64,000 bases of DNA from Allocoleopsis franciscana PCC 7113 (GCF_000317515.1 NC_019738.1:3994001-4058000), one strand, 5' to 3'; counted from the stretch's first letter, positions 1-64,000 are shown. Numbers and translations are program-made. The notes: generated by a model not told the origin, from the sequence alone.

Positions 1-1
1 C

Positions 2-148
2 CGTTATGCTCCGGGAAATGCGATCATGTTGGATGACTTACTGGAGGAAGCACGGGCAATTTTCCCCAAAACTAAGTTAGCTTATGATTTCTTGAGCTAT
101 GATGTGCCTCGGCGTCTCCCCAATGAAATGACCCAGACGAATGCCTAA
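2..148 (+). CDS. rnz: C-terminal end of a probable ribonuclease Z (partial)
   Basis: An open frame runs in from the left edge and ends with TAA at 146-148, giving about 48 residues. The segment RYAPGNAIMLDDLLEEAR, followed by an IFPKTKLAYDFL-like stretch and a basic tail, resembles the C-terminus of cyanobacterial RNase Z, the beta-lactamase-fold endonuclease that trims tRNA 3' trailers. The catalytic metal-binding histidines lie outside the window, so the call rests on tail similarity from memory only. Another metallo-beta-lactamase-fold hydrolase is the main alternative. Confidence 0.55.
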   Translation, partial: RYAPGNAIMLDDLLEEARAIFPKTKLAYDFLSYDVPRRLPNEMTQTNA

Positions 149-238
149 TTCTGCTCTCAAAAGGCAGAAACATCAATGAACTACCCCGCCTCGTAGTTTG
201 ATCGATACAAAACCAGCCGAAATCTCAAATCGAAGGCT

Positions 239-784
239 TCAGTTACTGTTGGCTTGGTTTAAGCGATCGCCAATTTCACTGAGACGCCCTTGACCCCTAC
301 CCGTGCTGCGAGGTATTGGTAATTCGGGTGTCGGATGAGTCGATACATCGTCCTGTAACTCTCCCTCCGGCTGAGCGTGGTTTAAGCGATCGCGAATCTG
401 ACTCAGGCGTGTCTGAGTACTAACGGGTTCTCGCGGAGCGGGTATTTCTGTATTCGGCCAAGTCGGTAGATCGTTGCAGGGGCAAAGTTCTGGTGGTAGG
501 CCAATGTTGATCAGGGGTACGGGCATCTCACAACGAACACAAGGTTCTATTTCCCACTTGGGTGTTAACAACTCACCAATGGTTTGGTGGGTGGCTTCTA
601 GGTAGCAATCACCACTCTCTGGTGAGAGAATTAATTCCCAAATTTTCTCAAATTCCTCACTGTACCGATCGCCTGCAATTACTGATTGCGGGAGCACGGA
701 TGAGTCACCGTTGTAAATTACAACTTTTTTGCCTAACTGAAACCAATAGGCTAGATAGCGTTTTACTTGTTGTTCAGATGCCAT
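239..784 (-). CDS. hypothetical protein with a Cys-rich centre and a duplicated C-terminal motif
   Basis: The product is 181 residues and starts at ATG 784. I do not recognise a named family. The N-terminal half is a folded-looking alpha/beta stretch (VKRYLAYWFQLGKKVVIYNG). A CVRC pair near residue 82 and a CPC near residue 101 could form a small zinc site. The C-terminal part is Pro/Thr-rich and contains a duplicated short motif (RLSQIRDRLNHA and RLSEIGDRLNQA), each copy encoded beside a HIP1-like gcgatcgc. This looks like a cyanobacterial conserved hypothetical whose tail grew by duplication. It is convergent with the preceding rnz fragment, and cobU lies upstream of it on the same strand. 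Confidence 0.6.
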   Translation of the reverse strand: MASEQQVKRYLAYWFQLGKKVVIYNGDSSVLPQSVIAGDRYSEEFEKIWELILSPESGDCYLEATHQTIGELLTPKWEIEPCVRCEMPVPLINIGLPPELCPCNDLPTWPNTEIPAPREPVSTQTRLSQIRDRLNHAQPEGELQDDVSTHPTPELPIPRSTGRGQGRLSEIGDRLNQANSN

Positions 785-889
785 GAATGGTATTGTACGC
801 TCCGTTTGAGGTCTTGGATCTTGAGAACTTTCTCCAATCCCTAGTTTGTTCTGATACCTTCATGGTAACGACCGAATTGAGTTTTTAAT

Positions 890-1444
890 CTACTTTTGGA
901 GGGGTGATCCCAGGGCACTGAGATTGAGCACATGACCTCCAGTTACTAAGTAGACGGTGTTAGCAATGATACCTATCTTACGGACTAATTCTCCCAGGCG
1001 ATCGCGAAATAATCGACCAATCGGATAAGCCGGCACAACCCCCCAACCGGTCTCCTCTGCTACAAAAATTACATAACCAGTGGTTTGTACCAGACTGTTC
1101 AATAAATCTTGTAACGTTTTTTCCCAATCCGCCTCATCCTGTTCTAATAAATTGGCGACCCAAGTTCCAAGAGAATCAACCAACAGACAGCAACCGCTAT
1201 CCCCATAGTCTCGGATGGTTGCCGCCAACTCCACGGGCACCAACTGAGTTGTCCACTCCACTGGGCGTCGCTGCTGATGCGTTTCGATCCGAGTAAGCCA
1301 TTCTACATCATCAGGATTAGCGATCGCAGTTGCCACATAAATCACCGATTGAGCAGTTTGTCTTGCCAAGTCTTCTGCCCACTCACTTTTCCCAGACCGC
1401 GCTGGCCCTGTGACTAAGATGATTTGAGAGGTATAAATTGTCAT
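890..1444 (-). CDS. cobU: adenosylcobinamide kinase / adenosylcobinamide-phosphate guanylyltransferase
   Basis: CobU (CobP) phosphorylates adenosylcobinamide and then transfers GMP to it, a step in assembling the nucleotide loop of cobalamin. The N-terminus has the P-loop GPARSGKS directly after a beta strand (IILVTG). Conserved family blocks follow: VIYVATA, RIETHQQRRP with the guanylylated histidine region, and LLVDSLGTWVANLL. The C-terminus has FVAEETGWGVVP and the GRLFRDRLG block. At about 184 residues it is the usual length. The ATG at 1444 is preferred; an in-frame TTG lies five codons upstream at 1459. It stands alone among unrelated genes, as cob genes often do in cyanobacteria. Confidence 0.93.
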   Translation of the reverse strand: MTIYTSQIILVTGPARSGKSEWAEDLARQTAQSVIYVATAIANPDDVEWLTRIETHQQRRPVEWTTQLVPVELAATIRDYGDSGCCLLVDSLGTWVANLLEQDEADWEKTLQDLLNSLVQTTGYVIFVAEETGWGVVPAYPIGRLFRDRLGELVRKIGIIANTVYLVTGGHVLNLSALGSPLQK

Positions 1445-1647
1445 ATCCAGTTTGTTCAATGGCTTCGTTGAGCGTCTTGTTGTTCATTCACAATGGGAAA
1501 TGGGTGGCAGCGTAAACCTTGCCCTCTCCCCTTGACAGGTTTAATGCAGTTAAAATGACCTCAAAATGAAAAAATTGCAACTCTCAAGATTCATTGGTGC
1601 GTTAGCCTCAAGCCAGGGGGCTATGCTGAGATTAAGGAGTTGGTGAT

Positions 1648-2397
1648 TTGAACACAGTGGTAAGAAGAACCATGAAACCAGAACTGCAACGGATCGAGAC
1701 AGCTTTAAATCAATTGATGCCAGCCCGACCGAGTGACAGCCAGAAGAGATCTGCTACTGTGGGACACCCAACCGATCACCTTGGAGAAGGGAATGAGCGC
1801 GATCAAGACAAGCGTGACCCTTCATTCTCAGTGTCTGTACAGCCTTTCCCGGCCCGCAAGAACTCCATTAAGACGCCAACGCTACCCAAACTGAAACCCG
1901 CTAAAATCAGTGAGCATCGTCACGCGGCTAACCCCGCCTTGGCAATGACGTTGCTCAATGAGATTCAAGATATTGTCGCTCATTGGCAAACCGAACTGCA
2001 AACTGCCGTGCGGAACATTCAAGACCTTTACATAGAAGGGCCGATTATCGATGGCTGGTTAGAGTCTCATCCCCAGGAAGCCCAAGAGGGAGTAGGGGCA
2101 GTACGCTTAGCCAAAGACGATCGCCTCATGGATTACGTGGCAGAAGTGGTCGATCAACCAGATGAGAAGGTAACTTATGAAACGCCTCGTACTGGCTACC
2201 GCTTGTGTGGACTCGATGGAGATGGTCAGTTTTGGTCGCGCCCCTGTCCACCCGATCAAGTTCCTAGTGTGAGTGTAGCGATCGCTCGATATCAGAAAAT
2301 CAAGCAGTTAATCAGCCGTAAAGAAGAACTAGAAACTCGCCTCAGCCAATTGTCTGAAACTTTAGTTGTCCTGCACGGTCATCTCAGTAAAGATTAA
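1648..2397 (+). CDS. conserved hypothetical protein with C-terminal coiled coil
   Basis: This 249-residue protein has no domain I can name. The first third is polar and low in hydrophobics. The middle carries a helix (MTLLNEIQDIVAHWQTELQ) followed by a compact segment ending GYRLCGLDGDGQFWSRPCP. The last 40 residues form a probable coiled coil (KQLISRKEELETRLSQLSE). The start is a TTG at 1648, supported by an AAGGAG Shine-Dalgarno about 8 nt upstream; an ATG at 1672 is the alternative. The following glycosyltransferase begins 31 nt after the stop, so the two may be cotranscribed. No signal peptide is visible. Confidence 0.65.
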   Translation: MNTVVRRTMKPELQRIETALNQLMPARPSDSQKRSATVGHPTDHLGEGNERDQDKRDPSFSVSVQPFPARKNSIKTPTLPKLKPAKISEHRHAANPALAMTLLNEIQDIVAHWQTELQTAVRNIQDLYIEGPIIDGWLESHPQEAQEGVGAVRLAKDDRLMDYVAEVVDQPDEKVTYETPRTGYRLCGLDGDGQFWSRPCPPDQVPSVSVAIARYQKIKQLISRKEELETRLSQLSETLVVLHGHLSKD

Positions 2398-2428
2398 GGA
2401 ACTGATACAAAATTCATACTTTCTCGTT

Positions 2429-3361
2429 ATGGCATTTGCCACTTCTAAAATACCGATTTCTGTTCTAATTCCCGCCAAAAATGAAGAAGCGAACTTACCC
2501 GCTTGTTTAGAGAGTTTAAGCCGTGCGGATGAAGTTTTTGTGGTCGATTCTCAAAGTAGCGATCGCTCCGTTGAAATTGCTGAACAATACGGCGCAACTG
2601 TGGTACAGTTTCACTTTGATGGTCGCTGGCCTAAAAAGAAAAACTGGAGTCTAGAAAATCTGCCGTTTCGCCATGAATGGGTACTGATTGTTGATTGTGA
2701 TGAGCGCATTCCTCCAGAACTTTGGGAGGAGATAGAAGCGGCTATTCAAAATGCCGATTATGACGGCTACTACCTCAACCGCAAAGTCTTCTTTCTCGGC
2801 ACCTGGATTCGCCACGGCGGTAGGTATCCCGACTGGAATTTACGCTTGTTTAAACACAAAAAAGGCCGCTACGAAAATCTCAAAACCGAAGGAATTCGCA
2901 ATACAGGTGACAACGAAGTTCACGAACACGTCATTTTATCAGGGGTTTCGGGTTACCTAAAAAATGATATGTTACATATCGACTTTCGGGACATTTATCA
3001 TTGGCTAGAACGGCATAATCGCTACTCAAACTGGGAAGCCCGTGTCTATCTGAATCTGCTCAATAGCAAAGATGAATCCGGCACAATTGGTGCCAGCCTT
3101 TTGGGAGATGCCGTGCAGCGCAAGCGATTTTTAAAAAAATTATGGGTACGGCTACCTTTTAAGCCAACACTGCGGTTTGTTTTATTTTATATCATTCAAC
3201 TAGGCTTTTTAGATGGAAAAGCTGGCTATATTTATGGACGCTTATTAAGTCAGTATGAGTATCAAATTGGAGTTAAAGTCTATGAGTTACAAAAGTTTAA
3301 GGGACAACTCAATATTTCCCAAACGTCATCGGTAATGCCAACCCCGTCTATTGAAGGCTGA
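2429..3361 (+). CDS. family 2 glycosyltransferase (WaaE/KdtX-like)
   Basis: This is a GT-A fold glycosyltransferase of about 310 residues that probably adds a sugar to a lipid-linked or envelope glycan. The N-terminus has the GT2 start ISVLIPAKNEEANLPACLES. Conserved SQSSDRSVEIA and the metal-binding DCDER motif in VLIVDCDERIPP follow, then a KKKNWSLE segment typical of LPS core beta-1,4-glucosyltransferase-like proteins. The C-terminal third is aromatic and basic with a hydrophobic helix (LRFVLFYIIQLGFL) that may contact the membrane. The ATG at 2429 is chosen because the family starts just before the ISVLIP strand. The exact donor and acceptor cannot be read from sequence. Confidence 0.85.
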   Translation: MAFATSKIPISVLIPAKNEEANLPACLESLSRADEVFVVDSQSSDRSVEIAEQYGATVVQFHFDGRWPKKKNWSLENLPFRHEWVLIVDCDERIPPELWEEIEAAIQNADYDGYYLNRKVFFLGTWIRHGGRYPDWNLRLFKHKKGRYENLKTEGIRNTGDNEVHEHVILSGVSGYLKNDMLHIDFRDIYHWLERHNRYSNWEARVYLNLLNSKDESGTIGASLLGDAVQRKRFLKKLWVRLPFKPTLRFVLFYIIQLGFLDGKAGYIYGRLLSQYEYQIGVKVYELQKFKGQLNISQTSSVMPTPSIEG

Positions 3362-3726
3362 AGTCTAAAACTACCTCTCCTCCTTACCTAATGTTCCAGT
3401 TGGTGACGAGGCTTGAATATCGAAAAATTCTTATTGCTATTCTCCCGTAAAGGTGAGAAGGTATAAATATTTATTTATCCTCAACGCTATCGAGTTGCAC
3501 TTCGCTAATGACTTGACCAACGTCTTAGCTGAGCTGATTCTCGATGGGTATTGTTGCATCAAGTCCCGTTCATTATTTTTTGTAACGTATCGGATTTTTG
3601 TCCTAGTTCTTAACGTACAGTCACTTCCTGAAGGCTGGAATAGATGAATACAATGAGTGGTGAGGCTTATGATCAATAAAGCTCTAGTATGGCCTCATTC
3701 CTCATTACTCCTACACACGGTCTCCT
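3362..3726. other. intergenic stretch without a supported gene
   Basis: These 365 bases separate the glycosyltransferase from the M48 peptidase. Short overlapping frames occur on both strands, but none has a ribosome binding site or a recognisable product. No clear hairpin terminator or repeat is visible. The promoter of the peptidase gene presumably lies in the second half. Confidence 0.4.
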
Positions 3727-4698
3727 ATGCCGACCTACCCAGGTATTTCTAGCGAAGCCTTCAAACACCCTCTTGATCAACAAGCTGAACAAGCCTTACG
3801 CGGCGTACCAGGATTTGACTTGGTGGCTCGTAAGTTTGTGGAATTTCTCTACGAGCGACCTCAATTAGTTTATCTGATGGGCAATAGCATCCAGGTTGGA
3901 CCTCGTCAGTATTCGACCCTTTATCGCTTATTTCGAGAATGTGTTCAAGATTTAGACATACATCCGGAGCCTACCTTATTTGTTGAGCAAAACCGTCAAG
4001 TGAATAGCTATGCCTTAGGGCAAGAACATCCTTACGTCGTGGTGAACACGGGTTTGTTGGACTTGCTGAATGAAGCCGAAATTCGTACCGTTTTAGCTCA
4101 TGAATTAGGTCATATTAAATGCGGTCACACCATTTTAATTCAAATGGGAATATGGGCATTGAACGCCGCCTCTATGTTGAGTGAAGTGACACTTGGTTTC
4201 AGTAATATCATTAATAGTGGCTTAATTTTTGCCTTTTATGAATGGCGTCGTAAAGCGGAATTATCGGCTGACCGAGCTGCATTACTGGTGATAGATGATT
4301 TAAATACCGTGTTGCAGACGATGATGAAAATGGCAGGTGGAAGTTCTCAGTATGGTCATGAGTGCAGCCTTAATGAATTCATCCGTCAATCGGAAAGCTA
4401 TCAAGAACTCGATCAGGATGGTCTCAATCAAATTTACAAGTTTTTACTCTATAACGGTGGTCAGGGTTCAATGCTGAGTCATCCCTTCCCGGTTGATCGG
4501 GTGCGCTACCTAAGGGAGTGGGCAATTTCAGAAGAATATCGCCAAATTCGTCAAGGTCATTATCGACGGGTGACGAAAGAAGGCTCAGTTGATGTTGCCA
4601 CAAATTATTCCAACAATGAAGCTGATACTTTGCGGCGTCAAATTGACGAACTCCAACAAGAAATTAACCGCATCAAGTCTCAGTCAAAGAATTCATAA
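3727..4698 (+). CDS. M48 family metallopeptidase
   Basis: This 323-residue protein is a zinc metalloprotease of the HtpX/Ste24-related M48 family. The HExxH motif is clear in VLAHELGHIKCGH, preceded by VNTGLLDLLNEAEI as usual. The downstream zinc ligand region is RRKAELSADRAALL (ExxxD). A hydrophobic stretch follows the active-site helix (MGIWALNAASMLSEV and INSGLIFAFYEW), which may sit on the membrane; there is no multi-spanning N-terminal domain as in HtpX. The C-terminus has SHPFPVDRVRYLREW, common in this family, then a coiled coil (ADTLRRQIDELQQEINRIK). The next gene starts 19 nt later and is probably cotranscribed. Confidence 0.9.
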   Translation: MPTYPGISSEAFKHPLDQQAEQALRGVPGFDLVARKFVEFLYERPQLVYLMGNSIQVGPRQYSTLYRLFRECVQDLDIHPEPTLFVEQNRQVNSYALGQEHPYVVVNTGLLDLLNEAEIRTVLAHELGHIKCGHTILIQMGIWALNAASMLSEVTLGFSNIINSGLIFAFYEWRRKAELSADRAALLVIDDLNTVLQTMMKMAGGSSQYGHECSLNEFIRQSESYQELDQDGLNQIYKFLLYNGGQGSMLSHPFPVDRVRYLREWAISEEYRQIRQGHYRRVTKEGSVDVATNYSNNEADTLRRQIDELQQEINRIKSQSKNS

Positions 4699-4717
4699 AA
4701 TGTCATAAAGGACTTTC

Positions 4718-6106
4718 ATGGTCAGAGACATTCTATCATCCGAGGGTCATTCATCTGAGTCTCGCATTAGTTTTAAAAAGCAAGGGTTATTGACCCAGCA
4801 AACTCAGGATATCATCTATCAGTTTTTATTGAACCTTGTTCGGCAACAGCCACCATCTACAGTCTTATTGGAGTTTAAACATTTATTCTTTGATTATGAG
4901 ACATCTGAGTGTAATCCAGAGGCAATTCGTGCTTTAACTGAAATTCTTTTATCGAATAACGAAAAAGACTTTTGTCATACTCTTAAACGTTCTTGTTATA
5001 TTCTTGTTAATAACTGGGATACCTCAAGAAACCATAGCGCAATTAAAGAATTGCTTGAGCTTCTGGCTGAATTTAAAGTAGCGAAGAAAACTCTTTCTCC
5101 TACTTTGAAGCGTTTAAGAGCTTGGCTAACCAATTTTATTGATAGCCAAGACTATTACGAACTTAAGTTATTTCTTGCCAAATATGGATACTCAGATAAA
5201 GCCCACTGGAGTAGTCGTTATACCTCCTATCTCTTAGTACCTCAGTACACGAACCTCGATAATCCTGTCGAACAGCGAGAGGCGGCAAGAACTCTTTCCA
5301 AAAAGCTGAAAGACAAGTTTAAGTTTGATTTGGCAATGTATACGGCGCGTTCTGAAGCTCCCTTACCGAAAGATAAAATACCTCAAAACCCTACCGCTTT
5401 GGGCGATGAGGTGATTCGTTTTATTAAAATGATTGTGGCCAAACGGGGCACCTTTAGTTATGAAAATTTAGCTAATATTTTTCTTAAGCAAACCCAAGAG
5501 CTAAATTACAAAAAATTTAAATGTTCTTTGCAGAAATATTTAATTTTTTCGGTAGCGAATAAAGATTTTGTAGAAGTTTTTAATCAAAAATTATCAAAAA
5601 AATTAGAAGTTCTTTATGAAAAATATCATGAAGAGCGGGTCAATGAAGCATTGCTCTTAAGAACCAGCAACCGAGTGATTGAATACTTGACAACGGAAGA
5701 TCAACAGAACCCTTCAGGGTTGTTTGTTTTGCTGCTGTCTCATGGACATCCGCTCACTCTAGTCATTGTCCTTCTGAAAATTATTCTAATTTGTCCCAGT
5801 TCTCGAACTCATTTGGAAAACTGTATTGCTAAATTAATTCAATACTACGTGGATTCTCCAGAGAATGAATGTAAATGGGTCGTTAATTTCTTTGAAGTTT
5901 TCAACATAACATTGGCAATTCATGCGGATAATGTTCAATACAATTTGATCAAAATGGAAGCCAAAGGCTCAAAGGATAAGTCTGAAGCTCCTCTAGACAC
6001 TTACCGTGTTTTTTCTCAACGCCGAGATTGTACGACTGTAGAATCTGTTCAGGGGGAAATCCCTGTCGAAAAGATGTTGCCGAGTTCTTCTTTAGAAAAG
6101 CCCTAA
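4718..6106 (+). CDS. conserved hypothetical protein downstream of the M48 peptidase
   Basis: This 462-residue protein matches no family I recognise. It is mostly alpha-helical, rich in Leu, Lys and Asn, and lacks a signal peptide or membrane segments. A central block (DNPVEQREAARTLSKKLKDK) resembles the fragment found in several cyanobacterial uncharacterised proteins. Repeated leucine-rich helices after residue 300 (LLLSHGHPLTLVIVLLKIIL) suggest an alpha-solenoid-like fold. It lies 19 nt after the peptidase gene in the same orientation, so a partner or substrate relation to the peptidase is possible but is only inferred. The base composition is more AT-rich than in the neighbours. Confidence 0.65.
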   Translation: MVRDILSSEGHSSESRISFKKQGLLTQQTQDIIYQFLLNLVRQQPPSTVLLEFKHLFFDYETSECNPEAIRALTEILLSNNEKDFCHTLKRSCYILVNNWDTSRNHSAIKELLELLAEFKVAKKTLSPTLKRLRAWLTNFIDSQDYYELKLFLAKYGYSDKAHWSSRYTSYLLVPQYTNLDNPVEQREAARTLSKKLKDKFKFDLAMYTARSEAPLPKDKIPQNPTALGDEVIRFIKMIVAKRGTFSYENLANIFLKQTQELNYKKFKCSLQKYLIFSVANKDFVEVFNQKLSKKLEVLYEKYHEERVNEALLLRTSNRVIEYLTTEDQQNPSGLFVLLLSHGHPLTLVIVLLKIILICPSSRTHLENCIAKLIQYYVDSPENECKWVVNFFEVFNITLAIHADNVQYNLIKMEAKGSKDKSEAPLDTYRVFSQRRDCTTVESVQGEIPVEKMLPSSSLEKP

Positions 6107-6161
6107 TACTCATCAATAAGGGAGAATTCATCAACTTCAACTCAGGGTACTCAACAAACAT

Positions 6162-7127
6162 TCACTTCCTGACTTTTTGTACTATGGGTGATAGGCGATC
6201 GCACAAAACCCCCACACCGGCACCCACAACTTCTGCCAAAATACTCACTAAGCGAAATAAGGCTACAACACTGAGAATGATGCCTGTAGGAAAATAAGGA
6301 TTCAGGAGTCCTAGTACCGTTGTCTCAAATACTCCTAAACCGCCTGGAGTTGGAATCACCAAACCCAACACCCATGCCAAACAAAAAGCACTGATTAAGA
6401 GTGGAATCTGGCTAAGATTTACGGTAGCTAAGGTGAAAAAAGTAACAATGAATCCCGTGCCTCGTAGTCCCACAAAACCCAGTTCTCCTAGCAGCGGAAT
6501 AAAGGGATAGTGTTCGAGTTGAAACACCTCACTATCGGCAGCTTTTCCCTTTAAGCGTCTCAAGAACTGAAGCAGAGGGTTTAAGACTTTAGGATGAACC
6601 GATAGTAAAATTCCAGTCAAACCGAGAATTTGTAATCCCCAAATCCGAGTATCCCCTTGCATGTCCAACCACCCGAATTGACTACCTGTTAAAGCAATCA
6701 GTAAGGCAGCGGCAGCCATCAATAGAGGTTCAATTAAGACACTAATAGTCGCCGCACTCAAGGAACCCCCCGCATCGGTAACCGCCCAAATCCGACCATA
6801 ATAGTGCCACACATTGCCAGGTAAATACTTAGCCAGGTTTGTTTTCAAGTAAACCTGAAGAACCCAGTGGTACTGAATCGGCTGCTTGAAGGAGCGCAGA
6901 ATCCAGCTCCATACTAAGCCAGCCCAAATATGAGCTGCTAAAGTAATGGAAAAAGCCGCAACCAGCGTTATCCATCCGACAGCATCAATCCGAATTGCTG
7001 CAACTTCTTGCCAGTGTTCCTTGAATGCCTTTGCCAAAAAAAATAGGGTTCCACCCAGAATCACCCAGCGCAGGTAGGGTTTGAGCCATGACCAGATTTT
7101 TTTCATTTTGAAGAAGTCATTTGTCAA
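6162..7127 (-). CDS. UPF0104/lysylphosphatidylglycerol synthase-type integral membrane protein
   Basis: The product has 321 residues with about eight hydrophobic segments and belongs to the flippase-like UPF0104 family, whose members resemble the membrane half of MprF. Diagnostic features are LVAAFSITLAAHIWAGLVWS near residue 55, TNLAKYLPGNVWHYYGR (the KYLPG-x-W block), and the C-terminal GGLGVFETTVLGLL segment with the conserved PGGLGxxE pattern. The role is probably lipid or polyprenol-linked sugar handling in the membrane; the substrate is unknown. An alternative start lies at MKKIW, 7 codons in. It converges on the preceding unknown gene. Confidence 0.85.
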   Translation of the reverse strand: MTNDFFKMKKIWSWLKPYLRWVILGGTLFFLAKAFKEHWQEVAAIRIDAVGWITLVAAFSITLAAHIWAGLVWSWILRSFKQPIQYHWVLQVYLKTNLAKYLPGNVWHYYGRIWAVTDAGGSLSAATISVLIEPLLMAAAALLIALTGSQFGWLDMQGDTRIWGLQILGLTGILLSVHPKVLNPLLQFLRRLKGKAADSEVFQLEHYPFIPLLGELGFVGLRGTGFIVTFFTLATVNLSQIPLLISAFCLAWVLGLVIPTPGGLGVFETTVLGLLNPYFPTGIILSVVALFRLVSILAEVVGAGVGVLCDRLSPIVQKVRK

Positions 7128-7427
7128 GAAATAACCAGCCTTTCAGGCGCACGCTGTCGTCTATCTACAGTTAGAAAATAGCCATTTTTCGGAAGCCATC
7201 AGAATGTCTCCTTTGCTAGAGGAACCCATCCCATCACTATCGCTAATCTTGACAAGCGTAAGGGAAAGATGATGCCGTAACTCCCTGTTACAAAAGAGAG
7301 TTGCGGTTGGTAGCATTGGCTCGATAACTGGTGCCATTCTACCAACATTCTGATGTCTAGGCGTAGGATGTCAGCTTTCACATCAAGATACTCAGCTTAA
7401 TTCAGGCTGACAAGGAGTATTGATTGC

Positions 7428-7991
7428 ATGAAAAAATTAACTGTTTTCTTCAAACAGCTACGACTGAGTCAATTATTGACAGCGTTTTTAGCAACAGTGG
7501 TAATGTTTGTTGGTACCGCTTGCAATAGCGGGACTGTTCAAGGGGCACGCCCTGAAAACCCACCCGTTCAAGCTGGGGGTGCGAATAATCCTTACAAGGG
7601 GGGTGGGGACTCTAATACCAACTATAATTTCTCCCCTGACCCGAAGATTAATGGCAAAGTTTCTTCTAAGGGTGATAGAGCTGATTTAGAAATCATCTCC
7701 AATCGGTTGATTGCTGTAAGCAATAAGGCGCAATATCCAGGTGGAGCTGTGATGCAGGGGTCGCCCGCCGATGAACAAAAACCCCTTCGGCAGATAGACC
7801 TGCAAGATTTTGAAGCACCTGAACCGGGTGGGCAAATTCAGCGTGAGTCCAACGTCGGCGATCGAGTTAAAGATCGGTTAAGCGCTGTTAAAGAAACGTT
7901 TGGTGAAGCTTCAGAATTTGTCCGCGAAGGTGCAAACGAAGCTGCACAACAAGAAGTATCCGCACCCAAAACGACCAAAGCTAATTTTTAG
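7428..7991 (+). CDS. lipoprotein-like protein, first of two paralogs
   Basis: The product has 187 residues. It begins with a basic amphipathic stretch (MKKLTVFFKQLRLSQLL), then a hydrophobic segment ending VGTACNSG, which resembles a lipobox-type cleavage site, so a lipid-anchored or membrane-tethered product is likely. The rest is low-complexity and polar, with a conserved NPYKGGGDSN block and a C-terminal stretch (VGDRVKDRLSAVKETFGEASE) predicted to be an amphipathic helix. The gene at 8159 starts with the same kind of N-terminus and is its paralog. From memory it resembles a cyanobacterial DUF6658-type family. An AAGGAG motif lies 11 nt before the ATG. Confidence 0.7.
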   Translation: MKKLTVFFKQLRLSQLLTAFLATVVMFVGTACNSGTVQGARPENPPVQAGGANNPYKGGGDSNTNYNFSPDPKINGKVSSKGDRADLEIISNRLIAVSNKAQYPGGAVMQGSPADEQKPLRQIDLQDFEAPEPGGQIQRESNVGDRVKDRLSAVKETFGEASEFVREGANEAAQQEVSAPKTTKANF

Positions 7992-8158
7992 ATAATTAGC
8001 CTTAACTCAATGACAAGCTTCTTACGGTTATGAATCTCCAAATTCAAGGAGGAGCTACACTTAAACATTATCTTTTATCAAGCTCCAACCCAGTGATTAC
8101 CGTTTGAAAGCACCAACCTGTTAATCCTTTAATTAATCAAAACCCATCGGAGGAAAAA

Positions 8159-8857
8159 ATGAAAAAAGTCATAACTTGGTTAAAAAGTATCCGTGTCGAT
8201 CGAATATTAACGGTCTTTCTGGCAGGAGTTCTGCTGTTTGTTAGCACGGCTTGTGGTACCACGAAGGTATTAGCCAAAACAGCGGATGACGTGAGAGAAG
8301 AAGTTCCTGGTCGTGCTATAACCAACACCTACCAGGGTGGGATGAATAATTATGAAGACGTCGATCCTAGACGAAATACCAGCGAAGCCAAAGCAAAGGC
8401 TAAAAGCCTGATTGAAAACGCCCAAAGAAACATTGACCAAAAGAGCGTTGATAGCCGTGAGCAATATGTGGAAAACTACAAGAGTGGTACACCTCTAGGC
8501 GAAAGAGTACGGCGGATTGGTGAAGGTATCGGCGAGTCTGCTGAAGAGCTGGCAGAAGGTGCCTCTAAGGGTACTCAAAAAGGTGTTCAAAACATCAAGG
8601 AAAATGCCCAAAAAGCGCCTGATTATGTGAAAAAAGCTGGCAAAGAAACTGCCAATCTTGAATTTGAGGAAGCCCAATCTCAAGCCAATAATAGCATGAG
8701 AGATACGCGTTAGGCAGTGGATAACGCCGTCACGGCTGACAAAACTGTCGGTGATAAAATCCAGGATGCTGCTCAAAATACTGCTGATAAAGTTAAGGGC
8801 AAAGTCAACAGATATATTGGCAGAACTCAGCAGGCTTTAGAAGATGCTATTGATTAG
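8159..8857 (+). pseudogene. lipoprotein-like paralog interrupted by an in-frame TAG
   Basis: The frame opens with MKKVITWLKSIRVDRIL and a hydrophobic lipobox-like segment ending VSTACG, a paralog of the gene at 7428, with a strong GGAGG site just upstream. It stops at TAG 8711-8713 after 184 residues. The same frame then continues for 47 codons (AVDNAVTADKTVGDKIQ and onward) to TAG 8855-8857, with the same Ala/Lys/Gln-rich helical composition as the part before the stop. A single C-to-T change in a CAG codon is the simplest explanation. The 184-residue product may still be made and stable, or the stop may be read through. A terminator follows the second stop, which supports the longer frame as the ancestral gene. 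Confidence 0.75.
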
Positions 8858-8891
8858 AAGCAACTGAGTTTAAATCCAAATAGCTTTTACC

Positions 8892-8917
8892 AACACCCGG
8901 TCAATTGACTGGGTGTT
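8892..8917. terminator. rho-independent terminator, probably bidirectional
   Basis: An almost perfect inverted repeat (AACACCCGGTCA / TGACTGGGTGTT, one G-T mismatch) is followed by TTTTA on the plus strand. It sits 34 nt after the long stop of the lipoprotein-like gene and just beyond the end of the convergent gene at 8935. Confidence 0.75.
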
Positions 8918-8934
8918 TTAATAGTCGTTGATTG

Positions 8935-9432
8935 CTAGCGCAAAGCGGATTCCTCTGGAATAGAGAGTAAATAGCTATCTGTAACAGAATGAATGTCTTC
9001 ACTTTGAACTTGATATTTTTCAAAAACCCTAGTACTCATTAACCTGCGATTTCCGTTAATTATGATGTAAACGTTTCCAGAATTACTGCCTTTTAAAATA
9101 GTTCCATTTTTAGTAATGGGTGTTCCTTCGGGATAGCTGCTGAGTTCTTCATCAAATATCTCTTTAACGTCACTATAGTTAAACCCATAAGCGTCAAACG
9201 TTTTTGAATCAGTAATCCATCTCCGTTCTCCATCCTGAATCAAAAATACTTCAGGCCCGCTACCTTTGACCAACTGAATCAAGGGCTGATTAGGAATAAA
9301 ATTAGTAGCTTGTTGCTCACCAACTTCTGGTGTACGGTTACGAAGAGGCTCTGCTTTCAGAGAAGATGGTGTACCGACAATAGCAGAAATGCTCAATAAT
9401 GTTACTAATAAAATCAGTTTTTTTATATTCAT
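8935..9432 (-). CDS. secreted protein with two short beta-rich repeats
   Basis: From the ATG at 9432 the product has about 165 residues and begins with a Sec-type signal peptide (MNIKKLILLVTLLSISAIVG). A longer frame starting at 9492 adds 20 polar residues before the signal peptide and is less likely. The mature part has two related units: VFLIQDGERRWITDSKTFDAYG and the later VYIIINGNRRLMSTRVFEKY, each followed by an acidic segment. This pattern (a strand, then Gly-x-Arg-Arg, then an aromatic helix) is seen in repeats of bacterial cell-surface proteins, but I cannot name a family. It converges on the lipoprotein-like paralog across a shared terminator. Confidence 0.65.
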   Translation of the reverse strand: MNIKKLILLVTLLSISAIVGTPSSLKAEPLRNRTPEVGEQQATNFIPNQPLIQLVKGSGPEVFLIQDGERRWITDSKTFDAYGFNYSDVKEIFDEELSSYPEGTPITKNGTILKGSNSGNVYIIINGNRRLMSTRVFEKYQVQSEDIHSVTDSYLLSIPEESALR

Positions 9433-9813
9433 GCCGCTATGCCCTCTGAATCTCTTAATGCCTTCTTCACTCACCTTAAAAACCATTCCCAAAACATTGA
9501 AGAATTGAGATTCAGAACCTTAACTGGCACAAAAAAAATTAATTTATTCCTGTTTATAACTGCAAATCTAGACCTAACAGATGTGTTAGTTGACCAAGTG
9601 TCATAGCAAAGTTTCGAGATGTCTTCAGCCTAGTCCCGTTATCACAGGGATTCAGGTATAGTCTTTGTTAATCCTGTTTTTGGATAAAGACATGACAAAT
9701 AACCTCCATGTTTAGGAGGTAAGAAGTGAATCCTCATGAGAATGGCTAAATTCTTAAACCTTGGTAGGACTTGCCTTCCACCAAACTTCGAGAGTACCTA
9801 GAGATTTGCTCTT
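9433..9813. other. intergenic stretch between secreted protein gene and cysC
   Basis: No gene is supported here. Two inverted repeats are visible. One is ACCTCC-N7-GGAGGT near 9701-9719. The other is CCTAGA-N10-TCTAGG just beyond the cysC stop codon on the minus strand, without a clear T-run. The promoter of the secreted-protein gene lies at the left side. Confidence 0.4.
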
Positions 9814-10392
9814 CTAGGTTAAGCCCACATAACCTAATTCTCGTAGCTTAGCTAAAACCTTGGATACGCTCTCTTCTACCGTTTCCAAATCAGTCTTACA
9901 TTCTACGTCCGGATTGAAGGGGGGTTCATAGGGATCATCAATCCCAGTAAAGTTTTTGATTTCGCCAGCACGAGCCTTCTTATACAGCCCTTTTACATCC
10001 CGTTGTTCGCACACCTGAAGGGGTGCATTCACATATACTTCCACAAAGTTGCCAATTCGTTCGCGAACTTCTTGCCGAATTTCTCGATAGGGGGATATAG
10101 CTGAGACTAATACTGTAACTTGGTTGCGAGTCAATAGACCTGCTACAAAAGCAACACGGCGAATGTTTTCGTCCCGGTCTTCTTTGCTAAATCCCAAACC
10201 CTTGCATAAGTTCAAACGCACAACGTCGCCATCTAAGATTTCCAGCTTTTGCCCATAGGACTTGAGTTGATTGCCCACAGCGCGACTAATGGTTGTCTTC
10301 CCTGCACCACTTAAGCCGGTAAACCATACGGTTACACCAGGCTGCTGAACATTGCTCCAATCACTTTGACGTTCGGCAATGGTTTCCGTCAT
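9814..10392 (-). CDS. cysC: adenylylsulfate (APS) kinase
   Basis: CysC phosphorylates adenosine 5'-phosphosulfate to PAPS in assimilatory sulfate reduction and sulfonation. The 192-residue protein has the P-loop GLSGAGKTT near residue 29. The APS-binding LDGDVVRLNL follows, then GFSKEDRDENIRRVAFVA and VSAISPYREIR. The RDVKGLYKKARAGEIKNFTG lid and GIDDPYEPP are typical of the family. The ATG at 10392 gives a standard length. Upstream lies only 130 bases before the CAST left end, including a terminator that appears to belong to the tRNA-Pro unit now 20 kb away. The cysC promoter must therefore lie in that short interval or, less likely, in the transposon end. Confidence 0.95.
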   Translation of the reverse strand: MTETIAERQSDWSNVQQPGVTVWFTGLSGAGKTTISRAVGNQLKSYGQKLEILDGDVVRLNLCKGLGFSKEDRDENIRRVAFVAGLLTRNQVTVLVSAISPYREIRQEVRERIGNFVEVYVNAPLQVCEQRDVKGLYKKARAGEIKNFTGIDDPYEPPFNPDVECKTDLETVEESVSKVLAKLRELGYVGLT

Positions 10393-10469
10393 TGACCCCA
10401 GTTAAATTTGTTCAGCACAAGATACTATACAAATACGTTAAGGTATTAATCTCCCAAAAGACACACTAT

Positions 10470-10506
10470 AAAAAAGACTTCTCAGCGACTGAACGCTAGA
10501 AGCCTT
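10470..10506 (-). terminator. rho-independent terminator reading leftward, likely of the tRNA-Pro unit
   Basis: Read on the minus strand this is a hairpin (AAGGCTTCTAGCG, six-base loop, CGCTGAGAAGTC) followed directly by TTTTTT. It lies 15 nt outside the CAST left end, and no minus-strand gene other than transposon DNA lies immediately upstream of it. With the transposon removed it would lie about 25-60 nt downstream of tRNA-Pro, so it is best explained as that gene's terminator. Confidence 0.7.
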
Positions 10507-10521
10507 CCGTTGATTTATTCT

Positions 10522-10748
10522 TGTACATTCACAAATTAAATGTCGTTATTTAACAAATTAATGTCGTAGAAAGATTAGCGCGTAATCTACATTCTACAAG
10601 GGTTTCAGTGACTTTCAATCTTAACTAAGGTGAACGTCCGCATTTAACATTTTATACGTCGCAATTTAGTACCTTTAACAATTTATATGTCGGTTATTGG
10701 CTAAAACTTCAATTTGAATCTTAACTAGACTTCACAAATTGTTTGTCG
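10522..10748 (+). repeat. CAST left end with five TnsB-type binding sites
   Basis: The terminal 24-bp site (10522-10545) is followed by four related sites in the same orientation at 10550-10566, 10644-10661, 10675-10692 and 10731-10748. They share the pattern TTAACAAATTAATGTCG or TTCACAAATTGTTTGTCG, that is TTMACAnnTTnnnnGTCG. The spacing is uneven: the first two are adjacent and the others lie 80 to 210 bases inside, as expected for the long left end of Tn7-like elements. Confidence 0.9.
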
Positions 10749-10862
10749 CATTTTAGGGCAAGCCAGACTATCATTTGGACAGCGGTTAGTACATTGGTTC
10801 TGTTTGTTGCTTACTGCTCACTCTATTATGTGGAACTCTCGCATCACGTATGTAGGTGAAGA

Positions 10863-12659
10863 ATGTCTCAGGATTCACAACGTTTTTTTTCTCCGCATGA
10901 AGGTAATAAGCCAACTGAACTTCAACGAACTAGCAAGAACCCTGCTAAATCTCACAGACTCCCTAGTGATGAACTAATCACAGACGAGGTTAGGCTTCGG
11001 ATGGAGATAATTCAACGTCTTACCGAGCCATGCGATCGCAAAACCTACGGTATCAGGAAGAGGGAAGCTGCCGAAAAGCTGGGAGTGACACTTCGTAGCA
11101 TAGAGCGGTTACTCAAAAAATATCAGGAACAAGGGCTGGTAGGACTCACTCAAACCCGCTCGGACAAGGGACAGCGCCGCATTAGTGCTGACTGGCAAGA
11201 GTTCATCGTTAAAACTTACAAGGAGGGTAATAAGGGTAGCAAACGGATGCTCCGGAATCAGGTGTTTCTCAGGGTGAAAGGGAGAGCCAAGCAACTCGGT
11301 CTAAAGCCTGAAGAGTATCCTAGCCACCAGACTGTTTATCGAATTCTGGATGAATACATTGAGGGGAAAGAGAGAAAACGGAATGCACGAAGTCCTGGCT
11401 ACTTAGGGTCACGGTTAACACACATGACCCGTGATGGGCAAGAACTGGAAGTGGAAGGGAGCAATGATGTCTGGCAGTGCGATCATACTCGTCTCGATAT
11501 CAGGATAGTGGATGAGTACGGAGTTTTAGACCGCCCTTGGCTAACAGTGATTATCGATTCCTACTCCCGCTGCCTGATGGGATTTTTCTTGGGATTTTTC
11601 GCTCCTAGTTCGCAAATCGATGCACTAGCCTTACGTCATGCCATTCTGCCGAAGTTCTACGGTTCCGAATACGGGCTTGGCGACAAAGAGTTCGGGACAT
11701 ATGGAATACCTAGTTACTTCTACACTGACGGTGGCAATGATTTCCAATCCATCCACATTACAGAGCAAGTAGCAGTTCAGTTAGGTTTTAGTTGTGCCTT
11801 AAGAAGAAGACCTTCTGACGGTGGTATTGTCGAACGATTCTTCAAAACACTTAATGACCAAGTGTTACGCAATCTACCAGGATATACCGGGTCAAATGTA
11901 CAAGAGCGCCCAGACGATGTAGACAAAGACGCTTGCCTGACCCTCAAAGATTTAGATATTATCCTCGTGCGCTACATGGTCAAAGAGTATAACGGCCATA
12001 CTGATGCTCGATTTATTGTCAAGGAGTACAACGCCGACGATACTGATGTTAAATTGAACGCCCAAACTCGGTTCATGCGTTGGGAAGCTGGATTGATGAT
12101 CGAGCCTCCCCTGTACGATGAACTGGACTTAGTGATCGCTTTGATGAAGGCAGAGCGGCGCACAGTTGGAAAATACGGCACTCTTCAGTTTGAAAGTTTA
12201 ACCTACCGTGCCGAACATTTGAGAGGTCGGGAAGGCAAAGTTGTTGCCCTACGCTACGACCCCGATGATATTACGACCATTTTCGTCTACCAGATTCATG
12301 AGGATGGCACGGAGGAGTTTCTCGATTATGCCCACGCTCAAGGCTTAGAGGTTGAGAGGCTCTCTTTGAGAGAACTTCAGGCTATCAAAAAGAGGCTGCG
12401 CGAGGCGAGGGAGGAAATTAACAGTGAAACCATTCAAGCCATGCTTGAGCGGGAGGAATGGACTGAGGAAACTATCAAGCGGAACCGCCAACAGCGCCGA
12501 AAAGCTGCTCACGAGCTAGTCAACCCCGTACAGTCCGTTGCTGAGAAATTCGGGATTGTTGAACCCCAAGAAGCTGATTCGGAAGCTGAGGAAGAATTGG
12601 AGGCAGAACTGCCAAGATATAAAGTTCAGTACATGGACGAACTATTTGACGATGACTAG
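10863..12659 (+). CDS. tnsB: TnsB-type DDE transposase of a V-K CAST
   Basis: TnsB binds the transposon ends and performs the 3' strand cutting and joining. The 598-residue protein starts with a helix-turn-helix region (REAAEKLGVTLRSIERLLKK), followed by a second DNA-binding region. An rve/DDE core has D207 in VWQCDHTRLD, D289 in YFYTDGGNDF and E324 in GIVERFFKTLND. The C-terminal part has a Mu-type beta-barrel region and an acidic tail (RYKVQYMDELFDDD) expected to contact TnsC. Length and catalytic spacing match the Scytonema TnsB as I recall it. It lies 114 nt inside the innermost left-end site, and the tnsC start follows 9 nt after its stop. No lesion is visible. Confidence 0.96.
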   Translation: MSQDSQRFFSPHEGNKPTELQRTSKNPAKSHRLPSDELITDEVRLRMEIIQRLTEPCDRKTYGIRKREAAEKLGVTLRSIERLLKKYQEQGLVGLTQTRSDKGQRRISADWQEFIVKTYKEGNKGSKRMLRNQVFLRVKGRAKQLGLKPEEYPSHQTVYRILDEYIEGKERKRNARSPGYLGSRLTHMTRDGQELEVEGSNDVWQCDHTRLDIRIVDEYGVLDRPWLTVIIDSYSRCLMGFFLGFFAPSSQIDALALRHAILPKFYGSEYGLGDKEFGTYGIPSYFYTDGGNDFQSIHITEQVAVQLGFSCALRRRPSDGGIVERFFKTLNDQVLRNLPGYTGSNVQERPDDVDKDACLTLKDLDIILVRYMVKEYNGHTDARFIVKEYNADDTDVKLNAQTRFMRWEAGLMIEPPLYDELDLVIALMKAERRTVGKYGTLQFESLTYRAEHLRGREGKVVALRYDPDDITTIFVYQIHEDGTEEFLDYAHAQGLEVERLSLRELQAIKKRLREAREEINSETIQAMLEREEWTEETIKRNRQQRRKAAHELVNPVQSVAEKFGIVEPQEADSEAEEELEAELPRYKVQYMDELFDDD

Positions 12660-12668
12660 GGGGTATCG

Positions 12669-13513
12669 ATGACAACTGCAAAATCAAGCGTTCAGGAATT
12701 TGATGATTTTCAGGCTCTGAGTCCCGAAATCCAGGCGGAAATTGAGCGGTTAAGTCGTCAGCCTTACTTGGAACTCGACCATATCAAAGAATGCCATATC
12801 ATATATGGATGTACGAACTACTTTTATCACGGATGACGGGGCTATTGCTTGGAGAATCTCGCAGTGGCAAAACTGTGACCTGTAAAACATTCACTAACCG
12901 TTGCAATCAACAGGCAAAAACTAAAGATAAGCGGGTTATGCCTGTAATTTATATTCAAATCCCCAAGAACTGCGGTTCAAGAGATTTATTCATCAAAATT
13001 CTCAAAGCACTAGGACATCGAGCTACCAGTGGAACTATTACAGATTTACGCGAACGGACGCTCGACACGCTTGAGTTGTTTCAGGTTCAGATGCTGATTA
13101 TTGATGAGGCAAATCATTTGAAGCTGGAAACTTTTTCCGATGTGCGGCACATCTACGACGACGATAATCTCGGACTCTCCGTTCTTCTCGTCGGTACTAC
13201 CAATCGACTGACCAGAGTTGTTGAGCGAGACGAGCAGGTTGAAAATCGTTTTCTGGAACGATACCAGCTAGATAAAATAAACGATAAGGAATTTCAACAA
13301 CTTGCAAAAATTTGGGTGCAAGATGTTCTCGGAATGTCAGAAGCCTCAAATCTAATTAAAGGCGAAACACTCAGGCTTTTGAAGAAAACAACCAAAAGGC
13401 TTATTGGTCGCTTAGACATGATTCTACGCAAGGCAGCGATTCGCTCACTGCTCAAAGGATACGAAACTTTAGACGCAGAAGTGTTGAAACAAGTAGCGAA
13501 ATCGGTGAAGTAA
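12669..13513 (+). pseudogene. tnsC: TnsC-type AAA+ regulator with a 5-bp duplication frameshift
   Basis: TnsC forms ATP-bound filaments on target DNA and links Cas12k/TniQ to TnsB. Translation should start at ATG 12669, with an AGGGGG site just upstream (MTTAKSSVQEFDDFQ), and reaches ELDHIKECH in frame. A tandem CATAT CATAT at 12795-12804 then shifts the frame, and the upstream frame stops at 12834-12836. The other frame carries the rest: IWMYELLL, Walker A GESRSGKT, Walker B VQMLIIDEA, sensor VLLVGTT, and the LIGRLDMILRKAAIRSL end. Removing one CATAT restores one continuous protein of about 279 residues, close to the usual 276. An internal ATG at 12791 could yield a 240-residue protein lacking about 40 N-terminal residues. 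Confidence 0.88.
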
Positions 13514-14058
13514 TGGATGAGCTGGAAACACAACTTTGGCTAAATCGAGTTGAACCCTATGAAGGGGAAAGCATTAGCCACTTTCTCGGTCGTTTTCGAC
13601 GGGCAAAGGGTAATAAATTTTCGGCTCCCTCTGGCTTGGGTAAGGTAGCAGGACTTGGGGTAGTCTTGGTACGGTGGGAAAAGTTGTACTTGAATCCGTT
13701 TCCTACTCGCCAGCAGTTGGAGGCGTTAGCCGATGTCGTGATGGTTGATGCGGATAGGCTTGCTCAGATGCTACCACCAAAAGGTGTAACGATGAAGCCA
13801 AGGCCAATTCTGTTGTGTGCAGTTTGTTATGCGGAGAACCCCTATCATCGGATTGAGTGGCAGTTTAAGGAGCGATGGGGGTGCGATGGTCGCTCCGCGA
13901 ACCGCCTTCGGCATCGCCATCAGTTGCCTTTGTTAGGGAAATGCATTAACTGTGAGACTCCATTTCCAATTCCTGCGTTATGGGTGGAAGGAGAGTGTCC
14001 CCATTGTTTTCTGCCGTTTGCTAGGATGGCGAAACGACAGAAGTCCCGTAGAGCTTAG
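13513..14058 (+). CDS. tniQ: TniQ protein of a V-K CAST with an in-frame insertion
   Basis: TniQ is the small adaptor that caps the TnsC filament at the Cas12k-bound target. The protein has 181 residues against about 167 in the Scytonema element. The N-terminal TniQ motif is present (RVEPYEGESISHFLGRFRRA), as are zinc-finger cysteines LLCAVC, WGCD, GKCINCE and GECPHC. Bases 13888-13914 add nine residues (GRSANRLRH) between WGCD and RHQLPLL, splitting what is normally a CDRH motif. The insert is GC-rich and palindrome-like, similar to small dispersed repeats of cyanobacteria. The ATG overlaps the TAATG of tnsC, indicating translational coupling. Function may be impaired or tolerated. Confidence 0.9.
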   Translation: MDELETQLWLNRVEPYEGESISHFLGRFRRAKGNKFSAPSGLGKVAGLGVVLVRWEKLYLNPFPTRQQLEALADVVMVDADRLAQMLPPKGVTMKPRPILLCAVCYAENPYHRIEWQFKERWGCDGRSANRLRHRHQLPLLGKCINCETPFPIPALWVEGECPHCFLPFARMAKRQKSRRA

Positions 14059-14103
14059 CTTCGCTTACGTTATGCTCTTTGAACCCTCATTCCGGTAGCT
14101 AAA

Positions 14104-14535
14104 ATGCTTGCATCTAGTAGCGTTCAAATCCACATTGCAGCCCTCTCCTTGATGCTCTTACTCGCCAGTCGCAAGCAGGAAGAAGCAAACGGCAGCCAAG
14201 AGGAAGAAGTTAGGTTAATTCCTCCAGTGTCAGTACAGAAGGAGGCGCAGTTAGGAATCCAGCTATACGAGAAGTATGGAGGTAGGGAAAAATTTAGGCT
14301 ACCTCAAGCTCTTGCTCAGGCAAGCCCATTAACTCTCAAAGATATTGATGAAATATTGGATTTTTTTGAAAATAACGAATTCGATCACAAAGCGCCAGGG
14401 TGGAGAAACCCAGCCCATCCTTCGATTGAATGGATTCGTTGGCTTCTGATGGGAGGCTATATAGCTAATAACTGGGCACAGACTGTGAAGCGGATAACAA
14501 CTGCCGTCATTGAAACTCCATCATCAGATATCTAG
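14104..14535 (+). CDS. hypothetical cargo protein
   Basis: This 143-residue protein lies 45 nt after tniQ on the same strand. I do not recognise it. A hydrophobic N-terminal helix (VQIHIAALSLMLLLASR) is followed by an acidic, Glu-rich linker. The later part is helical (LTLKDIDEILDFFENNEFDH) and ends with an aromatic patch (IEWIRWLLMGGYIANNW). It could be a membrane-anchored small protein. It sits at the junction between the transposition module and the oppositely oriented defence operon and may be a vestige or cargo of unknown role. Confidence 0.45.
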   Translation: MLASSSVQIHIAALSLMLLLASRKQEEANGSQEEEVRLIPPVSVQKEAQLGIQLYEKYGGREKFRLPQALAQASPLTLKDIDEILDFFENNEFDHKAPGWRNPAHPSIEWIRWLLMGGYIANNWAQTVKRITTAVIETPSSDI

Positions 14536-14732
14536 GGCGATCGCATCCAACAACTACAGCAGTAGATTGAGACATGGCAGTCAATGCGATCGAAGTTGGG
14601 AGGGATTGACGGTGAAGGAGCGATCGCTTCTCCTTATGGCGACTTGCTTTGTCATGGGATGGAGTGGCAGTTTAAGTCAACGACAGGGTATGAACACTAG
14701 TAAATTGGCAACTGAGACTGCCTAGTTTCCAC

Positions 14733-16808
14733 TCAAATCAAATGGGTGAGATTTAAGTTAAATCCCAGTCGCTCTGCCTCTTGTAAGATATTCACTGCTT
14801 GGTTTGCCTGTTTGCGAGAAGGGTTTTTGTTAGTAGCTGCAAGTCGTCCCAGGCTAAAGGCTAGACTGCGTTGCCAGGGTTGCAAGTTGCTGGTTTCCTT
14901 GGCCCAGTGAGAGAGCTGAAACCAAGTATCAGCAGGCACTTGACTAACTTGAGCAATGATTTCTAAATCGAGGGAATCGGGGCTGTCGATACCTTTGTCA
15001 ACTTGATGTGAAGTTCCCTGATTGACTCGGATTAACTCCTTCAAGAACGCGGCAGGTAACTCAATATCAAGAGCCTGAATAGTCTTCCAACAGTCCTCCT
15101 TTTTGCACCATTCGGTGACATTGCGACCTTCAGGAGGGTCTGTGATGGTCTGATGGACTTGTCGGGAAACAATCGCGATCGCTTCCCCTATGGCTGAGGA
15201 AATACCTTGTTGTTTCCAGATTGTATCCACATCGATACACTGGGCTGTTTTGTGGCAGAGGTAGGCGATGGTATAGGTTACGATATTAGCGCGATAGCCG
15301 CCGAATTGCTCGGCTTGGACAATCTTTTCTGCTGACCTGAAGAGGATTGCTTTGGCAACGAGCCGCTTAAAATAGGTTTCGTCAACTTCAAACCTGCCTC
15401 GTTTAGTTAGGCGAACTGTAAAGTCGATAAAGTTCTTCTGCGCTCCCCGACTTACCAGGTGTGGTAACTGCTCCCAGGTATTCTCAAACTTTGCTAGGTC
15501 TGTCTTGGTGAACTTCTGTGAAGTAGGATGCACAGTGGCAAAGGCTTTCTTCTTTGCCAGGGTTGGTTCACGACCCTTAGCATCAAGATACTGTCCTCGC
15601 GCCCGTTCATAGAACCAGCGCGTTTGTCGCTGCGTCCCATCTACTGCTGGTGCCCAGATGGTGCGGGATAGTTCCTCGATTTTGATGTGGAAGGGGTCGT
15701 TAGCTGAAAAATCGGCTTCACTCACCTTATTTTGGTTGTTGGCATAGCGGGAGATGAGCGGGACAATTTCATTAACCTGTTCTGGGTCTACTACCGAGAG
15801 CTTTGCTTGTACATAAATATCAGATACATCAGCTTTGTCTTTCCTAACTGCTTGATAAATCGATGCAGTCGTTTGACCACCATTGACAATTTGCAAGTCC
15901 CGTGCATATTTGATGCCTTTACCGCCTCCAACCAAATCAGTTAGTTCAACGGCTTCGGCGGTGGCGGAAATTCCGTTGTTGTAGGCTAAGAAACGATGGG
16001 GTTCTTTGAGGATTGTTTCCCTAATTCCTTTGTTGACTTTCCCTCTGGCTTGTAGGAAGGAGCGAACATTGCGTTCTAGCAGACGGGGACCATACTCGGC
16101 GTATATTTTATAGAGGATTTCACCGGGAATGATTGCCATGTATGCGCTGTAGTCTGAATTAGACGCTGGCATGGGCAAGCAGGGAATTGATACACCATAT
16201 TGGGATTCAAAGTCAATTTCAATTGTTTCTCGTTGTTTACCTGAACTTAGGCAACGGTAAGTTCTTTCAATATCCCAGACATGAAAGGAACAGATTAAAT
16301 TTTCAATCGTTTCATGTTTTTTGACATCTAGCGTTGTACGACCATCGGTAAACAAGTACAGCCTTACTTGGCTTAGTTGCTTCCTTAAATCGTGGATATT
16401 AAGCGCCATATCGAAGACGTTGGAGGCTTCTTCAAGGGATTGATGGTATCCCTTGAGTGCTTGCTGCAAAAAACTCGTGAGTCTGCGAAATGCTGTTTCA
16501 ACCTCTTGCTTAGTTACGGTTACAGGAGGAACACTCTGGGTATGAATTGATATGAATAAATTGAGACAGTCTAAGTCTTGATTAATGCTGTAACCATTGA
16601 CTTTAATCCCACGACTTCTGTAGTAGCAGACTTCTCCATCTTCCAGTTCTCCTGCTGCGGTGAGGGATTCAATCATTAGACGAGTGAATTCATCCTCTCG
16701 GAAAGAGTCTGCCTCTCCATCTTCGCTGTCTATTCCACCGTCAGAGCTACTAATTACTTCCTGTCTGAGGTCTTCCGCAAATTGAATTAATCCTGTTTGA
16801 GTACTCAT
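14733..16808 (-). CDS. AIPR-family abortive infection protein (last gene of the Mza-like operon)
   Basis: The 691-residue protein carries the AIPR domain (abortive infection phage resistance), known from phage-exclusion and modification-linked clusters. The signature is in the middle: RFLAYNNGISATAEAVEL and LQIVNGGQTTASIYQA, followed by VDPEQVNEIVPLISRYANNQ and FSANDPFHIKIEELSR. The C-terminal third is helical and less conserved. The start at 16808 overlaps the stop of the upstream PD-(D/E)XK gene by 4 nt (ATGA), showing translational coupling. With that gene, Z1, the ATPase and the methyltransferase it forms the gene set known as an Mza-type defence system. The biochemical activity of AIPR proteins is unsettled; a nuclease-related role is often assumed. 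Confidence 0.92.
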   Translation of the reverse strand: MSTQTGLIQFAEDLRQEVISSSDGGIDSEDGEADSFREDEFTRLMIESLTAAGELEDGEVCYYRSRGIKVNGYSINQDLDCLNLFISIHTQSVPPVTVTKQEVETAFRRLTSFLQQALKGYHQSLEEASNVFDMALNIHDLRKQLSQVRLYLFTDGRTTLDVKKHETIENLICSFHVWDIERTYRCLSSGKQRETIEIDFESQYGVSIPCLPMPASNSDYSAYMAIIPGEILYKIYAEYGPRLLERNVRSFLQARGKVNKGIRETILKEPHRFLAYNNGISATAEAVELTDLVGGGKGIKYARDLQIVNGGQTTASIYQAVRKDKADVSDIYVQAKLSVVDPEQVNEIVPLISRYANNQNKVSEADFSANDPFHIKIEELSRTIWAPAVDGTQRQTRWFYERARGQYLDAKGREPTLAKKKAFATVHPTSQKFTKTDLAKFENTWEQLPHLVSRGAQKNFIDFTVRLTKRGRFEVDETYFKRLVAKAILFRSAEKIVQAEQFGGYRANIVTYTIAYLCHKTAQCIDVDTIWKQQGISSAIGEAIAIVSRQVHQTITDPPEGRNVTEWCKKEDCWKTIQALDIELPAAFLKELIRVNQGTSHQVDKGIDSPDSLDLEIIAQVSQVPADTWFQLSHWAKETSNLQPWQRSLAFSLGRLAATNKNPSRKQANQAVNILQEAERLGFNLNLTHLI

Positions 16809-17812
16809 GAATTGCCGCTGATTAGAGAAATTACTTTAATTTCTGGTAAGGAAAAACGCCTGCATTCGGCAACACTGATGGTGTAACGTACATCCCCAAC
16901 ACCATTTCGCAAATCAGCTTCGACAATTCTGGGAAAATCTCCCTCAACTTTGAAGTAGTTAACCTCGCGTTCGGTGTAACCAATTTGTTCGTAGCGGGGG
17001 GTATGGATATCTAGATATCCGACTTCAAAGAGCAGTGTTTCTAGTTCTTCCTTGGCTAGCGGGTCATTTTCGACTAGCGACCTGACACTGGCAACAATAT
17101 CCGGTAAAGACTCCCCTCGTTTTTGTCTGACATCAAGGGACAGGTGTAGCAGAATTAACGTACCAGTACCAGTATCATCTAGCTGTCGTTCACTTGCGAT
17201 CGCTAGTTTCTGATGCTGCTTTGCTACAGTGGTCTTGACCTCGATAGCACAGCGTTCTAATTGGAAATCCTGTTGGGTTCCTCTCGGACCAGTCCAGCAT
17301 TGCACCCCTTGACGGGAACCAATTTGAGGAATTACAACCTGCCTCAGAAACCACAATTCACCATAGAGTCCTTGCTGTGCGGCGGTACTGAGTCCTTCAG
17401 GATTATGCCTTTCTAGAAAAGCTTGCCATCGTCGCAGACGGGTGATGAATCCAACTACGGCGTTTCGCTCGTCCGCAAGGGAAGCGATGTGATAAACAAT
17501 GTCCTGCACCAATGTGGTGAATATATCGCTGTATCGTGGGTCAGTAAGAACCAGTTGGAGAGTAAGATAGGAATTATCATCATTTGGCAGAGCGACACGC
17601 CTAATCTCAAAGCTGCTAGATTTTGGAAAAACAGTGCCTCTTTCAACTGATGAATGCTTTACCCGCATCATTAAAAGGCGTGTATTAGTGGGCTTTTCAA
17701 TTGCTAAATAAACGTCATATTTAACCTCTGGTAAAATACGACGGGTGAGATAGCCAGAAGATACAGTTACAGTATCTTCCTCTAACAGCTTCCAGGTATC
17801 CTGCACCGTCAT
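16805..17812 (-). CDS. PD-(D/E)XK motif protein (DUF4420 type)
   Basis: The 335-residue protein belongs to the DUF4420 PD-(D/E)XK family found beside Z1 and AIPR genes. The nuclease-like core is visible as GLYGELWFLRQVVIPQIG, then WTGPRGTQQDFQLERCAIEVKTT, with the Asp and the ExK residues in place. Further family blocks are LLHLSLDVRQKRGESLPDIV and the VRYTISVAEC strand near the end. It presumably cuts or senses DNA within the defence complex. It overlaps both neighbours by 4 nt (with the Z1 stop and with the AIPR start), so the three proteins are likely made in fixed ratio. Confidence 0.9.
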   Translation of the reverse strand: MTVQDTWKLLEEDTVTVSSGYLTRRILPEVKYDVYLAIEKPTNTRLLMMRVKHSSVERGTVFPKSSSFEIRRVALPNDDNSYLTLQLVLTDPRYSDIFTTLVQDIVYHIASLADERNAVVGFITRLRRWQAFLERHNPEGLSTAAQQGLYGELWFLRQVVIPQIGSRQGVQCWTGPRGTQQDFQLERCAIEVKTTVAKQHQKLAIASERQLDDTGTGTLILLHLSLDVRQKRGESLPDIVASVRSLVENDPLAKEELETLLFEVGYLDIHTPRYEQIGYTEREVNYFKVEGDFPRIVEADLRNGVGDVRYTISVAECRRFSLPEIKVISLISGNS

Positions 17813-20562
17813 ATCTCACCAAATTCCTGTTCCCAGTAAACGTTATTAACCTGGTATTCAATCCTTCTAGCTGTAGGGCTGTTAGGGAAACTCACAGCAA
17901 AACCGATGACAGGAAAATCAGATTCTATTTCTGCTGGGTCTAGTGGATAAAGCAGCAGTAACCCATTTCTGGGCAAACGCTTGGAACGTATAACTTTTCC
18001 GTTGGGAGTTTTACTAGAACTCGGTGGTTTTCCAGCTAGTTCTCTTAAATGTCGGGTTTCATCAAGAATTGCATCACGAGTTGGTTGAGGCAAATCAAGC
18101 CACTCATCTGTTGGACTCAGCAGACGAGATTTTTTCAGCCGATATTCGGCAGTGCTGGAGTCTGCTTGCTGGCGTTCAATTAAACCAACGCCATATCCAG
18201 CAATGCTTGCCCTATTTTTAGGGCGCTGGCTTGAGATGAGAATAACTGTCCATGAGACAAGCTCATTCAGGGGACGTTGGGCTTTTATGTACTGAGTTAG
18301 CAATGAAGTTTTTGCAACTCTACTTTTAGGATGTGACTCATATCCTGATAGAAAATCAATGATTTGAGCAAAAGAGACTTTCTTCCAAATATAATTGTCA
18401 TTCTCTCGTTCAATATATGCACCCAGATTTTTCAGCAGTTCTTCTGTCGCTTCAAAATTTCTCTGGTTGATTTGATTGTCCTTGTAAAAAATAGTTGTCT
18501 CGCTGATACTTCCGGCAAAGGAGAGTTCCATTTTTGTGCCTGTTTTCATTTTGTTAGCACCAGTAATCATTAGTCCTTGTGGGTGCGTGCGAACTTTGAG
18601 ACCAAAATCTTCAGGCGTTCCACCGCTATCAGCCATATAATCAAATTCTTGTCGGAGTTCCTCACTGGCGATGGTTATATGTTTGTACCATTCAACTAGA
18701 TCATCCGTCGTATAAAGTCGGCAAACATCAAGATATCCGGGTCTATAACCAAACCAGCGTCCCATTTGCATCAATGTGTCGTACATTTTGGAAGCCCGGA
18801 GATAATAACTTACGGTTAAACCTTCCAAAGTTAGACCACGAGACAATTTATTGCCACCAATGGCAATGACACTCAGACCATTTTTATATTCCCAATAGTC
18901 AAGAACATCCTTAGCTGTGCCGTTTATTTTCTTGACTTGAATCTTGGACACTACCTGCTTCAGTAAGGGTTTAACTTCCTCCCACGATACAGGTTGCAAC
19001 TGAGTATCAGATATGGCTTGGGTAGTTGGCAGGAAATCTCTTGTCCATAACTGCTCAAATTCTCTTAGTACCTGATCCAAGGCGTTACCATCCCCATACC
19101 GCAGCCTTCTTTTCAGAGAAGCCAACTCATCTCGAACTTGCTCTGTAACTTCGGATTGGACATTTGCATAGCGAGTGACATGAACCAACATTGAATTATG
19201 TTCATTCTCCTGTCCTCGTGCCATCCTCATAGCACAGGCAAGAATAAATGCTCTAATTGCTTTTTTAAGAGACCAGGGAAGATAATCAGGAACATGATCC
19301 TTTTTGTGTTTGTTGGGCATCCAGGATTCATGGTCATCTACAAGCCTGATAATCGGCAAACCTTCTGATGCTTCCAAGCTAGATGTTTGATCTACATCCA
19401 GTCCAAACACCTGAGCGGGTCCTATATAGTTGGATGGCGTTGGTAGATTAATGATGAAGCTGCGAGGAAAGAGGTCTTCTCCACATTCTGGTGTAGTCAC
19501 ATCTGGGTAGATAAAAATATTGGCAAATGGGGTAGCAGTATATCCTACATAAGCACTCTTCTCAAAACTATAAAGTAACTGCCTGATTAATTTATTTATT
19601 GCTGAAATCTCATGATCTTCTTCAAGATTACCACTCTCATCAAATTGCAAAGGGTTTGTATTGATAGAGGCATTGTCAGCCTCATCATCGATAATGAGAA
19701 TAGGCACATCTCTGACAATTTTTCTTCCTGATTCTTCGTGGACAATTCCTCTAACACTTAATGCCCATTTAAAGAGATTAGTTAAAATAGACTTATTCTT
19801 CTTCACGACAAGCAAGAGTGGGTCTTTACCACCAGGATGAACTCCAAAACTATTCACTACCCGCCGATTAAAATCCCCGTTATTGGCACTGCTTGTTGCT
19901 GAATTGGCAACGAGCCACTTCCCAATAGGAATTTTCCCTACACCCAAAAACGAATTCCCTCGATCAAAAGCTCTGTTTACCTGAGAATCAAAACCAAGGA
20001 AGCCTTCATCTAAACGTAGTTGTGTTTGGCTTCGCAGACTATTCTGCATACCAGCCAGCACAATAATTAGTTTGTATCCGGCATCAACTGCCTTGCAAAT
20101 CAGACCCGTATAGTTCGCTGTTTTTCCCGACTGAACTTGTCCTACAACCATTCCTCTTCGATCCCAAGCGCCGGGACGTTGGGGGTCTTCGAGCCGTTCC
20201 AGAACAGAGTTTGTGAGTCGGTCAACACTATCTATCGTTGCTGGTGCCCAACCCTTTTCCTCTTCCAGATAACGTCTGTAACGATCCCAGAAATCCCAAA
20301 TAATTTCGCTATTGCGGTCAGGCAACCAGTGGATATGATCCTCTTGATTATCCAGAATTGTCCCGATGCCAATCCAGGTATTGAAAAGACTTTGAAGCTC
20401 CCGAACTAGCTTTTCCTCATCCACTTCAACAGCATGATTCCGCTGGCTTCCAAGCATAGAAAGAACAACTCTAACTTTTTCTTGAATAATTTCCCGCGTG
20501 GGGGTTGGCTCAACCTTCAACATAACTTGAGCTAACTGCCGAGCCATATCATAATCATTCAT
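17809..20562 (-). CDS. Z1-domain superfamily II-like ATPase
   Basis: The 917-residue protein contains the Z1 domain, a P-loop ATPase related to superfamily II helicases. Walker A is GQVQSGKTANYTGLICKAVD near residue 144. The DEAD-like motif is ILIIDDEADNASIN, motif III is GYTATPFANIFI, and the helicase C-terminal motifs are IAIGGNKLSRGLTLEGL and MQMGRWFGYRPGY. A strong GGAGG site precedes the ATG at 20562. It likely remodels or moves along DNA for the PD-(D/E)XK and AIPR partners. It begins 18 nt after the ATPase gene and overlaps the next gene by 4 nt. Confidence 0.93.
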   Translation of the reverse strand: MNDYDMARQLAQVMLKVEPTPTREIIQEKVRVVLSMLGSQRNHAVEVDEEKLVRELQSLFNTWIGIGTILDNQEDHIHWLPDRNSEIIWDFWDRYRRYLEEEKGWAPATIDSVDRLTNSVLERLEDPQRPGAWDRRGMVVGQVQSGKTANYTGLICKAVDAGYKLIIVLAGMQNSLRSQTQLRLDEGFLGFDSQVNRAFDRGNSFLGVGKIPIGKWLVANSATSSANNGDFNRRVVNSFGVHPGGKDPLLLVVKKNKSILTNLFKWALSVRGIVHEESGRKIVRDVPILIIDDEADNASINTNPLQFDESGNLEEDHEISAINKLIRQLLYSFEKSAYVGYTATPFANIFIYPDVTTPECGEDLFPRSFIINLPTPSNYIGPAQVFGLDVDQTSSLEASEGLPIIRLVDDHESWMPNKHKKDHVPDYLPWSLKKAIRAFILACAMRMARGQENEHNSMLVHVTRYANVQSEVTEQVRDELASLKRRLRYGDGNALDQVLREFEQLWTRDFLPTTQAISDTQLQPVSWEEVKPLLKQVVSKIQVKKINGTAKDVLDYWEYKNGLSVIAIGGNKLSRGLTLEGLTVSYYLRASKMYDTLMQMGRWFGYRPGYLDVCRLYTTDDLVEWYKHITIASEELRQEFDYMADSGGTPEDFGLKVRTHPQGLMITGANKMKTGTKMELSFAGSISETTIFYKDNQINQRNFEATEELLKNLGAYIERENDNYIWKKVSFAQIIDFLSGYESHPKSRVAKTSLLTQYIKAQRPLNELVSWTVILISSQRPKNRASIAGYGVGLIERQQADSSTAEYRLKKSRLLSPTDEWLDLPQPTRDAILDETRHLRELAGKPPSSSKTPNGKVIRSKRLPRNGLLLLYPLDPAEIESDFPVIGFAVSFPNSPTARRIEYQVNNVYWEQEFGEI

Positions 20563-20580
20563 TTCAAGCCTCCTCTATAT

Positions 20581-22080
20581 TTATTCATCTAAGCTGGCTA
20601 CCAGTTCTTCAAAGTGCTGAAAAGGTTCCATTGTAATTAAGCGTCTCCGAGCTTCTAGAGGAGATAATCCACTTTTTATAAGAGCGTTATAAACTTGTAT
20701 CATTACTTCTTTGACTTCTTTAGAAAGCACTCCCTCAAAAGGTTGGCTATGCTGATCTAAGTGTTCGGCACTGTCCAGCCAGATTTGCTGTACGGGAACA
20801 GTCTCTTGAATCAGTCGCAGTAATGCCCGGATAACCTGGCGATGTTCCTTGGGAACATTGAGTGCCTCTTTAACTAATGGATGTTCTTGGTTAATCGAGT
20901 AAAATACCTTGCCATGTTTTACCTTCTTCTGCCAGGGAAAGACGTAACTTTCTGAAGACTGTCTGGCAATGATTTTTCCTCGATGTCTGTATATATCCGC
21001 AGCTTTTCCCCGCGTCAGTCTTGCAATGCGCTTGAGGTCTGCTCTTAAAGACGAAGGTGGACGCGCTCTAGATTTTTTAACATCGATACTCCAGTCACTA
21101 TCCATTGAATTGGGCAGGTCTACCTGGATACGAGCCAATTTACAATGCTCATCCCTCTGTAAACCCAGACCCAGCCAGTCACCTGCTACCAGCATCCTTT
21201 CATTCCTGTAAATGTAGAAACCCTGTTGAGCATTCCAGCCGTTTGGTCCCGCCGCTTTCTCATAGGTTTGCTGATCGACTTTTGAGTGATGAGGCAGCAC
21301 ATAAGGTTGAACAACTACCCGCTCTGACCCGATATACAGATTCTCCTCTGGCAAAAACTGAGTAGCTTTCTCTTTAGTCAGAAATGGTTCCCAAGGTTCG
21401 ATGGGCAAGCCGTTAATCCAGATTTGTAACTGATTCCGCCGCTCCAAGAACCTGTGGAATACCATAACCAGATGCTTTTCCACATCTTCCATAATTTCTA
21501 GAAAGCGGTTTTGTGCCTTCTGATCGTCAGTCTTTGTCCCGCCTACAAGCCGATCCATGCACTCCCATAGCACCACAGTCCCGCTTGTTATTTCGTCTAG
21601 TTCTGCCAGTCGCGCTTCCGACCCCGGTGCTGCTGAACGAAGTAATCGCCACTCGCCAGTCTGGTTAACATAATCTAAATCCCAGCGACGGGTCACTGGC
21701 TTGTCACCTACTGCCCGTGAACGAACCGTGAGCCGCCTGCACTGGGAAAATGAGGCTGTTTTGAGTCCCAGACCAAATCGCCCAAGGTCATCCGGCTCCC
21801 GTTCTTCTAGTGGATTCCGGCTACCCGGTCGCATGGCGTTGATGAGTTCTGTTTCGGTCATACCCTTGCCATCGTCCCGAATAGACACATAAGACTCGGA
21901 ACCGTCCCAGAAGAAAGTCAGCCAGACATTCTTCGCCCCTGCGGAAATGCTGTTGTCAATCAGATCTGCGATCGCCGTTTGAATGTTGTAGCCAAAAGCC
22001 CGCAGTGATTCAATCATTGCAGGCGCATGAGGCTCCGCGATGTCGTATTCTTCCTCAGTCAGCTTAGTAGCTAGAGTCAT
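20581..22080 (-). CDS. MutL/MORC-like GHKL ATPase
   Basis: The 499-residue protein has a GHKL-type ATP-binding domain at the N-terminus: IADLIDNSISAGAKNVWLTF (N-box Asn), then VSIRDDGKGMTETEL (G1 box) and LGRFGLGLKTASFSQCRRLTV (G2 box). This matches the prokaryotic MutL-derived ATPases from which eukaryotic MORC proteins are thought to derive, typically linked to Z1, DUF4420, AIPR and a methyltransferase. The middle resembles an S5-type domain (DWSIDVKKSRARPPSSLRAD). The family probably forms an ATP-closed DNA clamp. It is separated from the methyltransferase gene by 306 bases and lies 18 nt before the Z1 gene. Confidence 0.92.
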   Translation of the reverse strand: MTLATKLTEEEYDIAEPHAPAMIESLRAFGYNIQTAIADLIDNSISAGAKNVWLTFFWDGSESYVSIRDDGKGMTETELINAMRPGSRNPLEEREPDDLGRFGLGLKTASFSQCRRLTVRSRAVGDKPVTRRWDLDYVNQTGEWRLLRSAAPGSEARLAELDEITSGTVVLWECMDRLVGGTKTDDQKAQNRFLEIMEDVEKHLVMVFHRFLERRNQLQIWINGLPIEPWEPFLTKEKATQFLPEENLYIGSERVVVQPYVLPHHSKVDQQTYEKAAGPNGWNAQQGFYIYRNERMLVAGDWLGLGLQRDEHCKLARIQVDLPNSMDSDWSIDVKKSRARPPSSLRADLKRIARLTRGKAADIYRHRGKIIARQSSESYVFPWQKKVKHGKVFYSINQEHPLVKEALNVPKEHRQVIRALLRLIQETVPVQQIWLDSAEHLDQHSQPFEGVLSKEVKEVMIQVYNALIKSGLSPLEARRRLITMEPFQHFEELVASLDE

Positions 22081-22386
22081 TATTTTTACTTGGTGAACCT
22101 AGGGTCAGGCTAGCCCTCTAAGTTGGAGAGGCAATAAATTTCACTGCTCAAGCTCAGTAAACCACCAACCCCAACCCGTCTATTTAATAGAATTCCCAAA
22201 ATACTTTCCGAAAGCACACCAGTACTTAGATTCCCTCTGGCTCATAAGACTTTTTGACCGATTCCATAGCAGTAACGGTCTGGCTATTGATTCATTCATT
22301 GCCTGAAGTAAACAGAATATTTGCCCTTTGATTAAGGGTTTGGGTCTCTGACTGAACTCTTGATTTAGAGATGATTTCTTTTTTGA
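22081..22386. other. intergenic stretch, probable promoter of the ATPase-Z1-PD-AIPR operon
   Basis: No gene is visible in these 306 bases between the methyltransferase and the ATPase gene. There is a short inverted repeat (TAGGGTCAGGCTAGCCCTCTA) near 22100. The gap suggests that the four downstream genes have a promoter of their own, separate from the methyltransferase. Confidence 0.4.
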
Positions 22387-23622
22387 CTATAGCGCATCAA
22401 ACAAACTGAGCTGAGTGCTTGCATAGTACGCTTGTACCTGTTTGGCAATAGGTTTGGCGATCGCTTCAGCAAGAAGAGGTGGTACAGAATTACCAACCAG
22501 CTCAAACATTCTTGTCATAGGTGCATCAAAGACAAAGTCATCAGGGAAGCTTTGAAGTCTGGCAGCTTCTCTCACAGAAATACTACGATTCTGCTTAGGA
22601 TGAATGTAAGCCAGACAATCTTTTCCCATATGAGCCGTTAATGTCCAAGCAGGTTTATCCCAAGGCAAGCGCTTATATTTATCATCAAATATATCCCATC
22701 GGTATCGCCTCATAAATTCAGGTAAATCTAGGTACTTACCTCCTGGTGAAAGCATGGCAAAGCAAATCATATCCAGTGGATTATGGGCACGGCAGATATG
22801 GTTCATTACACCATCTGGTTCTTTTTTTTTTCTTATCTTTTTGCTCATTTTTATTTGGTATTCTGATTTAGGTTTTGATAGATAAGGTTGCTTAGTGTCA
22901 AGTTGCTTTGGGCCACTGCTTTTTTCTCTTAAAGGTATATAAGGAGGTGTCAGAGGGATTAGATCACTGATAGCTTCACTTACTGAAACTTTTTTTCTTC
23001 TAAAAGCTTTAGGAAATTCAAACTTGAAATCCAAGTCTTGTCGAATGCCAACTATAAATAGACGTTGTCTAACTTGAGGAACACCATAATTAGAAGCATT
23101 TAGTATACTGTGTTGAATTCTGTAACCTGGAAAACTTTCTCGTTGACGTGGCAACCCTAATTCAAGGCTATTAAGTATCTTCGAGAATAAATCTTTCTTT
23201 AGTACTAAAGCATCAACGTTTTCCATAACGAAAAACAAAGGTTTATAATACTGCAAGCATTTAACAAAATATTTATATAAAAAATTTCTTGGATCTTCTT
23301 CTACTTTTTTGCCTAAGGATTTCATTTTGCCAATACCAACCCTAGAAAAAACTTGACAGGGAGGCCCACCAATTAAAATGTCAACTTCTCCTGGGTTGAT
23401 TGGCAATTTCTGTAAATCAAGAGAACTGATATCTAGAGCAGGTAATTTAAACTTACAGTTAGGAAAGTTTCTGTGATGAGTGCGAATAGCATGGGAATTA
23501 TTATCAATTCCTCCCAGGATTTTACAACCAGCGTTCTGAAAGCCCAAACTCATTCCTCCAGCCCCACAAAATATATCAAGAACAGTAGGAATTTTAAAAT
23601 TTGCTGGAACCTTTTTTGACAT
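22387..23622 (-). CDS. DNA (cytosine-5) methyltransferase
   Basis: The 411-residue protein is a C5 cytosine methyltransferase. Motif I is VLDIFCGAGGMSLGFQNAG. Motif IV is ILIGGPPCQVFSRVG, with the catalytic Cys in PPCQ. Motif VI is FFVMENVDAL, motif VIII is VRQRLFIVGIRQ, and motif X is FELVGNSVPPLLAEAI. A target-recognition region lies between residues 220 and 330; the sequence modified cannot be predicted. The gene is clearly more AT-rich than its neighbours (a long T-run lies near 22829), suggesting a different origin. It heads the Mza-like set and would protect host DNA if the system restricts unmodified DNA. Confidence 0.94.
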   Translation of the reverse strand: MSKKVPANFKIPTVLDIFCGAGGMSLGFQNAGCKILGGIDNNSHAIRTHHRNFPNCKFKLPALDISSLDLQKLPINPGEVDILIGGPPCQVFSRVGIGKMKSLGKKVEEDPRNFLYKYFVKCLQYYKPLFFVMENVDALVLKKDLFSKILNSLELGLPRQRESFPGYRIQHSILNASNYGVPQVRQRLFIVGIRQDLDFKFEFPKAFRRKKVSVSEAISDLIPLTPPYIPLREKSSGPKQLDTKQPYLSKPKSEYQIKMSKKIRKKKEPDGVMNHICRAHNPLDMICFAMLSPGGKYLDLPEFMRRYRWDIFDDKYKRLPWDKPAWTLTAHMGKDCLAYIHPKQNRSISVREAARLQSFPDDFVFDAPMTRMFELVGNSVPPLLAEAIAKPIAKQVQAYYASTQLSLFDAL

Positions 23623-23849
23623 TGACAGGAAATTCCCTAAAAGAACATCTGATATTTATTTTATTACATTTAAGATGCATTGGTATCAGAATAAAAATAT
23701 AATAATAGGAGTATTATAAAGATGTTGAGCTTGATTTTTGTAAAAAATAAAGAAGATTATCAATGTGCATATAATATATTGAGTAAAATTAAAAATACAG
23801 GGCGTAGTTTAAGTGACAAAGTTGATAGGTTTAACCTACAATAAATTAA

Positions 23850-23945
23850 CCTTTTAGGACGGAATTAACTCCTGAGAATGAACATTTTGCCGATGCTATA
23901 GTAGCACTGCCTGATGGTTCAGTTGGAATCAGAAACGACATTTAA
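23850..23945 (+). pseudogene. short open fragment without a start, possible gene remnant
   Basis: Within the 471-base AT-rich gap between the methyltransferase and the next minus-strand gene, one plus-strand frame reads TELTPENEHFADAIVALPDG and ends after SVGIRNDI at TAA 23943-23945. It has a protein-like composition but no start codon or ribosome site, and a stop lies just upstream. It is best seen as the 3' remnant of a lost cargo gene. I do not recognise the family. The rest of the gap (23623-23849 and 23946-24093) shows nothing beyond AT-rich sequence. Confidence 0.3.
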
Positions 23946-24093
23946 AAATATTTCTTTGTTTGACCAGATGACTCAGAGCTTATCTGGAATATCAAGACTA
24001 AATGCGAGATTTAAGTAAGCTGAGCCGCTTTTGCAATTTGACCTTTTCCACACAGAAGGGGCTTGGTATAACTGCCTAGCGCGATCGCATCTC

Positions 24094-24318
24094 CTACCTC
24101 CTCCACTTCAAATCCTCAGCCGGTCGAATATCCACCAGTTCTCCTTCCTCCCACGCTTCACTATCCGGTTTAACCAGACGTTGGGCGAGGTTTTGGAGTT
24201 CTGCATCTGAAGCACGATCACCTTCTAGTAACTCATTAATCCGTTCCACAGGCATTTCAGCATCAGCCGCAAGTCTCCCAAGCGCCCAATCGCGGTTACT
24301 CAGCGTTTCTTCAATCAA
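24094..24318 (-). CDS. small helical protein, possibly HTH-type antitoxin-like
   Basis: The frame encodes about 74 residues from a TTG at 24318. The sequence WALGRLAADAEMPVERINEL resembles a Cro/XRE-type helix-turn-helix, and the acidic tail ends with DIRPAEDLKWRR. A palindromic dispersed repeat (24323-24381) lies directly upstream; the frame stays open into it, so the original start may have been displaced by that insertion. I cannot assign a partner or function. It lies in the same direction as the ribbon-helix-helix gene upstream and could share its transcript. Confidence 0.4.
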   Translation of the reverse strand: MIEETLSNRDWALGRLAADAEMPVERINELLEGDRASDAELQNLAQRLVKPDSEAWEEGELVDIRPAEDLKWRR

Positions 24319-24322
24319 AAAT

Positions 24323-24381
24323 GTGATCGCGTAGCGTGGGCGAAGCCCAGTCGCCCTTTAGGCGCTGGCAAAGCCAATCGC
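24323..24381. repeat. small dispersed palindromic repeat of cyanobacterial type
   Basis: The segment contains nested palindromes (TGGGCGAAGCCCA, GCGTAGCG and GGCGCTGGCAAAGCC) and HIP1-like gatcgc ends. Such modules are scattered through large cyanobacterial genomes. A similar, shorter module sits inside tniQ at 13888-13914. Here it separates two small minus-strand genes. Confidence 0.6.
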
Positions 24382-24399
24382 GCATTACTTTCCCAACCT

Positions 24400-24624
24400 C
24401 TAGCCTTTCTCGGCTGGAGGTTGCTTTTTTGGGGGTAGCGGAATCTTACCTTCTGCCTCTGCTTCCTCCATAGCCTTCTCCACAATGTATGCAGCCAAAT
24501 TGGCGACGGGTCTTCCTTGGTAATTTGCCCACCGCTCCAACTTTTCATAAACCAAATCAGGCAGAGTTAGGAAAACTCTTTTGCTCACAGGTTCTATTTC
24601 ATCCAAACCGCCTTCATCGTACAC
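24400..24624 (-). CDS. ribbon-helix-helix (CopG/Arc-like) DNA-binding protein, candidate CAST regulator
   Basis: The 74-residue product begins at GTG 24624 with an AAAGGAG site about 10 nt upstream. The core SKRVFLTLPDLVYEKLERWA, followed by GRPVANLAAYIVEKAMEEAE, fits a ribbon-helix-helix fold: a basic beta strand, helix A, turn, helix B. The Lys/Pro-rich tail is disordered. Its promoter region holds a TAGCTGATAT-type motif that recurs upstream of cas12k, so it may repress both itself and cas12k. Type V-K loci often carry a dedicated repressor (CvkR, MerR type, in Anabaena); no MerR-type gene is present here. The assignment as CAST regulator is inference. Confidence 0.65.
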   Translation of the reverse strand: MYDEGGLDEIEPVSKRVFLTLPDLVYEKLERWANYQGRPVANLAAYIVEKAMEEAEAEGKIPLPPKKQPPAEKG

Positions 24625-24650
24625 TTGAGCCTTTCTCCTTTGAATATTCT

Positions 24651-24687
24651 TAGCTGATATGTAGCTTATTAGTAGCTGATGTGCTAC
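24651..24687. promoter_or_regulatory. candidate operator shared with the cas12k promoter
   Basis: Two direct copies of a TAGCTGAT core occur: TAGCTGATATGTAGC at 24651 and TAGCTGATGTGCTAC at 24673. They lie between the divergent ribbon-helix-helix gene and the gene at 24723. A third copy, TAGCTGATATAGTAGTAC, lies at 27389 upstream of cas12k. Confidence 0.5.
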
Positions 24688-24722
24688 TTTGACAGAAAGA
24701 TTGACTTAATCCTCCTCTAACC

Positions 24723-25040
24723 GTGAGTCCCAACTTGCCTCTAATCAGTCTGGATGAACTACCGCCATCGGTCAGGCTTCCCACTGACTTTCCAGATGGC
24801 ACAGCAATACCCAAATTTCTGTATGGTGATCGCCTCCAGTGGAAGCCGTTATCTGATATAGACGAAACCGACAGGGGTATCGTCATTGGTCGGTTCTACG
24901 CCTTTGCCTCCCATCGCTGCCAATGGGCGTGGAAATATCTAATTTTCCTCGCACCCGAATCTCCCAGCGCTCAGTTCTGTGTCGCGGATACCTGCTGGGA
25001 AGAACACCTTGAACCTCTGCCCTTGGAGACCAACTCATGA
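24723..25040 (+). CDS. conserved hypothetical protein coupled to an HTH gene
   Basis: The frame encodes 105 residues from a GTG at 24723. It has no named domain, but an SH3-like beta-rich pattern is suggested by IPKFLYGDRLQWKPL, then DRGIVIGRFYAFASHRCQWAW and WKYLIFLAP. It overlaps the next gene by four bases (ATGA), so the two are translationally coupled. I have the impression that this gene pair recurs in cyanobacterial accessory DNA, but cannot verify it. Its promoter lies in the TAGCTGAT repeat region shared with the divergent ribbon-helix-helix gene. Confidence 0.6.
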   Translation: MSPNLPLISLDELPPSVRLPTDFPDGTAIPKFLYGDRLQWKPLSDIDETDRGIVIGRFYAFASHRCQWAWKYLIFLAPESPSAQFCVADTCWEEHLEPLPLETNS

Positions 25041-25345
25041 CCTCTCCTCGTCCCCTCGGACAACGAGAACTAGAGTTGATTCGTCTCTACGCCAACTGCC
25101 AGTTAGGGATGTCTCTCCGTGCCTTTGAAGCCAAGTGGAACGTAACGCGATCGCAGATGGCAGCTATCTGTCAATGCTCCCTCGCCACAGTCCAACGCTG
25201 GTTTGAGCGAGGAACCAACTTTTCGCCACCGACTAGATACCACCTGCGCTACCTAGCACTCGCTGATTTGTTTATCGAGCATTTTGAAGAAATTCCCGAC
25301 AGGTTGAAGGCTCTTTTATGCCCTATATCCAATAGTCAAGAGTAA
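25037..25345 (+). CDS. helix-turn-helix protein
   Basis: The 102-residue protein contains a helix-turn-helix in the segment WNVTRSQMAAICQCSLATVQ, followed by RWFERGTNFSPPTRYHLRYL, resembling a XRE/MerR-like recognition helix without the MerR dimer helix. The start overlaps the preceding stop (ATGA). It lies two genes upstream of cas12k and is a second candidate for the CAST's transcriptional regulator. The downstream GmrSD-like gene follows after about 30-130 nt depending on its start. Confidence 0.65.
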   Translation: MTSPRPLGQRELELIRLYANCQLGMSLRAFEAKWNVTRSQMAAICQCSLATVQRWFERGTNFSPPTRYHLRYLALADLFIEHFEEIPDRLKALLCPISNSQE

Positions 25346-25393
25346 TTTAAACAAAGTTAACAAAAACCTATCAGATTGAGAGGAATTCGATTC

Positions 25394-27316
25394 ATGCCTC
25401 ACTTGGTCACAGAAGAACGTTTTAGGGTGGTTAGAAGTACTCCGTTGCTGCCGACTTCTAGCACGAACAAGGGCATGACCTCCATTTCCACCTTCGATAT
25501 CACCAAAGAACCCCTGCTCGACCTGCTACGGGACATCCAACAGGGCAAAATTCAGCTCGTAGACTTTCAGCGTTCCTGGTGTTGGGACGAAGAGCGCATT
25601 GAACGGGTAATTGCTAGCGTCTCCCTTGGTTTCCCCGTAGGAGCGGTAATGCTCCTTCAGCAAGGCAACCCGGATGTAAAATTCAAACCCCGCCTTGTCG
25701 AAAGCTTGAACCTTGCTCATCCTCCCGTACCAACAGCTTTGATTCTTGACGGACAGCAACGCCTCACCAGTCTGTTCATGTGCCTGCTATCCGACCAACC
25801 TGTGCGGATTGACCGAGGCAAACGCTACCCACCAGAGCAACGTTGGTACTACATCGACATTGCCCAAGCCCTCGACTACCCCCACACCGATCGCCGAGAT
25901 GCCATCTGGGGCTTAACGGTCGATAAAAAGCTCTACCGGCCCGGACAACCTGTAATTGACTGTTCGACACCGAAAAAAGAATTTGAACTCGGTTTATTTC
26001 CCATTTCCCAGGTCTTTAATTTCCCTCAATGGCGCTCTCAATACTGCAAATACTGGCATTACGACCCCCAAAAATTAGCCTTGATTGATGAGTTTGAAGC
26101 AACCGTCATCAAAAAATTCGAGCATTATCAGATGGGATTGTTCGTCTTGAGAGCCGAACTACCTAAAGAAGCTGTTTGTTACATTTTCGAGGAGAACAAC
26201 AAACGACAGTGCGAATTAACACAATTTGACTTGTTAACCTCCTCTTTTGCTGCCGCTGATTTTGACCTGCGCTCAGACTGGATAGCCAGAGAGAAACGCT
26301 TTAGTTCTCATCCAGTTTTGCGCCTGTTAAAGCCAACAGATTTTTTACAGGCGATCGCTTTGATGGGCAACTATGCGCGACGAGTGCAAGCTCAGCAGCA
26401 GGGTTGTCATCCTGAACGGCTACCGGGAGTAGCGTGTAATCGTCAGGATGTACTGGGTTTAGAGTTAGCGCAATATCAGCACTGGATGGAACCGATCAGT
26501 GCCGCCTTTGAGGAAGTGGCTCGTTTTCTCCATACCCAAGCCATCTTCGATGCTAACGACCTTCCTTACCCCATGCAGCTTGTGGTTATGGCTCCTTTGT
26601 TTGCGATTCTAAAAGAGGGAATAAAACTGGACTGGGTGCGGCAACACTTACAACAGTGGTTTTACAGTGGGGCCGCATCGGGGATTTATTCACGTTCGCG
26701 GGAAGCGACTGCCGGGAAGGATTTGCTCGAAGTCCCTAAATGGATTAAGGGTGGCGAAGTGCCATCAACTGTAAAAGAAGCACATCTATCGGCAGAACGG
26801 TTGCAGAGTTTAGTGAATTCTCAAGGGGCGACTTACAGAGCGATCGCGGCTTTACTTAGACGTGATGGGGCATTAGATTTTGTCAGTGGCGAACCCATTA
26901 CGGCAGCTCGTTACTTTGACGAGAAGATTGAGAACCACCACATCTTTCCTCAACAGTGGTGCAAGCAACAAGGCATTCCCCGCTCGCGTTATAACAGCAT
27001 TATTAACAAAACACCCCTAACGGCAAAGACCAATAAGTTTTTAGGGGGAAAAGCCCCATCCGAGTATCTGGCAAAGTTAGGAGAACAGGGAATGTCAAGG
27101 CAGAGGATTAATGAGATTTTGCGCTCGCACCTAATTGAGCCGACAACTTTGCACAACGATGATTTTGAGGCATTTTTTGAACTAAGGACGCAGGCGCTGT
27201 TAGCCAAAATTGGTAGAGCGATGGGTAAGAGTTTAGTTGGGGAGTCGTTGCCGGAAAATGGGAGTGGTAATGGATTCCATCCAAAGAGGTTTATCGATTA
27301 TCACGCTCCCAAATAA
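25394..27316 (+). CDS. GmrSD-like DUF262-DUF1524 protein (type IV restriction-like)
   Basis: The protein has about 640 residues. The N-terminal DUF262 domain, a ParB/sulfiredoxin-like nucleotide-handling fold, shows LVDFQRSWCWDEERIERVIA and ILDGQQRLTSLFMCLLS. The C-terminal DUF1524 domain is an HNH-type nuclease with ENHHIFPQQWC and INKTPLTAKTNKFLGG. This architecture is that of GmrSD, which cleaves DNA carrying modified (for example glucosylated) cytosine, and of related anti-phage proteins. Starts at 25376 (TTG), 25394 (ATG) and 25475 (ATG, MTSISTFDIT) are possible; the family usually begins near the last. It is cargo, placed directly before cas12k. Confidence 0.88.
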   Translation: MPHLVTEERFRVVRSTPLLPTSSTNKGMTSISTFDITKEPLLDLLRDIQQGKIQLVDFQRSWCWDEERIERVIASVSLGFPVGAVMLLQQGNPDVKFKPRLVESLNLAHPPVPTALILDGQQRLTSLFMCLLSDQPVRIDRGKRYPPEQRWYYIDIAQALDYPHTDRRDAIWGLTVDKKLYRPGQPVIDCSTPKKEFELGLFPISQVFNFPQWRSQYCKYWHYDPQKLALIDEFEATVIKKFEHYQMGLFVLRAELPKEAVCYIFEENNKRQCELTQFDLLTSSFAAADFDLRSDWIAREKRFSSHPVLRLLKPTDFLQAIALMGNYARRVQAQQQGCHPERLPGVACNRQDVLGLELAQYQHWMEPISAAFEEVARFLHTQAIFDANDLPYPMQLVVMAPLFAILKEGIKLDWVRQHLQQWFYSGAASGIYSRSREATAGKDLLEVPKWIKGGEVPSTVKEAHLSAERLQSLVNSQGATYRAIAALLRRDGALDFVSGEPITAARYFDEKIENHHIFPQQWCKQQGIPRSRYNSIINKTPLTAKTNKFLGGKAPSEYLAKLGEQGMSRQRINEILRSHLIEPTTLHNDDFEAFFELRTQALLAKIGRAMGKSLVGESLPENGSGNGFHPKRFIDYHAPK

Positions 27317-27388
27317 AAACTGCGCTCGCCCCAAAGGGCGGTGCCAGAGGCAATCACCGGACTGTAATTAGAACAACTGTTTTTCTTC

Positions 27389-27410
27389 TAGCTGATATAG
27401 TAGTACACCT
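27389..27410 (+). promoter_or_regulatory. candidate operator upstream of cas12k
   Basis: TAGCTGATATAGTAGTACAC lies about 50-70 bases before the cas12k ATG and repeats the motif found twice in the 24651-24687 intergenic region. No strong Shine-Dalgarno precedes the cas12k start at 27458, which suggests low translation. Confidence 0.45.
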
Positions 27411-27457
27411 GTTTTCATTCAGCTTCTCGATTTTTACTCTCATAGTTTTCCCAAGTC

Positions 27458-29371
27458 ATGAGCATCATTACAGTTCAATGCCAGCTCAAAGCGACTAAAG
27501 ACTCCCTGCGCCATCTCTGGAGCCTAATGGTGGAAAAAAATACACTTTTGGTCAACGAACTTCTGAAGCAGATTAATACTCACCCGGATTTAGAGAATTG
27601 GTTGAAAGTAGGAAACATCAAAGCCGAAGTTATTGAAGGACTCTGCGACAATCTCAGAACTGAATCTCGCTTCCAGGATATGCCTGGTCGTTTCGCCAAC
27701 GCTGCTGAGAAATTAGTCAAAGACATTTACAAGTCTTGGTTCGCTCTACAAGAAGAACGGAGGTTTCGTCTCTGGAGAAAACAACGCTGGTTTTCTCTGT
27801 TAAGAAGCGATTTGGAACTAGAACAAGAAAGCGGTTTGAGCTTGGAGAAGTTGCGTACTGAAGCGACGAAAATCCTGATCAAGGCTCAGTTGGAGTGTAG
27901 CCGAGAAGCAGAACCAGACCAAGCCACTACAGACAACTCCAGCGCTCTATGGGATAACCTCTTTACAGCCTACGATAAATTCAAATCTCCCCGCCTACGC
28001 TGTGTTATTGCTTATTTATTGAAAAATGGCTGCCAGGTTAACAAAGTAGAAGAAGACCCCGAAGCTTATCAACGGCGGCGGCGCAAGAAGGAAATCCAAA
28101 TCGAACGCCTCAAAGAACAACTTAAGAGTCGTCTTCCCAAGGGAAGAAATTTATCTGAGCAAGAGTGGCTGGAAGCCCTGGAACAAGCGCAGGGACTAAT
28201 CATTGATGACGAACACTTGAGACAAGTGCAAGCCAGTCTGACTAGAAAACAAAGCCCTGTTCCCTTCTCGATATCCTATGAAACCAGCACCGACTTGCGA
28301 TGGTCGAGCAATGAACAGGGGCGCATCTGCGTTAGCTTCAATGGCAAAGGCATCAGCAAGCATACCTTTGAGGTCTTTTGCGACCAGCGCCAACTACACT
28401 GGTTTGAACGCTTTTATGAAGACTACAAAATTTTTACGCAGAACAAGGATCAGGTTCCTGCTGGATTGTTGACTCTACGTTCTGCTCGATTAGTTTGGCA
28501 AGAAGGTGAAGGTGAGGGCGAACCTTGGCAAGTGCATCGGCTGCTGCTTCACTGCTCTGTTGAGACTCGTTTGTGGACGGCACAGGGAACTGAGGAGGTA
28601 CGTGCAGAAAAGATTGCTCAAACGCAAGCAGCTATCGACCGCCAGAAAGCAAAAGGCACTCAAAGTAAAAAACTGAATACTTCTCTAGAGCGGCTTAAAA
28701 CGTTTCAGGGCTTCTCCCGTCCCAGCAGAGCAAGCTACAAGGGCAATTGCTCAATTGTCATTGGGGTAAGCTTCGGACGAGCTAAACCAGCAACGGTTGC
28801 AGTTGTCAACGTCGAAACTGGCGAAGTTCTAGCATATCGTGATGTTAAGCAATTACTGAATAAGCCAATCAAGGAAGGGAAAACTAAGAAGAAAAAGACT
28901 CAGTATGAATATCTCAAGCGTAGGCAAGAGCAACAACGCCTCAATAGCCACCAACGTCACAACGCTCAAAAAAATGGTGCTCCTTGTAACTTTGGAGAAT
29001 CGAAACAAGGGGAGTATGTGGATAGACTGCTGGCAAAAGCGATTGTCGAAGTGGCTTCACAGTATCGAGCTAGCAGTATTGTCCTACCTGACTTGAGAAA
29101 TATCGAGGAAGCGGCTGAGAGTGAAGTCCGGGCTAGAGCCGAACAAAAATTTCCGGGCAATCAAAAGCTTCAAGATAGCTACGCCAAGGATTATCGTGCC
29201 AGCATTCACTGTTGGAGTTACAGTCGATTAGCCCAGTGTATTGAGCTTAAAGCCGGAAAAGCCGGGATTGCCACAGAAAAAGTACACCAACCGCATGGGG
29301 ACACCCCTCAAGAGAAAGCAAGGGATTTAGTGCTAGCTGCCTATGCAAACCGTAAAGTATCAGTTAGCTAG
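27458..29371 (+). CDS. cas12k: Cas12k, naturally nuclease-inactive effector of a V-K CAST
   Basis: The 637-residue protein matches Cas12k in length (about 639 in the Scytonema element) and layout. The N-terminus (MSIITVQCQL, then LRHLWSLMVEKNTLLVNELL) and the following PGRFANAAEKLVKDIYKSWF block are typical. A degenerate RuvC region starts at VIGVSFGRAKPATVAVVNVE, where the catalytic Asp of cutting Cas12 proteins is absent. SIVLPDLRNIEEA and HQPHGDTPQEKARDLVLAAY complete the fold. It binds crRNA-tracrRNA and a GTN-flanked target and recruits TniQ, TnsC and TnsB. It is intact, followed at about 50 nt by the tracrRNA locus. Regulation is possibly through the TAGCTGAT motif upstream. Confidence 0.97.
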   Translation: MSIITVQCQLKATKDSLRHLWSLMVEKNTLLVNELLKQINTHPDLENWLKVGNIKAEVIEGLCDNLRTESRFQDMPGRFANAAEKLVKDIYKSWFALQEERRFRLWRKQRWFSLLRSDLELEQESGLSLEKLRTEATKILIKAQLECSREAEPDQATTDNSSALWDNLFTAYDKFKSPRLRCVIAYLLKNGCQVNKVEEDPEAYQRRRRKKEIQIERLKEQLKSRLPKGRNLSEQEWLEALEQAQGLIIDDEHLRQVQASLTRKQSPVPFSISYETSTDLRWSSNEQGRICVSFNGKGISKHTFEVFCDQRQLHWFERFYEDYKIFTQNKDQVPAGLLTLRSARLVWQEGEGEGEPWQVHRLLLHCSVETRLWTAQGTEEVRAEKIAQTQAAIDRQKAKGTQSKKLNTSLERLKTFQGFSRPSRASYKGNCSIVIGVSFGRAKPATVAVVNVETGEVLAYRDVKQLLNKPIKEGKTKKKKTQYEYLKRRQEQQRLNSHQRHNAQKNGAPCNFGESKQGEYVDRLLAKAIVEVASQYRASSIVLPDLRNIEEAAESEVRARAEQKFPGNQKLQDSYAKDYRASIHCWSYSRLAQCIELKAGKAGIATEKVHQPHGDTPQEKARDLVLAAYANRKVSVS

Positions 29372-29420
29372 GTAAACCTTTCCTGAACCTTGACAATATA
29401 AATAAACAATGTTAATTAGT

Positions 29421-29751
29421 TAACAGCGCCGCTCGTACATGCTTATTGCCTCTGTACAGTGCTAAGTTAGGGTCTGTTTGACTGTCCGGAAGGCAGTTTT
29501 ACTTTCTGAGCCCTGGTAGCTACCCGCCCGTAATGCTGCCCCGATGACACCTTCTTCATCGGTGGGACAATTCCCGTATCTGAATACCGAAGTATAGAGT
29601 ATATGGGAGGTGCGCTCCCAGCTTTCGTGGTCGGGCTGAGGGAGGAGGTAAATTTTCCCAAAGCCTTAGCCCTTGTTAACAAGGGTGTGGATTACCACAG
29701 TGGTGGCTCCGAACTCGTCCCCTTCGGGGGAGCCCTCCCTAATATTTTTTT
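29421..29751 (+). ncRNA. tracrRNA of the V-K CAST
   Basis: The segment between cas12k and the CRISPR array shares landmark blocks with the Scytonema tracrRNA, as I recall it: AACAGCGCCGC at the 5' end, GTTTGACTGTCC-N-GGCAG, TTTCTGAGCCCTGGTAGCT, GGTGCGCTCCCAGC, and a 3' anti-repeat hairpin (TCCCCTTCGGGGGA) leading to GCCCTCCC, which can pair with the GGGATGGG part of the repeat. A T-run (29745-29751) follows and may end the transcript. The exact ends are estimates. The short open frames in this stretch are incidental. Confidence 0.88.
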
Positions 29752-29937
29752 GACGGCTGAAAGCGGGGTCAAAATCCCTGAGTAGCCGTCAGTAGTTCAA
29801 AACTCTTGTCCAGTCTTGGTTTTAGGCTTTCACGTCAGTCAACTTTCTTCTTGGGAAAGAGCTGAAATGAGCAATTTAAAATCAGCCGTCAAAAATATAT
29901 TTGTCAGGTTGTGTAGACAAGGGTTTCAGCGGGCGCG

Positions 29938-30049
29938 GTTTCATCACCCCTCCCGCCTTGGGATGGGTTGAAAGCCCGCTTCAAGGAGTGCAACATTGGG
30001 CATCCTTACCGCGTTTCATCACCCCTCCCGCCTTGGGATGGGTTGAAAG
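29938..30049 (+). CRISPR. minimal CRISPR array: two 37-nt repeats, one full spacer
   Basis: Two identical 37-nt repeats (29938-29974 and 30013-30049) begin GTTTCATCACCCCTCCC and end GGGATGGGTTGAAAG. Between them is one 38-nt spacer (29975-30012) starting CCCGCTTCAAGGAGTGC. The repeat end TTGAAAG is characteristic of type V-K. The spacer has no match elsewhere in this window and may direct insertion into plasmids or phages. A degenerate third repeat-like segment follows downstream. Confidence 0.95.
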
Positions 30050-30070
30050 TCTGTGTTACCTTATTTCCTG

Positions 30071-30110
30071 GAATTTGTAGGGAAGGTTGAAAGGCGCACT
30101 TCGTTCGGGA
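30071..30110 (+). ncRNA. delocalised degenerate repeat and 17-nt homing guide to tRNA-Pro
   Basis: After the last repeat and about 20 nt, a degenerate repeat half (GAATTTGTAGGGAAGGTTGAAAG; positions 30071-30093) keeps only the 3' portion of the repeat that pairs with the tracrRNA. The next 17 nt (30094-30110, GCGCACTTCGTTCGGGA) are identical to the sense strand of the neighbouring tRNA-Pro gene across its D-stem end and anticodon arm. This is the known homing arrangement of V-K CASTs, with a short atypical guide. Confidence 0.93.
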
Positions 30111-30189
30111 TTATTCTGATAGGATTAAATATTCTCAACACAATGAGAGGGTAACTTTCTTACTTCATTTTCCACGTTCAGAAGTTTAG

Positions 30190-30301
30190 CGACAATAATT
30201 TGTTAACAGTTGCCTAGAAGCAAAGTCGCCGTAACAGCGACGTGAATTTGTTAAAAACGACATCAATCTGTTAATAGCGACATTTAATTTGTGAATGTAC
30301 A
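30190..30301 (-). repeat. CAST right end with four TnsB-type binding sites
   Basis: Sites oriented opposite to those of the left end lie at 30190-30207, 30238-30254, 30258-30274 and 30278-30301. The outermost is a perfect 24-bp inverted copy of the left terminus. All share CGAC-N8-TGTTAA or the terminal TGTGAATGTACA. The right end is compact (three sites within 64 bases), as usual for Tn7-like elements. Confidence 0.92.
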
Positions 30302-30311
30302 ACAATTATAA

Positions 30312-30385
<74 letters not shown>

Positions 30386-30488
30386 ATAAGTTATAGCCGT
30401 AACTCATCTATGGTATCACATTGTATCGGCAATCAGCCGCCAGCTTGCTAGGATAATCACTGTAACTTCAGTGGGAGCTGGGCTGGGA

Positions 30489-31358
30489 GTGGTCGTTAAA
30501 CCAGAATGGTTGCGTGTCAAAGCGCCTCAGTGGGAACGAGTCGGTAATGTTAAAGAAATTTTGCGTGATTTAGCCCTGAATACGGTTTGTGAGGAAGCCT
30601 CTTGCCCGAACATCGGGGAATGCTTCAAGGCAGGCACCGCCACCTTCTTGATTATGGGACCAGCTTGTACGCGTGCCTGTCCCTACTGTGATATTGACTT
30701 TGAAAAAAAGCCTAAAGCCCTTGACCCTACGGAACCGACCCGTTTGGCAGAAGCTGTACGGCGTATGGGTTTGAACCATGTCGTCATCACCTCTGTCAAT
30801 CGAGATGACTTACCCGATGGCGGGATATCCCAATTTGTGCAATGCATTGAAGGAATTCGCTCCGTCTCCCCTCAGACCACAATTGAGGTGTTAATTCCCG
30901 ATCTTTGTGGCAACTGGGATGCCCTAGAAACCCTTTGCCAAGCTAAGCCAGAGGTACTCAACCACAATACGGAAACGATACCTCGCCTTTATCGACGAGT
31001 ACGTCCTCAAGGAAATTATCAGCGATCGCTCGAACTTTTGCAGCGAACCCATGAGGTTGCCCCCTGGATTTATACAAAATCGGGCTTAATGGTGGGATTG
31101 GGAGAAACCGATAGCGAAATCCGCCAAGTCATGCAAGATTTGCGTGGGGTAAACTGCGATATCCTCACCATTGGTCAATATCTCCAGCCCAGCCAAAAGC
31201 ACTTAAACATTGCTGATTTCATCACACCCGCTCAGTTTGATGCCTGGAGAGAGTATGGTGAATCGTTGGGCTTTTTGCAAGTGGTCTCCTCTCCCCTCAC
31301 CCGCAGTTCTTATCACGCCGAGCAAGTCCGGGAATTAATGCAGCGTTATCCTCGTTAA
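30489..31358 (+). CDS. lipA: lipoyl synthase
   Basis: LipA is a radical SAM enzyme that inserts two sulfur atoms into octanoylated lipoyl domains. The radical SAM motif is [12 protein letters not shown] (CxxxCxxC), and the auxiliary cluster motif is [13 protein letters not shown] (CxxxxCxxxxxC). The family blocks [33 protein letters not shown] and [15 protein letters not shown] are present. It ends with the conserved [12 protein letters not shown], which supplies the serine ligand. The GTG at 30489 ([14 protein letters not shown]) matches homologs best; a GTG at 30471 adds six residues. Length is about 289 residues, normal for the family. It is divergent from tRNA-Pro and followed by gpsA on the same strand. 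Confidence 0.95.
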
Positions 31359-31413
31359 GGAAGAGGAAAAGATGGAGTGATGATAGCGCTCAATAACCAC
31401 AGACAAAGGACTA

Positions 31414-32325
31414 ATGACTAAAATAGCCATCATCGGAGCCGGTGTTTGGGGGTCTGCTCTCAGTTACCTCGCGTCTCAGAACGGGCATGAAATCCGTTTG
31501 TGGTCGCGTAGTAGCTCGGAACGGTTAGAGGATATCTTACAGGGTGCCAGTATTATTTTGTCAGCGGTTTCTATGTCAGGTGTTAACTCTGTGGTAACAA
31601 AACTACAGAGATTATCAATTCATCCTGAACAAATCTTGATCACGGCGACGAAAGGCTTAGATCCCGCCACCACCCGCACTCCCTCGCAAATCTGGCAAGA
31701 GGCATTTCCCGCAAATCCAGTGGTGGTTCTCTCCGGCCCTAATCTTTCTAAAGAAATTAAACAGGGACTCCCGGCGGCTACGGCGGTGTCCAGTACCAAC
31801 GCCAAAGCGGCTCAGTTTGTGCAGCAGGCTTTTGCTTCGCCAAAATTTCGGGTTTACACCAATCCTGACCCTTTGGGTGTGGAATTGGGCGGAACATTAA
31901 AAAATGTGATGGCGATCGCCTCAGGGACTTGTGATGGCTTACAGTTGGGCACGAATGCCAAAGCGGCTCTCCTGACGCGAGGACTGGCTGAGATTATCCG
32001 GGTTGGCACCGATTGGGGCGCTCAAGCGGAAACCTTCTACGGGCTGTCGGGGCTAGGAGACTTACTGGCAACCTGTAACAGCGAACTCAGTCGCAATTAT
32101 CAAGTCGGTTATCAACTGGCTCAAGGTAAGACACTCTCAGAAATTCTGGCACAACTGGAAGGCACAGCAGAAGGGGTGAACACGACTCCAGTGCTGCTGG
32201 AGCGAGCCAACCGACAAGGTGTTTCCGTGCCCATTACCTATCAGGTGTATCGCTTACTCAAAAGTGAGATTACCCCGCAAGCGGCTGTTGAGGCATTAAT
32301 GCTGCGAGACACTAAGCCAGAGTGA
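31414..32325 (+). CDS. gpsA: glycerol-3-phosphate dehydrogenase [NAD(P)+]
   Basis: GpsA reduces dihydroxyacetone phosphate to sn-glycerol 3-phosphate for phospholipid synthesis. The 303-residue protein starts with a Rossmann motif (KIAIIGAGVWGSALSYLASQ). It has LSGPNLSKEIKQGLPAATA, the catalytic-lysine block LGGTLKNVMAIASGTCDG, and the substrate-binding GLSGLGDLLATCNSELSRNY. The N-terminal nucleotide domain is slightly short compared with enterobacterial enzymes, as is usual in cyanobacteria. It starts 55 nt after lipA and is probably cotranscribed with it. Confidence 0.95.
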   Translation: MTKIAIIGAGVWGSALSYLASQNGHEIRLWSRSSSERLEDILQGASIILSAVSMSGVNSVVTKLQRLSIHPEQILITATKGLDPATTRTPSQIWQEAFPANPVVVLSGPNLSKEIKQGLPAATAVSSTNAKAAQFVQQAFASPKFRVYTNPDPLGVELGGTLKNVMAIASGTCDGLQLGTNAKAALLTRGLAEIIRVGTDWGAQAETFYGLSGLGDLLATCNSELSRNYQVGYQLAQGKTLSEILAQLEGTAEGVNTTPVLLERANRQGVSVPITYQVYRLLKSEITPQAAVEALMLRDTKPE

Positions 32326-32729
32326 GAAACAGAAAGATAAGGGACGTTTTTCTCAAAAAAATTTTTCTTAAGATTTAGAAATCTTTCAGGAATCTACCTG
32401 TCTCGTGATGAAGATTAACATAGCCTTTGACCAAGGTCACTATTCCAACAATAGTGAGACGCTTATACTAGAGCTATGAGACAGAGAAGCCCAGTCACTC
32501 TACCCGAAGATAGATTTTAGGCTCAAAGCCAATGTTTATACGGTAGTTGAGACTGAAGCGATACGTCAGCACTAGTTATCGGCAAGGAATGCTAGCCCCA
32601 ACTCGTCATCCTTGTTGGTAAACAAAATATAAGCGCTGTTCTCCGGTCATCAAGGGTGGGAACTCTAGTAATAAGTTGTGACGCACATTTCATGATGGTG
32701 CGGTCATCGGTCGTAATTAAGAGATTATT
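32326..32729 (+). promoter_or_regulatory. long 5' region of sigC
   Basis: These 404 bases hold no gene. They presumably include the sigC promoter(s). A short inverted repeat (AAGATTTAGAAATCTT) lies near 32369. No clear riboswitch is recognisable. Confidence 0.4.
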
Positions 32730-33983
32730 ATGCCAGCCACTCCTTTCTATGCCGACACAGAATTCGACCAAGAGCTGCTTCCCTACAGCTTTGAGTCCAA
32801 CGGTACAAGCGACGATCTAGAACTATCGGTAGAAGATGATTTGGTTGACCTGGAGAGTGATGGCCCAGAAGCCGCTAGCTTCTCCAAAACTACCAACCGC
32901 CGTACTACCGATCTGGTTCGGTTATACCTTCAGGAAATTGGTCGAGTTCGTTTACTCAGGCGAGATGAGGAAGTCTCGGAAGCTCAGAAAGTTCAGCGCT
33001 ACATGCGGATGCTGGACTTGCGAGCTGAGTTTGCCAAGACATCGGATACTGTAATTGAGCGCTATGTCCATCTAATCGAGACTCATGACCGCCTAGTGTC
33101 TCAACTAGGTCACCGTCCCTCATTAGAACGGTGGGCGGCTACTGCCGGTGTGGAAGTTTCGGATTTGAAGCCTATCTTGGCCGCTGGAAAACAGCGCTGG
33201 GCCGAGTTAGCGGGTCTGTCGGTCAAAGAGCTAGAACAAATTCAATCCCAAGGCAACCGTGCCAAGGAACACATGATTAAAGCTAACCTACGCCTCGTGG
33301 TGTCGGTAGCGAAAAAGTATCAAAATCGTGGCTTGGAACTCCTCGATTTAATTCAGGAAGGCACTTTGGGATTAGAGCGGGCGGTCGAGAAATTTGACCC
33401 AACCAAAGGCTACCGCTTTAGTACTTACGCTTATTGGTGGATTCGCCAGGGCATCACGCGGGCAATCGCCACTCAAAGCCGTACTATTCGCCTGCCCGTT
33501 CACATTACCGAAAAACTCAACAAAATCAAAAAAGCCCAACGCAAAATCTCTCAGGAAAAAGGTCGCACAGCCACCATCGAAGATATTGCTCTGGAGTTAG
33601 AAATGACTAAAGAGCAAGTGCGAGAAGTCTTACTGAGAGTGCCTCGCTCTGTTTCTTTAGAAATTAAAGTAGGCAAAGAAAAAGACACTGAATTAGGTGA
33701 TTTACTCGAAACCGAAGAAACTTCTCCAGAAGAAGTCTTGATGCGGGAAGCTCTGCAACGGGATTTACAGCAACTGTTGGCAGATCTAACCAGCCGTGAA
33801 CGCGATGTGATTCGGATGCGGTTCGGCTTGGGAGATGGTCATCCCTATTCTCTCGCCGAAATTGGTCGTGCTCTGGAGCTCTCTCGTGAACGTGTGCGTC
33901 AAATTGAAGCGAAAGCCTTACAGAAATTGCGCCAACCCAAGCGCCGCAACCGCGTTCGGGATTATCTGGAAGCTCTTACTTAA
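32730..33983 (+). CDS. sigC: group 2 RNA polymerase sigma factor SigC
   Basis: The 417-residue protein is a sigma-70 family factor of the cyanobacterial SigC type. The N-terminus MPATPFYADTEF and the acidic segment after it agree with SigC of heterocystous and filamentous cyanobacteria as I recall them. Region 1.2 (TTDLVRLYLQEIGRVRLL) is followed by region 2 (ANLRLVVSVAKKYQNRGLEL and TKGYRFSTYAYWWIRQGITR), region 3 and region 4 (GLGDGHPYSLAEIGRALELS). The insert of about 80 residues between regions 1.2 and 2 (HRPSLERWAATAGVEVSDLK) is a SigC hallmark. SigC supports transcription under carbon, nitrogen and stationary-phase stress. A terminator follows. Confidence 0.93.
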   Translation: MPATPFYADTEFDQELLPYSFESNGTSDDLELSVEDDLVDLESDGPEAASFSKTTNRRTTDLVRLYLQEIGRVRLLRRDEEVSEAQKVQRYMRMLDLRAEFAKTSDTVIERYVHLIETHDRLVSQLGHRPSLERWAATAGVEVSDLKPILAAGKQRWAELAGLSVKELEQIQSQGNRAKEHMIKANLRLVVSVAKKYQNRGLELLDLIQEGTLGLERAVEKFDPTKGYRFSTYAYWWIRQGITRAIATQSRTIRLPVHITEKLNKIKKAQRKISQEKGRTATIEDIALELEMTKEQVREVLLRVPRSVSLEIKVGKEKDTELGDLLETEETSPEEVLMREALQRDLQQLLADLTSRERDVIRMRFGLGDGHPYSLAEIGRALELSRERVRQIEAKALQKLRQPKRRNRVRDYLEALT

Positions 33984-34020
33984 TTAACGCATTGGCATTG
34001 TCTGTGTTCTAAATGCTGTA

Positions 34021-34047
34021 AAACCGGCTTTTCAGCCGGTTTTTTTA
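34021..34047. terminator. rho-independent terminator after sigC
   Basis: A perfect stem AAACCGGCT / AGCCGGTTT with a short loop is followed by TTTTT on the plus strand, 38 nt after the sigC stop. The A-rich side may also serve the convergent gene at 34079. Confidence 0.9.
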
Positions 34048-34078
34048 TTTTGGACGTTTAAGTTGTGATTTTTGACTT

Positions 34079-35227
34079 TCAATTAGGCTGTCTTTTTTCT
34101 AGATCAGCGGCACTCACATCATAGGAACGTTGCGCGGCTTCAACGGCGGCCTGGGTTTGTGGCCCCCAAATCCCGTCGATTTCGCCACGATAGAAGCCCA
34201 GTTCTTGTAAGCGCTTTTGCAACGCCAGTGTCGTCGAATTACTCAGATTAGTATTGGCTGTATTCAATCGACTCGTCGTCGTTTTGGGTGTTTGGCGATT
34301 GGTCGTTGTACTAGGTTTTGAACGATTCGTGCTATTCCTGGATGTGGAACGAGTCGTCGTTGTACTAGGTGTGGTGCGATTCGTGCTATTCCTGGATGTG
34401 GAACGAGTCGTCGTTGTACTAGGTTTTGAACGATTCGTGCTATCCCTGGATGTGGTGCGAGTCGTCGTTGTACTAGGTTTTGAACGATTGCTGGGATTTC
34501 TGCGGGATGACGAAGGATTGGGACCACCGATCACGGGCAAGGCGGCTAAGGTTTGCGGCCCAACAATTCCATCGGGAGCGAGTCCTTTCGCTTGTTGGAA
34601 GCGAATGACTGCCTTTTGGGTTGCTTCATCGAAGATACCGTTGGCACCACCCGGAAACCCGGCTATGGCTAAACTCTCTTGAAGGGCACTCACCTGGGAA
34701 CCGCGATCGCCTAATCGCAAATTGCGTGTCGTAGACACTCTGACTGGCTTCGGCTTGGGTAGTGGCTGTGAATTGAGTTGTCGCACTAGCTTGGCACCTG
34801 GTTTAGATTGCTCTCCCAATGCAGCCAGAGTGTTTGTACCTACAATCCCATCAGGTGCCAATCCTTGGGCTTGCTGAAATTGGATTACCGCATCTTTGGT
34901 TAAGGTACCAAAGTATCCTGTGATATTGGCTTTAAAGTAGCCCAATTCCTGCAATCGTTGCTGAACAGTTGTAACCTCTGCGCCCTGATCACCTTCCTGA
35001 ACAGCGGCGAAAGCCTGATTAGCCATGCCCACGACGCCCAAAGCAATACTGAAAGACAGTAGAGAGACAGCGGCACACCTAGAAAACTTGGGCTGATTCC
35101 AGACCTGATGAATTGTGCCTCTACTCAACTGTTTTAAGCTTTCCCAAGATGCAGTCAAATCTCCATAATCGGTTTCCGTCGGTTCTTCGTTAGCTAAAGC
35201 CAGGTGAAGATAGGCAAGGGTTTCCAT
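34079..35227 (-). CDS. peptidoglycan-binding domain protein with Ser/Thr-rich repeat linker
   Basis: The 382-residue protein has three PG_binding_1 domains: VTTVQQRLQELGYFKANITG near residue 87, VSALQESLAIAGFPGGANGI near 178, and a C-terminal LQKRLQELGFYRGEIDGIWG. Each has the family's DGIVGxxTLAAL or related ending. Between the second and third lies a low-complexity linker of repeated Asn-Arg-Ser/Thr-Lys-Pro-Ser-Thr-Thr units, encoded by near-identical DNA repeats at about 34300-34490. An internal hydrophobic helix near residues 54-73 suggests single-pass anchoring with a cytoplasmic N-terminus. It likely binds the cell wall. The similarly built protein at 35546 begins with the same METLxYxHLAL signature and looks like a paralog. 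Confidence 0.88.
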   Translation of the reverse strand: METLAYLHLALANEEPTETDYGDLTASWESLKQLSRGTIHQVWNQPKFSRCAAVSLLSFSIALGVVGMANQAFAAVQEGDQGAEVTTVQQRLQELGYFKANITGYFGTLTKDAVIQFQQAQGLAPDGIVGTNTLAALGEQSKPGAKLVRQLNSQPLPKPKPVRVSTTRNLRLGDRGSQVSALQESLAIAGFPGGANGIFDEATQKAVIRFQQAKGLAPDGIVGPQTLAALPVIGGPNPSSSRRNPSNRSKPSTTTTRTTSRDSTNRSKPSTTTTRSTSRNSTNRTTPSTTTTRSTSRNSTNRSKPSTTTNRQTPKTTTSRLNTANTNLSNSTTLALQKRLQELGFYRGEIDGIWGPQTQAAVEAAQRSYDVSAADLEKRQPN

Positions 35228-35545
35228 GATGAAGTCTCCAAAGGGTACTTTGACCCGAACGCATTAGCATTGGGTCGTATGGGAAATTTAACCTCAGGAT
35301 TTTCCTGATTTTTTGATAAATTCCCTATTAAACGAACAGGCAAGATGCAATGACCTTTGTAGATTGTCACGCTCTAGTTTACGATAATACAGACTCGCCG
35401 TGATGCAGCTAACTATACCTAGACCAAGTTGGCAAAGGTTAGTCTATCTCTGAGAAAAGTGGGGTCAAAGCTAAGCGTGAGGATGGGGGCGCAGATAAGA
35501 CTGGAAAAAGGGAAATTTTTGCTGGGTTATTTCTGCCTGCGTACA
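35228..35545. other. intergenic stretch between two peptidoglycan-binding protein genes
   Basis: No supported gene. Short plus-strand frames here have no ribosome site. The promoter of the 34079-35227 gene must lie in the left part. Confidence 0.35.
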
Positions 35546-36736
35546 CTAGGGAAAATACGCCACCCTGGCATCAAGCCCTTGCGATCGCAATTGATAGGAG
35601 CGGCTTTCCGCTGTGGCACGGTTAGGAAAAGAGCCAGCATTAACATACTTGCCGCGTTTTGAGCTCGCTAAAGAGGCACTGGCAAAACCCTCTATATCGC
35701 GTACTTGATAAAGGGTGTTCTCATTAAGAACAGGTACCACGACTACATAGCGATTTCTTCTGGCTTGAGAACTGAGTCCTAAAGCCGTCAATGTTTCTCC
35801 ACCGGCAATCCCGTCATCCAATAAGCCACGAGTTCTCTGAAACTGCCTAACCGCCTCCTGAGTTTGCAAACCATAAACCCCATCAACACGACCGGGATTA
35901 AAGCCTCTTTGTCTCAACTCTTGTTGAAGATTCGTCACTTCGGGACCGCGATCGCCCAAGCGCAATATTTGTGCAGAAGGAATGGGGTTGAATCTCCCTG
36001 GGAAAGGACTCCCTGAAAGCGGGGGTGGAGGGGGTAAGTCGAGTGAATCGTTTTGAAAAAATTGGGATGTGGCAGTGGCTGATCCAAATAAGGCTGACTG
36101 AGTTTCAGAACCTACAATTCCATCCGGCTGTATCAGATAGGCTTGCTGGAATCGGCTCACCGCTTCTTTAGTGGCTCGACCAAAGTATCCCGTTAGCTGT
36201 CCATTAAAATATCCTAAGTCCCTCAAACGCCGTTGAACAGCCGTGACTTCTGCTCCGCGATCGCCTTGTTTCAGGACTCGATTGGAACGATTACTAACAC
36301 TAAAATCCCGCCTGGAAATGTTGGTTCTGCGGTCAAATTCTTCAAAGAGTGCCGACTCAGTTTGTGCGCCCACAACACCATCGGGATTGAGTCTCTTATC
36401 CCGCTGGAAACGGATGACTGCGTCTTGGGTTGCTTGATCAAAGATACCGTCTGCCGAGCGATCAAGATATCCTAGCTGCTGTAAACGATTTTGAATGAAG
36501 GTTACCTGTGGGTTGCGATCGCCTAATTGAATTGTCCTTTGAGCCAGTGCCTCCCCTGCCACCCCTAAAGTACCCAGAATGACCAGCAACGAAAGCCACG
36601 AAATCCGTGCTTGGGTGACCAGCTTTTGCCGCTTCCACCACTCCAAAAGTTTCAGACTGTCCCGAATTAAAAGCTCAGTCGTGTCTGTTGTTGCTTCATA
36701 GTCTAATGCTAAATGAAAATACGTGAGTGTCTCCAT
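35546..36736 (-). CDS. peptidoglycan-binding domain protein with SPOR-like C-terminus
   Basis: The 396-residue paralog of the preceding gene starts METLTYFHLALDYEA and has an internal hydrophobic helix (ISWLSLLVILGTLGVAGEAL). Three PG_binding_1 domains follow: VTFIQNRLQQLGYLDRSADG, VTAVQRRLRDLGYFNGQLTG and VTNLQQELRQRGFNPGRVDG. The last 75 residues (YVVVVPVLNENTLYQVRD and VNAGSFPNRATAESRSYQLR) form an SPOR-like or sporulation-related repeat fold that also binds glycan strands. The role is probably cell-wall scaffolding or septum-associated binding; no hydrolase domain is present. Two tandem paralogs suggest a local duplication. Confidence 0.88.
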   Translation of the reverse strand: METLTYFHLALDYEATTDTTELLIRDSLKLLEWWKRQKLVTQARISWLSLLVILGTLGVAGEALAQRTIQLGDRNPQVTFIQNRLQQLGYLDRSADGIFDQATQDAVIRFQRDKRLNPDGVVGAQTESALFEEFDRRTNISRRDFSVSNRSNRVLKQGDRGAEVTAVQRRLRDLGYFNGQLTGYFGRATKEAVSRFQQAYLIQPDGIVGSETQSALFGSATATSQFFQNDSLDLPPPPPLSGSPFPGRFNPIPSAQILRLGDRGPEVTNLQQELRQRGFNPGRVDGVYGLQTQEAVRQFQRTRGLLDDGIAGGETLTALGLSSQARRNRYVVVVPVLNENTLYQVRDIEGFASASLASSKRGKYVNAGSFPNRATAESRSYQLRSQGLDARVAYFP

Positions 36737-36955
36737 ATTGAGCTAGGTAATTTTTGGTTATTAGTTTATCAAGGAAGATTTTATTTTAGCGAATTGGTTT
36801 AACACTGTTTATACTCTATTCATGAAATTACAAATGAGTCTTATCGACTGATTGAATTGGGAAATATGCTTCAATAAATAATAGGATTTATATAGTCTTT
36901 GTTGGGTCTGATGTTTGACAGAAAGACTGACAAAATGATGTGGGGGGTTAATGGT

Positions 36956-37597
36956 ATGAAACGAATGAGCCACTGGGGCCGACCTATCGCTGTGTTTGCT
37001 TTAGTATTAAGTACGGTGGGAGGGATGAAGGCTACTGCCACTGTATTGAGCAACACTGCGACAGGCAACAGCCGATTGGCATCAGAAGCTATTTTTTCTC
37101 TGAAGAAAAGCAATATTCAACTGGCGCAGCGAGTAGGAGAGTGTCGGGCAGCAGCCAGATCGACATTTATCTACCAAGATCGTTCAACCACCAATCGCAT
37201 TAGAGCTCTACAGTCCAACGAAAAAGTTATTTTAGCAGAGGCAGGTGGGAGAGATGGGTGGATTGCCGTGAGTTCTCCCATCAGCGGATTCGTACAGACC
37301 CAAGACCTCAAACGTTGCGCTGAAGTCTCCACTCTTCCGGCGAGGCGCAATCTTTGCCGCCAAGTGATTTATGAGGGTGTTGAGGGTGTGGCAGTGCGAG
37401 AGAAACCCGAAATTAGTTCTAGTCAAGTTAGCACAGTATTTTTTGGCGATCGCATCACGCTTTCCAATCCGCCAGAATTTATCACAGATGGCATGGGACG
37501 CGAGTGGACTAAACTGACAGATCCTAGCGTTGGATGGATGTCTAATGGAATTCCTGCTAGAGGAGATATTAATCTTGTTGCTTGTTTTCAGTCGTAG
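36956..37597 (+). CDS. secreted protein with two SH3-like domains
   Basis: The ATG at 36956 gives about 213 residues with a signal-like N-terminus (MKRMSHWGRPIAVFALVLST). The mature part has two bacterial SH3-like units, each starting with a Cys pattern: GECRAAARSTFIYQDRST with VSSPISGFVQTQDLKRC, and NLCRQVIYEGVEGVAVREKP ending VGWMSNG. Paired cysteines may form disulfides in the periplasm. Such proteins often bind peptidoglycan. It is divergent from the peptidoglycan-binding paralogs, consistent with an envelope locus. A TTG frame start at 36899 is less likely. Confidence 0.75.
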   Translation: MKRMSHWGRPIAVFALVLSTVGGMKATATVLSNTATGNSRLASEAIFSLKKSNIQLAQRVGECRAAARSTFIYQDRSTTNRIRALQSNEKVILAEAGGRDGWIAVSSPISGFVQTQDLKRCAEVSTLPARRNLCRQVIYEGVEGVAVREKPEISSSQVSTVFFGDRITLSNPPEFITDGMGREWTKLTDPSVGWMSNGIPARGDINLVACFQS

Positions 37598-37670
37598 GGC
37601 TATAAAGCGTTGACAGCATCTCCCCAATTAGAAACCTGTAGGTTCTGTCTTGTGCAATCCAACAATTAAT

Positions 37671-37697
37671 TTAGCCCAGACATGGATTCTGGGCTAA
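37671..37697. terminator. hairpin, probable terminator of the SH3 protein gene
   Basis: A perfect 10-bp stem (TTAGCCCAGA / TCTGGGCTAA) with a 7-base loop lies 74 nt after the SH3 gene stop and before the convergent 58-residue gene. No long T-run follows, so termination is probable rather than certain. Confidence 0.6.
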
Positions 37698-37765
37698 TTG
37701 TACAAATGTTTAAAATGTCCTGAAATTTTGATGAATTCTGCCCAAAATGGGTTGAGATACTCCGT

Positions 37766-37942
37766 TTAAATCAGCCCTAACTCACTGCACAACAGAGCAA
37801 CCAGCACCGAAAAACCTGTAATAGCTAAAGCCATCAGGGGGTGCTGCCCTTGGCTGACAGCAAAAGATGTGACGATCCCAGCCCCTAATGCGGCTGTTAC
37901 AGCTGCTCCCAGCCAGTCTTTATTAGAATTTTTGTTGTACAT
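37766..37942 (-). CDS. small membrane protein of 58 residues
   Basis: A complete minus-strand frame from ATG 37942 to TAA 37766 encodes MYNKNSNKDWLGAAVTAALG and onward. Two hydrophobic segments (LGAAVTAALGAGIVTSF and LMALAITGFSVLVALLC) suggest a two-helix inner-membrane protein. Both segments are glycine- and alanine-rich, and the polar N-terminal start fits a real gene better than chance. No strong Shine-Dalgarno is seen. The family is unknown to me. Confidence 0.55.
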   Translation of the reverse strand: MYNKNSNKDWLGAAVTAALGAGIVTSFAVSQGQHPLMALAITGFSVLVALLCSELGLI

Positions 37943-38362
37943 CGTGTGAATCTATCGGTGAGGTTGTTAAAACAGCGAGTTACAGTTTTACAACCTACCA
38001 TCACTTCTCAGTTGGCTTTCATTTGCTGGGAGTTTTGCAATTAAGGTTAAAGTTTAGCTAATTTTCTTAACACAAAGAAGAGCCGGTATCATTAGACCTC
38101 TTGCAAAAATACAAAGAACCCCTCCCCAACCCTCTCCTCACTAAAGCTCCGGTTACCAAGGGGAGGGAGCAAGATTTCGAGGATGGCTGATACCCCTAAC
38201 CTTTCTCTGACCAGAAAAATTATTACCATAAACTATTGATTTTGTCAATTTAAGTTGCTACAATACTAATGTTGCAACAGCAACAAAGTCAGAAGCCAGC
38301 CCGTCACCGTGGAAAGTCGCAGGCTGGCTCTGGCTCCCCATAACAAAGGAGTCAAATTCATT

Positions 38363-38545
38363 ATGAACGAAAAACCCAGCCTTAAGCCTTGGGCGATCGC
38401 TCGTCAGCTTCCCACTCTGAAATGGCTGATTATCGCCCGATACCGCTCTCGCTCAGATGCGGATGGACATCTGCTGTTATTGCGGCAACGAGTTCCCAAC
38501 ATGAAATTTAAAGTTGTGTTCGAGTTGTTTGAAACCACTCGATAA
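38363..38545 (+). CDS. small conserved-type hypothetical protein
   Basis: The frame from ATG 38363 encodes 60 residues (MNEKPSLKPWAIARQLPTLK). An AAAGGAG site lies 11 nt upstream. The sequence has the pattern of a small cytoplasmic alpha/beta protein: KWLIIARYRSRSDADGHLLL, then a VVFELF strand, resembling cyanobacterial small ORFs with a strand-helix-strand layout. A long imperfect inverted repeat (AGCCAGCC ... GGCTGGCT, 38295-38327) lies just upstream and might structure the 5' leader. Function unknown. Confidence 0.6.
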   Translation: MNEKPSLKPWAIARQLPTLKWLIIARYRSRSDADGHLLLLRQRVPNMKFKVVFELFETTR

Positions 38546-38656
38546 CGGAGGAAAAGTGTACCCGCCTTTACTCTTAGCAGTAAGGGTGGGTTTGGCTTGA
38601 GATTTGCAGGTGCGATCGCTCAGATAGTTTTTAAACTGTCCCTTACAGCTAAAGTA

Positions 38657-38920
38657 TCAGACAACTTTCCAAGTATTGCCAGTTGGAGCAAAAGCGACAT
38701 TGACAAGGATTGAGCCATCTTTCTTGCCTGTTGGGTACACGTTCCATGTACCTGTGGCAACGTCACGCCGAAATTGTTGGTTTTGACGAAGTTGGCTGTA
38801 GACGCATCCTTTGGAACGTCCTACCAGCATTGACGCACGTTCAACAGTGCAAGCAGCTTCTACCAAAACCTCAATCGGCTGATTGAACAGATTAAGCTGT
38901 TCCTTGTTATTATTGGACAT
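38657..38920 (-). CDS. small hypothetical protein with HTH-like segment
   Basis: This 87-residue frame starts at ATG 38920 (MSNNNKEQLNLFNQPIEVLV). A segment AACTVERASMLVGRSKGCVY resembles an excisionase-like helix-turn-helix with recognition helix SKGCVYSQLRQN. An AAGGAG-like motif (CAAGGAG on the minus strand) lies about 9 nt upstream, supporting translation. The upstream region contains two related imperfect repeats (TGGTTCCAGCCAGTTGCTCA and CTAGTTCCAGCTAGAGGCGC) that could be binding sites. It is divergent from the NTPase-TPR gene and could regulate it; this is inference. Confidence 0.55.
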   Translation of the reverse strand: MSNNNKEQLNLFNQPIEVLVEAACTVERASMLVGRSKGCVYSQLRQNQQFRRDVATGTWNVYPTGKKDGSILVNVAFAPTGNTWKVV

Positions 38921-39138
38921 ACAAACTCCTTGGTCTACATAGACCGAAACTACAAGTTAAGAGAGTTACTGGTTCCAGCCAGTTGCTCATGCAGATTTGC
39001 AAACAATTGAGGGCGTTTCTAGTTCCAGCTAGAGGCGCTCATTTGCTTATAGGGAAAGATAACATAGCTTGAATTAACTATACAACAAGAATATCGTATG
39101 TTAAAAATGAAGTACGTTTAAATCAACGTATATTTGAA

Positions 39139-41721
39139 GTGAAAGTAGACTTCCTCTCCCGCTACACGCCTAGGCTGATGTCGGCTGAAGTGCTGGAAGC
39201 CATATTTGTCCAGCGTCAGGAGCTAGCACACAACCTTATAGAATGCATCCGCGATCGCATTCTCGCATCAGCAAGGCATCATACGCTGCTTACTGGAGCG
39301 CGTGGTATTGGCAAAACGCACCTGGTTTCGTTGGTATATCACCGTATCCGGGATATGAAAGATTTGCAGGAACACATCTTGATCGCATGGCTAAGCGAGG
39401 AGGAATGGAGCGTTACATCGTTTCTTGACTTGTTGTTATGTGTCTTCCAAGCCCTGCAAGAAGAATCTAAAAATAGTAAGGGCACACAGCCGTGCCTTCC
39501 TACAGAGCGTGTTGAATCGCTTTACGAACTGCCGATTGAGGATGCTGAGTCTGATGGTGCAGCATTGCTTAAAGAATTTATCGGCGATCGCACATTACTT
39601 CTGCTCGTAGAGAACTTGGACGACTTGTTTTCTGGGCTAGGTAAAGATGGACAAAAACAACTGTGTACTTTTTTAGAAGAGAATAACTGCATCATTCTGG
39701 CAACAGCCCAGAGTTATTTTAAAGATGTCAAGCAGAAGAATGCACCTTTTTATGGATTCTTCCGCCATGAAGAACTAAAAGATTTAAATACTAGTGAGGC
39801 GACGCAACTGTTAGCGAACATCGCCAAACTTAAGGGTAATAGCGCACTAGAATCATTTATTCAAACGCCAACGGGACGCGATCGCATTAAAGCAGTCCAT
39901 TTCCTTGCGGGTGGCAACCATCGTTTATATGTCATATTTTCTGAATTTCTGACTCATCAGGAGTCGCTTGATCAACTGGTAGACGCATTTATGCGAACCC
40001 TGGATGATTTGACTCCTTACTACCAGGAACGAATGAGATTTCTTTCACCTCAGCAACGAAAGATTGTCGATTTTTTGTGCGATCGCCGTCAAGCTGTCAC
40101 TGTCAAAGAGATAGCCCAACGCTGTTTCATGACGCATCAGACAGCATCCAGCCAACTGAAGAAGGTATTAGAAATGGGCTATGTTCGTTCTGAACCTATC
40201 GGGCGCGAGTCCTATTACGAACTGCGTGAGCCACTGATGCGCTTTTGCCTAGAGGTCAAGAAGCAACGGGGAGAGCCAGTACGGTTATTTGTGGACTTTT
40301 TGCGGATTTGGTACACGCGGACGGATTTGGAACAGCGATTAGGGCGGCTACCACCTAATGCCAAATTAGAGCGAGAATATTTGCTTCATGCGCTACGAGA
40401 AACTGAAGAAGAAGCTGAAGAGATTGTAGAAATCTGCTTGGAGGATTATTACGCCTATCTTGAAGAGGAGAACTTTGCCCAAGCACTGCAAATTGCACAG
40501 GAACTAGTAGCAATTCGCGGTCACATAGAGGACTGGCTTGAGCAGGGATACTGTTTAGGTGTTCTTGGACGCATTGAAGAAGCCTTGGCATCCTTTAGTA
40601 AAGCGATCAAGCTTGACCCTAATGAGCCTATAGCTTGGTTCAACCGAGGTATTGCGCTGCGCTGCCTCGAACGTTACGAAGAAGCCTTGGCGTCCTTCAA
40701 CAAAGGGCTTGAGCTTAACCCCAATGAGTCCATAACTTGGAGAAACCGAGGTGCGACGCTAGGTAATCTCGGACGCCACGAAGACGCCTTGATATCCTAT
40801 GATAAGGCGATTGAGCTTGAGCCGGCTAACGCCAATGCTTTAATCAATCGGGGTGCCGCACTAGGTAATCTCGGACGCTATGAAGAAGCTTTGGTATCCT
40901 ACGACAAGGCTATTGAACTTGACCCAACTAACGCTAATGCTTTGATCAACCAAGGTGTGGTTTTCAGTAAGCTCAGACGCTATAACGAAGCCTTGGTATG
41001 CGCTGACAAGGCGATTGAGCTTGACCCGAATTATGGACTCGTTTGGAACTACCAAGGTTGGGTGTTGGGCCAACTTGAGCGCTACGATGAAGCATTAACA
41101 TCCTACGACAAAGCGATTGAGCTTGACCCGACTGATGCAGATGGTTGGTTCAATCGAGGTTGGCTGCTGGGCGAACTCGGAAGCTATGACGAGGGATTAG
41201 AATCCTGCGATAAGGCAATTGAGTTAGGAGAACAGTCTTCATTTGTCTTCTTAAACCGTGCTGAGTATTTACTGGCACTAAACCGATGGGAAGATGGCAT
41301 TGCAGCATTAGACAAGGCGCTGCATCGCTTTGCTCATGCGGATGAGCCAGACACAGGTGACGAAAAGGCCATTATCCGCAACCTGTTCAAAAGCACTCAC
41401 GATGCATCGATATGGCGATCGCGCATTTCCACCCTAATAGAACTTTACGACAAACACCAAGTTATCTCTGCATTAGGACAGGGACTTGTACGCAGCATTC
41501 CCGAATTGATGTCGGAAATGGTTAGCGATAAGGCAAGACAAACATGGCTAGAAGTATGGCAAGAACTGACAAGCGATCGCACTCAATTCCAACTCCCCCT
41601 CCGTCTTCTCAATATAGCTGTCCGCTATCGTGAGACAAAAGGCGATAAGCGTGTTTTACTACAACTTCCCATTGAAGAGCGCAATTTGCTAAAACCGTTG
41701 CTAAGAATAGACCAACCGTAG
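39139..41721 (+). CDS. AAA/STAND-like NTPase with C-terminal TPR array
   Basis: The 860-residue protein starts at a GTG. Residues 1-300 form an Orc/Cdc6-like AAA ATPase: Walker A TGARGIGKT at 52-60 and Walker B TLLLLVENLDDL near 150. A winged helix follows around 300-370 (QQRKIVDFLCDRRQAVTVKE, then TAHQT-like SSQLKKVL). From about 470 to 710 there are seven or more TPR units (NALINRGAALGNLGRYEEAL, then KAIELDPTNAN). The C-terminus is helical with no recognised effector. This domain order is typical of STAND-type signal proteins, including some immune sensors. The WGR-propeller gene follows 22 nt later, suggesting an operon. Confidence 0.82.
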   Translation: MKVDFLSRYTPRLMSAEVLEAIFVQRQELAHNLIECIRDRILASARHHTLLTGARGIGKTHLVSLVYHRIRDMKDLQEHILIAWLSEEEWSVTSFLDLLLCVFQALQEESKNSKGTQPCLPTERVESLYELPIEDAESDGAALLKEFIGDRTLLLLVENLDDLFSGLGKDGQKQLCTFLEENNCIILATAQSYFKDVKQKNAPFYGFFRHEELKDLNTSEATQLLANIAKLKGNSALESFIQTPTGRDRIKAVHFLAGGNHRLYVIFSEFLTHQESLDQLVDAFMRTLDDLTPYYQERMRFLSPQQRKIVDFLCDRRQAVTVKEIAQRCFMTHQTASSQLKKVLEMGYVRSEPIGRESYYELREPLMRFCLEVKKQRGEPVRLFVDFLRIWYTRTDLEQRLGRLPPNAKLEREYLLHALRETEEEAEEIVEICLEDYYAYLEEENFAQALQIAQELVAIRGHIEDWLEQGYCLGVLGRIEEALASFSKAIKLDPNEPIAWFNRGIALRCLERYEEALASFNKGLELNPNESITWRNRGATLGNLGRHEDALISYDKAIELEPANANALINRGAALGNLGRYEEALVSYDKAIELDPTNANALINQGVVFSKLRRYNEALVCADKAIELDPNYGLVWNYQGWVLGQLERYDEALTSYDKAIELDPTDADGWFNRGWLLGELGSYDEGLESCDKAIELGEQSSFVFLNRAEYLLALNRWEDGIAALDKALHRFAHADEPDTGDEKAIIRNLFKSTHDASIWRSRISTLIELYDKHQVISALGQGLVRSIPELMSEMVSDKARQTWLEVWQELTSDRTQFQLPLRLLNIAVRYRETKGDKRVLLQLPIEERNLLKPLLRIDQP

Positions 41722-41743
41722 GCAAAAGCGAGGGAGTCGGGTA

Positions 41744-43165
41744 ATGGCTGAAGAAAAGACCTATTTAGAACTGTCTCAAACCGAAGGCAGTTCCCACAAA
41801 TTCTATGAAGTCATCGTCAACGATACCCAAGTTACCATCCGTTATGGTCGAATTGGTGATTCGGGACAGACTCAGAGCAAAACCTACCCTACTCCTGAAA
41901 AAGCGAAAGCTGATGCCACGAAGAAAATCAACGAAAAGCTGAAAAAAGGCTATGAACACGCCGTCATCGGTGTACGCCAGAAGCGTCCGGTGACACGCCG
42001 CCAAGTTACCAGTACTACCTCCACCGCAAAACAAGCCCCCATCCTCTGGAAATTTGCCTCCGGTTCATCCGCTTTTGGCATCTTTATCGATGCTGAACGG
42101 TGTTGGGTGGGTAACCAAGCGGGTAAAGTTTTTGCCCTCAATCCTCAAGGACAAGTTCTCAATCAGTTTAAACTCCCCGATGGTGTGAAATGTCTGGTTG
42201 CTGATGATGTTTGGATTTACGCGGGGTGTGATGATGGCAATGTCTATGACCTCACAGGTAAGTTACCACGACTCGCTTACGCCATTGATGAACATGTCGA
42301 TATCTTTTGGCTGGATATCAACGATGGTGTCTTAGGCGTTTCTGACGCGAATGGTGGCGTAACCACCATTGATCATGATGATGAATCTCAGTGGACGCGT
42401 CTGAGTCAAGGTCAGAGTGGTTGGATGGTACGCTGTGATCAGTCGGGTGTCTATCACGGTCACAGTGCAGGCGTGACGATGTATGATGCCAAAGAAGGTC
42501 GAATGCTGTGGCATCAAAAAACCAAGGGAAGTGTGCTCTTTGGTTGGCAGGAAGCCTCATTTGTGTATGCGGGCACAAGTGATAAGAAGGTTTATTGTTT
42601 TAGTAAGAAGGGTGAAGTAGGCCCCGTTTACTCCTGTGATGCGGCGGTTTACTCCTGCGCTACGGCTAGTGATGGCAAATATGTCTTCGCCGGAGATAAC
42701 AGTTCTTCGATTTATTGCTTTAATCAGGCCGGTGAACGGCTGTGGAAGCTAGGTACAGGTTGCGGTTCGGCGTTTTCGATGCAGTTTTTTGATCAGCGTG
42801 TTTATATTGTGACAACCGATGGTTCTTTAGCCTGTATTGATGCTAGTGACGCGGCTATTGCTGCCGCCCAAGCGGGTACAGTTCCCCAAGCAACTCTGAT
42901 TAAAGCCCCGAAAGGAGAGGGTGCAGCCCCCTCGGCGACGTTGGAAACGACTGCCGACACGACACAAGGGGTGATTGTGGAGTGCTTCCGGGAGGGGGGT
43001 AAATTGAGAGTTCGGATTGTCTCGCCTGGATACAACCCCAGTTGGAATGTACAGTTTCCCAAAGATATTCGTAAAGAAGGCGATCGCTATCTCGTTCAAG
43101 AGGTGCGCGAGTCGGCACGGGGTGGCTTCTATCGCGCTTATGGTGATATCAAAAAATTGGTCTAG
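41744..43165 (+). CDS. WGR domain protein with PQQ-like beta-propeller
   Basis: The 473-residue protein opens with a WGR domain (residues 5-80: YLELSQTEGSSHKFYEVIVN, then RYGRIGDSGQTQSKTYPTPE), a nucleic-acid-binding fold known from PARP proteins and bacterial molybdate-region proteins. Residues 100-370 form a PQQ/WD-like beta-propeller with repeated blocks such as VFALNPQGQVL, VYDLTGK and IYCFNQAGERLWKL. The C-terminal 60 residues (VECFREGGKLRVRIVSPGYN) form a further beta domain. It is placed directly after the NTPase-TPR gene and 84 nt before the lamin-tail protein. Function unknown; the WGR and propeller suggest ligand or DNA-end sensing. Confidence 0.85.
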   Translation: MAEEKTYLELSQTEGSSHKFYEVIVNDTQVTIRYGRIGDSGQTQSKTYPTPEKAKADATKKINEKLKKGYEHAVIGVRQKRPVTRRQVTSTTSTAKQAPILWKFASGSSAFGIFIDAERCWVGNQAGKVFALNPQGQVLNQFKLPDGVKCLVADDVWIYAGCDDGNVYDLTGKLPRLAYAIDEHVDIFWLDINDGVLGVSDANGGVTTIDHDDESQWTRLSQGQSGWMVRCDQSGVYHGHSAGVTMYDAKEGRMLWHQKTKGSVLFGWQEASFVYAGTSDKKVYCFSKKGEVGPVYSCDAAVYSCATASDGKYVFAGDNSSSIYCFNQAGERLWKLGTGCGSAFSMQFFDQRVYIVTTDGSLACIDASDAAIAAAQAGTVPQATLIKAPKGEGAAPSATLETTADTTQGVIVECFREGGKLRVRIVSPGYNPSWNVQFPKDIRKEGDRYLVQEVRESARGGFYRAYGDIKKLV

Positions 43166-43249
43166 AACTCAACTTATGAACAAACAACGGGTTAAATCCT
43201 TAATACAACTCATCTCCATTGATGCTGAAAAAACTTATGAGCCACTAAA

Positions 43250-44638
43250 ATGAACAAAAAATTTGGCAAAATAATTCTCGCTAATGATGCTTCAACTTTA
43301 AGTAACCTCGGATTTGAACAATCTCCTGACGCGGCAACTTTTGCCATCAATATTGCTAATTGGTTCACGGGCGGTCGTCCCGGCAAGTTTCATTCTTATT
43401 CTGACCCTGATCGACGCGAATCTGAATCGGCTTTAGCACAAACAATGACTCAAGCGGGTCATACATGGACTGTAGGATATGATATCCCAGAAAATGTGGA
43501 TGCGATTTTTACACATGAAACAACTATTGATGACCCTATACTCAGAGATTTGGTTAACGCTGGAGGGAGCGTTTACTTAGCTGCCGATACGGAAGATGAA
43601 GACTATGCTACAGGGTATGAGTTTAACTGGTTTCTTTGGGAAGTTGGTTTACAGTTTAAAGAGGGCTATAATGGGATTTCAGGAAATCAACCCATTAATA
43701 GCGAGCATCCGATTTTTGCTGGAGTTAAATCTCTCTATCAACGCAATGGTAGTTCGATTATAGATTTTCAACCTGACGAACAGGCCAATCAAATTCTCGT
43801 TTCTAGTTCTGATGGAGAAGGGCTGTATGCAATACTCGATCTCTCAAAGGCGACACCCCACGTCAGGATAAACAGGATTTTTTCAGATGGAAGTGTTAAA
43901 TCCACAGAGGCGGACGAATATATCGCTATTGTCAACGAGAGTTTGGTTGATATAGATATATCAGGCTGGAAAATTCAAGGCATAAATCGCAATCAAGAAT
44001 TTTATTTTCCCACAGGGACAGTATTGAAAAAAGGAGCTGAGTGTCGAGTTTATACTAACGAGGTGCATCCCGAATCAGGCGGCTTCTCTTTCGGTAGCAA
44101 ACGCTCTGTTTGGAATAACTCTTCAGACGAGGGACGGCTGTATGATGCTCAAGGAAATTTGATGTCTAGCTATGCTTATACTGAGCAAAGTCAGATGTTA
44201 TCTAATCTGACAAAATCCCTTGGCTATGACAATCTCATCCTAGAGGCAGATCCAGAAGCGATTAAGGCACAACAAGCTTTAGGCGGTAAGGTAACTTTTG
44301 AGGAAGCATTAACTTTTGCCTACGATAGCTTTGAAGCTGACAACACAGAAGAAGGCTCGGCTGTAGACGCGATCGCACAAGAAGCTGCTGCTGTGGGTGT
44401 GCCATACGCCTATTTTAATGGCGATCACGTATCCTCGGCTTACCACTATATGCAAAAACCCACCACTAAAATTACCCTGTGTACACCACAGACACCGATG
44501 CTCCCAACAAGAGGGGAAAGCATAGAAGCTAACTGGATATTTATGTTACAAATTCCTGAACTCAACACAGTACATTGGGCGATAATCGACCGATCGGGCG
44601 AAGAAGAAGTGTACAATTACGGTTGCAATTTGTCCTGA
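43250..44638 (+). CDS. protein with a GATase-like N-terminus and lamin tail domain
   Basis: The 462-residue protein has an N-terminal alpha/beta part (KIILANDASTLSNLGFEQSP, then NIANWFTGGRPGKFHSYSDP and VNAGGSVYLAADTEDEDYA) resembling DUF4350/glutamine-amidotransferase-like folds that lack catalytic residues. Residues 205-310 are a lamin tail domain (VRINRIFSDG, ADEYIAIVNESLVDIDISGW, then KKGAECRVYTNE and FSFGSKRSVWNNSSDEGRLY). The C-terminus is unassigned. No signal peptide is seen, unlike most bacterial lamin-tail proteins, which are secreted. Together with the WGR-propeller and NTPase-TPR genes it forms an unusual row on one strand. Confidence 0.78.
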   Translation: MNKKFGKIILANDASTLSNLGFEQSPDAATFAINIANWFTGGRPGKFHSYSDPDRRESESALAQTMTQAGHTWTVGYDIPENVDAIFTHETTIDDPILRDLVNAGGSVYLAADTEDEDYATGYEFNWFLWEVGLQFKEGYNGISGNQPINSEHPIFAGVKSLYQRNGSSIIDFQPDEQANQILVSSSDGEGLYAILDLSKATPHVRINRIFSDGSVKSTEADEYIAIVNESLVDIDISGWKIQGINRNQEFYFPTGTVLKKGAECRVYTNEVHPESGGFSFGSKRSVWNNSSDEGRLYDAQGNLMSSYAYTEQSQMLSNLTKSLGYDNLILEADPEAIKAQQALGGKVTFEEALTFAYDSFEADNTEEGSAVDAIAQEAAAVGVPYAYFNGDHVSSAYHYMQKPTTKITLCTPQTPMLPTRGESIEANWIFMLQIPELNTVHWAIIDRSGEEEVYNYGCNLS

Positions 44639-44936
44639 TTAAGAGGCATTCGCTCGATGATGAACCGAAGAAATTGAGCGATTGTGCGATCGCGTTGCGA
44701 GAAGAGCGAATGTGTTGCATGGTGCGTAAGCAGCAAAGCGCAGATCGCGTTTTCCTAACGCCTAAAACACAAAGGATAAACAGAAAGATATCGAAAGTAG
44801 AGATAACCGAACAAAGGCTAAAAACTATTAGCCGATATGCCGACCGCAGGCTGACGCGATCGCGGTCTATTCTCAATTAAGCGGGAAGAAACATAGATAT
44901 TAAGACCCTCATTAAGGGGAAAGAGGCAAATTATTA

Positions 44937-46961
44937 TCAACTCACCGAGACAACCACTCCCGCACTTTCATTCGCCATCCTATCCACCGCACATAAGGCA
45001 TACTTTCCCGGTTCCACCGTCGCCACCCTAGTCGCTCCTGGTAAAATTCGTTCCAGCGTCCAGCTACCACTAGTCTGCTTATACAGCGTCCAAGCCCGAA
45101 TATCTCGATCATCGGCTGCCTTCCAAGTTAGTTGGCGGTTTTTGGCGGCAACTCCGGTGGGAGGAAAGGGGGGTAAATTATCCTGCCATGGCATCGCAGG
45201 TACCAGTGCAGGTTTGGCATACACCGAAGACTTGAAGCTGTTATAGATGCCCTGACGATTTTCCGTGAAAGCACTCATACTGAAGAAGATATTCCCCAGT
45301 GATAACTTCTCATACAGGTTGCGCGTCAGTTCAACTTGCTTGTTAATCTCTGGAAGCTTCCAACTCTTACCATCTAACTGCCCTACATTGTTCCCCGCAT
45401 AAATATGTCGTTTCTTGGGGTTAACACCCGTCCACCACTTCAGCAACACGGGATAACTCTGGCTTTTTTGGTCAATCTTCCAATAAAGTTGCGGCGCTAG
45501 ATAATCCAGCCACCCTTGTTCCAACCATTTTTTCGCATCTGCATATAGCACACTATACGCATCGAGTCCAGTAATCTGAGGCGGTTGTCCGGGGCGGTAA
45601 ATGCCAAAGGGACTAATACCAAACTTGACATGGGGTTTTGTGGCCTTAATTCCTGCCCATAAGCGCTGAACCATTTTATTCACATTGTCCCGTCGCCAGT
45701 CGCCCAAGCTGAGTTTACCGCCAGCCGATTTATAGGCGGAGTAGGTTTTGCTGTCGGGGAAGGACTTTCCCTCGATAGGATAGGGATAAAAATAATCATC
45801 CAGGTGAATGCCATCCACATCATAGCGGCGCACCACATCGAGCATTACATTGTAAGCCCTGTCTTGAATGACTTGTGCGCCTGGGTCCATCCACAACTGA
45901 TTGCCCCAAGTGTAAACATATTGGGGATTGGTGATGGTAATGTGAGGGCGAACCGTCCCACCTGGTTTGGCATTTGTCTTGGCGCGGTAGGGATTGAACC
46001 AAGCATGAAGTTCAATGTTACGCTTGTGGCATTCTGCGATCGCAAACTCCAAAGGGTCATAAAAGGGTGAGGGGGCTTTCCCCTGAGTTCCTGTCAGCCA
46101 ACCACTCCAAGGCTCTAGTTGAGAGGCGTACAGAGCATCCCCTTCTGGTCGTACCTGTAAAATGAGAGCGTTGAAGTTTAGGGCTTGTATTCGGTTTAGG
46201 ATGTTAATGAGTTCAGATTTCTGTTGTTCAACCGGAAGTCCCGGCTTGGAAGGCCAATCACTGTTCCATGCCGTTGTTACCCACACGCCTCGGAATTCCC
46301 GGCGATGACTTAAGGTAATCGTCTGATGAAGGGGCAATCCAGGTTCTGGGGGAACCACAATATAGTTAGATTGAATTGGAGGAGCTTCACCCAGATAAAC
46401 TAAAGCTTGATAGACAAACGCCGCCACATCGGCACGGGTTGCCGCGACATTGGGGCCGAGTAACTTGATATTGGGATAGTTTGCCACAAGTCCGGCACGA
46501 GTTGCGATCGCTACATCGTCTTTGGCATAGCTAGGAATAATTGCCGTATCCTGGTAAATGGCTGGAAGTCCTGCTATCAGGTCAGATTTGACCTTCGAGA
46601 CCATCTCCAAGCCACTGACGAGGGACACTAAAACCTGTACCCTAGAAATTCTATCGTTGAGGCGGAAGTGGTTATCGGGAAAGCCACTAATAAATCCGGT
46701 TTCGTAAGCTTTGCGAATGGCAGTGGCAGCCCAGTGGCTAGGAGGTACATCGGCAAAACCAATATACTGCCGCTTTGTCGGTTTGGGAAAGGCTTTGGCA
46801 ATAACGGCAGCAAACTCAACGCGAGTCATGGAGTTGTTGGGGCGAAATGTTCCATGGGGAAACCCGCTAATAATCCCACGCTGGGCTAAGGCTTCGATGA
46901 ATAAGCGTGCCCAATGATTTTGAATGTCAGAGAAGGGAGTAGAGGCAGATACCATCGTCAA
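44937..46961 (-). CDS. SLH-domain glycoside-hydrolase-like GHL10 protein
   Basis: The 674-residue protein carries three S-layer homology domains at its N-terminus (FSDIQNHWARLFIEALAQRG, FADVPPSHWAATAIRKAYET, and a third starting YQDTAIIPSYAKDDV). A GHL10/DUF187 TIM-barrel follows from about residue 220 (REFRGVWVTTAWNSDWPSKP, LHAWFNPYRAKTN, and DVDGIHLDDYFYPYP with acidic residues on the expected strand). The end resembles a fibronectin-type III fold. Such proteins probably bind secondary cell-wall polymer and cut an extracellular glycan. No signal peptide is visible at the chosen start, which is odd for an SLH protein; a more upstream start may exist. Confidence 0.9.
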   Translation of the reverse strand: MTMVSASTPFSDIQNHWARLFIEALAQRGIISGFPHGTFRPNNSMTRVEFAAVIAKAFPKPTKRQYIGFADVPPSHWAATAIRKAYETGFISGFPDNHFRLNDRISRVQVLVSLVSGLEMVSKVKSDLIAGLPAIYQDTAIIPSYAKDDVAIATRAGLVANYPNIKLLGPNVAATRADVAAFVYQALVYLGEAPPIQSNYIVVPPEPGLPLHQTITLSHRREFRGVWVTTAWNSDWPSKPGLPVEQQKSELINILNRIQALNFNALILQVRPEGDALYASQLEPWSGWLTGTQGKAPSPFYDPLEFAIAECHKRNIELHAWFNPYRAKTNAKPGGTVRPHITITNPQYVYTWGNQLWMDPGAQVIQDRAYNVMLDVVRRYDVDGIHLDDYFYPYPIEGKSFPDSKTYSAYKSAGGKLSLGDWRRDNVNKMVQRLWAGIKATKPHVKFGISPFGIYRPGQPPQITGLDAYSVLYADAKKWLEQGWLDYLAPQLYWKIDQKSQSYPVLLKWWTGVNPKKRHIYAGNNVGQLDGKSWKLPEINKQVELTRNLYEKLSLGNIFFSMSAFTENRQGIYNSFKSSVYAKPALVPAMPWQDNLPPFPPTGVAAKNRQLTWKAADDRDIRAWTLYKQTSGSWTLERILPGATRVATVEPGKYALCAVDRMANESAGVVVSVS

Positions 46962-47039
46962 TCAGAGCTAGCTTGGCTCAATCTTAACCTTGTTCGACGT
47001 TTTGGCTAACTTCATATCTTGCACCAGTCGCAATAACCC

Positions 47040-47120
47040 GCCAGGGGTTTAAACCCCTGGCTCAAAGCGAAAGTCGTCTTTAGACGACTGGGTATAACTG
47101 TCAGTCCATTTCAATGGACT
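47040..47120. repeat. triple-hairpin palindromic element
   Basis: Three perfect palindromes follow each other: GCCAGGGGTTTAAACCCCTGGC-type (47040-47061), AGTCGTCTTTAGACGACT (47072-47089) and AGTCCATTTCAATGGACT (47103-47120). Such serial hairpins occur as dispersed REP/MITE-like elements in cyanobacteria. It lies in the 480-base gap between the GHL10 gene and the TPR gene, on whichever strand is transcribed. Confidence 0.75.
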
Positions 47121-47169
47121 TGGGCGATGACGCTTGAACTTAAGGATACTGTTGGCAAATTAACTGATG

Positions 47170-47250
47170 GGTCTGACCCTCCCCTAAGAGGAGCGGGGCT
47201 TTCCGGCTCCCCCTTCCCTTGCAGGGAAGGGGGCTGGGGGGTTAGGTTTT
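47170..47250. repeat. GC-rich palindromic repeat (CCCTTCCCTTGCAGGGAAGGG type)
   Basis: A near-perfect palindrome CCCTTCCCTTGCAGGGAAGG sits inside a longer GGCTCCCCC/GGGGGCT arrangement. This sequence is one of the common dispersed palindromes of filamentous cyanobacteria. With the triple hairpin to the left it fills most of the intergenic region; no gene is supported in 46962-47441. Confidence 0.65.
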
Positions 47251-47441
47251 TCGACTGGTTGAGAATGGTACAAGATGTCAACTCACTCAAATATTTCTGA
47301 ATCTGGGAGAAGAACTCATATCCTTCGAGAACACATTCGGCGAACAACCTGACAACAACTTCTGCATAACTTCCATCCAGCTCAGAGATATATGCTGAGT
47401 AACCAAGCCATCCTCCACCTTGCCCTTCGAGGATTTTCCCC

Positions 47442-49556
47442 ATGCAACCTAGAAGAATCGGCATCAGTGCTCTCATCACTCTAATCGCTGCTACCACTAC
47501 CGCATTCGCTCCTAATTTTCCACTGTCCTTCGCTGCACCACCTGCACTGGCTCAAACCTCAGCGAATCGGAAAGCAGAAGCAAATCGATTGCTACAACAA
47601 GGGATTCAGCAGGGGAAAACTAGTCAATTTCAAGCGGCTTTACAGTCTTTCCAACAAGCATTGACTATCTATAAGGAGATAGGAGATCGCAAAGGGGAAG
47701 CTCATTCTCTAGGGAATTTGGGTATTGCTTACTTTTCTCTAGGGCAATACCAGAAAGCGATTGAGTTCTATCAACAGTCCTTGGCTATTGCACGGGAGAT
47801 AGGAGATCGCAAAGGGGAATCTCGTTCTCTGGGGAATCTGGGTAATGCTTACACATCTCTAGGGCAATACCAGAAGGCGATTGAGTTCCATCAGCAGGCA
47901 TTGACAATTGCACGAGAGATTGGCGATCATCAGTGGGAAGCTAGTTCTCTGGGGAATCTGGGTATTGCTTACGATTCTTTAGGACAATACCAGAAGGCGA
48001 TTGAGTTCTATCAACAGCAGTTGGCTATTGCACGGGAGATTGGTGATCGCCAAGGAGAAGCTAATTCTCTGGGGGGTCTGGGTAATGCTTACGATTCTTT
48101 AGGGCAACACCAGAAGGCGATTGAGTTTTATCAACAGTCCTTGGCAATTAAACGGGAGATTAGTGATCGCTCTGGGGAAGCTGGTTCTCTGGGGAATCTG
48201 GGTATTGCTTACTATTATCTAGGACAATACCAGAAAGCGATTGAGTTCCATCAACAGTCCTTGGCAATTAAACGGGAGATTGGCGCTCGCTCCGGCGAAG
48301 CTAATTCTCTGAATAATCTGGGTCTAGCTTACTCTGCTCTAGGGCAATACCAGAAGGCGATTGAGTTCCATCAACAGCAGTTAGCAATTGCACGGGAAAT
48401 TGGCAATCGCCAAGGGGAATCTCGTTCTCTAGGGAATCTGGGTAATGCTTACTATTCCCTAGGGCAATACCAGAAGGCGATTGAGTTCCATCAACAGTCT
48501 TTGGCAATTAAACGAGAGATTGGCGCTCGCAACGGGGAAGCTAATTCTCTGAATAATCTGGGTAATGCTTACGATTCTCTAGGGCAATACAGACAAGCGA
48601 TTGAGTTTTATCAACAGTCCTTGGCAATTAAACGGGAAATTGGCGCTCGCAACGGGGAAGCTAATTCTCTGAATAATCTGGGTAATGCTTACGATTCTCT
48701 AGGGCAATACAGACAAGCGATTGAGTTTTATCAACAGTCCTTGGCAATTAAACGGGAAATTGGCGACAAGGAAGGTGAAGGACTGGTTCTCAGTAATCTC
48801 GGTAATCTACTAGCCAAACAAAACCAACCAGAACAAGCCATTATCTTCTACAAACAATCCGTCAATGTCAGAGAAGAAATTCGGCGAGATATCCGAGGAC
48901 TATCAAAAGAACAACAGCAGTCGTATACCGAAACCATTGCTGGCACTTATCGCGCTTTAGCTGACTTACTCCTCAAACAAGGTCGAAGTTCGGAAGCACA
49001 ACAAGTCCTCGACTTACTCAAAGTTCAGTAACTTGAAGACTATTTAAACAACGTTCGAGGCAGTGATAACTCTGCTCAAGGCATTGCCAATCGCGCCCCA
49101 GAGCAGCAATTTAAACAAGGCTACGACGCAATTCTGAATAAGGCAATTGAGCAAGGAAAAGAACTCGTCCAACTCGAAAACATTCCCATATCTAATAGAA
49201 CCGAATCCCAGAAACAGCGTGTGATTGAACTGAGGAAAAATCAGCAGCAACTTGTCCAACAATTCCAAGCCTTCCTCAAAAGTCCTGAAGTCGCACAACT
49301 GCGATATATTCCCCTTGCTGCCCTCTATGACGGCAACCAATGGTTAGTCCAGCGCTTTGGCATTAACAACATCACTGCCCTCAGCCTCACCGATTTCAAC
49401 ACTAAACCTCAAGCTAAATTACAAGTCTTAGCGGGTGCCTTCACCACTGGTAGTTATAACGTCCAAAACCAGTGCCATCCAGTACATATCATTTTGTTGT
49501 TTATTTGTATAGTCAATTTCGTTACCAAAACTTTAATTCGGTGTTGTTCGGGTTGA
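47442..49556 (+). pseudogene. decayed secreted TPR-CHAT protein gene
   Basis: The first frame (47442-49031, 529 residues) encodes a signal peptide and about eleven 40-residue TPR units of the pattern YQKAIEFYQQSLAIAREIGD, encoded by near-identical 120-bp repeats, ending in QQVLDLLKVQ. At TAA 49029-49031, where related CHAT-type proteins have Glu (KVQELEDYLNNVRG-like), the same frame continues with LEDYLNNVRGSDNSAQGI. It runs through a coiled coil and then jumps from FLKSPEVAQ to LRYIPLAALYDGNQWL, omitting about 130 residues of the usual linker. After FTTGSYNVQ it loses similarity and stops at 49554. The CHAT catalytic region is incomplete. The TPR part may still be expressed. The call rests on recalled CHAT sequences. 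Confidence 0.8.
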
Positions 49557-50013
49557 ACAAAGTAGAGTTTTTGAGTATAATTACTTGGAAAAGTTTATGC
49601 TCCTGTATTGTATTCTGATAGAAGTTTTTGAGTACAGGAAAATAACTAAAAAATAATCACAAAACCGTACTTAACCCTAGTCCACGATTAGCTTTTATCT
49701 TGAGTACATAAATTCTTTCTGTCTCTACCCAAAATACTCGTACCCCAGCGCCAAAAAACTAGTACCTCTTCACCTACGAAATTTTGGAAGTCTCATCAGC
49801 TTAGTATTTAAGGCTCTGAGTACAACGCTAATTAATTCAATAAATACTGATCGAGATTGTTGATCAGGTTGGTTCTGACGCGGCTGGTATAAAGACAGAT
49901 AAGGCCAGAGTCTTAAGCCTACCCGTGAAAACAAATTGTTCTTCTCGATTATGGATTAAGCAATAAGACAAAGTCAGCTAGTCTTGCTTGGCATCAGTCA
50001 CTGAGTTACTGCC
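49557..50013. other. intergenic stretch of 457 bases without a gene
   Basis: AT-rich sequence with no supported reading frame follows the decayed CHAT gene. It may hold the lost 3' end of that gene in unrecognisable form. Short GAGTA-containing phrases (TTTTTGAGTATAATTAC and TTTTTGAGTACAGG) recur within 60 bases of each other but form no clear repeat array. Confidence 0.35.
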
Positions 50014-50325
50014 ATGAAACCGCACTGGAAGTTGATAGCTTTTGAAATTATTTTAGAAATTATCCTAGAGATAGGGCCTGCAAGCCTCAGTATGCTGGCG
50101 GCGGTTTCCGAGTACTTGGTAGATTTATCAAATGTGGCTGGAAGAGATTCCGTTCAATTGTTAGTCAGCTCGATTAGACCGGAGATGAATCGCCGAGGGT
50201 ATGTGATAGATTTAGCGCAATACAGTTTCACATCGCTTCCCCACGGTCAAACTAGCCAGACTTCAGAGCTGATACAAGGTCGTTTAAGTGCAATGCCTTC
50301 AGCAGCTTGCTTTTGCGAGGGATAG
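50014..50325 (+). CDS. doubtful small hypothetical protein
   Basis: This 103-residue frame begins MKPHWKLIAFEIILEIILEI and contains a duplicated EIILEI phrase. The later part (EYLVDLSNVAGRDSVQLLVS) has plausible helix-forming composition. No ribosome site of note and no recognised family. It could be a real small protein upstream of the macro-domain gene or a chance frame. Confidence 0.25.
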   Translation: MKPHWKLIAFEIILEIILEIGPASLSMLAAVSEYLVDLSNVAGRDSVQLLVSSIRPEMNRRGYVIDLAQYSFTSLPHGQTSQTSELIQGRLSAMPSAACFCEG

Positions 50326-50459
50326 TACGACAGCAGTAAAGCAACCATCGCATTCCACTCTAAATCTGGAACTCTTCTATGTGCAAGGAGCAAAAAACTC
50401 CTTGATACTTAGCAATGCTGACGCCTATAATAGTTCTCAAGCGGAGGCAGAACATAAGC

Positions 50460-51095
50460 TTGAAACTAATCCTAGTTGCTCCCAACCCCTTATTGTGGGA
50501 AGCCTTTCGAGAGCATTTTAATCATTTACCTAATGTAGAAGTCGTTAATGACTATTTTGAGTGGTTGCCAGAGTTTGACTGTATGGTTAGCCCTGCCAAC
50601 TCCTTTGGTTTGATGGATGGCGGGATTGATGCGGCGATTATTCGTTTTTTTGGTCAATCCTTGATGGATAGAGTGCAGCAGCGCATCCTGGAAGAGTATC
50701 TAGGGGAACAGCCTGTCGGCACCTCATTTATTGTGGAAACAGGTCATTCCAAACATCCCTTTCTCGCCCATACACCCACCATGCGAGTTCCCATGATTGT
50801 CGCAGGGACAGACATTCCCTATGTGGCGATGTGGGCAATGCTGCTAGCTGTTCGACGCCATAACCAACAGGCTAAGCACAAGATTCACACCATTGCCTGC
50901 CCTGGTTTAGGAACAGGAATTGGTCGGGTACCCTATCCTGAGGCAGCCAGAATGATGGCTTTAGCCTATGACCATTTCCTTTATCCACCCAAGTTGCTCA
51001 ATTGCTTCGTAGCAGGCGAAAGACAACTTCAGATTTGGGAAGAAGGGAATTTAGGTGTTACGGAAAGACGACACCCGCCCCAGACTGTTTTATGA
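50460..51095 (+). CDS. macro-domain protein
   Basis: From a TTG at 50460 (preceded by GGAGG 12 nt upstream) the product has 211 residues (LKLILVAPNPLLWEAFREHF). The macro fold is indicated by VVNDYFEWLPEFDCMVSPAN, then SFGLMDGGIDAAIIRFFG (the NxxxGxMxGGxAxxI-like ligand loop) and IACPGLGTGIGRVPYPEAAR, with the glycine-rich loop. Similar stand-alone macro proteins resemble phage-tail-type or Appr-1''-p processing domains. It probably binds or hydrolyses an ADP-ribose-containing compound. An in-frame ATG lies further upstream at 50415, which would add fifteen residues with no conserved content. Confidence 0.85.
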   Translation: MKLILVAPNPLLWEAFREHFNHLPNVEVVNDYFEWLPEFDCMVSPANSFGLMDGGIDAAIIRFFGQSLMDRVQQRILEEYLGEQPVGTSFIVETGHSKHPFLAHTPTMRVPMIVAGTDIPYVAMWAMLLAVRRHNQQAKHKIHTIACPGLGTGIGRVPYPEAARMMALAYDHFLYPPKLLNCFVAGERQLQIWEEGNLGVTERRHPPQTVL

Positions 51096-51188
51096 TTGAC
51101 CTGGAGACCGAGTTAGCCAAAGCATTTCATTCGATATCGAGGCAGCCTCGCTCTCTGAGAATTTCATCGCTTCGTATGGTGAGCCATT

Positions 51189-51716
51189 ATGAAAAGGAAT
51201 CGCCTCTGGGCAAAAACGCTGTTCTCAAAAGCGTTATCGCTTGGCGCTACACTCGCTCTAGTGGCGTTAGGAACTTGGGATCTTCCAGCTTTTGCCGGAA
51301 AGACTAACTTAGAAACTCAGTCCAGCGCTAATCCTCAAATCCTCGTTGCCCGACAACAACGTCAAGGGCGATGGATTGAAGTTGACCTCTCTGCTCAACG
51401 TGTAACCGCCTGGAATGGCAGAAAAAGGGTTCGCTCTTTCATGGTTTCAACCGGAAAGCGGCGCACACCGACTCGTCTGGGCACTTTTTCTGTTCAATCC
51501 AAGCACCGCTCAACTCGAATGCGTGGCCCAGGTTACAACGTACCCAATGTTCCTTACGTGATGTATTACTCTGGCGGCTATGCCCTGCATGGTGCCTACT
51601 GGCATAATCGCTTTGGTACGCCAGTCAGTCGTGGTTGCGTTAATTTGCGACCTGCTAGCGCTCGTTGGTTATATAACTGGGCACGCATCGGCACACCCGT
51701 GGTTGTTCGTCGATAG
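51189..51716 (+). CDS. L,D-transpeptidase (YkuD family)
   Basis: This 175-residue periplasmic protein starts MKRNRLWAKTLFSKALSLGA with a signal peptide ending near residue 37. The YkuD domain has WIEVDLSAQRVTAWNGRKRV, the substrate strand STGKRRTPTRLGTF, and the catalytic Cys in HNRFGTPVSRGCVNLRPASA (HxxxxxxxxSRGCVNL motif). It forms or remodels 3-3 cross-links in peptidoglycan, or anchors proteins to it. It is convergent with murG on the other strand; a small palindromic hairpin lies between. Confidence 0.93.
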   Translation: MKRNRLWAKTLFSKALSLGATLALVALGTWDLPAFAGKTNLETQSSANPQILVARQQRQGRWIEVDLSAQRVTAWNGRKRVRSFMVSTGKRRTPTRLGTFSVQSKHRSTRMRGPGYNVPNVPYVMYYSGGYALHGAYWHNRFGTPVSRGCVNLRPASARWLYNWARIGTPVVVRR

Positions 51717-51745
51717 CTGAAATCCGTTTGAGGGAAACAACATGG

Positions 51746-51765
51746 AGGGGTGGGCATTGCCCACC
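51746..51765. repeat. palindrome GGTGGGCATTGCCCACC between convergent genes
   Basis: GGTGGGCATTGCCCACC is a near-perfect stem placed between the L,D-transpeptidase and murG ends. The same palindrome recurs at 59695-59711. It may act as a terminator on either strand or as a dispersed repeat. Confidence 0.6.
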
Positions 51766-51816
51766 TTGCCGTTCAACTTGCGTAAGTCCTGATGATTGCT
51801 AGACTCTTGGATTGAG

Positions 51817-52917
51817 CTACGGCACTTGTTCATGAACGTTCAATTTACTAGGCTTTGTCTCGACAAGCTGACGCACTAAGTTGGCTAATCGTACCCCACT
51901 ATCCGCTACCGCGAGATCCGCCGTTTTTTGCGCCATAGTCTGCAATACTTGGGGTGACTGAAGTAAATGCAACACCTTGCTTTCCAACAGTTCAGGGGTC
52001 AATTCCGTCTGACGAAAAACCAACGCTGCTCCCGTCGTGGCAAAACTAGCAGCGTTAAAGGCTTGGTGGTCTTCCGCCGCAAACGGATAGGGAATTAAAA
52101 TAGCAGGGGTTTGTGTAATCGCCAGTTCTGTTAATGAACCCGAACCTGCACGGCTAACCGCTAAATTGGCGCGTTGCAGTAGCCCTGCCATGTTGTGATA
52201 AAAAGGCAGAGAAACATATTGAGGATGCTGGAGTGATTGGGCGTCAGGGTCTTTCTCCCCGGTTAAATGCACAATCCAGGCACCGGCCTCAAACCAAGCT
52301 GGGGCACATTGACGCACCAGTTGATTGACTGCGATCGCACCTTGGGAACCCCCAACCACTACAATCAACGGTACGTCTTCAGGTATCGGCAATTCCAGCT
52401 TCTGGGGTGATTGAAAACTAGAGCGCACCGGTGTCCCCACATAGGCGGTGTTCACCTTGGGTAGGTATTTTGCCGTTGAGGCAAACCCCAGCGCCACACG
52501 AGTACATAGGGGACTAAACCAACGGGTGACTTTACCGGGGATGGCGTTCGATTCATGTAAAATCACGGGCAATCCTAGCATCCGTGCTGCAATAATTGCT
52601 GGTCCTGCAATGTAACCGCCTGTGGTAAAGACGGCATCAAATTGACCGGTTTTGAGAAGTCGTCGCACTTGGAGAATCGATGCGACAAGGCGTCCTAAGA
52701 TTCGCACTGTACCTAGACCAAAACGCTGTTGAAAGCCTTCGACCGGAATTGTGTGGAGGGGGTATTGAGCGGGGACTAGCTCTCGTTCTAGGCGATCAGG
52801 GACACCAAGCCACTCAATTTTATAATCTTGTAGCTGGTCGGCGACGGCGATCGCGGGAAACAGATGCCCCCCAGTGCCGCTGGCAGCAATCAACAATCGA
52901 ATCGGTGGGTGATGCAA
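51817..52917 (-). CDS. murG: UDP-N-acetylglucosamine--MurNAc-pentapeptide-lipid GlcNAc transferase
   Basis: MurG adds GlcNAc to lipid I to give lipid II at the cytoplasmic face of the membrane. The 366-residue protein has the N-terminal Gly-rich motif IAASGTGGHLFPAIAVADQL, HESNAIPGKVTRWFS, VVGGSQGAIAVNQLV, and the UDP-GlcNAc-binding LAVSRAGSGSLTELAITQTP followed by LIPYPFAAEDHQ. All family blocks are intact. It is the only lipid II enzyme in the window; with the nearby L,D-transpeptidase it marks a cell-wall patch. Confidence 0.96.
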   Translation of the reverse strand: MHHPPIRLLIAASGTGGHLFPAIAVADQLQDYKIEWLGVPDRLERELVPAQYPLHTIPVEGFQQRFGLGTVRILGRLVASILQVRRLLKTGQFDAVFTTGGYIAGPAIIAARMLGLPVILHESNAIPGKVTRWFSPLCTRVALGFASTAKYLPKVNTAYVGTPVRSSFQSPQKLELPIPEDVPLIVVVGGSQGAIAVNQLVRQCAPAWFEAGAWIVHLTGEKDPDAQSLQHPQYVSLPFYHNMAGLLQRANLAVSRAGSGSLTELAITQTPAILIPYPFAAEDHQAFNAASFATTGAALVFRQTELTPELLESKVLHLLQSPQVLQTMAQKTADLAVADSGVRLANLVRQLVETKPSKLNVHEQVP

Positions 52918-53557
52918 GGTTTTTCGTTCTCCTACGGGCGGCTGTACTTTCCGTTAAAATCTAAAGATTAGCTGTAAGTTGATAATTTTAGTACCCTTCT
53001 GGAATAAGGTCTAATTATCTATATCTATATAAATTATTTCCTACGATTCCCCTAATACCCAATCCGGTCATTTTACTCCCTAGTGCAAGAAGGCAGAAGG
53101 CAGGAGGCAGGAGGCAGAAGGCGGGAGGCAGAAGGCAGGAGGCAGGAGGCAGAAGGCAGGAGGCAGTCTGACCCTAAAAAGGCCAGATCCATCATCCCTA
53201 TTTTCTCTTCTGGATTTACTATAAATTTTTGCCAATCGAATTCGTACAGTCCCCAAGAGTGTGCTTCGGTAGATACCTGTACTTTCCCGTGAGGATACAG
53301 GTATAAGCTAAAGCGCATTTAACTTGCACATTCTAAACACAGGATAAAAGAGTTCAAATCCTCTCCCCTGTCCTCGTATGAGCTCCGGCCTTGCTCCCCC
53401 GCCGCCTCAACAAGCAAATGACATGCGTAACAGCTTAGCGAGGGGCTTTCCCTGAGTAAGCTAAAATCGAAAATCAGTTATAAAGTAACGAGTAGAGCCT
53501 CCCAGCTTCAATGAGACTGAATTGGCGTCTATGTAAACAAGCCCTAGTATTCTCTCA
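52918..53557. other. intergenic region with short tandem repeats
   Basis: Apart from the heptamer array at 53088-53166, no gene is supported here. The region holds the murG promoter (left side) and the promoter of the NTF2-like gene (right side). A weakly structured GC-rich stretch lies around 53370-53420. Confidence 0.4.
53088..53166. repeat. heptameric short tandem repeat array (GGCAGRA)
   Basis: About eleven copies of a 7-base unit, GGCAGAA or GGCAGGA, run almost without interruption; one copy reads GGCGGGA. Such heptamer arrays (STRR type) are typical of filamentous cyanobacteria. Apparent reading frames over it are products of the repeat. Confidence 0.9.
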
Positions 53558-54418
53558 ATGCACAATCCCCTAACTTCTATGCAAAAGCGCTCCCAATCCC
53601 TGATATCCTTTGCCAAGTCTCTGCCTGTGAGCTGGTCAGTGTTGTTTGTACTCACCGTAGGTCTTATCCTGGGATGGGCCAGGATTGTGCAAGCCGAAAG
53701 CCCCGAAACCGCACCTCCTCAGCTTAAAGATATCTTGACGCAAATCGATGCAGCCGCAAATCGTCGTGATGTTCCCGGTGTGATGCAGTTCTACGGTACT
53801 AATTTCAAACATTCCGATGGTTTGACACGCGCCTCCATGGAAAAAGCGATCAGTCAACTATGGCAGCACTACTCTCAGTTGAATTACCGTACAGAGCTCA
53901 AGGATTGGAAAAGTGAGGGCAATGGCATTGTGGCAGAAACGGTGACGTATATTACGGGCACAAAGCCGAGCAATGGTACGATGCTGAAACTCGAATCCAC
54001 GTTGCGATCGCGCCAGCGCATTGAAAACCAGAAAATTGTGCAGCAGGAAATTTTGGGAGAGCGCACGCAACAAATGTCTGGTGCCAATCCGCCCAAGATT
54101 GAAGTACTGTTACCAGAGCAGGTGCGTCCCGGTCAGTCGTTTAACTTTGATGTGATTGTCCAGGAACCTGTGGGGGATAGTTTGCTACTAGGAGCGGCTT
54201 TAGAAGACACCATTAAGCCCGAACTCTATGCTAAGCCCAGTGAATTTAAGCTGGATTTATTACCCGCCGGTGGAATTTTCAAAATGGGTAAAGCCCCGAC
54301 GAAACCCCAAGACCACTGGCTTTCGGCGGTGTTGGTGCGTAAGGATGGCATGACCATGGTGACGCAGCGCTTGCAGGTTGTGAATGGTTCCTCGAATTCA
54401 ACCAAACCTGTCCGATAA
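53558..54418 (+). CDS. secreted NTF2-like domain protein
   Basis: The 286-residue protein has a signal anchor (LPVSWSVLFVLTVGLILGWA, near residues 23-43) and an NTF2-like cone domain from about residue 50 (LKDILTQIDAAANRRDVPGV, then MQFYGTNFKHSDGLTRASME, YRTELKDWKSEGNGIVAETV). A second beta-rich part (IEVLLPEQVRPGQSFNFDVI) resembles an Ig-like fold. NTF2-like domains bind small ligands or act as delta5-isomerase-like scaffolds; none of the catalytic residues can be assigned. A cyanobacterial conserved protein, exported or membrane-tethered. Confidence 0.7.
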   Translation: MHNPLTSMQKRSQSLISFAKSLPVSWSVLFVLTVGLILGWARIVQAESPETAPPQLKDILTQIDAAANRRDVPGVMQFYGTNFKHSDGLTRASMEKAISQLWQHYSQLNYRTELKDWKSEGNGIVAETVTYITGTKPSNGTMLKLESTLRSRQRIENQKIVQQEILGERTQQMSGANPPKIEVLLPEQVRPGQSFNFDVIVQEPVGDSLLLGAALEDTIKPELYAKPSEFKLDLLPAGGIFKMGKAPTKPQDHWLSAVLVRKDGMTMVTQRLQVVNGSSNSTKPVR

Positions 54419-54670
54419 AAGGCTTAAGGTGTTCAATCATTAGGGTGGTTTTTGTAAACATAGGTTCGGTGGAGGAGCGGAAGATAAATTTAGATATAAA
54501 CTCTCCTCACCCTTCTTTAAATTTTCACCTTTAGGATGCTTTCCTCCATACAGGCTTTGGATGGCACTTCTTAGCACTGACCGGATCAGGGCTTACACAA
54601 CTGTTTCTTGTCGCAAGTGTAAGAACCGCTATATTTATACCTAGAAAGAGGAGAAGGCGGGAAATATCTA

Positions 54671-55348
54671 TTACTCCCGCAATGCATATCCCACACCGCG
54701 TACTGTGTGAATCAACCGCTTTTCGTTGTTTTCTTCCAGCTTCAGGCGTAGATAACGGATATAGACCTCAATGATGTTGGAATCTCCAAGGAAGTCATAA
54801 CCCCAGACACGTTCTAAAATTTGGTCTCTAGTGAACACCTGACGGGGATTTGTGAGAAGATACTCCAATAAATCAAACTCTTTCGCCGTTAATTCGATCG
54901 CTCGTTTGCCTCGAAATACCTCACGAGTCCGACGATTCAGGCTCAAATCGTCAAACTGCAAAATATCCTCATTAATTTCTTGGGTGCGGCGCAAGTGGGC
55001 GCGAATTCTGGCAAGAAGTTCCTCAATACTAAAGGGTTTGACCACATAGTCATCAGCCCCAGCGTCCAAACCGGCAACGCGATCGCTCACCTCATCCTTT
55101 GCCGTCAACAAAATGACTGGCACTTTGTTACCCGTTGCCCTGAGACGGCGACAGAGTTCCACCCCAGTTAACCCTGGCAGCATCCAATCTAAAATAGCTA
55201 AATCTGGCGCAGACTCTCGTGCCAAGGTCAATCCTGACATTCCATCATGTGCAACACTTACGTGATAGCCTTCACTACTGAGTTCTAGCTCCACGAATCG
55301 CGCCAGTTTAACTTCATCTTCAACTAGAAGAATATGTGTTGTCATCAT
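54671..55348 (-). CDS. OmpR/PhoB-family response regulator
   Basis: The 225-residue protein has a receiver domain (ILLVEDEVKLARFVELELSS; acidic pair ED, phospho-acceptor D in LAILDWMLPG, Thr/Lys in VILLTAKDEV and VVKPFSIEEL). A winged-helix output domain follows (LNRRTREVFRGKRAIELTAK and EFDLLEYLLTNPRQVFTRDQ, VYIRYLRLKLE). It is the probable partner of the histidine kinase at 56193, although a small secreted-protein gene lies between them. The signal is unknown; similar pairs in cyanobacteria sense metals, light or phosphate. The start could be MTTHILL one codon later. Confidence 0.93.
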   Translation of the reverse strand: MMTTHILLVEDEVKLARFVELELSSEGYHVSVAHDGMSGLTLARESAPDLAILDWMLPGLTGVELCRRLRATGNKVPVILLTAKDEVSDRVAGLDAGADDYVVKPFSIEELLARIRAHLRRTQEINEDILQFDDLSLNRRTREVFRGKRAIELTAKEFDLLEYLLTNPRQVFTRDQILERVWGYDFLGDSNIIEVYIRYLRLKLEENNEKRLIHTVRGVGYALRE

Positions 55349-55490
55349 TCTGCTTCCATTTTGCCTAGCCCTATCAAGTTGCTAAGAGCAGTCCTTAGTA
55401 CTCAGCGATGCACTACCAGCGTTTTGATAGATCGGTAGTGCATCAGGCTGATAAGCTTAATACTTTACAGGCAAAGCTGACTAACTACTT

Positions 55491-55856
55491 TTACTTAACT
55501 TCACTGGCTAAAAACGCGGTAACTTTGCCCTGCTTCACCGCGACGACTACATCATAAGTCGCACAGTAGGCAAACGTTACATTGTTGGCTTTGTTGTAAA
55601 GGTTAACCACCATGCCCGCTCCACCAGGCTGAACGGCGATTGGTTCTAGATCACCATAGAAGAAACGACGAAGTTGATCACCACCACCAATCTGACCTTT
55701 ATTCTTGGTGATTAACTCAATTTTCTGTTGAGCCGTCATTATTTCTGCGGCTTCTGCCTGGACGAGTTGAGGGTTAATGGCTTTTAACGGAGCATTCCAA
55801 ACTGTAACCATACCAGCCAAAGCAACACTTGTAAGTAGAAGAGAAGTCAGTTTCAT
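55491..55856 (-). CDS. small secreted protein between regulator and kinase genes
   Basis: The ATG at 55856 with GGAG 7 nt upstream gives a 121-residue exported protein with signal peptide MKLTSLLLTSVALAGMVTVW. The mature part is short and beta-rich (FYGDLEPIAVQPGGAGMVVN, then VTFAYCATYDVVVAVKQGKV) with a single Cys. No family is recognised. Its place between the response regulator and the kinase, all on one strand, suggests that it is a target or a sensory accessory of the two-component system. An upstream frame extension to 55991 is unlikely because it adds a disordered leader. Confidence 0.65.
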   Translation of the reverse strand: MKLTSLLLTSVALAGMVTVWNAPLKAINPQLVQAEAAEIMTAQQKIELITKNKGQIGGGDQLRRFFYGDLEPIAVQPGGAGMVVNLYNKANNVTFAYCATYDVVVAVKQGKVTAFLASEVK

Positions 55857-56192
55857 TTTGTTACTCCGAATGTCACAATATAGAGGGTTTTCCAAGGGAC
55901 TCTTGGTGTGTTTACTGAAGTCGGATGAGTGGCATTGACCAAGACGGACAAACAACTTGAGATTGATTAGGGCATTAAGCAGAAAAATCACGACTTCAAT
56001 TTGTCAATCTTGTGTCATCTCAACTCATCAAAGTATCCCTGCTGACACTGAAGCTCCTCTGAAACAAAGCCCCGACTTTCCTGAATTTATTCGTTTGGAT
56101 CACTCAGTTTAAACTCAGCATTTTCTCAGATAATTGTGCTGACCATTCATATCCCACAGTACATTACGAAGACTAAGTAGGAATGTTTGGGG

Positions 56193-57629
56193 TTAGGTCA
56201 GTAAGGTAAGTATAAATGTACTACCTTGGCCGGGTTTTGATTGAACGGTAATACTACCACCCATTCCTTCCACCAGTGTTTTCACAATGGCTAAACCCAA
56301 ACCATGACCCCCGCTCATACGGGAACGGGCTTCATCCACACGGTAGAAGCGCTCAAAAATACGGGTTTGCTCTTGTAATGGAATGCCTATTCCGTGATCG
56401 CACACTTGAATCACGGCCTGCCTATTTGCGCGTTCCAGCTTTAAGATAATTGGCTGCTCGGACTCAGAGTATTTCACCGCATTGTCAACTAAATTAATTA
56501 AAACCTGTTTCAGGCGATCGCGATCCGCCATGGCCTCAATTTCGGTACTCGCCTTAACTGTAACCAAGCGATCGCTAAATTTTTCGGTCATCCCTGCCAC
56601 TTCTGCAACCAAGTCATTGAGTACCAGCGATTCCATCTGAAAATGCATAGAACCACTGTCTGCTCGTGCCAGCTCTAGTAAATTTTGCAGCAGGCGTACC
56701 GTGCGATCGGCTTCAGATGCCGCCGTTTCCAAAGCCTCTTGCTGATAATCGTTTAAGTTTGTGCTGCGTCGCAACACACTTTGCAGGTAGCCAACTACCA
56801 CCGTTAAGGGGGTTCGTAACTCGTGAGAAACATTACTCACAAACTGGCGCTGTTGCTCCCAGGCATCAAAAAGCCGAGACAGCATCATGTTGAAAGTTTG
56901 AGCCAGTTCTTTCACTTCACTGGGGGCATGACGTAATTGCAGTTTTGCCTCTCCCAAGTCTTTAGCTGAGATGACACCTGCCATTTGACTCATATCTTGA
57001 AGGGGTTGGAGCGATCGCCGAATCCGAAAGGCAATTAACGCCATCATCATGATCGTTGCCAGGATACAAACGATGGCGAGGCTTCCAATTGCTGCAATTA
57101 ATTGACGCTGATCCTGGGTCACATCCTGCGCCATGTACACCTTACCCAGCATCATCCCTTTAACAGTTACCGGACTTTCACACAGAATTAGATATCGATC
57201 TCTTACTTTGTAAACTTGAGGCTGGAGTGGCATCTCGGCGAGGGACATCAATTCAGCCGTTGCGGTGAATGAATGAGTCAAGCTTGTTGATTGAGCGAGT
57301 AGCTTACCATCTGAACTTTTGACCCAGATTAGCAAGCCCGGTACTGCCACATTGTTAATAGTCTTTTGTACCCCAGCTTTGAGGGATAGCATCTCACTGT
57401 AGAGTTCAACATCATGGGAAAAGCGAGCCGCGATGTATTCTACATTCTGTTGATGGGTTGCCATCAAAATCTGCTGCATTTTCCAACTTGTCCAGATAGC
57501 AACGCTGCCCAAGCCTAAAACAAACAAAGCAGCAATTTCTGTCGTCAGACGAAACTGGAGCGAAGTTGGATCGAGGTGTCTTCGCTTAACTGAACTGATT
57601 GCCTTCCACAATCTGCTAATCCGTTGCAT
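56193..57629 (-). CDS. sensor histidine kinase with HAMP domain
   Basis: The 478-residue protein has two transmembrane helices (FVLGLGSVAIWTSWKMQ near residue 36 and LIAAIGSLAIVCILATIMMM near residue 180) enclosing a periplasmic sensor of about 140 residues. A HAMP segment follows, then the phospho-acceptor helix (VSHELRTPLTVVVGYLQSVL) and HATPase motifs (INLVDNAVKYSESEQPI, VCDHGIGIPLQE, GHGLGLAIVKTLVEGMGG). It is the likely partner of the OmpR-type regulator at 54671. The ligand is unknown; there are no obvious metal-binding residues in the sensor. Confidence 0.94.
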   Translation of the reverse strand: MQRISRLWKAISSVKRRHLDPTSLQFRLTTEIAALFVLGLGSVAIWTSWKMQQILMATHQQNVEYIAARFSHDVELYSEMLSLKAGVQKTINNVAVPGLLIWVKSSDGKLLAQSTSLTHSFTATAELMSLAEMPLQPQVYKVRDRYLILCESPVTVKGMMLGKVYMAQDVTQDQRQLIAAIGSLAIVCILATIMMMALIAFRIRRSLQPLQDMSQMAGVISAKDLGEAKLQLRHAPSEVKELAQTFNMMLSRLFDAWEQQRQFVSNVSHELRTPLTVVVGYLQSVLRRSTNLNDYQQEALETAASEADRTVRLLQNLLELARADSGSMHFQMESLVLNDLVAEVAGMTEKFSDRLVTVKASTEIEAMADRDRLKQVLINLVDNAVKYSESEQPIILKLERANRQAVIQVCDHGIGIPLQEQTRIFERFYRVDEARSRMSGGHGLGLAIVKTLVEGMGGSITVQSKPGQGSTFILTLLT

Positions 57630-57969
57630 TGGAAGCTAGAAAGGAGCTGTTCATCAAATAAACCTGATTACAAATTTCAGCGATAGAACGTTTTTGTCTA
57701 CACGTAATACCATTTTGGTTTAACTTTGACACATATCCTAATGGCTTCCCCATTGATTAGGGGGTTAGGGAGGTGTGAAATGTGATAATCATAAAGCCAA
57801 TTGGTATAATATATCCACTGTAGTAGAGTTGTTTTCTGTAAAATGATATAGCTCTAAGGGAAGCATTAATTTTTGCTGAGAAAACTGAAATTCAAAGGCT
57901 AGAGCGTGTCTACAAGCTCAGGTATCCTATCGAATGTGACGAGAGATTACTTAACAGACTAATAGTGAG
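57630..57969. other. divergent intergenic region of 340 bases
   Basis: The gap between the divergent histidine kinase and signal peptidase genes presumably holds both promoters. No gene or strong repeat is visible apart from an AT-rich block (57690-57860). Confidence 0.35.
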
Positions 57970-59061
57970 ATGAGAATTGCTGTAGAGGGTCAAAGCCTCA
58001 AACTTTCCCCTGAACCCTGGTTAGCTGTTAATCTTTCGATGTTTTTCCCAGGGGTAGGACAGTTATACGTTGGTGAGAGGGTCAGGGGACTGGGATTTTT
58101 ATCCAGTCAACTAATACTGATTGCGATCGCGGCTTGGTCTATATTCAGTCCTAACGGCAATACGGTGACTGGGATGATCTGTGTATTCCCCATTACCGCC
58201 ATCTATATCTTGAATCTATTTGATGCCTATTTCTGTGCGAGGAGGCAGTTAAATATTCAAGTATCTGAAAAAATTCCCCGCATTAACAAAGACCCCTGGT
58301 TTGCGGTTTTCCTATCCCGAATCTTACCAGGTCTAGGTCAACTATATCTGGAAAAAGCCATTTTGGGCGGCTTTCTCCTTTCATTAATTATTATTTGTTC
58401 CACTCTTGCTAATATTTTCTCTCATCTCGTCGTATTTATTCCGATCATCTCAGCGGTGGCTTGTTACGATGCGTTTATGGGTTTTCCCAAGCCTAAAAGA
58501 TCAAAGCGGCATCTCATTACTCTCATTGCTATATTCGTCCTTGGGGTTGGACTCATCAGCAACTATTTTCCCCTGTTGATTGAGAAAAATATTGAACTTT
58601 TCGAGATACCCAGTAAGTCGATGTTACCGACGCTTGAGGTAGGAGACCGAATCTTTGTTCACAAATCCAGTCTTTACTCCCCACACCGGGGAGACATGAT
58701 CGTCTTTCGAGTCCCTGACTCAGTAAAAAGCCTGGACATGGACAATCAGCTCAACAATAATGAAGCCGAATATTTCATTAAGCGCGTAATTGGTCAACCG
58801 GGGCAAATCATTAGCATCACCAACGGTATGGTTTATATTAACAACCAACCGCTACAAGAAGCCTATATTGCAGAACCTCCCATCTATGAGTTGGCACCGC
58901 AAGTCGTGCCGACTGACTCTTACTTTGTCATGGGTGACAATCGCAACAACAGCTTTGATTCCCACATTTGGGGATTTTTACAACAGGGCTATATTGTGGG
59001 TAAAGCCTACAAAATTTACTGGCCACCCCAACGAATTCAGTCCCTTTTGACCAGTCATTAG
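57970..59061 (+). CDS. lepB: signal peptidase I with an N-terminal duplicated membrane domain
   Basis: Residues 200-363 form type I signal peptidase, which removes signal peptides from exported proteins. The Ser nucleophile lies in ELFEIPSKSMLPTLEVGDRI, the Lys base region is FIKRVIGQPGQIISITNGM, and the C-box is SYFVMGDNRNNSFDSHIWG. The first 190 residues are an unusual extra part: two related units starting EPWLAVNLSMFFPGVGQLYV and DPWFAVFLSRILPGLGQLYL, each followed by hydrophobic helices (DUF5683/TM2-like). This gives about six membrane segments before the catalytic domain instead of one or two. The ATG at 57970 is in place; it is divergent from the kinase gene. Confidence 0.9.
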   Translation: MRIAVEGQSLKLSPEPWLAVNLSMFFPGVGQLYVGERVRGLGFLSSQLILIAIAAWSIFSPNGNTVTGMICVFPITAIYILNLFDAYFCARRQLNIQVSEKIPRINKDPWFAVFLSRILPGLGQLYLEKAILGGFLLSLIIICSTLANIFSHLVVFIPIISAVACYDAFMGFPKPKRSKRHLITLIAIFVLGVGLISNYFPLLIEKNIELFEIPSKSMLPTLEVGDRIFVHKSSLYSPHRGDMIVFRVPDSVKSLDMDNQLNNNEAEYFIKRVIGQPGQIISITNGMVYINNQPLQEAYIAEPPIYELAPQVVPTDSYFVMGDNRNNSFDSHIWGFLQQGYIVGKAYKIYWPPQRIQSLLTSH

Positions 59062-59068
59062 TCATTCC

Positions 59069-59596
59069 TTAAAATCTCAACCCCACGCCGCCTTGAACGG
59101 AAACGGCTGTTCCTCCCCCATTGCGATAGGCGTCGAAGGCAATAATTGCATTGCCAAACAGAACGGTATTGCTATTGGGGACAACGTAATCGACGCCCGG
59201 TTGTAGTGCAAAGCTGGTCTTATCGCCCACGGGTGAAGGTGTATCCCCACTCGCAAAGGCAGCTCCAACTCCTAGGTAAGCATCGGTTTGCCAGTTGATG
59301 GGCACATCATAGGAAATCGTGGGCACAACAGCGGTGCCAGAGCCAATCAAAGCTTGTGCTCGCAGAGATAAGGGAAGTTCTAAGAGTTTGTAGCGTACAG
59401 CCAGCACTCCACCGATTTGCCGACCATTGCCTTGGGGGCCGTCGTTAATCCCAAAGGTCGCTCCAGCACCCACATAACTGCCATAGGCGGCCTGAGCGGA
59501 TGCGGGTTGTGCGATTGCTCCAAGACCTGCGACAGTCGCCAAACATCCTAACATCATGCCTGTTACTCTAACCGACAAGTCTTTTAGACAAACCAT
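59069..59596 (-). CDS. small outer-membrane-like beta-barrel protein
   Basis: From ATG 59596 the product has about 175 residues: a signal peptide (VTGMMLGCLATVAGLGAIAQ, then PASAQA), followed by a glycine- and alanine-rich beta pattern with alternating strands (YGSYVGAGATFGINDGPQGN, IGGVLAVRYKLLELPLSLRA, and AYLGVGAAFASGD). It ends VSVQGGVGLRF, with a terminal Phe typical of outer-membrane barrels. An 8-stranded barrel is plausible. The next upstream codon choices at 59614 add six residues. Family not named; similar to cyanobacterial small porin-like proteins. Confidence 0.7.
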   Translation of the reverse strand: MVCLKDLSVRVTGMMLGCLATVAGLGAIAQPASAQAAYGSYVGAGATFGINDGPQGNGRQIGGVLAVRYKLLELPLSLRAQALIGSGTAVVPTISYDVPINWQTDAYLGVGAAFASGDTPSPVGDKTSFALQPGVDYVVPNSNTVLFGNAIIAFDAYRNGGGTAVSVQGGVGLRF

Positions 59597-59694
59597 TGCC
59601 TTTCCCCTCACCACGTATATAGCTGAATACTGGGTTTGAGCAGATTTTAGCCTAATTTATGGGTAAACCCTATTTTGGATGGCTAAAAAAATAA

Positions 59695-59711
59695 GGTGGG
59701 CATTGCCCACC
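59695..59711. repeat. palindrome GGTGGGCATTGCCCACC, second copy
   Basis: A 17-base palindrome identical to that at 51746-51765, preceded by a long A-run, lies in the 174-base gap between the small outer-membrane protein gene and the antiporter gene. A terminator of the antiporter gene, transcribed leftward, or a dispersed repeat. Confidence 0.6.
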
Positions 59712-59769
59712 TTACTGTTGTTAATATTTGATTCCTTCGTACTTTGCACAGACAGTACTGAAAGAGACA

Positions 59770-61185
59770 TTACCCGATGACATCGGCTGGCTCTATCGTT
59801 TCTTGAGGCTCCACTGACTGTTTAAAGGCAAAGCGTAATAAAGGGGGTGCCAAGAAGGTTGTCAAAATGACCATAATAATCATCGCCGCTTGCAAAGGTT
59901 TATCCAGAACACCACTGGCGGCACCGATCCCCGCAAAAACTAACCCGACTTCGCCCCGTGGAATCATGCCCACGCCAACTGCCAAGCGGTTAATTCCAGC
60001 TTGTCCAAAGACTGACCAACCCGTGACAACTTTGCCGATAATCGCAACCACGATTAAGAAGGTGGCGATAATTAATCCCTCTCGATTCTCAGGAACAATA
60101 GGATTGAGAACACCTAAATCAACTTTGGCACCGACAGTGACAAAGAAAATCGGCACCAGGATATCGGCGATGGGCTTAACCTGCTGATCGAGTTCTTTGC
60201 GTTTATCGGTTTCATCCAAAACTAAGCCGGCTGCAAATGCGCCTAAGATTGCTTCTAAATGAATGGCATTTCCTAGAAAAGCCATGAAGAATGCGAAAAT
60301 AAATGCGGGGATAACCAGGTTTCCTCGTGTTTGCAATTTATTAGCGACAGCAACAAAGCTTTGATTGAAGAATTTACCCAGTAGAATCGAACCGATTAAA
60401 AAGACAGTGGCGCTGACAATCAAATAAATGACGTTGAAAACATCCACCTCGCCCGTTTTAGCAAGGCTGGCAACAACAGCCAACACGATGATACCTAAGA
60501 TATCATCAATGACGGCAGCACCCACGATAATCTGACCTTCTCTGGATTTAAGCTGCCCAAGTTCTGACAAAACTTTGGAGGTAATCCCAATACTAGTCGC
60601 GGTCAGAGCCGCACCTGCAAAAATCGCGGGAATGGCTGGAGTATGAAAGAAAAACATCAACCCTGCTGTACCCGCCGCAAACGGAACAGTTACCCCGACA
60701 AAAGCGACAACGGCGGCTTGATAGCCAACTTTCGTGAGTTCTTTTAAGTCCGATTCCAGACCGATTTCAAACAGGAGAATAATTACACCCAATTCGGCAA
60801 GAATCGAAATGGCTTCACTTTGACTTTGGAAGATGGATGTGACGGAATCAGGCGTGAGGTTGTTAATAAATTGCAGGATGGTCATGATCAGCGAGTCGGA
60901 GGCGATCGCACCACTGTCGGGAAACACCACCAAATGTAGGGCGGAAGCACCGACTACCACACCACCAAGCAATTCACCCAAAACGGGAGGCAAGTCCATC
61001 ATCCTAGACAACTCGCCGCCAATTTTACTGGCTAGATAAATGACAACTAAACTTAGCAGTACGCCCGTAAGGACAATAGGAGCATTTTCGGCTTCGGTTG
61101 CGGTTGCTAATAAGGTTGGTTGCAACCCATGAGTGAGCGAGGTTACCCAAGTTACTGAATTAACGATTGGTTCTGAAAAAATCAT
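59770..61185 (-). CDS. CPA2-type cation/proton antiporter (NhaS3-like)
   Basis: The 471-residue protein is an integral membrane antiporter with about 12 helices. Conserved CPA2 blocks are PPVLGELLGGVVVGASALHL, ILAELGVIILLFEIGLESDL, LTATSIGITSKVLSELGQLK and GAAVIDDILGIIVLAVVASL (the paired Asp of the ion site), and GMIPRGEVGLVFAGIGAASG. It resembles NhaS3, the essential Na+/H+ antiporter of Synechocystis, in length and N-terminus. No regulatory RCK domain is present. Its neighbour on the same strand is bicA, a Na+-driven bicarbonate symporter, so this antiporter may keep the sodium gradient needed for carbon uptake (inference). Confidence 0.9.
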   Translation of the reverse strand: MIFSEPIVNSVTWVTSLTHGLQPTLLATATEAENAPIVLTGVLLSLVVIYLASKIGGELSRMMDLPPVLGELLGGVVVGASALHLVVFPDSGAIASDSLIMTILQFINNLTPDSVTSIFQSQSEAISILAELGVIILLFEIGLESDLKELTKVGYQAAVVAFVGVTVPFAAGTAGLMFFFHTPAIPAIFAGAALTATSIGITSKVLSELGQLKSREGQIIVGAAVIDDILGIIVLAVVASLAKTGEVDVFNVIYLIVSATVFLIGSILLGKFFNQSFVAVANKLQTRGNLVIPAFIFAFFMAFLGNAIHLEAILGAFAAGLVLDETDKRKELDQQVKPIADILVPIFFVTVGAKVDLGVLNPIVPENREGLIIATFLIVVAIIGKVVTGWSVFGQAGINRLAVGVGMIPRGEVGLVFAGIGAASGVLDKPLQAAMIIMVILTTFLAPPLLRFAFKQSVEPQETIEPADVIG

Positions 61186-61279
61186 GTTCTCCGTTTGTTG
61201 TAATGATTAGCATTTGGACTTTCCCAGGTTTTGCCTGGGGACACGCAAGCTCAAGAAATAAAAGGAGTGGTTTTCAAAC

Positions 61280-61306
61280 GTAGAACAGGCATCTTGCCTG
61301 TTCTAC
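61280..61306. terminator. perfect palindrome, probable terminator after bicA
   Basis: GTAGAACAGGCATCTTGCCTGTTCTAC is a perfect 12-bp stem with a 3-base loop, placed 23 nt beyond the bicA stop on the minus strand. The same palindrome type is widespread in cyanobacteria, so a repeat role is also possible. Confidence 0.65.
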
Positions 61307-61328
61307 AGCAAGAGTTAGCATGATTGGG

Positions 61329-63056
61329 TTAGGCTTGATACCCGTATGTATCAACGTCATTCGCCTGGGAGCGATAGACGTTAGCACCAGTAGTATTTAT
61401 ACCGACGGCATTAGGATTAACTAAAGCAACGGCTTGCTTGAGCGCCTCTACACGATCAACGAAGAAGTTATGTTGAGGAACGAATCTGGAAATTCCAAAT
61501 TTTTCTAAACGCTGTTTAACTTTGCCTGCTGCACCGACGATAAACACCTGGCGGCCTTGTTCGCTGGCATCCTTGATGGCATTTTCGATTGCCAGAGATG
61601 CTGTCACGCCCAACATTGGTACATCGCTCAGATCCAGAATCAGCACATCGGAGTCTGCCATTGCTGAATGTTCACGAGCGATCGCTTTGGAAACCCCGAA
61701 GATCATGGGTCCGCTCAAGTAGAAGAGCAGGATACGTCCATTCGCTTGATCGAGTAATTGCTTCTCTTCATCGTTCAAGATAATGGCATCATCAGCATCG
61801 GTAATCGTCTTCACCTCCTGAGATCGCAATGCGGAAAGACGCTCGATCGTGAGAATGTTGGCAATAAAGACTCCAACGCCGACGGCAACAATCAGGTCAA
61901 CAAATACGGTGAGGAACAACACACCGTACATAATCAGTGTGCCCTTCAGGGATACCTTGTGAGCGCGTTTCAGGAAGCTCCAGTCGAGAATGTCAATCCC
62001 CACCTTGAGAGCAATACCCGCTAACACTGCCATGGGAATGCTTTGGGTTAAACCGGCGGCCCACAACACGACAATCATTAAGATTAGCGCACGAGTGATA
62101 CCCGATAAAGCTGTGCTAGCACCAGTCTGAATGTTAACAACTGTTCCCATCGTGGCACCCGCACCCGGTAGTCCACCACATAAACCAGATATGAGGTTAC
62201 CGATCCCTTGACCAATTAATTCCTTATCAGATTTGTGTTCCGTGCGAGTCAAACTGTCGGCAATTACAGCGGTGAGCAAGGTATCAATACAACCCAACAT
62301 CCCTAGCATTGCCGCATCTACAAACATCACAACCATTTGAGATGCCGAGAAAGTGGGCATTTGCAAGGTTGGCAGCCCCATTGGGATTTCGCCAATCCGT
62401 CTGATGTCAGCATTCCCGAAGAAAACGAGAGAAATTATAGTGACACCAACTAATGCCACGAGTTGGGGTGGAGCAAAGCGCTTAATTTTGGCTGGCATTA
62501 AGAAAATAATTGCCAACGTCATCGCGCCCAAAGCTGTTTCCGCAGGATTAATATTGGATAACAGCTGCGGCAGATTTTGCACCATCCCCAACACGCCACC
62601 TTTAGGGTTTGGTTGTCCCACAAAAGGTGCAATCTGTAGGATGATCAGGATGACTCCAATCCCAGACATAAAGCCGGAGATTACGCTGTAAGGCATGAGC
62701 GTAATGTATTTTCCCAGCTTAAATATCCCCAACACGATTTGAAATATTCCAGACAGCATAACTACGGTAAATGCCATAGCTAAGCCGTTTTCTGGGTTAT
62801 TTGCCACCATGGAACTGACGATCGCAGTCATGACTACAGTCATCGGTCCGGTTGGCTCAGAAATCAGAGTTGGCGTACCACCAAACAATGCTGCAAAAAA
62901 GCCGACGCAAACAGCGCCATAAAGACCAGCCACAGGGCCAGCACCCGAAGCAACACCGAACGCCAACGCTAACGGTAAGGAAACGATCGCAGCCGTTAAA
63001 CCACCAAATAAATCCCCTCTTAGGTTTCTGAAATGGATAGTATTGGTCAATGACAT
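61329..63056 (-). CDS. bicA: SulP-family sodium-dependent bicarbonate transporter
   Basis: BicA imports bicarbonate with Na+ into the cyanobacterial cytoplasm for the CO2-concentrating mechanism. The 575-residue protein has the BicA N-terminus (NTIHFRNLRGDLFGGLTAAI), the ion-site helices LPLALAFGVASGAGPVAGLY and GFFAALFGGTPTLISEPTGP, and the conserved VADSLTRTEHKSDKELIGQ-like block followed by GLPGAGATMGTVVNIQTGA. The C-terminal STAS domain (ILLFYLSGPMIFGVSKAIAR, then VLILDLSDVPMLGVTASLAI) is complete. All blocks agree with Synechococcus BicA as I recall it. It lies 143 nt upstream of the antiporter gene on the same strand, which may be cotranscribed. Confidence 0.95.
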   Translation of the reverse strand: MSLTNTIHFRNLRGDLFGGLTAAIVSLPLALAFGVASGAGPVAGLYGAVCVGFFAALFGGTPTLISEPTGPMTVVMTAIVSSMVANNPENGLAMAFTVVMLSGIFQIVLGIFKLGKYITLMPYSVISGFMSGIGVILIILQIAPFVGQPNPKGGVLGMVQNLPQLLSNINPAETALGAMTLAIIFLMPAKIKRFAPPQLVALVGVTIISLVFFGNADIRRIGEIPMGLPTLQMPTFSASQMVVMFVDAAMLGMLGCIDTLLTAVIADSLTRTEHKSDKELIGQGIGNLISGLCGGLPGAGATMGTVVNIQTGASTALSGITRALILMIVVLWAAGLTQSIPMAVLAGIALKVGIDILDWSFLKRAHKVSLKGTLIMYGVLFLTVFVDLIVAVGVGVFIANILTIERLSALRSQEVKTITDADDAIILNDEEKQLLDQANGRILLFYLSGPMIFGVSKAIAREHSAMADSDVLILDLSDVPMLGVTASLAIENAIKDASEQGRQVFIVGAAGKVKQRLEKFGISRFVPQHNFFVDRVEALKQAVALVNPNAVGINTTGANVYRSQANDVDTYGYQA

Positions 63057-63704
63057 ATTGGGTTCATTGGATACAAGGACAGAAAAATGCTGATTTACAA
63101 AAAGTGTGTCTACTTTGAGTAAATTACATTTTTTACAAGCATGAAATTCAGCAAGCCAAAAATGCCTTGCTAAAGGCTAGCCCTCCTTCCTAAAGGCTAA
63201 GCCGCTATGGTGTGAATCTCAATTAGAGAAAGCTTTGTTGAAAACAGGTCACCCAGGGGGCTATGAATTTTTACCTAAATTTTAGGGATTTCTTGTGAAC
63301 CGTTATTGGGTTTGCTTAGAAATAGCTTACAACGTTTAAAACCAATATTCTTCCCTAATATCGATAGTTGTTAAAATAATCTTAAATGAAGATCATAGAT
63401 AAAAGCTTATATAGCTTCAAGCACTCATAAGTATAAGTAAAGCTTTTTGGTAAACTTGCCGTTGCTGAAACTGCCGACTGAGGAGACAATCCGTTTGGCG
63501 GTGGCTTTGAGTACGGTGCTATCAGGGCTTTTCCCGCCGACTGTCTGGGATGGGCTGGGCTAAGGTATCCCGCTTCAGGCTGTGAGAAGACGTGATCGTA
63601 GAGGAGGGTGGCAAGCCTAGTGCGATCCGCTAGCGTCACGCCGACGATCGTGCTACGCTAACGTCGCTACCGCTACAAACAGAGGAGATGCCAAAAGCGA
63701 TCGC
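63057..63704. other. long upstream region of bicA with HIP1-like palindromes
   Basis: No gene is supported in these 648 bases. The left part should hold the bicA promoter. From 63600 to 63670 there is a dense block of palindromic HIP1-like phrases (CTAGTGCGATCCGCTAGCG, GACGATCGTGC, CTACGCTAACG) typical of dispersed repeats. Short frames across it are incidental. Confidence 0.4.
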
Positions 63705-63971
63705 TTATCGGACTGTGACAGTCAATGTCAAATCGCTCATACCCCAGACTTCAAGGAACCGACTAAATAACCGTTCACTGGCTGAGGTCATATCTCCATC
63801 CGGTCCAATAATTCCACCCTCGATCAGCCTACCTCCATCGGTTTGCAAATCCAAGCGCAATTCACCCTCGTCGTCTTTGTGAAGAATTAGGCTTCCCCTA
63901 GCCAAGACTTGCCCCGCACGACTACTAATGGCACACCGCATAATTGAAGTTTCTCCTGCTTGAAATAACAT
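63705..63971 (-). CDS. small hypothetical protein at the right edge
   Basis: The 88-residue frame starts at ATG 63971 (MLFQAGETSIMRCAISSRAG). It has alternating strands (LARGSLILHKDDEGELRLDL, then LTLTVTVR) and one acidic helix (TSASERLFSRFLEVWGM), a compact fold that seems genuine. No family is recognised. Regulatory sequence upstream lies at the edge of the window. Confidence 0.5.
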   Translation of the reverse strand: MLFQAGETSIMRCAISSRAGQVLARGSLILHKDDEGELRLDLQTDGGRLIEGGIIGPDGDMTSASERLFSRFLEVWGMSDLTLTVTVR

Positions 63972-64000
63972 CCTTAATCATCATGCCAGGATATTTGCGG

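What the first reader, a model, noticed from the sequence alone, without database searches (positions are those of the whole stretch)
14733..23622. Mza-type defence system carried as cargo by a V-K CAST
Seen: five minus-strand genes encode a C5 methyltransferase, MutL/MORC-like ATPase, Z1 ATPase, PD-(D/E)XK protein (DUF4420) and AIPR protein, the last three linked by ATGA overlaps. Known: this set was described as a MORC-ancestor modification system and as an antiviral Mza-type system. Inference: a homing RNA-guided transposon delivers a complete anti-phage system next to a tRNA gene, as defence islands of other Tn7-like elements do, but I know of few reports for V-K elements.
Basis: partly seen in the sequence, partly recalled or inferred. 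Interest (0 to 1): 0.85.

Follow-up and report, generated by a model that had tools for sequence, protein, structure and literature searches.

The report
Swappable defence cassette in RNA-guided transposon
A jumping DNA element that uses an RNA guide to settle beside a tRNA gene in a cyanobacterium carries an intact five-gene anti-virus system of the MORC/Mza type, in the same slot where its sister elements carry a different defence system (type I restriction), so the element looks like a carrier with exchangeable immunity cassettes.

Summary
Five intact minus-strand genes at 14733-23622 (C5 methyltransferase, MORC ATPase, Z1 ATPase, DUF4420 nuclease, AIPR) lie inside a type V-K CAST (10522-30301) with a 17-nt anchor guide against the adjacent tRNA-Pro. 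No catalytic motif is lost; dN/dS against the closest relative is 0.08-0.13.

Three corrections. (1) The operon is Mza-like, not Mza proper: MzaB-E match but stay far below NCBIfam's cut-offs, no MzaA was seen, and the gene set equals the published 'type II' Z1/DUF4420/C5/AIPR/MORC system. (2) tnsC is out of frame and there is no 5-bp target duplication, so delivery by this copy is not shown. (3) Restriction-modification cargo is already described as frequent in V-K CASTs; this system is rare there (1 of 42 Cas12k genomes).

New here: border sequences flanking the operon also flank type I restriction in the same genome's second CAST. A sister species has the orthologous element at the same tRNA with type I restriction instead. 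The element is a mosaic whose Cas12k-CRISPR module matches a tRNA-Val-homing element, joined at a CRISPR repeat, while the tRNA-Pro guide is retained. Cargo replacement by homologous recombination is the best explanation.

The parts
10522..10760 (+). CAST right end (tnsB side) starting TGTACATTCACAAATTAAATGTCG, with further TnsB-site-like repeats
   Evidence: 84% aligned to the right end of the orthologous element in G464
10863..12659 (+). TnsB transposase, 598 aa, DDE residues present
   Evidence: Pfam Mu-transpos_C and HTH; 89% to G464 C4 TnsB; motifs
12669..13513 (+). tnsC, reading frame broken near 12795-12801 (5 extra nt in an AT-rich run relative to G464); the ORF from 12791 (240 aa) keeps the ATPase domain but loses about 43 N-terminal residues
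   Evidence: G464 tnsC is intact at 279 aa
13513..14058 (+). tniQ, chimeric: the 5' part is like G464 C4, the 3' part is like the extra tniQ tail in CAST2
13879..14575 (.). right border of the cargo slot: tniQ 3' tail plus small ORF o143 (14104-14535)
   Evidence: 94.4% over 697 bp to CAST2 of the same genome; 90% to G464 C6
14645..14676 (+). short tniQ remnant next to the end of the Mza-like operon
   Evidence: 91% over 32 nt to CAST2 tniQ, 92% over 25 nt to the window's own tniQ
14733..16808 (-). AIPR-family protein (MzaE-like)
   Evidence: Pfam AIPR and AIPR_N, PADLOC MzaE 360 bits; 73 of 73 residues invariant in 20 homologues kept
16805..17812 (-). DUF4420 PD-(D/E)XK nuclease-like protein (MzaD-like), D...EVK motif ending at residue 193
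17809..20562 (-). Z1-domain ATPase/helicase (MzaC-like), Walker A GQVQSGKT, DDEAD, motif VI QMGRWFGYR
20581..22080 (-). MORC/MutL-type GHKL ATPase (MzaB-like), N box, G1 and G2 boxes, MORC signature GFYIYRNERML
22387..23622 (-). C5 cytosine DNA methyltransferase, PCQ and ENV motifs
   Evidence: the same gene leads the operon in L138, L008, L011, L014, L021, L146
24081..24330 (.). left border block of the cargo slot (shared with CAST2 and with elements of G464 and G564)
24400..24624 (-). ribbon-helix-helix protein (RHH_5), candidate Arc-type CAST regulator, 2.8 kb from cas12k
   Evidence: Pfam RHH_5 6.5e-18; 93% in G464 C4
24723..25345 (+). two small ORFs (105 and 102 aa) repeatedly found upstream of cas12k
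25376..27316 (+). GmrSD (DUF262)-family gene directly upstream of cas12k
   Evidence: Pfam GmrSD_N 9e-22; same pairing in other elements
27458..29371 (+). Cas12k
   Evidence: 82.6% to G464 C10 but 48.6% to the same-site element in G464
29938..30049 (+). CRISPR array: repeats 29938-29974 and 30013-30049; the mosaic breakpoint lies at the second repeat
30079..30110 (+). truncated repeat and 17-nt anchor spacer GCGCACTTCGTTCGGGA (30094-30110)
30190..30301 (-). CAST left end (guide side)
30311..30386 (-). tRNA-Pro(CGG), attachment site; protospacer 30363-30347 with PAM GTA, 62 nt from the element end

Best explanation
The five genes are an intact MORC-type, Mza-like modification-and-defence operon that occupies the cargo slot of a tRNA-Pro-homing type V-K CAST. 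Inferred action: the C5 methyltransferase marks host DNA; the MORC GHKL ATPase and the Z1 ATPase act as an ATP-driven clamp/translocase on incoming DNA that lacks the mark; the DUF4420 PD-(D/E)XK protein cuts it; AIPR acts as the abortive-infection-like effector. The operon most likely entered a resident element by homologous recombination between border sequences shared among V-K CASTs (tniQ tail plus o143 on one side, the 24081-24330 block on the other), probably replacing a type I restriction cassette. Separately, the GmrSD-Cas12k-CRISPR module was replaced by that of a tRNA-Val-type element while the tRNA-Pro homing guide was kept. Shown: genes, intact motifs, purifying selection, element ends, guide-target match, mosaic identities, other cargo in sister elements. 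Inferred: biochemical mechanism, anti-phage activity, recombination as the route, direction of exchange.
For: Domains and intact reading frames. Every residue invariant in 19-20 divergent homologues of MzaB-E is kept; the methyltransferase departs from the residues invariant in 6 close homologues at 6 of 179 positions, none in the PCQ or ENV motifs. dN/dS 0.08-0.13 for all five genes against G557. Same gene order MTase-MORC-Z1-DUF4420-AIPR in G557 and in other cyanobacterial loci. Element ends, anchor spacer, PAM and 62-nt spacing. G464 has the orthologous element between the same flanks at the same tRNA-Pro with TnsB 89% but type I restriction cargo. Shared borders around type I restriction in CAST2, in a G464 C27 element with Cas12k and, with parts missing, at G000 6.89 Mb. 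Stepwise identity table. Second repeat = junction between the G464-C10-like and G464-C4-like parts. Cas12k of G464 C4 is 88% to that of G514 at tRNA-Pro, so the window lineage is the one that changed.
Against: No activity data; the methylated motif is unknown. Some border homologies are short (143-250 bp), and independent gain at one spot is possible. Only one V-K CAST with this operon was found, so its arrival route rests on one case. The closest Mza-like operon (G557, 79-86%) is on a contig too short to show its context. tnsC is out of frame.
Confidence: 0.75

Rival explanations
1. The operon is a classical restriction-modification system of the MORC type whose main role is addiction or stabilisation of the element rather than anti-phage defence.
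For: A methyltransferase is present and conserved at the head of the operon; sister elements carry type I restriction in the same slot; Iyer 2008 files such neighbourhoods as restriction-modification (PMC2292703).
Against: MzaB-E homologues belong to a set described as a validated antiviral system (Gao 2020, cited in PMC9523054); the system also occurs away from CASTs, where it need not stabilise an element. The two roles are not exclusive.
Confidence: 0.15
2. The operon came in as part of the whole transposon by RNA-guided transposition, and the mosaic reflects older divergence plus multiple insertions and deletions at the tRNA site.
For: V-K CASTs move replicatively and several elements coexist per genome; no target-site duplication on either species' element, which fits a history of layered insertions.
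Against: Flanks, right end, tnsB-tniQ, left end and anchor guide are orthologous to those of G464 (mostly 84-96% per 250 bp) while the middle is unrelated, and sharp identity changes fall inside tniQ and at a CRISPR repeat: replacement inside a resident element, not a fresh insertion.
Confidence: 0.15
3. The operon is host DNA that became enclosed between CAST ends by chance (pseudo-cargo).
For: The closest operon relative is in a same-family genome where no Cas12k was found.
Against: The flanks outside both ends are syntenic in G464 around the orthologous insertion, and the operon lies in a slot that holds other defence systems in sister elements.
Confidence: 0.03

Closest known systems
Mza (mzaABCDE; Gao et al. 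2020, as cited in PMC9523054)
   Same: MORC/MutL ATPase, Z1, PD-(D/E)XK and AIPR proteins in one operon; PADLOC MzaB-E models match strongly
   Different: Scores for E, D, C, B are 474/1050, 175/420, 905/1500 and 542/850 of the NCBIfam equivalog cut-offs; no MzaA (described as a sigma factor) seen; a C5 methyltransferase leads the operon
'Type II' Z1/DUF4420/C5-MTase/AIPR putative defence system found by gene-embedding (PMC9523054)
   Same: Same gene content: Z1, PD-(D/E)XK nuclease, cytosine methyltransferase, AIPR and an associated MORC
   Different: That set was described from genome context in general; no CAST linkage is mentioned in the section read
MORC restriction-modification neighbourhoods (Iyer et al. 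2008, PMC2292703)
   Same: MORC ATPase with the GhXhhpXXRhl signature, second ATPase, nuclease, mostly cytosine methyltransferase, AIPR
   Different: Carried here as cargo of an RNA-guided transposon
Cyanobacterial V-K CASTs with restriction-modification cargo (PMC9938897; Tn7-like cargo survey PMC8649781)
   Same: Architecture, tRNA homing by truncated guide, defence cargo between tniQ and cas12k
   Different: Cargo is a MORC/Mza-like system; element is a visible mosaic; no regulator directly divergent from cas12k; tnsC out of frame

Membership tests
Mza anti-phage system | MzaB, MzaC, MzaD, MzaE homologues in one operon | tested here: met
   PADLOC 471, 809, 103 and 360 bits; operon 14733-22080
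Mza anti-phage system | NCBIfam equivalog cut-offs for MzaB-E | tested here: not met
   542/850, 905/1500, 175/420, 474/1050
Mza anti-phage system | MzaA (sigma-factor-like) gene | tested here: not met
   no such ORF between the operon and cas12k, and no PADLOC match for the neighbouring small ORFs; whether PADLOC's library would reach a distant MzaA is unknown
'Type II' Z1 system of PMC9523054 | Z1 + PD-(D/E)XK + cytosine MTase + AIPR, with associated MORC | tested here: met
   no sequence model of that family was available for a score
Prokaryotic MORC (Iyer 2008) | GHKL motifs plus GhXhhpXXRhl signature in the S5 domain | tested here: met
   GFYIYRNERML at residue 287; N box, G1 and G2 boxes; motif from PMC2292703
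Mza anti-phage system | protection against phage | not testable with these tools
   needs expression and phage challenge
Type V-K CAST | Cas12k with tnsB-tnsC-tniQ in order and no tnsA | tested here: met
   no tnsA among the ORFs scanned (for the ORF list)
Type V-K CAST | TGT ends and 17-nt anchor spacer matching a tRNA with GTN PAM 46-82 nt from the left end | tested here: met
   TGTACA ends; 17 nt, PAM GTA, 62 nt; range from PMC9938897
Type V-K CAST | 5-bp target-site duplication | tested here: not met
   ATTCT versus ACAAT; also not seen in G464
Type V-K CAST | intact transposition genes | tested here: not met
   tnsC out of frame near 12800; the others are open
Type V-K CAST | regulator (CvkR/Arc) divergent from cas12k | tested here: inconclusive
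   an RHH_5 protein in reverse orientation, but 2.8 kb away behind GmrSD; such regulators were found in 86 of 118 published systems

The most novel reading that the evidence does not exclude
V-K CASTs of this genus have a dedicated immunity slot with conserved borders (tniQ tail/o143 and the block upstream of GmrSD-cas12k), in which whole defence operons are exchanged by homologous recombination between coresident elements. Likewise the Cas12k-CRISPR module can be exchanged through CRISPR repeats while the homing guide is kept, so that targeting, effector and cargo evolve as separate modules.
Probability: 0.5. Interest if true: 0.7.

Novelty: new member of a known kind. Interest (0 to 1): 0.55.

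Why it matters
How Tn7-like elements and CASTs gain cargo is stated to be open: the 2024 review says undiscovered mechanisms of cargo capture are likely (PMC11406308), and the cargo survey left the share of homologous recombination unaddressed (PMC8649781). Here, two coresident elements with shared borders and different defence systems, plus a same-site ortholog in a sister species, give a concrete footprint of cassette exchange that can be tested. It also adds a MORC-type system to the known V-K cargo, and shows that the effector module and the homing guide can part company at a CRISPR repeat.

Tried and rejected
Equivalog Mza: rejected on NCBIfam cut-offs and missing MzaA. Mza-like systems as common CAST cargo: rejected; among 42 Cas12k genomes only this one has the long Z1, the other ten genomes with a near-complete MzaC match in the order sample have no Cas12k, and none of 80 MzaC loci shows V-K tns or cas12k genes in the flanks held. 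That tblastn used V-K proteins and up to 10 kb flanks, so other Tn7-like elements could be missed. Operon decay: rejected. A phage or plasmid home: only distant Z1 homologues there, at most 46% identical. Target-site duplication: looked for, not found. Saito 2021, Hsieh and Peters and Gao 2020 were not held, so a prior mention of this cargo in their supplements cannot be excluded. One wrong paper was opened by a misremembered DOI.

Full report
WHAT IS THERE. The five genes are at the stated coordinates, on the minus strand, all open. Pfam and PADLOC identify AIPR, DUF4420, Z1, GHKL ATPase and C5 methyltransferase with Pfam E-values of about 1e-30 or better. The last three genes overlap by 4 bp. 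The MORC ATPase carries the signature GhXhhpXXRhl (GFYIYRNERML, residue 287) that unites MORC proteins (Iyer 2008, PMC2292703), with N, G1 and G2 boxes. Z1 keeps Walker A, DDEAD and motif VI; DUF4420 keeps D...EVK; the methyltransferase keeps PCQ and ENV. In alignments with 19-20 homologues from bacteria and archaea, the window proteins keep every invariant residue of MzaB-E. Against the nearest operon (G557, same family, 79-86% identical, same gene order) dN/dS is 0.08-0.13 for all five genes. The operon is therefore under selection for function.

THE ELEMENT. Matching ends TGTACATTCACAAATTAAATGTCG lie at 10522 and 30301; a two-mismatch scan of the genome with the first 16 bases finds no other exact match. 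Inside are tnsB, tnsC, tniQ, cargo, cas12k, a short CRISPR array, and a truncated repeat with a 17-nt spacer that equals part of tRNA-Pro with PAM GTA, 62 nt from the left end. This fits the published V-K layout, in which the tRNA lies at the guide-side end and the PAM is 46-82 nt away (PMC9938897). Two departures: tnsC is out of frame near 12800 relative to the intact gene in G464, and no 5-bp duplication flanks the ends. Whether the frame break is real or a sequencing error is open; if real, the element is probably not moving by itself at present, although a second CAST in the genome encodes a (distant) TnsC.

SISTER ELEMENTS. The same genome has a second V-K CAST (CAST2, G000:C1, about 5.618-5.636 Mb; Cas12k 45%), with a MerR-type regulator next to cas12k, a GmrSD gene, and a type I restriction system with an AAA ATPase and one unassigned gene as cargo. 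Same-genus genome G464 has an element at the same tRNA-Pro between the same flanks: the cysC side at 82-96% per 250-bp step, the tRNA side at about 93%, TnsB 89%, intact TnsC, both ends and the anchor guide; but its cargo is type I restriction plus other genes and its Cas12k is only 48.6% identical.

MOSAIC STRUCTURE. A stepwise comparison divides the window element into blocks: right end to tniQ 5' part, about 90% to G464 C4; tniQ 3' tail and o143 (13879-14575), 94.4% to CAST2, where this tail follows CAST2's own complete tniQ as an extra piece; the Mza-like operon, unmatched; 24081-24330, 89% to CAST2 (143 bp) and to G464 C10; 24380-24830, 93% to G464 C4; GmrSD-cas12k-tracr-CRISPR (24789-30049), 89% over 5.3 kb to a G464 element that homes to tRNA-Val; from the second CRISPR repeat (30013) outward, 92-93% to G464 C4 again. 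G514, another genus, has at tRNA-Pro a Cas12k 88% identical to that of G464 C4, so the older state at this site was the G464-like Cas12k and the window lineage changed. The same border blocks bracket the Mza-like operon in the window and type I restriction in CAST2, in equivalent positions and orientation. A further G464 element (C27) has o143, type I restriction, the border block, GmrSD and cas12k in that order; a decayed locus at 6.89 Mb of the own genome has o143-like and border-like pieces around restriction gene remnants.

HOW IT LIKELY WORKS. Defence: inferred from family knowledge; the methyltransferase would mark self, MORC plus Z1 would provide ATP-driven clamp and translocation, DUF4420 the nuclease, AIPR an abortive-type effector. 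Only gene content, intact motifs and selection are shown. Cargo exchange: homologous recombination at shared borders explains unrelated cargo between nearly identical flanks; V-K elements coexist in one genome, as here, giving the partners. Module exchange at a CRISPR repeat explains how a Cas12k like that of a tRNA-Val-homing element now sits with a tRNA-Pro guide. Direction and timing are inferred.

RARITY. Cas12k matches occur in 46 of 386 cyanobacterial genomes sampled, a few of them weak or fragments. In 42 genomes with Cas12k, only this one has the long Z1 gene; two others have a Z1 protein of another, shorter type. In 388 genomes of the order, 11 have a near-complete MzaC match; the ten others lack Cas12k. 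Eighty MzaC loci from the species collection show no V-K CAST genes in their flanks. Samples are partial and flanks limited.

COMPARISON WITH THE KNOWN. The operon is nearest to Mza and matches the 'type II' Z1 system (PMC9523054) and MORC restriction-modification neighbourhoods; it should be called Mza-like. Restriction-modification genes are stated to be frequent V-K cargo (PMC9938897), and defence genes are enriched in Tn7-like cargo (PMC8649781). The main text of the cargo survey has no mention of AIPR, MORC or MutL. The kind is known; the member and the exchange footprint are new as far as the held literature shows.

Noticed in passing
window 25376-27316; also G000:C1:5621968-5622630, G464:C10:1843-2574, G464:C27:52905-53633, G564:C695:5819-6547, G564:C916:4820-5551, G019:C60:15137-15865, G091:C3:1616535-1617260: A GmrSD (DUF262)-family gene lies directly upstream of cas12k, same strand, in at least eight V-K elements from several genera, far more than expected for a gene with about four copies per genome; it may be an accessory of the Cas12k module rather than ordinary cargo.
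   Followed up: partly
window 14104-14535 (o143); homologues at G000:C1:5632102 and 6899866, G464:C6:1930, C1:371245, C27:43329: A 143-aa protein without Pfam match, in only 8 of 388 genomes of the order, sits next to tniQ or a tniQ tail in these elements and beside restriction genes; in G663 a homologue lies about 1.7 kb from a Z1 gene of another type. Function unknown.
   Followed up: partly
window 12669-12836 / 12791-13513: tnsC is split into two frames at an AT-rich run; the gene is intact in G464.
   Followed up: partly
window 24400-24624: RHH_5 protein like the 'Arc_2' CAST regulators, but 2.8 kb from cas12k with GmrSD and two small ORFs in between.
   Followed up: partly
L138 1032-1727 (G557): A sigma-70 region 2 protein lies just downstream of the AIPR gene of the closest Mza-like operon; it might be the MzaA counterpart that the window lacks, though PADLOC does not name it.
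   Followed up: partly
L137, L139, L140, L143, L144, L145: Several cyanobacteria carry only MTase-Z1-DUF4420 (63-80% identical to the window) without MORC and AIPR, a reduced core version of the system.
   Followed up: no
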